Of a DNA stretch of 21,762 bases, positions 1 to 21,762 are shown one piece after another (within the stretch, counting starts at the first letter, position 1; each line of letters opens with the position of its first letter). The position numbers were made by a program, and so were the translations under genes. Origin of the DNA: a virus. The notes under the pieces are model-generated. The model had not been told where the DNA came from and made no database searches. It saw only the letters and a program-made list of their open reading frames with translations. The DNA lies in IMG/VR virus record IMGVR_UViG_3300031957_002501, positions 1 through 21,762 of that record; one strand, written 5' to 3'.

Positions 1-2091
1 CGTGTCGATTAGCTTAGATTTTTCAAAATTAACTGCTACTTGCGGGTATGCTGGACGTATATTCACCAGCTTAGTCATGGTTTTTGTATCTTTTAGGGTT
101 TGCTTTTCGCCCTCAAAATTGTATTCTTCATAATGTATTCTGGAAACACCGTCTTGATTTATATACATGACCTCAAATATCTTTGTAGGATTTGACGCTA
201 AGCCTAATCTATTTCTGGCTACAAAGCAGAGATAATATTTCTTATTTGCCATAAGATCCAAAACTATCGCTGCGGAATCTGCTATCAATTTAGGATTAGA
301 ATCTGCGATAGTATCCACAGACGCTATTCTGTTGGCAAAAAAGGAACTATAATCTCCTTGCTCGGCTGGCTTATTCACAGAAGTGTATATTTCAAAAGAA
401 GTAACAGTTGAAACGCTACTACGCTCAACCTCGCTGTTGACATTGGTCAGATACGAGTTATCCAATATCGTTTCATTTCTTGCTCTGTCCCCCTGCGTAA
501 GAGAGACGGGTACTGTTGACTCGTTTCCATAACGAGAATAAAATACCATTTTTATCTTATTGTCTTGTCTACGAATAGGATAAAAGTCTACTCTTGGTTG
601 AAGTGGTGGCGCGGCTAGGATGTTTCCACGATTTACGAAAGCTGGTACCTCTACAATTCTTATTGAAGGGTAACTTCTAACAACGAGGTCGTATGAACCA
701 TCGTTTTTCTGCTCTGAGAGACTTTCATACTCATATTCACAACCATGTATCGCAAAAACATAGCTAATAACATAAGTATATTCTTTTCCGTAAAATACTT
801 GTGTATCTAAATATTCAATGTCTTCTTTGGTGTTTGGAATTACGAATGTTTGCAGTGGTGTACCAGTTGTGGTATTTCCTTCAAACTTATCTATTTTGTA
901 ATACAGTATCTCGGTGTTACCGGGTAGTCCAGCAAACACATCTTCGACCCTTTTTGTGCTATTTGAATTCAAGTATTCATCAACAAACTTCTTGCTAAAT
1001 CTTGTTAGTGTCTTAGCAAAGCTTATGGCATCACTATAGTTGTTGACGGCCAAGTCTAAACTAGGCGCATCAGTGTTATAAAATTTGAGAGCTTGTATAT
1101 TGTCCGGCAATTCTCTCAACCTTGTTGGAGCCAAGTCATTAAGCCAGTTTAGGAAAGGATAGGAGTTTAGCTGTTGTTCTCGCGCTCTTAGGTTTCTGCC
1201 TGAAACGGCATATGTTTTTGGCGAAATAAAAACTTCGCTATTCTGGAGATGCCAACGCATCAGCAAAGAAGATATGTCTCCCTTAGGGTCGGGATCAGAA
1301 TTTTGGCCATAGAACATAAAATTATTACCAAGCTTTATGAAGTCTTGTTTTTGGTCTATGTTTCCGTTTGTGTCTTTTATTTTGATTTTTGCTACAAAGG
1401 GAATCTCAGAAGTGTAATCTAAATCTTCTATCTCGTAGCTATACTGGCTTGTAGTGTCTAGTAAACTATTTGTATCTACTACTTTGCGAAGCGACTCCGG
1501 AGGGATAAAGATATTATTGAAAGCTAACCTTTGTCCTTCGTCCTCATTAAGAACATTCTTGGCCATTTTCACATAACTGTTTTTATTTTTTACGTTTCTT
1601 AGGCCCGGTTCGTAATAGTTGACTAGGTATTTTTCATCAGTTTCTGACCCTATTAAGTCTTCATATTCTCTATTCTCTCTAAGATACAGCAGTTCTACAC
1701 CAACTGCGGGCTTAGCTGCTGTCACATTTTGCCTATTTTCCCGCTTTACATCAGGCCGACTATCGGGCAAAACCATTTCGGCAGAAAAATCGTAATATCT
1801 CTCATTGAACACAATAGCAGAATCTAATATGTCTTGTGTACTTTTTTGATTTTCTGGTTGAACATTTAGTGTGACTCTAAAACCTGAATCAAGTATAGAA
1901 TTATTGCTTGACGCGCTTATCTGCTCAACAGAATCTACAACCAATTTGAAAGGTATATTTTTCTTTCTCTTATAAAACACTGAGTTTTCTTTATATCTCC
2001 ACGATCCCAATTCCTTATAGAACTGGTCTTCAACCTCAGTATTTTCACTGGTTAGAATTTCTGCGTTTGCGATTACAACTTTTTTGCCCAT
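1..2091 (-). CDS. Probable phage tail/virion protein with fibronectin-III-like stretches (C-terminus cut by window edge)
   Basis: I translated this frame by hand from the ATG at 2091. It stays open for 697 codons to the left edge, so the C-terminus is missing. The start lies three bases after the stop of the upstream gene, with only a weak GGA element before it, which suggests translational coupling. The first 380 residues are mixed and unrecognised. Residues about 385-480 (YYKIDKFEG, then PLQTFVIPN, then YGKEYTYVISYV) and about 565-645 (FEIYTSV, then NKKYYLCFVARNRLGLASNP) have the strand pattern of fibronectin-III-like beta sandwiches, where a tyrosine-rich strand precedes a final strand. 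From memory, similar motifs occur in large tail proteins of uncultured marine myoviruses; I could not search for this. The likely role is an extracellular part of the tail or baseplate periphery. No enzyme motif, signal peptide or membrane segment is visible. The reading frame is certain; the function is inferred. Confidence 0.8.
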   Translation of the reverse strand, partial: MGKKVVIANAEILTSENTEVEDQFYKELGSWRYKENSVFYKRKKNIPFKLVVDSVEQISASSNNSILDSGFRVTLNVQPENQKSTQDILDSAIVFNERYYDFSAEMVLPDSRPDVKRENRQNVTAAKPAVGVELLYLRENREYEDLIGSETDEKYLVNYYEPGLRNVKNKNSYVKMAKNVLNEDEGQRLAFNNIFIPPESLRKVVDTNSLLDTTSQYSYEIEDLDYTSEIPFVAKIKIKDTNGNIDQKQDFIKLGNNFMFYGQNSDPDPKGDISSLLMRWHLQNSEVFISPKTYAVSGRNLRAREQQLNSYPFLNWLNDLAPTRLRELPDNIQALKFYNTDAPSLDLAVNNYSDAISFAKTLTRFSKKFVDEYLNSNSTKRVEDVFAGLPGNTEILYYKIDKFEGNTTTGTPLQTFVIPNTKEDIEYLDTQVFYGKEYTYVISYVFAIHGCEYEYESLSEQKNDGSYDLVVRSYPSIRIVEVPAFVNRGNILAAPPLQPRVDFYPIRRQDNKIKMVFYSRYGNESTVPVSLTQGDRARNETILDNSYLTNVNSEVERSSVSTVTSFEIYTSVNKPAEQGDYSSFFANRIASVDTIADSNPKLIADSAAIVLDLMANKKYYLCFVARNRLGLASNPTKIFEVMYINQDGVSRIHYEEYNFEGEKQTLKDTKTMTKLVNIRPAYPQVAVNFEKSKLIDT

Positions 2092-2094
2092 CTT

Positions 2095-5000
2095 TTAATA
2101 TCCGAGATTTGTATTTTGATTTATGTTTTCTTGGGTTCGACCGGCAGCTTCTAGCTCAATATCCACTCTATTGAATGTTGTTCTTGCATAACTAGAGTCC
2201 ACTGATCCTGTAGGCTGTGTGATATACATCGAGGATGCAAAGTATTTTTCAAAATTATTAAATTCGCTTTGATCAACTGCCTTAAGCTCGATTACTGTCT
2301 GATTGAGCGTACTAGGCTGCTCGGGTAGTTCCGGAGCGGTCACTATAGAAATATTGATCAAAGAAGACAAGGGAGCCTGCCTACCTTGATCGCGACCTTG
2401 AATTATCACAAAATTGTTCTCCAATACTCTATTTGGTATATCATACAAGTTGGTCAGGAATTCATCGTTTGAATAAATTTCAACTTTGCAGAGATATTTT
2501 GTATCAGAGCCACGATTTTGATCATCAAGTAAATCGGCTGTTATGTTCTCGTAGACAGGTCGCAAAGATTCATCTTCTAGCCTTACCAATACCTTAGCCT
2601 CACCTAAAGTGGAGTAATTATAATAGTAATACGCTAGGTTGTTGCTATCAAACAATTTTAGATTTTCGTTCTCATCAAACAACACTGTATCGCTGACTGG
2701 TGAGGAGAAACTACCATATTGAAATGGTATATCTTTATTAGCAAGTCTCTCCCTAAGCACTGCGAAAGACAAAGGATTTTTGCCCGGAGCTTCGGTCACA
2801 CTTAGCACTGCTTCTCGGTTTACAACAGAGTTTTGAATCATTTTGGAAAGCGAAAGATCTAACTTAGTGGATATAGTGTCCAGATTCATCAACTTGCTTT
2901 TTTGTTCTAAGTTTTGTACCTCTGCTCGATTGCCTACACTATTATAAGTTCTGGAGCTAATAGCTTCCAAATCTTGATCAACTGATATACCGGAGTCAGA
3001 TAATCCTTCAAGTATTCCAACATATCTGTGGTATTGTGTATCTTTTTGGCCAAGAAGAACTTTTTTTCTTTCCTGCTTCTTTGTAGCAGCATAGTCTAGT
3101 CTAGAAGTATACTTTTGCTGCTTTGTCTTTCTTACCGAATCATCTAGCAATATAGATAAAAACTTTGTGTAATCTTGATTATCTTCAATGGTCTCTAAAT
3201 CTTGTTTCCTAACCCGATAGTCTTTGTCTAGGAATACAGTATATGGTTTGTGATAAGTCAAAAATGTCTCATCCGCTTGTGGACTTGACAGAGATGCGTC
3301 TAGCCTATCAGTGGAAGAAAACTTTCTTCTAGAAACTGCTGGTAGAAATACTGGAGTTTTGAAGTCACTACCTTCGACAGAATAGTTTGGATCATATGAG
3401 TCTACGAATTTTAAGCCTACTGTGTTTTCAAAATTCAAATTCAAAACGTCAGAATTAATTTGGATTTCTATCTTCGACTTTTCTTTTCCTCCGCTAATCG
3501 GCTCTATGGAACGCGATTCAGCTAGTTCATTTAGGAAGCTATAATTTTTTATAAGCTTATTTACAAGCCCTTCGTATGCATTGTATATTTTCTCTAATTC
3601 GTAAAAATTTCCTGTTTCTATGTTCGCAGAAAAATATAGCGATCTCAATAACTGATCAGGAACTACCAAATCAGATAAATTGTAAAAGAACTGTAGTCCT
3701 GCTACCATTGAAGCAAGTTCGTCTATAAAATTACTTATGTCCAATTTTTTCGTCTTTGCTTCTTTTGTGAACATACCGTTACTGTCCCTAAGTGTAGACT
3801 TGCTTAGGATAGAATATATGGTCTTAAATCTATAAAAACTGTTTTGCAAATTCGTAATTTTACTGGATATAAATTCTCTAATGCCGTCTACAAATTGCAT
3901 TCTAAATGTGTAGTAAAATTCTGACTTTCTCAATACTTGCGGTACTTCGTCCACAAAACACAAAACTTTATATTGCGCGAGAGGGTTGCCAAAACTATTC
4001 TGTCCTGCTTCTTCAAAGTATATGTGAGAGGTAACTTTATCGTCGGACGTAAGCTTGCTGCCCGGAATATTTTGATTATATACTTTTGAAGTTTGTGAGC
4101 CGGCCTTGAATGTTGTACTTATTACAGTGTTAGAAACATTTTCACTATTTAGCACCGATACTCTATCAACTTCTATGCTTTCTAGATAAGTTGTACGGTG
4201 GACATATGATTGTTCGTTGTTATCTAAGCGATCATAAAAAGCTGAAAATAAAGAATTTTTCCGCAGCAAGGTTTCCGGGTCTATGAACAACAAGTTACTT
4301 GTGTTCTTTGGTGTTTTGCCCAGTAAGTTTCTTTGCTCTCTCTTGACTATAGAAGATATAACGGGACTAACTCCAGTGCTTTTAGGAACAAAGGCAAGCT
4401 TCTCTGCTGTTTTATTATCTTGTAAAAGCCTTGTTTCTTCAATGAAATTGAAGTTTGGCTCTAGTGAGGCAAAAAGATTATCTATATCAACAACTCTTTT
4501 ATCGTAAACTTTTACAACCTGCGAAAGTTGCGGATGTAAGATCCCATGTTCCTGAGCGGTGTGCTTTAGTCCTTCCATATACACCATGTTACCGCTTTCT
4601 ACTTGCTCATGCTGATGGGTTCCGCCCGCCCAAATAAGATCTTTAGAGTCCAAGAAATAGTAGTTTTCATTAACGACTACATCATCTCTAAGTATTAGCT
4701 GGCCGTTTATTTTCCCATATAATGTATTCTCCGAAGCTAGAGATACCCGAGAGTTATTATTTACAGTCTGAACCGTGGCAAACGTAAAAACAGCCATGTT
4801 ATTACGACGCACTTGCTTTACTTGAATACTGACTTCTTTTGTTGGCTTATAATAGGTAATATTGTTATTTTTAATCTGTTCAACATTTTCTAGCATCTGC
4901 TTAAGATTCAATACTTTATATTCGTATTTTCTATCCGACAGCAAAGATTGTAACTCTTTGAATGTAAAATCACCATTTCTAAGCAAATTAATTTTACTAC

Positions 5001-5307
5001 TTGTGTTAGCGACTATAACGTAAACATTCAAGTTCACGTCTTCTATCAAATTATTATATGTTTTTTCATTCAACATCAAAAATACTTTAGTAGAAACATT
5101 GACTATTCTATCGGACTCTTGTCCTACCAGTTCTTCCTCTTGTTGTAGAATCGAAGTTTCTTGTACTCCGTACTCATTGACAAATAAAGTTCCGGGCAAA
5201 TTGTCCAGCTTAAGTTCATCAATGCTTGGATAACCTAAGGAAACCTCCTCAATATAGCTAGGAGGGATAATTGTGTCTTTTAGTGATGTAAAATTTAGTT
5301 CAGCCAT
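2095..5307 (-). CDS. Large probable virion structural protein of unknown function (1070 aa)
   Basis: An uninterrupted 1070-codon frame in the middle of a tail operon, ending in TAA three bases before the next gene. I do not recognise a named family. Residues 1-200 are mixed alpha/beta. Residues 217-260 form a compact motif with a tryptophan (DLIWAGG) and five histidines at 231, 233, 249, 254 and 258, including YMEGLKHT. From memory, similar W-G-x-H / YM-x-G-x-x-H blocks occur in other phage structural proteins. Residues about 460-600 and 700-830 look mainly helical and charged. The C-terminal 200 residues look beta-rich. No signal peptide, membrane helix or HExxH protease motif is present. 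The ATG sits 16 bases from the nearest Shine-Dalgarno-like AGGA, which is far; an ATT codon four codons upstream is better placed. Position suggests a baseplate or tail-fibre component, which is an inference only. Confidence 0.85.
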   Translation of the reverse strand: MAELNFTSLKDTIIPPSYIEEVSLGYPSIDELKLDNLPGTLFVNEYGVQETSILQQEEELVGQESDRIVNVSTKVFLMLNEKTYNNLIEDVNLNVYVIVANTSSKINLLRNGDFTFKELQSLLSDRKYEYKVLNLKQMLENVEQIKNNNITYYKPTKEVSIQVKQVRRNNMAVFTFATVQTVNNNSRVSLASENTLYGKINGQLILRDDVVVNENYYFLDSKDLIWAGGTHQHEQVESGNMVYMEGLKHTAQEHGILHPQLSQVVKVYDKRVVDIDNLFASLEPNFNFIEETRLLQDNKTAEKLAFVPKSTGVSPVISSIVKREQRNLLGKTPKNTSNLLFIDPETLLRKNSLFSAFYDRLDNNEQSYVHRTTYLESIEVDRVSVLNSENVSNTVISTTFKAGSQTSKVYNQNIPGSKLTSDDKVTSHIYFEEAGQNSFGNPLAQYKVLCFVDEVPQVLRKSEFYYTFRMQFVDGIREFISSKITNLQNSFYRFKTIYSILSKSTLRDSNGMFTKEAKTKKLDISNFIDELASMVAGLQFFYNLSDLVVPDQLLRSLYFSANIETGNFYELEKIYNAYEGLVNKLIKNYSFLNELAESRSIEPISGGKEKSKIEIQINSDVLNLNFENTVGLKFVDSYDPNYSVEGSDFKTPVFLPAVSRRKFSSTDRLDASLSSPQADETFLTYHKPYTVFLDKDYRVRKQDLETIEDNQDYTKFLSILLDDSVRKTKQQKYTSRLDYAATKKQERKKVLLGQKDTQYHRYVGILEGLSDSGISVDQDLEAISSRTYNSVGNRAEVQNLEQKSKLMNLDTISTKLDLSLSKMIQNSVVNREAVLSVTEAPGKNPLSFAVLRERLANKDIPFQYGSFSSPVSDTVLFDENENLKLFDSNNLAYYYYNYSTLGEAKVLVRLEDESLRPVYENITADLLDDQNRGSDTKYLCKVEIYSNDEFLTNLYDIPNRVLENNFVIIQGRDQGRQAPLSSLINISIVTAPELPEQPSTLNQTVIELKAVDQSEFNNFEKYFASSMYITQPTGSVDSSYARTTFNRVDIELEAAGRTQENINQNTNLGY
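4528..4665 (-). other. Histidine/tryptophan cluster in the 1070-residue protein
   Basis: Residues 215-260 of the 1070-residue protein. Five histidines (231, 233, 249, 254, 258) fall within 28 residues, together with W226 and glycines at 228 and 229. The spacing, an HxH pair followed by single histidines, could form a metal site or a tight structural turn. Zinc bound by HxH histidines is known in the T4 short tail fibre gp12. There is no overall resemblance to gp12 here, so the parallel is only suggestive. Confidence 0.4.
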
Positions 5308-5316
5308 CGTATAATA

Positions 5317-5327
5317 AATAGTTTCCT
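5317..5327 (-). promoter_or_regulatory. Displaced Shine-Dalgarno element before the 1070-residue gene
   Basis: AGGA (plus-strand bases 5324-5327) is the only purine-rich element in the 23-base gap upstream of the ATG at 5307. It lies 16 bases from that ATG, well beyond the usual 5-10. The in-frame codon ATT at 5317-5319 is only four bases from the element. An in-frame TAG at 5326-5328 rules out any start further upstream. The start is therefore either the ATG, reached by coupling to the preceding gene's stop, or a rare ATT that adds four residues. Confidence 0.35.
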
Positions 5328-5330
5328 ATG

Positions 5331-6350
5331 CTAATCTTTGCATTCTGGTGGAGGATTACCGTCCCCATAAACATTCTCGACAGACAGCCTTTGAACGTCT
5401 GAGTCCGGACATAGTGTTTGCAATGATGCTGGTAAGGCGAAATCTTTAGTTTGCAACTGACCAACAAGACTACATATAAAGTCTTTGGGCATTTCGTTAT
5501 AATCATCTGTGTATACATTGAAGTAGTATTCAACATTATCTGTAGTGACTGGATACTTTGTCAACAAAGCCTCATCATTGTCGCGGTCGATCTTGGAGCG
5601 GTATAAATTGTTATCGTCAACATAAAGATCTTCGATTTGTTTTTTGAAAGTTAGCTTTCTTAATTGCTTGTCTCCAAGATAATTTTCTTCTTCCAAGATC
5701 TCAAAAACTTCAATTTCAAAATCTGCAAAATTAGTGGCCACACCAATTTCTTCCAATAGCATTGTAAGCTGTTCGGTACCGACATAAGGATAGCCACCGT
5801 CAGGGAACTCTATTGAATCATAGGCAATTGTAAGTTCTGGCTCGTCTGTAAAAGTAAATGTTGGGTTAATTGCGCTATCAATCGTTGTTTGAAATTCTAG
5901 ATTTGCATCAATTTGTGGTATTGGCAAACTGTCTCGTTGTGTTCCTGAAGCAGAGGCAGTATAAAAATTATTAAACGACTCTATTTCATTGTCTAACAGA
6001 AACAGTTTTAGTCTTGAGCTTGAGCTTGCAACTGTGTCACATTTCCCTAGCGACTCTCTTTTTGCTATCTCTGTCTCAAAATCTATACCAATAATGTTTA
6101 TGTTTTTTGTTTTCTCATCCAACAAATTAGAAAATCTGTTTTTTTGAACTCTTAGATATGGTGTCTCTCTCTTGATTCTGCCATCAATATCATTTTGTCC
6201 TTCGCTTGCCGTAGTAACAAAGCCGTAGTTTACACCTTCGTCAGAGAAAGAGTAATAGATGGGTTTGAATTTTCCTTTAGAAAGAAGGTCTTCACCATAG
6301 TTGGTAAGTTTTAGTTCAAGAATATTTTCTTTTTGGTTGAAGAAAGTCAT
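5331..6350 (-). CDS. Conserved-type phage virion protein of unknown function (339 aa)
   Basis: A complete frame whose ATG shares one base with the stop of the giant upstream gene (TAATG), with GGAG ten bases before the ATG. The two genes are therefore translationally coupled. The N-terminus (MTFFNQKENILELKLTNYGE, then LLSKGKFKPIYYSFSDE, about residues 1-38) matches, from memory, a block common in proteins of unknown function encoded among tail genes of marine and T4-like phages: a hydrophobic strand, an L-T-x-Y-G turn and a GKF-x-P-x-YY strand. The following ETPYLR fits the same pattern. Residues 85-330 are acidic and probably beta-rich. The tail contains cysteines and a proline-rich end. Its length is close to that of T4 gp8 (334 residues), but I see no sequence resemblance to it. 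A small baseplate or tail-tip component is likely; the function is unknown. Confidence 0.85.
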   Translation of the reverse strand: MTFFNQKENILELKLTNYGEDLLSKGKFKPIYYSFSDEGVNYGFVTTASEGQNDIDGRIKRETPYLRVQKNRFSNLLDEKTKNINIIGIDFETEIAKRESLGKCDTVASSSSRLKLFLLDNEIESFNNFYTASASGTQRDSLPIPQIDANLEFQTTIDSAINPTFTFTDEPELTIAYDSIEFPDGGYPYVGTEQLTMLLEEIGVATNFADFEIEVFEILEEENYLGDKQLRKLTFKKQIEDLYVDDNNLYRSKIDRDNDEALLTKYPVTTDNVEYYFNVYTDDYNEMPKDFICSLVGQLQTKDFALPASLQTLCPDSDVQRLSVENVYGDGNPPPECKD

Positions 6351-9300
6351 TACTCATTTTCTCCATTATTAGGAATAGATAGGCCCAAACCCTCAAGAGT
6401 CCCAACAAGATCGGCTACGGCTGCATCTGTATCGCGTACACCAGCAACGCCCACTTGAATAGTTCCAGCCGGAAGCATGTCTACCCCTATATCAAGCTTA
6501 CCCATCTCAACTAAGCTGAAATGGTCGTAAGGCCAGTTATAACCAAAATATTTTTGCCCCTCATTAGTTGGCACCTCTTTGCCGAGAATGTCTCTCTCAT
6601 AATTTGTCTTTGCTTTTTGCTTGACCTTGAAAACCATCCATTGAATATCTTCTGGTAGCTCAATAGAGTCACGGTTTAGTGGTCTACTAAGCAATTCTGG
6701 TCCGCGCAAGTTATGAGTAATCGTTTGCTCAACTTCTTCAATTACTTGACCAGATGGAGGAGTAAGATTCTGCCAAATATAACTTAAGTCATTTTCATCA
6801 AATGTGTGCTCAAACTCAAAGATATAAGCACTATAGGGCTGAACTTCGTCTGAATAGTTGATAAAGTCGAGATATGGTGGGAAATGATAACGCTTCATTT
6901 TTTGAATCTGAAGGCCAATGCTGTTCAGACCAGCCGATGGCGTGCTATCGTCTATAGTGTCGATTAGCGTGGCTACTTCTGCTATATTGCCAGCGCCCGT
7001 GTCTTCAGAAGCAAGAGGGAACAATTGTTTCACGCCTTCAATATTTCTAAATGGAATTGCTACGATAGCTTCGCGGACAACCATTTCCTTCTTTAGTTTT
7101 CCTAGCTTGACCGGATCCTCTGAGAAACCGCAGACTTTTGAGAGTGGTATGAAGTCTTTCGGAGAAATTTGTTCAGTGCTATCGCCAAATGCTCTAATTG
7201 TATAGGCGTTACCAGCGCCGGTAGCTCCAATGCCATTTGAATCACGGCCTGTACCGATGACTCCGTTAGGATGATTTTCATACCATTCAGCAGGAATTGT
7301 CTCAACCTTGAGATAAACCCCTTCATTCTCTTTTGGTATTCTACCAAACTGATGCCACATGCCCCGTGGAACAGAAGCCGAAAGTTCACCGTTAGGCTGA
7401 GTCACTGAGCTATAGTCTGCAAGGTGATTAAAGTTTAGCATTGGAGTCTCAAACTTGAGTTCAATAGACCACTGGGCTTGATCGCCCTCTCCAACAACTT
7501 CAAAAGCATTAATGCTGGCTGAAAGTTGCATGGCGTTTGAATTTAGATTACCGTCACGAGCGGGCAAGTCGGTACCCGGATTGGTTCCAGCCTCCTTGTC
7601 AAATCTCCAATAGTTCACAAATAAACCATCTTGCCTATCTTCAAAAGACGTGGATGCGTTAGAATTTGGGAAAGTAAACAAGAACTGATTTTGCTGTGCA
7701 TTGGCGGCATCGTCCTTGAGAACGGGCCTGTATGGCGTTCTAGAAGAGTTCCCTGCTGCACCGCTAACACTGGTGTTTGTTGGTACATAAATAACATCTA
7801 TCCACGCTTCTCCATCATAATATGGAGGAGTAAATGGCAAGTTATAGCCATTTAGCGAATCAAATGCCCCAGAAAATACAGTTGTTGCTTCGCCAGAGTC
7901 TTCGACGCCAATTGTTGGCGGGCCAAAAGCAGATGGTCTCGAATACATTGTTAGTGTTGGTCTTGAGAAGCTTCTCTGCTCTTCTGCTGGTGTGAAAGAG
8001 CCAGTTCCGATTCTTGCTTTAGAATCATCGGTTTGTGTAGTAATATCTTCGGTAATGGAACCAAGCAACGTGTTGCTAACGAAGAAGAAGTTATCCAAGC
8101 CATTATCGGTATTTGCTGGTGTTGCGCTATTAGATACTGCTATGCTAATATTACTTTCAAATACTCTGGAGGTCACTTCTACTACAACAAACTCTTCGTA
8201 AAGCCCGCTAGTTGCACAACCGGGGGCAGCAATACCGGGAATATCTGCGTAGTCAATGGTCGTATCAAACTGTCGAACACTGTAGTTTGGATGCAAGCTT
8301 AATACGGAAACAAGATTTGCGGCAACAGTTTGATAGTTTACATCTGCTGGATTTCCAAGCGGGAAGCCTGTAAAATCCGTATTGAACTTGAAATCATTTC
8401 CTGCTGCATCATATTCAGTATCTTGTTCTGCACTACTATTATCTTCCGAAAGGCCAGTAACAGTCCAAGAGCCTGCTGTAGCCCCTGATAGCGTGAACGA
8501 TGCAGTAAAGTTGGAATTCCAGTTAGAGTCTGCACCGTTTACATAACAATCTATCTCTCCTGCGAACTGAGGATTTGAGCCGGCAACGAGACCCTTGTTA
8601 AGATAAATATATGCAACTGGTGCTGTTCCTGCTTCTTCGATGATTTGAGGCACGGGGTAGTTGCCATAGCTGCCAGAGTTAAACTTCGGCTTATCGAGAG
8701 ATCTATACATTTTGATTCTCATGCCGTATGCTTTACCCGGAGTTACTTCTTTGAAATCTGCCTGTCTGCCGGAAAGAATTCTAGTTGTTCTCTCGCCTTC
8801 CAAGAAAAACCCGACCGACTCTGCCAAATAGTTATTCATCATGTAGATATATAAATTATTTTGCCCAGTAATAGAAATTTCGTTTCTTAGCTTAGTGGCT
8901 ACACCGTTGATTCTAGTAAACTGTGTGTCATCGTTGTCTACAATAACTTTACCATTTAGCAAAGAAGGATTATATAGTGCTTCAAAGGGTATTCTCTCAT
9001 CAAAACTGCTTGAATATGAGGCTACTCGATTGAGGAAAACGCCCTCTGAAGATTTAGAGCTTTTGTTTATTCCGTTAGACAATGGCCTCGTGGCTCTGCT
9101 GTAGCTGTCATTAAAAATAGGATAATCAACTGCCATACCAGACTTAATTGAATTGTAGAGAAGCCCCGGTGCAAACAAGGTTTGCATTATTGGTCGAAGC
9201 TGATTCGTATCGCTGACTTCCTCTGTTGCAAAGTCTGCGGGTACGGTGAATGAATTATCGCCATAGGTATTAAAGAACTGTTCTGCCACTTGAACAGATC

Positions 9301-12300
9301 TTTCAGAAGGAAAGAAGCCATTGTAAGGCAAGAACTTTTTAATACCTCTAAACTTGAGCGTCAATGAACCCGGCTCTAGGCCATTATCTTCTGCTCCATC
9401 TCTTACTTCTTCAAAGTGTTTCATTAGATCACTGTGAGAATAGATTTTGAAAAAGTCTTGCTGCGAAGAATTCTGCGGAAGACTGCGGAGCAGTGGTCTA
9501 TTCACTTCAGAAGAAGGATTTCCTTGCTTAATCTTAAAGTTTTCGTTGAATGAATCAGGGTCAAAAACATTTATATTCTCTAGATCTAAGCCCACAAAAT
9601 CAGATGAAATATACTCTGGAATAATCGAAAGATCTTTTCTTTTTGTTTTGACATCTAAGTTATAGACATCATATGTATCATCAAAAGGTTTTGCCGACTT
9701 AGTAATGAATGAGGTTACATTATTTGAAGAAGTAAATATACCTGCTTGTGTACCTGCTTCCCATTTCGCAAAACCAGAACCAATAAGTGAATAAATTGTA
9801 TTTGTTGCTCCACCTAAACTTGGCTCGAATGAACTGATTTTTATTCCGCCATCGAGAACCAAATCCATTCCATGTGGGGAAACAACAGAACGCACCTCTT
9901 GCATAAAGTGATTTCTTGCATAAGTGGGCTGAACATTTAGAGTTAGCGCGGAACCTGTCTGCGGTACGCCGGTCGAAGGTACCGGATTATACTTGTTGTA
10001 TGTTGTAAAGTTTTGCAGGATGCCCGAATTTCGAGTATTGTTAGGATTAGCAAAAGTATTTGCTCCGGGTGTGCTAACGCCCGAAGTACGATCATCGCGG
10101 GATCTAAAATTAGCAAGCTCAAAACGCCTAAACACGTCAAGATCCCACACTGACCTCAGGTAAAAGGCGTTATCGTCACGGACACCAAATGGCTTCCTCT
10201 TTGGGCCATCGTCGCTTCGATTCTGAGCGTCGTCTCTCCAGAAGTTACTAACGAAACCAACTCTTTCACGAACTTTTTCAAGATATGAGTTTTCTTCCGA
10301 AGGCCACACTGTTTCTCTATATTTGATACTATTGAGTGTAAATGTGTTGTCTTCCGCAAATGTTCCAAGCATATTATCAAAAGCAGAATCATTTTCTCCC
10401 TCAACGAGATCGTATCCCTTGTTGATAATATCTTGTGAGAAATATAGCTTTTGATTACCGTTTTCTACATTTAAGATGTATTCTTTGTTTCCAATACTTG
10501 TTCTTACTTCTACCGGATCGTATCGACATGAAACAACCGATTGAGTGGTTACCGAGGTTGCTTCTTCAATAATCGTTCTGGATACTGGGAGTGGATCAAA
10601 TACAGTTTTTACGGTCGTACTTGGGTAAGCAAACAAGTTATTATTTTTTAAATAACGACTTACTCTGCTCTCGCCTACCCTTACCTGTTTGAATGAGGCA
10701 TAGCCATAAGGGCCATTAGTATTAAGAATAAAATCATTCACCAACACGCTTGAGGTGGATGGGAATGTAACTGTTAGTGTATTTTCATCTACTGTTGGAA
10801 CTGCCGTCTTCAGGTCATCAGATACAACATACAGGTTAGCTCCAACAAACGAAAGTGAGGAGTTGCGGTCAGACCCAGATGTAAATACTATTTCACTTAC
10901 CAAGCCAGCGGAGGTGGACACCTCACCAGTTGGAGTCTGATAACCTAGAATGTAGTTTGATTCGTAAGACGAAGTAATCCACGCATAACGAAGTTCGGTA
11001 CCGGGCAGGGAAGTAACAACATAGTAGTTATCATATAGTGTCTTGGTTGTATCTGACGCACCAGACCCTGTGGCGAAGTCATCAGCAGAACCGGAGTAGC
11101 GAACCAAGCGGCCTGCTCTCTGTGTCTTATGAAAACTTGGAACACCCACGCCGAACACTGACGAAGTTCCAAGATAGTTGGCTGAAATTACATTTGACGG
11201 ATTATAAAGAGAAGAGCCATTATTATTTTGGTCACTGCTAAATCCACCCGTCACAGCGTGATTGACCAAGAAAATATTATTTAGTGGCAGCCTTGAAACC
11301 AAGTTTCTGTAGTTCATATGACTATAGGGACTCAACTCAGCCGCCTCATAGTCAAGACCTACGCCACCTTGGTTGTCGCCTGCGGTGAGAGGATCGCCGG
11401 GTGCCGAGAAGCGGTTGACAATAATTTGCTTTCTTGCTGGTCTTGTTGGTTTTGTGTAATCCACAACGTCCGTAACAAAAGTGGAAGTAATGCTACCTGT
11501 CCCAAAGCCCTCTGCCTTGACAAAATCTGGGTTGTTTGCACTCCGACCATTAAGTTGCATCAATTCGTATTCTTCAACATAGTTGCCGTAAGTCTGTGAG
11601 CCTGAACTGTACTTAATGTTACGAATGTTTAGAGGGCGCTTAGCACCTTCGTCTCGTGTCCAAGGAGCATATGGTAGATTAGCATCTACTGAAGTCATAG
11701 CATCGTTATCAGTCTGAGGGGGGCCAAGGAATATTCTTTGTAAAGATCCGTTGAAGCCGATCTTGTAGCCTTCGGGACGTTCGGTTGTTGCCGAACTTGT
11801 ATTGAGATCGTTGTGGCGATATTGTAAACCACCAACATGTGTTTCGGTAAATACACCCTGCATTGGAATTTCATTAGTCAAGCCGTAGTCTAAATGAATG
11901 TTACCAATGTTAATCAAGTTGTTTACGGTCAGCGCATCGTTGTATCCTGCTAAGGATGGACTCTTGTATGAGGCACTGAGAATGTTTCCGGGGAATACGA
12001 TTTCAACATTGTCTTTGACAAAGTTTGAGACTTCTGGACCGAGATCGCCTTCAAAAGATTCAATATCAAATAGGCGTTTTCTCTTATCGTCTAATTCTTC
12101 GTCGTCTTTGATAGTAAGAGTTTCTGTGAAGTCAGAGCGAATACGAACATCAGAGTCAGCATCAGCAAACTTACTTACAATACTACGAAGAAGGCCAATA
12201 TCTTTTCTTACAGTGCTATTGAGTCCACCAAAGATTGTTCTATCTTGTTCTATCTTGACAGAAACATTTTCCATTATTTGATTGTTCTGTGAGTCTTGCT

Positions 12301-15300
12301 TGAAGTAAGAAGCGCCGGCTGATGTAAAGTTCTTTCTATACTCTCGCAGGTTTCTGTTCTGATGAATAAGCTTAACTGCTGCGATGTCTTCGTTGACGTC
12401 TTGATCGCCACTACCTACAGAGCCAGTTCTTTCTGCTCTCTGCTTCCACCAAACAGCATTATTGCTCTGATCGGTTGCGTCTGAAATAGGGGCATGGCCA
12501 AACTTCCAGTTGTAATCAAGATCATTGATGCCCTGTAGTGTAGCGCCAAATGTATTTGTGTCCTCAATTACTTGCTGAAATTGTGGATAAGGAGTTAGAA
12601 CCTTGTCTCTTTCAAGAATATGGTTTTCAATAATATCTTGCATTCCAAAACGCAAGTTAGCAGTTTCTGGAACTAGCTGCAAGATAAAGTTATATACACT
12701 ATCATCGAACCATTTATAGTAGTCATAAAACTGATTGAAGTCTTTTACACTCTGAACTCTTTGGAAGAATAGAGTCCGCAGGTTATCTAAATTGTTGTAT
12801 TCTTCTCGGTACAGAGCACCGGCTTCGCCAATGATGTTGTTGAACTCAGTTATATTACCAATGAAGTCAATCATTTCGCGAGAGAACGCGCCAGCAAAAG
12901 ACTTCTCTAGGGAGTAGTAAAGAGTCTCAGGACTAAAATCTCTCTTGAATACCTCATCATCAGAAGTGAGAACCTTTACAAGATCAGAAGAATTCACCTG
13001 TTCTGGGAACTGAATGTCTGAGCCTATAATATTCTTGTTATCTACAAAAGCTGTGCTGCTCGCAGGGAACCCAAAGCCCTTGAACTCGTATTGAGTGGCG
13101 AACTCTGCACCGTAAGGGGAATCGTAATTGTTACGAATATCTTCGTCTGCCGATGTAGACCCTGATGCAAAGTCAACGGCCAAGAACTCACCAGAAGAAT
13201 CTGAGCCTGTTACTGTCTGGAAGTCCACGTTGAACAAGATAGTGCTTACTTCGGGGATGTATGAGCCGGTTGCAGTGCCTGCACTAAATAAGGAGAAGTT
13301 CTTTGTGGCCCTTGATGTGCCGAAAATATTACGGTCCTTAGCGTGGGCCTCTATGGCCTCCTGTGAAAGGACAACATTATCGTAATGTCTGATATGCCCA
13401 ATCTCCACATCTGTCTGAGTCAGAACAGTTCCGGAGAAGTTTGTTCTATCAGCGCCCGCAAAATAGGTCTTAGGAGTTGTGAGCATAAGTTCTGCGCGAG
13501 CAGTGATGAGCGATCCAGAAACACTAAAGCTATCGTTTACTATATCACCTTCAGTGTTGTAGCCGGTTAAGGATATAAAATAATTTGGAGCCGATCCAAA
13601 AACACCTGCGCCATAGTCTTGCTGGTCATTATAAACAGAGACAGCAAATGTCCATTCATTGCCTGTATAAACTTCTTTATAAAGACTTGAGTTGCAATAT
13701 ACAGTACCGTTAGCATTCTTGATGGCAAAGTAAGCGTCTCTTGATGCCTCGAATGGTCTAACAGCTATTAGTTGGAAGCTGTTGTCGGTGGTGCTAAAGT
13801 CGTATGAACCAGTATTATCAAGTAGATGGAAACCAAAAACAGAAGAGGTCAGAAAGGATCTACTGTAATAACCGGGCTCGTCAGGCTCACGAGATCTAGG
13901 GAAAAATACGTTTACCTCAGCCGAAAATGAACTAGAAGCATCCTGTGCTCCTGTGATATAGAATTCTCCTCTAGCGTTGGCATTTGAAGAGGCAGTTTGG
14001 AATATGGTTGCGCTAGTTAGCGACGAACTATCAAAAGAAATATACTTCTTTGGCTCCAAATTGTTCTCAAAACGATCTTCTATTGTGTAACTTCTATTTG
14101 ATGAATATCCCTTGAGATCTACTATCTGGTTAGAAACTCCAATAGTTCTTAAGAAGTTTCTTACTGATTTCTCTGTGCCCTTTGACTTAAGTATGGTTAC
14201 GGCGTTATTATAAATATTAGTGTAAATTTGATTCTTTACATCGGTAAGATCTTGCTCATAAATCTTTGTGTCGCCACGATTACGAACAAATTCAAGTAAA
14301 CTTTCATTTACAAAAAGCTCATCAGTATCAAGGCCGATAGATTGTAGCACTATGTCCATGACAGGATATGCTTTGTAGTTGACTGCCGTATCCACTGTGG
14401 CAGGCTGGCCGTAGTTGTTTTGCTTTACTTTATTTATCTCTTGTATTTGTAGGTACATTTCATCAAATGTGTTTGCCACAATTTGAATTGTTTTCTTTAG
14501 ATTTTCATTACCGTCACCATCAATTACGAAATTTGGGAACGTATTGTATAGAAGAGATGAGTTTTGCGAATCGTAAAGGGACCCACTTTCAATTAGGCCA
14601 TTTAGAGTTGAAATATAGTCAGGGTTTTGCTGATAAACTACAGGGTCTCTATATTCTATAGGAGCAACACCTGCAAGAACCATGGCAGATCCTGTTTCTC
14701 GTGCATTTGAGCCGGGATAACCTACCCAGTTACCGTTTGATATGCGGCCTGAATAGTCAAGCACTACAGAGTCGATAGAGTTGACCAATGTTTTGCCTTC
14801 ATTGAACTTATAGTAGGCACCTAGTTCTGTGTTGGCAATATCGTTATTGGTGCCGCCATATACATTGGTTATGTAATACTTTGCAATATTTTCTGTTGTT
14901 CTTTCTGCCTTCCAGTATCTAAATTCATCAAGTGAAGCGGAAAGCTTACCAGCGCCTGCGGATGCGCTTGTTCCGGATGGTGCTGTGATCAATGCCCCAA
15001 TTCTAGCTTTTAGCCCACCAGTTACGTGATTCAAATTAAGCGCAGAAGTAGTTGTATTTTTTAGAACACCGTCTAAATAAACTTTAATCCTGTCGTCTCC
15101 GTCTGAGGGGTTCTTAATAGAAATCGCGTAATGATGCCAATTTCCATCCGCTAGACTAGAGGTGGTTTGTCCTGTATTCAAGACTACGTTCTGGAATCCT
15201 GTAGAACCAGAGATTAGGTTCATTCTAAAAGGTTCTGATCCGTCTGCTGTTCCGCTAACAAACAGAGTCAGTCTTCCATATGAGTCACTTGTATCAGCTT

Positions 15301-15967
15301 CGCCATTCCAAAGATCAAATATAACTTCTTTTTCAGTGGAAGAAGTAATGAACTCTGATTTATTCATCCAGAATTCTATTGTTACTCCGCGCTCGTAATC
15401 CATCAAAAAGTTATCGGTTCTTGTGCCCTGTCTTCCAAGATCAGATAAGCCTAGAGTATCGTATATGTTTTCATCATACTTATTAGAGCCACTGAAAGTT
15501 TGTGCTAGAGGCTTGCCTATCATACCACCAGAAGCAGTATTCATGGTACCAACAATTGAAATATACTCTTGATTTGCTGGTAGGCCGTAGCCATCGACTA
15601 TAGATGACTGTGATCCCCACCCGTCAGAAGAAAATACTGCGTAGCCATTTTGCCGTGGGTAAAGGTTCTCGAAAATATAAAGGTCTATATAAGATGACGA
15701 GTTTAGAAATTCTGTTTGTTCTGCCTCAGAGCCATCGTATGGATATTGATTGACAATGTTTTCCATCGCACTTTGATAGTAAAGCTCCGCAGAACCAAAC
15801 TTAGCAAAGTTTGAAGCAGTAGAAAAATCAATTCTTGGAATAAGTCGCTTCTTGAGTTCCACCTTAGATTTAAGGTTTCTTACGGACTCAATATCGTTAA
15901 AGTTTTCCTCAAGATTAGTGTCCTGTATGACCTTCTTCGGCCCGAACAGATCTCTTGCTTTTGGCAT
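6350..15967 (-). CDS. Giant baseplate/tail adhesin-like protein with two LamG-type domains (3205 aa)
   Basis: A single uninterrupted frame of 3205 codons. The ATG follows a strong AGAGGG ribosome site by five bases. Domains seen: residues about 188-370, a concanavalin-like/LamG domain (GVTIEFWM, DGNWHHYAISIK, IKVYLDGV, LDEFRYWKAERT); about 475-620, helical, with KSKGTEKSVRNFLRTIGV, like the KGT motif of P2 gpI; about 635-882, a second, more divergent LamG-like domain (FSAEVNVFF, NEWTFAVSVYN, VEIGHIRHYDNVVLSQEAIE); about 1017-1130, aromatic-rich helices; then long beta-rich stretches; about 2440-2660, a possible inserted beta domain; C-terminal 3040-3160 with DLSYIWQNL and WMVFKVKQKAKTNY. From memory, the last 2000 residues resemble giant unannotated proteins of uncultured marine phages. 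It follows gp25- and gp6-type genes, where a gp7/gpI subunit is expected. I infer a wedge-attached peripheral baseplate protein that binds host glycans or other tail parts. No hydrolase motif was found. Confidence 0.85.
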   Translation of the reverse strand: MPKARDLFGPKKVIQDTNLEENFNDIESVRNLKSKVELKKRLIPRIDFSTASNFAKFGSAELYYQSAMENIVNQYPYDGSEAEQTEFLNSSSYIDLYIFENLYPRQNGYAVFSSDGWGSQSSIVDGYGLPANQEYISIVGTMNTASGGMIGKPLAQTFSGSNKYDENIYDTLGLSDLGRQGTRTDNFLMDYERGVTIEFWMNKSEFITSSTEKEVIFDLWNGEADTSDSYGRLTLFVSGTADGSEPFRMNLISGSTGFQNVVLNTGQTTSSLADGNWHHYAISIKNPSDGDDRIKVYLDGVLKNTTTSALNLNHVTGGLKARIGALITAPSGTSASAGAGKLSASLDEFRYWKAERTTENIAKYYITNVYGGTNNDIANTELGAYYKFNEGKTLVNSIDSVVLDYSGRISNGNWVGYPGSNARETGSAMVLAGVAPIEYRDPVVYQQNPDYISTLNGLIESGSLYDSQNSSLLYNTFPNFVIDGDGNENLKKTIQIVANTFDEMYLQIQEINKVKQNNYGQPATVDTAVNYKAYPVMDIVLQSIGLDTDELFVNESLLEFVRNRGDTKIYEQDLTDVKNQIYTNIYNNAVTILKSKGTEKSVRNFLRTIGVSNQIVDLKGYSSNRSYTIEDRFENNLEPKKYISFDSSSLTSATIFQTASSNANARGEFYITGAQDASSSFSAEVNVFFPRSREPDEPGYYSRSFLTSSVFGFHLLDNTGSYDFSTTDNSFQLIAVRPFEASRDAYFAIKNANGTVYCNSSLYKEVYTGNEWTFAVSVYNDQQDYGAGVFGSAPNYFISLTGYNTEGDIVNDSFSVSGSLITARAELMLTTPKTYFAGADRTNFSGTVLTQTDVEIGHIRHYDNVVLSQEAIEAHAKDRNIFGTSRATKNFSLFSAGTATGSYIPEVSTILFNVDFQTVTGSDSSGEFLAVDFASGSTSADEDIRNNYDSPYGAEFATQYEFKGFGFPASSTAFVDNKNIIGSDIQFPEQVNSSDLVKVLTSDDEVFKRDFSPETLYYSLEKSFAGAFSREMIDFIGNITEFNNIIGEAGALYREEYNNLDNLRTLFFQRVQSVKDFNQFYDYYKWFDDSVYNFILQLVPETANLRFGMQDIIENHILERDKVLTPYPQFQQVIEDTNTFGATLQGINDLDYNWKFGHAPISDATDQSNNAVWWKQRAERTGSVGSGDQDVNEDIAAVKLIHQNRNLREYRKNFTSAGASYFKQDSQNNQIMENVSVKIEQDRTIFGGLNSTVRKDIGLLRSIVSKFADADSDVRIRSDFTETLTIKDDEELDDKRKRLFDIESFEGDLGPEVSNFVKDNVEIVFPGNILSASYKSPSLAGYNDALTVNNLINIGNIHLDYGLTNEIPMQGVFTETHVGGLQYRHNDLNTSSATTERPEGYKIGFNGSLQRIFLGPPQTDNDAMTSVDANLPYAPWTRDEGAKRPLNIRNIKYSSGSQTYGNYVEEYELMQLNGRSANNPDFVKAEGFGTGSITSTFVTDVVDYTKPTRPARKQIIVNRFSAPGDPLTAGDNQGGVGLDYEAAELSPYSHMNYRNLVSRLPLNNIFLVNHAVTGGFSSDQNNNGSSLYNPSNVISANYLGTSSVFGVGVPSFHKTQRAGRLVRYSGSADDFATGSGASDTTKTLYDNYYVVTSLPGTELRYAWITSSYESNYILGYQTPTGEVSTSAGLVSEIVFTSGSDRNSSLSFVGANLYVVSDDLKTAVPTVDENTLTVTFPSTSSVLVNDFILNTNGPYGYASFKQVRVGESRVSRYLKNNNLFAYPSTTVKTVFDPLPVSRTIIEEATSVTTQSVVSCRYDPVEVRTSIGNKEYILNVENGNQKLYFSQDIINKGYDLVEGENDSAFDNMLGTFAEDNTFTLNSIKYRETVWPSEENSYLEKVRERVGFVSNFWRDDAQNRSDDGPKRKPFGVRDDNAFYLRSVWDLDVFRRFELANFRSRDDRTSGVSTPGANTFANPNNTRNSGILQNFTTYNKYNPVPSTGVPQTGSALTLNVQPTYARNHFMQEVRSVVSPHGMDLVLDGGIKISSFEPSLGGATNTIYSLIGSGFAKWEAGTQAGIFTSSNNVTSFITKSAKPFDDTYDVYNLDVKTKRKDLSIIPEYISSDFVGLDLENINVFDPDSFNENFKIKQGNPSSEVNRPLLRSLPQNSSQQDFFKIYSHSDLMKHFEEVRDGAEDNGLEPGSLTLKFRGIKKFLPYNGFFPSERSVQVAEQFFNTYGDNSFTVPADFATEEVSDTNQLRPIMQTLFAPGLLYNSIKSGMAVDYPIFNDSYSRATRPLSNGINKSSKSSEGVFLNRVASYSSSFDERIPFEALYNPSLLNGKVIVDNDDTQFTRINGVATKLRNEISITGQNNLYIYMMNNYLAESVGFFLEGERTTRILSGRQADFKEVTPGKAYGMRIKMYRSLDKPKFNSGSYGNYPVPQIIEEAGTAPVAYIYLNKGLVAGSNPQFAGEIDCYVNGADSNWNSNFTASFTLSGATAGSWTVTGLSEDNSSAEQDTEYDAAGNDFKFNTDFTGFPLGNPADVNYQTVAANLVSVLSLHPNYSVRQFDTTIDYADIPGIAAPGCATSGLYEEFVVVEVTSRVFESNISIAVSNSATPANTDNGLDNFFFVSNTLLGSITEDITTQTDDSKARIGTGSFTPAEEQRSFSRPTLTMYSRPSAFGPPTIGVEDSGEATTVFSGAFDSLNGYNLPFTPPYYDGEAWIDVIYVPTNTSVSGAAGNSSRTPYRPVLKDDAANAQQNQFLFTFPNSNASTSFEDRQDGLFVNYWRFDKEAGTNPGTDLPARDGNLNSNAMQLSASINAFEVVGEGDQAQWSIELKFETPMLNFNHLADYSSVTQPNGELSASVPRGMWHQFGRIPKENEGVYLKVETIPAEWYENHPNGVIGTGRDSNGIGATGAGNAYTIRAFGDSTEQISPKDFIPLSKVCGFSEDPVKLGKLKKEMVVREAIVAIPFRNIEGVKQLFPLASEDTGAGNIAEVATLIDTIDDSTPSAGLNSIGLQIQKMKRYHFPPYLDFINYSDEVQPYSAYIFEFEHTFDENDLSYIWQNLTPPSGQVIEEVEQTITHNLRGPELLSRPLNRDSIELPEDIQWMVFKVKQKAKTNYERDILGKEVPTNEGQKYFGYNWPYDHFSLVEMGKLDIGVDMLPAGTIQVGVAGVRDTDAAVADLVGTLEGLGLSIPNNGENE
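8020..8650 (-). other. Possible inserted beta domain in the giant protein
   Basis: Residues about 2440-2650 of the giant protein. The flanks (AYGMRIKMYRSLD before, FSRPTLTMYSRPSAFGPP after) look like neighbouring strands of one fold. The stretch between differs in character: it is rich in Ser, Thr, Asn and Ala, with a helix-like VNYQTVAANLVSVLSL followed by strands EFVVVEV and NISIAVSNSA. This order of helix, strand and an Asn-rich final strand is similar to the insertion in the 670-residue protein. The boundaries are estimates. Confidence 0.35.
13322..14065 (-). other. Second concanavalin-like (LamG-type) domain of the giant protein
   Basis: Residues about 635-882 of the giant protein. The marks are an early strand FSAEVNVFF (the position of the usual T-x-E-x-W strand), NEWTFAVSVYN (the position of W-H-x-x-A/V), a strand pair around YFISLTGYN, and the closing block VEIGHIRHYDNVVLSQEAIEAH, which matches the typical end of LamG domains (a strand with R, then L-S-x-x-E-I). 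It is more divergent than the first copy, and the usual W-H-H is replaced by W-T-F. Confidence 0.65.
14110..14545 (-). other. gpI-like helical segment between the two LamG domains
   Basis: Residues about 475-620 of the giant protein. It is mainly helical, with a long amphipathic stretch (KKTIQIVANTFDEMYLQIQE) and ending in TILKSKGTEKSVRNFLRTIG, then a short beta strand. In the P2 gpI tail-protein family a helix of the type H-R-x-KGT-x-x-A-I-x-x-x-L-x-x-x-G is followed by a strand. The KGT, the spacing to the leucine and the final glycine agree. This is a motif-level match only. Confidence 0.4.
14858..15406 (-). other. First concanavalin-like (LamG-type) domain of the giant protein
   Basis: Residues about 188-370 of the giant protein. 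The order of motifs is classic for this jelly-roll family: GVTIEFWM (opening strand), a strand around LTLFVSG, DGNWHHYAISIK (the W-H-H-x-A/V block), IKVYLDGV (the V-Y-x-D-G block), a strand ending ARIGA, and LDEFRYWKAERT (closing strand). Such domains in phage tails usually bind carbohydrates or protein partners rather than cut them. Confidence 0.85.
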
Positions 15968-15972
15968 ACTTA

Positions 15973-15978
15973 CCCTCT
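15973..15978 (-). promoter_or_regulatory. Strong ribosome binding site of the giant gene
   Basis: AGAGGG on the minus strand, five bases before the ATG at 15967. It lies inside the 19-base gap after the stop of the 670-residue gene. It supports this start codon and independent initiation on the long transcript. Confidence 0.7.
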
Positions 15979-15986
15979 AATACTAA

Positions 15987-17999
15987 TTACTCTGTCTGAC
16001 GTTTTTCTACTCTAAATTTGAACACTTCTGACTGAACATCCCATTTGCCGGTATACTCGTTATAGTGGCAAAGTTGAATGCCGTAGCCGTAATCGGGCTC
16101 CAACATTCCGATGTCTAGTTCAAAATAATTACCTCTTTGATCATAATTTAACAAGGTTTCAAGATCAGAGCCAGTACCAAATGGAATTATTTTTAAATTA
16201 TCTTGTAAACGGAATATAGAAAAACTTGAACTTGGAATAATTGTTGTCTCTGGTCTCGCATTCGCTACAGTATAAATAGTTGGAGACCAATTTCTTGGGC
16301 GAGTATAAACTCTAAATTGTGCTGTTTCGTCAGGTTCGTAAACAGGCTTGAGATTTGTGATATTGTTTAGGTATCTCTCAGTGAACTCATCGGAAGATGC
16401 ACCGAATGTAAGTGGCTCAATAGTTCCTGTTGTAAATTGCGTGGTCAAATTGCCATTGTGCCAAACATCGTGCAAATACTCTAACGGAGTTGCGGCTGCC
16501 GTGATAGCAAATGTGGCCTTATAAATACCTGTTGAAACATGTGAACCTGTTACGATAGTCTCGTTTCCGCTTATAACATTTGTTCCATCTGCAACAAGTG
16601 TAAGTGCGCTGCCTGTTGGAGTTGTTGAGGAACCAGAGAATACAGAAACATAAATTGATCCTGTACCGATTGATGGAATATTTACTAATCTTCCACGAAT
16701 TCTGTTGTAAAGATATACGGTGTTTAGGTTATCCGCAGCGGGAGCAAGTGAACTTGAATAATAGAACTGCCCTCTGTCGTCAAATACAGTTGGAGCGAAG
16801 CGTGCTTCAATAACAGGACGCTTGAAAAAGAACTCTGAAGAGCGGGCAAAGAACTTCTTAGTGTAATATGAACGGCTTGTGGAGTCTTCCTCTGAAGAGG
16901 TCAAGAATACTCCAAGGCCATAGTTTGGAAGCGTATTTGCCCCGTCAAAGAATTGTATAGTAGTTGTTCCAACTAAGTGTTGGGATCCTGCGCCGGGATA
17001 ACGTACATAGGAATCAGATGTTACACCAGATTCTTTATAGAATACGAACTTGCTTAGCCAAGTATTTGCTTGCGAAGAAGTAAAAGGTGTATCGTTAATG
17101 CCTACAATAGTTGTATTTCCGGCAGTACCACCGACTTCTTGCTCAACTTTGATCAATCTTCCATTTGATTCTATGTCTGTTACAACAGAAGCCGTTATGC
17201 CTAGAGTGCTGACTGACGGGTCATTTATAGCAGCGACAAACTGGGCTGCTACCTGTGCTGTCGTTGAAAGTCCGCTGATACCGACAGTTCCGCTTACAGT
17301 TGATGTTGAACTATCATTTGGCTTGAACCTTACAATTTCTCCAAGAGTTCCAGTCAAAGTCAGACTTGGATTTGCTTGACCTGTACCGTATTGTGAGGCA
17401 GAATCTCCTGAAAGATAAATGTATACTTTTGCTGCGCCAATACCAACATCAAGATACTTAAGTTGCCTCTCAACAATTTCTGTTACATCAACTTCAAGAT
17501 CTTCTGTTCCTGCGTCAAAGAATTGACTAGCTGTTGGATCGGATGAGCCTGTATAATAATCACCGCCCTGATTTGCCCAAGTGTTCCCTTCACTAGCAAA
17601 AATCCAGTTTGAGACCCCAGCATCAGAGTAGTTTTCCATATCAAGACCGACACCTTCAGTCCAAGAGCGAGATATAGGCGCAACTACAAGATTGAACTGC
17701 TTTGGAAGAGTTTGCCCGTGCTTAGCATTGAATAGTTTATAGTAAAAACTTACAGATCCGGAAGCAGGAATATCGCCGGCAGCGCGAGAAGACGAAATCT
17801 CAGTAACCTGAAACTCTGTGATCACTCTTGACTTCTCTGTTGTGAGGCCAGATGAAGAGCTTGCCTGCCCATAGATAGAAAAGACTTCAAGAATGTCGGC
17901 AGCGCCCATGTTAGAGCCTGTGCCGCGTGTGGTTAAATTAGCCTCAAAAGCATTTGTAATGGTATTATCTTTATTGGCGTAATATCTTTTGATACCCAT
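15987..17999 (-). CDS. Beta-rich phage tail/baseplate structural protein with DNRLRE-like fold and an inserted domain (670 aa)
   Basis: A complete 670-codon frame whose ATG shares one base with the stop of the gp6-type gene (TAATG), with AAAGGA eleven bases upstream. Residues 1-60 (MGIKRYYANKDNTITNAFEA, then GSNMGAADILEVFSIYGQ) match from memory a block frequent in tail proteins of uncultured marine myoviruses. Residues about 35-210 look like a DNRLRE-type beta sandwich: the partner strand RVITEFQV, SGSVSFYYKLFNA, LVVAPISRSWTEG and DVTEIVERQL. Residues about 212-308 seem to be a separate inserted domain. About 312-410 returns to the main fold (FYKESG, SYYTKKFFARSSEFFFKRPVIEARF). About 430-530 looks Ig-like. 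The C-terminal 130 residues are beta-rich (FRVYTRPRNWSPTIY). No catalytic motif is seen. Placed between gp6 and the giant protein, it is probably a baseplate-periphery component. The exact role is unknown. Confidence 0.85.
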   Translation of the reverse strand: MGIKRYYANKDNTITNAFEANLTTRGTGSNMGAADILEVFSIYGQASSSSGLTTEKSRVITEFQVTEISSSRAAGDIPASGSVSFYYKLFNAKHGQTLPKQFNLVVAPISRSWTEGVGLDMENYSDAGVSNWIFASEGNTWANQGGDYYTGSSDPTASQFFDAGTEDLEVDVTEIVERQLKYLDVGIGAAKVYIYLSGDSASQYGTGQANPSLTLTGTLGEIVRFKPNDSSTSTVSGTVGISGLSTTAQVAAQFVAAINDPSVSTLGITASVVTDIESNGRLIKVEQEVGGTAGNTTIVGINDTPFTSSQANTWLSKFVFYKESGVTSDSYVRYPGAGSQHLVGTTTIQFFDGANTLPNYGLGVFLTSSEEDSTSRSYYTKKFFARSSEFFFKRPVIEARFAPTVFDDRGQFYYSSSLAPAADNLNTVYLYNRIRGRLVNIPSIGTGSIYVSVFSGSSTTPTGSALTLVADGTNVISGNETIVTGSHVSTGIYKATFAITAAATPLEYLHDVWHNGNLTTQFTTGTIEPLTFGASSDEFTERYLNNITNLKPVYEPDETAQFRVYTRPRNWSPTIYTVANARPETTIIPSSSFSIFRLQDNLKIIPFGTGSDLETLLNYDQRGNYFELDIGMLEPDYGYGIQLCHYNEYTGKWDVQSEVFKFRVEKRQTE
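17076..17366 (-). other. Small inserted domain within the 670-residue protein
   Basis: Residues about 212-308 of the 670-residue protein: a strand SLTLTGTLGEIVRFKP, a helix TTAQVAAQFVAAIND, a strand ITASVVTD, a strand LIKVEQEVGGTAGNTTIVG. This pattern (strand, A-x-x-F/L-V-x-A-I-N helix, ITA strand, then x-x-G-T-A-G-N-T-T-I) is one I know from many phage tail and capsid-surface proteins as a mobile small beta domain. The strands on either side, YIYLSG before and KFVFYKESG after, read as one continuous fold with the domain removed. Confidence 0.6.
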
Positions 18000-19801
18000 T
18001 ATTTAATCATTCCTTTAATATCAGTGGTAAATTTTACCTGAAAAGAAACATTTTCTGGTGGGATAATCTTGCGACCATCAGTGGTAGTATATCTGGCTAA
18101 GTTAATATAGTTGTCGTTATAGTCGGTTCCTGTTTTATTTGTAAACTTGACTTCTGAAATATCGGCTACACCATCTACTTCATTCAGCACAGTATAAATG
18201 TCAAGTATACTTATCGGTTCTCCAATAAATGTTGGCCTTGAATAAAAGTTTTGTATTGCCGTTAGAGAAGCCTCTAGCACTTCAAAAGAGTTATACGGCT
18301 CTAAAACACTAATACAAAAATCAATCCCAATATTGACAATCACACCATTTTGTATGTCTACAGAGTCGCCGATCATTCTATAGCGATTAATCCAATTTTT
18401 AATATTACTTTTTGTCTGCGTATTTGGAGCTTCTAGGTTTCCATTTTGATCGACGGAAAGGACATAAAGATTTATATTTCTATTATTTGCATCAGCGTCT
18501 CTTATCGCTCTGGCTCGTGAGATATTGCCAAACTGCGAAGGCAGTAAGTAACACAAAGCTTCATAATCCTGTGCTGTAACTGCTCTCTTTTGAGCAGCAA
18601 AGCCATTTGCAGCCAATTCTTTGAGTTCATCCAGATCTGGTACGGCGTTAGAAACAGTGATTGGCTCTTCATTGAAGCATTCCAAAGAGCCTTCGACATC
18701 TAATCTTTCTTGCTCAGTGGTTAGCTCAGGAGAGTTAAAGTCCAGAATTACATCTGAAAGTCCTGTTATCGTCCCAACCGCTGCGTTTGAGCTATTACCC
18801 GTATTTCTTCTATATCTTATCGTAAGTGTTGTGTTTTCTGGGGCTATACCGAACACATTATTACTCAATAAGTTTTTAGGATCAAATGTGACATCTGTTA
18901 TATAAGATCTTGCAAATTGCTGTATTGCTACATTTGTTGGGTCTGGAATTCTATTATCATCTACTGTGTTCTCAGAACCATGCCCAAATGTAAGTGTAGT
19001 ATCCTGTAAAGTCTTTTGAGTGACAAATCTTCTCGGTACCGGGGTAGGCACTAAAAGGGAAGGTGTTTGTTCTCTAGTCGAAGGATCCGTATTGATCATT
19101 TCTTTATATACAACTTCTTCAGAAAGATTTTCAACTTCAAAATATTCATTACCGTCTGTGTCTATTACAGATATAATTTCTGTTACATTTTGATCTTGTA
19201 TCACAACTTTTTTGAACTTCTGGAATTCTCCAACATCTATCTCAGTGGTTATAAATTCGCCAGAAATTACTTCTGCTGTGGCTTTGATCGCAAAAGAGGT
19301 AACAATACCAGTGGCTGCATCTCTGCGAGCGGCCACAACCTCCAATGTTGGGTCATCAAACCGAACATCTTTCGTAGTGATGAAAGAAGCACCCTGCGTG
19401 GATGTTAGAGTGGTGTTTCTTTTCAAAATAGGAAGTAGATTTCTATTAGGGCCTTCACCGCTAGTTACTGCCGGAACAACTACATAAATATCTACTTTCC
19501 CTGATGCAGTAGGCGAGCCTTTGAATTTGTATCCAATTTGCTCCGCTAAAGCAAGTGCATTATCATAGTCGTTAGAAGTGGCTAAAAGCGACTCATTAAA
19601 CTGATAGTCCATGTAAAAGGATAGTACGTCACCAGTGTAAGCAACTGTATCTAGGAGCAAAGAGCCAAAACTGGCCTCTGTGAAGTCCCTAAAAGTATCA
19701 GGATAATATCTTTTAGCATATGCGGTAATATTTTGCTTCAAACTATTGAAGTCTTTACCAGTATAGTCAACGGATACAAATTTTTTATTATAGTTTTTCA
19801 T
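17999..19801 (-). CDS. Baseplate wedge protein, T4 gp6 / P2 J type (600 aa)
   Basis: A complete 600-codon frame with GAGAAG three bases before the ATG, 22 bases after the gp25-type gene. In contractile tails two copies of this protein per wedge, with gp25/W and gp7/I, form the ring around the hub that triggers sheath contraction. The N-terminus shows the gp6 signature: D-F-x-x-L-K-x-N (residues 17-24), then F-G-S-L-L-L-D-T-V-A-Y (45-55) and L-A-E-Q-I-G-Y (85-91). The middle has the J-family block KRAVTAQDYEAL (405-416), then strands ending in GVIVNIGIDFCIS (486-498), and a C-terminal half with an EPISILDIYTVLNEVDGV region (528-545). The length is close to that of T4 gp6 (660 residues). The neighbour order gp25-gp6 supports the call. 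Family assignment is secure from motifs; detailed partners are inferred. Confidence 0.9.
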   Translation of the reverse strand: MKNYNKKFVSVDYTGKDFNSLKQNITAYAKRYYPDTFRDFTEASFGSLLLDTVAYTGDVLSFYMDYQFNESLLATSNDYDNALALAEQIGYKFKGSPTASGKVDIYVVVPAVTSGEGPNRNLLPILKRNTTLTSTQGASFITTKDVRFDDPTLEVVAARRDAATGIVTSFAIKATAEVISGEFITTEIDVGEFQKFKKVVIQDQNVTEIISVIDTDGNEYFEVENLSEEVVYKEMINTDPSTREQTPSLLVPTPVPRRFVTQKTLQDTTLTFGHGSENTVDDNRIPDPTNVAIQQFARSYITDVTFDPKNLLSNNVFGIAPENTTLTIRYRRNTGNSSNAAVGTITGLSDVILDFNSPELTTEQERLDVEGSLECFNEEPITVSNAVPDLDELKELAANGFAAQKRAVTAQDYEALCYLLPSQFGNISRARAIRDADANNRNINLYVLSVDQNGNLEAPNTQTKSNIKNWINRYRMIGDSVDIQNGVIVNIGIDFCISVLEPYNSFEVLEASLTAIQNFYSRPTFIGEPISILDIYTVLNEVDGVADISEVKFTNKTGTDYNDNYINLARYTTTDGRKIIPPENVSFQVKFTTDIKGMIK

Positions 19802-19804
19802 TTA

Positions 19805-19810
19805 CTTCTC
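19805..19810 (-). promoter_or_regulatory. Ribosome binding site of the gp6-type gene
   Basis: GAGAAG on the minus strand, followed by TAA and then the ATG at 19801. The three-base spacing is short, but no other in-frame start is nearby, and the conserved N-terminal motif begins at residue 17, so this start is convincing. Confidence 0.5.
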
Positions 19811-19823
19811 GACAACCACTAGA

Positions 19824-20207
19824 CTAAATAGTAATTTCTAGAATTAAAAAATCACTAATTGTAACTTGAGCATCTATGGAATATTCAATCGCAAGTCCGA
19901 TCTGACTACTATCAATATTCTCAGTATTGAAAATAATATCAGTGATTGCAATATAGGGCATATAGATTCTGGCCTGTTCTTGTATTTTGTTTATGATTTG
20001 TGCTTCTAGTTGAGGTGTGTAGTTTTCAAACAAATAGTTTCTAATACCGACACCAAAATCAGGTATTCTTATTCTCTCGCCCGGAGCAGTTAAAATAAGA
20101 AATCTTAAGTTTTGCTTAATGGCTTCTTTAGGATCCACAAGCATTGAAAATGCGCCGTCAATCGCACTGGTGGACAGTGGCTCTCTCACGTTAAAACCTT
20201 TAGTCAT
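19824..20207 (-). CDS. Baseplate wedge protein, T4 gp25 / P2 W family (127 aa)
   Basis: A complete 127-codon frame, the usual size for this family (about 110-135 residues). The protein resembles lysozyme in fold but is not known to be an enzyme; it sits in the inner wedge, contacts the first sheath ring and links it to gp6/J. The signature is clear: a run of AIKQNLRFLILTAPGERIRI (about residues 29-48), then PDFGVGIRNYLFE (49-61), then a helix with IINKIQEQARIYMPYIAITDI (about 71-91), which holds the place of the family's I-x-x-x-Y-x-P-R-V block. The conserved GER and PDFG motifs are both intact. The start shares one base with the upstream stop (TGATG) and has an AGGAGG site ten bases away. 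The next gene is a gp6/J type, the standard partner. Confidence 0.95.
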   Translation of the reverse strand: MTKGFNVREPLSTSAIDGAFSMLVDPKEAIKQNLRFLILTAPGERIRIPDFGVGIRNYLFENYTPQLEAQIINKIQEQARIYMPYIAITDIIFNTENIDSSQIGLAIEYSIDAQVTISDFLILEITI

Positions 20208-21762
20208 CAGAAATAGTCCTCCTCATCTTGACATTCCCCATCGAACAAGTCAAACGGCTTATCTACTCTCATCTTACGCTGCCACCAAGGCATACCTGCA
20301 AGCATATCGTTTGGAACCAAATCCGCCAATAGCGATTTGAGAGTAGAATCATACTTATCCTTATCTCGATTTCTAGCTCTTCGCCTATTGTCTTGGCTTT
20401 GCTCATTCAATGTATTGTAGAGATCCATAAATAGTCCCTTCAAAAGTCTCTGCGACTTTCTAAAGTTTCCATCGTTTTTGTCCCAAAGCCTGAAGCCGCT
20501 AGTAGGGCCACCTTCTGGGACATTCCAGAGGTCTCCAGCTTGTTTTGTTTCATAATCGTCTTCTGTTGGGAGCGGTAGGGCTCCGCTATTACCAATAGAA
20601 AGGTAAAACGCATTAGAAACATAAATTGTAAGAATAGACAAATATCTTCTAAGCGGGAACAGGTACTCAAAAAATGTATTGAACTCTACTGTTTTGACAA
20701 GCTCATTAATAAGACAGAGGGTATCATACTGTCTTTCCAGTTCAAAGTCCTTTACTTGTCCAACAACATCAGTCAGTGAAACTGATTCGGATATTAGCTG
20801 GTTCATAACTTCAAGTTCTCCCGCTGCAAGTGGGATAATAAGTCTTTCTGAACCGTCGTCTAGTGTGACCACCTTTGAAGCAGAGTTAATATCAATTCCC
20901 CTATCAATTAAATTTTGGGCCATTGATTTATCTGCGGGATCAAGAGCTATTGAAACTCTTAAGCCGAAATACCACTGCTTCCAGTAATCATATATCTTGT
21001 TTTCTTTTATGCTCTGCGGCAGACTTGCAAGATATTCTATCCAATCAGAAATTCTAACAATCCCTCTTAGCGAATCTGGTCTCGATACAATTTTATCTCG
21101 AACAGTCTCAGGAATATCCTTAATGTCTTCAATGTCTTCTATTCTAATATACTTCTCTAGCACAAAAGGCCATTCTGAATACCATCCTTCGTCCCGTGGA
21201 AGTCCGGCTCCATCTATGTCCGAGAATGCTTCATTGAAACTAATATTTGATCTTAAATCTCCGTTACCATCTAGATATGGAACGTCAAATGGAACTTCAT
21301 ATTCAATTGTTCCGTCTGGTCTCGTAGCAAAAAGTGGTATTTCATCCAACTGCTCTGTCGAAAGATCAGTAATGGCTTGTTCAAATAATGTATCAGTATT
21401 TGTTACGATAGAATTAGAATATTCTATTTCGGCACCTTCGCCATTCGGGAATGCTACGCCTCTGTCAAGAGATCTTCTTCTAACATGCCCATTGACGAAT
21501 GAAGGATCTGAAACGATCATAAGCCGTAAATCATCCACCGAGGGCTCAAGCGCGTTATTAAGTCTATCACGTAAAGCTTCGATTTCGCTCTTAATATACA
21601 TTGAGAACAAGATTTTGGCCGGCTCTTCTGTTTCAAGAATAGTTTCGTATAACAAGCCTACTTTGACCCTTTTAGCCTTACGTTTATTGAACGAAGCCGA
21701 GCCCCTTCCTAAATTAGAATTCTCATTTCTAGCAGGGTTTACCGCCCTCTTAATAAAGCTTT
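20207..21762 (-). CDS. Unrecognised phage structural-type protein (N-terminus beyond window edge)
   Basis: The frame is open from the right edge to the TGA at 20207, 517 codons in view. A TTG at 21655 could be read as a start, giving 482 residues. However, the frame stays open 35 codons further, through a basic stretch (AVNPARNENS, then FNKRKAKRVKVG) that reads as protein, and no good Shine-Dalgarno site precedes the TTG. I therefore take the gene as partial. The middle (YIRIEDIEDIKDIPETVRDK) is charged and probably helical. About residues 340-440 of the visible part contain a helical, hydrophobic segment (FNTFFEYLFPLRRYLSILTI). The last 80 residues are rich in R, D and W (RRRARNRDKDKY, MPWWQRKMR). 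I do not recognise the family. Its stop overlaps the gp25 start, so it is co-translated with the wedge genes. A tail or baseplate hub-side role is possible but unproven. Confidence 0.75.
   Translation of the reverse strand, partial: SFIKRAVNPARNENSNLGRGSASFNKRKAKRVKVGLLYETILETEEPAKILFSMYIKSEIEALRDRLNNALEPSVDDLRLMIVSDPSFVNGHVRRRSLDRGVAFPNGEGAEIEYSNSIVTNTDTLFEQAITDLSTEQLDEIPLFATRPDGTIEYEVPFDVPYLDGNGDLRSNISFNEAFSDIDGAGLPRDEGWYSEWPFVLEKYIRIEDIEDIKDIPETVRDKIVSRPDSLRGIVRISDWIEYLASLPQSIKENKIYDYWKQWYFGLRVSIALDPADKSMAQNLIDRGIDINSASKVVTLDDGSERLIIPLAAGELEVMNQLISESVSLTDVVGQVKDFELERQYDTLCLINELVKTVEFNTFFEYLFPLRRYLSILTIYVSNAFYLSIGNSGALPLPTEDDYETKQAGDLWNVPEGGPTSGFRLWDKNDGNFRKSQRLLKGLFMDLYNTLNEQSQDNRRRARNRDKDKYDSTLKSLLADLVPNDMLAGMPWWQRKMRVDKPFDLFDGECQDEEDYF
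20218..20223 (-). promoter_or_regulatory. Strong ribosome binding site of the gp25-type gene
   Basis: AGGAGG on the minus strand, ten bases before the ATG at 20207 and inside the last codons of the upstream gene. It is the best-matching Shine-Dalgarno site in the window. Together with the TGATG overlap it suggests high and coupled translation of the wedge protein. Confidence 0.7.

Follow-up and report, generated by a model that had tools for sequence, protein, structure and literature searches.

A 3,205-residue protein of a marine virus of bacteria is probably a gp7-type baseplate wedge subunit carrying two lectin-type domains and a long arm

The stretch of DNA analyzed here (the window) is a 21.8-kb fragment of a viral record that encodes two subunits of the inner baseplate wedge, which raises the question of what supplies the third. 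The gene of a gp25-type sheath initiator/wedge protein (positions 19824 to 20207, 127 amino acids; all features given here are on the minus strand) matches Pfam GPW_gp25 (E = 1.4e-11) and PHROG 261 (E = 1.6e-19). It is followed by the gene of a gp6/J-type wedge protein (17999 to 19801, 600 amino acids), which matches PHROG 219, “baseplate wedge subunit” (E = 2.7e-20), and, by tblastn, the baseplate wedge genes of phage immuto (1e-72) and S-PM2 (gp6, 2e-5). Next come a gene that we call D (15987 to 17999, 670 amino acids) and the gene of a giant protein of 3,205 amino acids (6350 to 15967), which starts with ATG and has a Shine-Dalgarno-like GAGGG just upstream. The preliminary description had noted gp25 and gp6 genes with no normal-sized gp7 or gpI gene after them, and this holds within the window. 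We conclude that the giant protein is itself probably the third inner-wedge subunit, of the T4 gp7/P2 gpI type, in which a scaffold is extended by two LamG insertions and an arm of about 2,000 residues.

Relatives that cover this stretch have gene D at the same position. Since its homologue in Microcystis phage Mel-JY01 is weakly CBM96-like (E = 5.5e-5, below the cut-off), gene D may encode a further carbohydrate-binding baseplate protein. After the giant gene lie three more large genes of 339, 1,070, and at least 697 amino acids (5331 to 6350 and 1 to 5307). No family match was found for these three, and genes of comparable size also occur downstream in relatives.

Because the window is merely a fragment, the absence of a gp7 gene inside it proves nothing, and 16 large or complete relatives were used for this purpose instead. 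A scan of IMG/VR with the giant protein returned ten loci, and a profile scan with its segment around a conserved KGT motif returned more than 500 stretches, with 80 loci read. Across about 90 relatives, the order gp25, gp6, D, KGT protein was observed wherever the contigs reach that far, with gene D intervening throughout the clade. In these relatives, gene D mostly encodes 370 to 850 amino acids, and the KGT proteins range from 897 to more than 4,000 amino acids, with the motif mostly at residues 550 to 640 and usually near 590. Exactly one KGT module was present in each of the 16 large or complete records (106 to 484 kb), which include the complete immuto and Mel-JY01 genomes. A separate gp7 or gpI gene, named in the preliminary description as one of two findings that would speak against its proposal, was not found in the 16 records with the Tail_P2_I and T4 gp7 profiles. 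All Tail_P2_I matches in the virus records searched were weak and lay inside the giant or KGT protein, and the T4 gp7 profile, run without a positive control, gave no match in the 16 records.

Two observations on these collections concern the contigs themselves. The only relatives found in the GTDB genome set (L353 and L354) come from MAGs of Candidatus Poseidoniales and of Maricaulis; both are short contigs and may be phage DNA that was binned there by chance. In a 172.9-kb contig of the clade (L008), numerous short frames replace the giant gene and its neighbors. Reassigning stop codons does not restore the genes, and scattered sequencing frameshifts are the likely cause.

The architecture of the first 1,145 residues was explored with an AlphaFold model built from 52 sequences, with the row of the 484-kb uncultured phage LR756508 left out (pLDDT of 76, pTM of 0.58). 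The model shows, in order, N-terminal helices, a β region at about residues 195 to 425, helices at 449 to 468 and 489 to 514, the KGT helices at 574 to 608, a second β region at 616 to 1020, and helices at 1024 to 1098. Around the KGT motif, short helices at 537 to 543 and 557 to 562 are also predicted, with the KGT helices themselves at 574 to 594 and 599 to 608. Four of these parts make up a conserved scaffold. The N-terminal helices (residues 47 to 102, positions 15662 to 15829) carry the motif NFAKFGSAE and match the compact homologues described below with a profile E value of 9e-4, compared with about 0.7 for two control tiles. The helix pair at residues 449 to 514 (14426 to 14623) is a candidate core-bundle helix-turn-helix. 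The KGT helix region (residues 574 to 610, 14138 to 14248) ends in KSKGTEKSVRNFLRTIG. The third scaffold block (residues 1024 to 1122, 12602 to 12898) is helical and, in the family, ends in LVPxSA...ESHxLERNK. It matches the compact homologues with a profile probability of 97% (E = 2e-10), but profile comparison with gpI and gp7 gave no match for it, which counts against gp7 identity.

Between the scaffold parts lie the first LamG/concanavalin-like domain (residues 195 to 425, 14693 to 15385) and a second LamG-type β domain (residues 616 to 1020, 12908 to 14122), the latter separating the KGT helix from the third block. Foldseek searches with the model of residues 1 to 1145 returned LamG, neurexin, and pentraxin folds (E = 4e-7 to 1e-4), and the two-domain structures of laminin LG4-5 and neurexin L2-L3 gave alignments of about 690 to 750 columns. 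LamG folds, some of them receptor-binding domains in unrelated proteins, dominate the search with the full model, which shows the lectin fold only. In Pfam, no LamG family reaches an E value of 1 in the window protein itself. Laminin_G_3 matches were obtained for 10 of the 14 relatives searched, the best at E = 1.1e-35; in relative L005, the match covers residues 177 to 351 (E = 5.2e-11). The two LamG domains proposed in the preliminary description are thus borne out by structure comparison and by Pfam matches in relatives. A 3,683-residue relative (L119, 8708 to 19756) has extra LamG matches in its arm, at residues 1790 to 1944 and 2126 to 2205, and one relative in alignment A5 has a reelin subrepeat match (E = 1.6e-10).

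Compact homologues occupy the same gene place in three phage genomes, Flavobacterium phage immuto (1,265 amino acids), Mel-JY01 (1,336), and LR756508 (1,400), where they are annotated as hypothetical or not annotated. The compact homologues carry the N-terminal motif, the helix pair, the KGT segment, and the third block. The distance from the N-terminal motif to the helix pair is about 100 residues in immuto versus about 380 in the giant protein, and that from the KGT helix to the third block is about 110 versus about 430. The compact homologues thus have the scaffold blocks in common with the giant protein (E = 2e-10 for the third block). The immuto protein (immuto 161) has neither of the LamG insertions and no long arm; LR756508 lacks the first insertion and has one of about 430 amino acids at the second site. 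These comparisons indicate that, relative to the compact homologues, the two lectin-type domains have been inserted into a scaffold that all of these proteins share.

The remainder of the protein is a C-terminal arm of variable length (residues 1145 to 3205, 6353 to 12535), for which no family match was found in Pfam or PHROGs. Conserved positions continue along it to a C-terminal NWPYD motif. Residues 2450 to 2650, approximately (8018 to 8620), are an insertion of the window lineage, with a gap fraction of 0.84 to 1.0 over residues 2451 to 2650 in nearly all distant relatives. The protein is encoded by a single gene in about 51 of 71 loci and by two adjacent genes in about 20 (a hand count of loci that were not dereplicated). 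In window residues, the split points fall at about 890 to 904, 1190 to 1325, 1560 to 1640, 1670 to 1740, and 1925 to 2000 (split loci include L121, L169, L123, L004, L131, L165, L170, L173, L176, L179, and L190). The two genes are separated by short gaps or overlap, and a Shine-Dalgarno-like sequence precedes several of the second genes. The wedge-bearing part forms a gene of its own in L121 and L169, ending near residue 1230. Since the arm is encoded separately in many relatives, a single chain is common but not required, and the single-chain baseplate arm of the preliminary description does not stand as a necessity.

The split genes could be read as traces of a fusion, in which a gp7-type subunit, up to about residue 1200, was joined to one or more outer baseplate proteins that replace T4 gp8/gp10-like parts, instead of one continuous arm. 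This alternative is compatible with the wedge assignment for residues 430 to 640 and differs on the arm. It draws on the natural splits at several residues and on the Shine-Dalgarno-like sequences before second genes; yet splits at several places leave no single old gene boundary, most loci keep one chain, and the arm is without similarity to any known baseplate family. We regard the fusion as tenable, although on balance doubtful.

The identity of the wedge-bearing part with gp7 or gpI was assessed through the KGT helix. Within KSKGTEKSVRNFLRTIG, which spans residues 594 to 610, K594, K596, and G597 vary little or not at all among 52 to 74 relatives. To provide an empirical control, hhalign was used to rank 53 tiles, drawn from the families that these loci encode, against each profile. 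With the P2 gpI profile, both KGT tiles came first (E = 0.006 and 0.012, next tile 0.08), and the same was observed with the cyanophage gp7 profile (E = 2e-5 and 6e-5, next tile 0.02). The near-invariance of the three residues and the first rank with P2 gpI indicate that the likeness is more than chance. The helical segment with a P2 gpI-like KGT helix that had been described from the sequence is thus confirmed, in a region predicted to be helical. As for other candidates, the gpI and cyanophage gp7 profiles ranked no other tile of the cluster higher than the KGT tiles, and comparisons of the segment with gp25, gp6, and gene D were at chance level, which gives no support to any of these as the gp7 equivalent.

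Tail_P2_I (PF09684) matches the window at a single place, residues 587 to 628 or so, with 14.2 bits (E = 3.3e-4). This is below the curated cut-off of 20.6 bits, so that the giant protein is not in the Pfam family, which counts against gp7/gpI identity. Single-sequence Pfam searches do not discriminate here: the unrelated family GPAT_C hits just as many members (7 of 74), and its E value is better, which also weighs against the assignment. When the family segment was compared with eight diverse gpI proteins using hhalign, the KGT helix was aligned with E values of 7e-4 (13 sequences) and 2e-3 (93 sequences). Against cyanophage gp7 N termini, E values of 2e-5 to 8e-5 were obtained, with probabilities of 62 to 77% over 33 to about 95 columns, a significant similarity that is moderate rather than overwhelming.

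Compared directly with T4 gp7, the family segment matches only weakly (E = 0.004 to 0.02), and the KGT tile is second or third of 53 by score. The N-terminal tile W1-250 came first with a thin, four-sequence T4 gp7 profile and not with a deeper one, and was rejected as the T4 gp7 counterpart. As a yardstick, the accepted counterparts gpI and T4 gp7 reach only E = 0.83 by the same hhalign method, whereas cyanophage gp7 matches T4 gp7, through its N terminus, with E values of 2.7e-11 to 4.6e-13 and probabilities of 97 to 98% (S-MbCM7, S-PM2, and S-SSM6a; L193, L103, and L102). It is therefore the cyanophage proteins that connect the window with T4 gp7, and profile similarity supports a chain from the window family to cyanophage gp7 and on to T4 gp7. 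The profile-profile comparison suggested in the preliminary description thus favors its proposal where gpI and cyanophage gp7 are concerned; directly against T4 gp7 the match is weak, and for Tail_P2_I it falls short of the cut-off.

Other searches were less informative. When the PDB was searched by sequence with the profiles A1 and A6 of the segment, the results were Mdm2, WDR48, and IcmE/DotG, all rejected as chance matches, the last without any stretch that passes alone. From viral contigs scanned with P2 gpI, only near-identical P2 copies were retained. An AlphaFold model of residues 433 to 636 alone was of low confidence (pLDDT of 64.5, pTM of 0.33), and a fold search with it retrieved nothing in the PDB and only noise among viral proteins.

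The individually weak profile scores against gpI and T4 gp7, together with a KGT segment that does not fold confidently alone, leave some room for convergence, in which case the giant protein would be a peripheral adhesin or fiber-like protein and an unrecognized gene elsewhere would encode the third wedge subunit. This is improbable, as the place of the KGT protein behind gp6 is constant with one module per genome, the 16 records, two complete isolate genomes among them, hold no other Tail_P2_I or gp7 match, and the cyanophage gp7 profile puts the KGT segment first by a wide margin. It is more improbable still that the giant protein descends from gp7 but has left the inner wedge for the periphery. 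Its contact with gp6 is putative, which favors this reading, but the KGT helix region is among its most conserved parts, which fits a buried wedge role. The proposal that the giant protein supplies the third wedge part is thus supported, for residues 430 to 640 approximately, by synteny, the KGT motif, the profile ranking, the single module per genome, and the lack of an alternative gene.

As a gp7-type subunit, the giant protein most likely has a wedge position that rests on homology, and the bundle and signaling steps that follow are inferred. The conserved scaffold comprises the FGSAE helices, the helix pair at 449 to 514, the KGT helix at 574 to 610, and the helical block at 1024 to 1122. 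It would pair with two copies of gp6 under gp25 to make the inner wedge, presumably through a (gp6)2-gp7 bundle. The lectin folds and the arm may point outward and touch the host surface, where they could bind host glycans or anchor fibers, as reported for other gp7-type proteins. Binding would then tilt the wedge and release the sheath, provided that the signal passes to the wedge. Continuity of the chain would not be needed for this, since many relatives split it. A more speculative and rather unlikely extension is that, in this clade, the subunit responsible for triggering sheath contraction also acts as the first sensor of the host, the lectin folds in its scaffold coupling glycan binding to the gp6 bundle. 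If so, glycan binding and the gp6 bundle would be linked within one polypeptide, without a separate fiber as a lever.

Overall, one of the three core baseplate parts of this marine virus of bacteria appears to be a 3,205-residue protein with two sugar-binding-type domains and a long arm. Recurrent giant “hypothetical” proteins of marine phages could thereby be explained as modified gp7-type wedge subunits, whose scaffold gained lectin-type domains and an arm, which can be encoded apart, and yet kept its place. The cultured phages immuto and Mel-JY01 open the wedge role to direct testing.

Among known systems, a solved counterpart of gp7 is gp17 of phage XM1 (242 amino acids). The wedge there comprises two copies of gp16 and one of gp17 and contains a core bundle made of helix-turn-helix motifs from the N termini; the spikes are held by gp17 (PMC10457771). 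AlgoCIS Alg12, Pvc12, and Afp12 resemble the giant protein in having a gp7-type module that is extended laterally, with fiber attachment, a likeness drawn from their published description; they differ in that the module is fused to a gp6-like part. The gp7-like part of Alg12 is lateral, meets the tail fibers, and was called a hotspot of re-engineering (PMC8894135). In P2 gpI (176 amino acids), the KGT helix aligns in register with that of the giant protein (E = 7e-4 to 6e-3), and the gene follows the J/gp6 gene, whereas the giant protein is about 18 times larger and below the Tail_P2_I cut-off. T4 gp7 (1,032 amino acids) and its Tevenvirinae relatives likewise are encoded after gp6 and have the helix, FYSTKGIEASYKFLF, or FYSSKGTEASYKFLF in Aeh1. 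T4 gp7 is three times shorter than the giant protein, has other N- and C-terminal additions, and gives a weak direct profile match.

Another close likeness is to the gp7/“VrlC” proteins of cyanophages S-PM2 (3,048 amino acids), S-SSM6a (3,007), S-8S53 (3,891), S-RSM4 (3,515), and S-MbCM7 (3,533). There too, a giant protein with an FY-x-x-KGT helix comes directly after gp6, and in S-PM2 gp25 lies just before gp6. The S-SSM7 and S-8S53 copies are annotated as baseplate wedge initiator (in S-SSM7, gp7) and that of S-MbCM7 as VrlC. According to a study of pelagimyophages and cyanomyophages (PMC7029224), these phages lack T4 gp7, which “appears to be substituted” by the protein VrlC. Our comparison suggests that VrlC looks like a divergent gp7, because the S-MbCM7 copy is part of the cyanophage profile that matches T4 gp7. 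The cyanophages differ from the window in having no gene D between gp6 and gp7, and the NWPYD motif is absent from S-SSM6a and S-PM2, the two checked. Moreover, their KGT helix is near residue 200 instead of residue 594, which leaves no room for the LamG-bearing N-terminal 430 residues. Giant gp7-type proteins after gp6 are thus already known from cyanophages, and what is new in the window is an elaborated version of them rather than a new machine.
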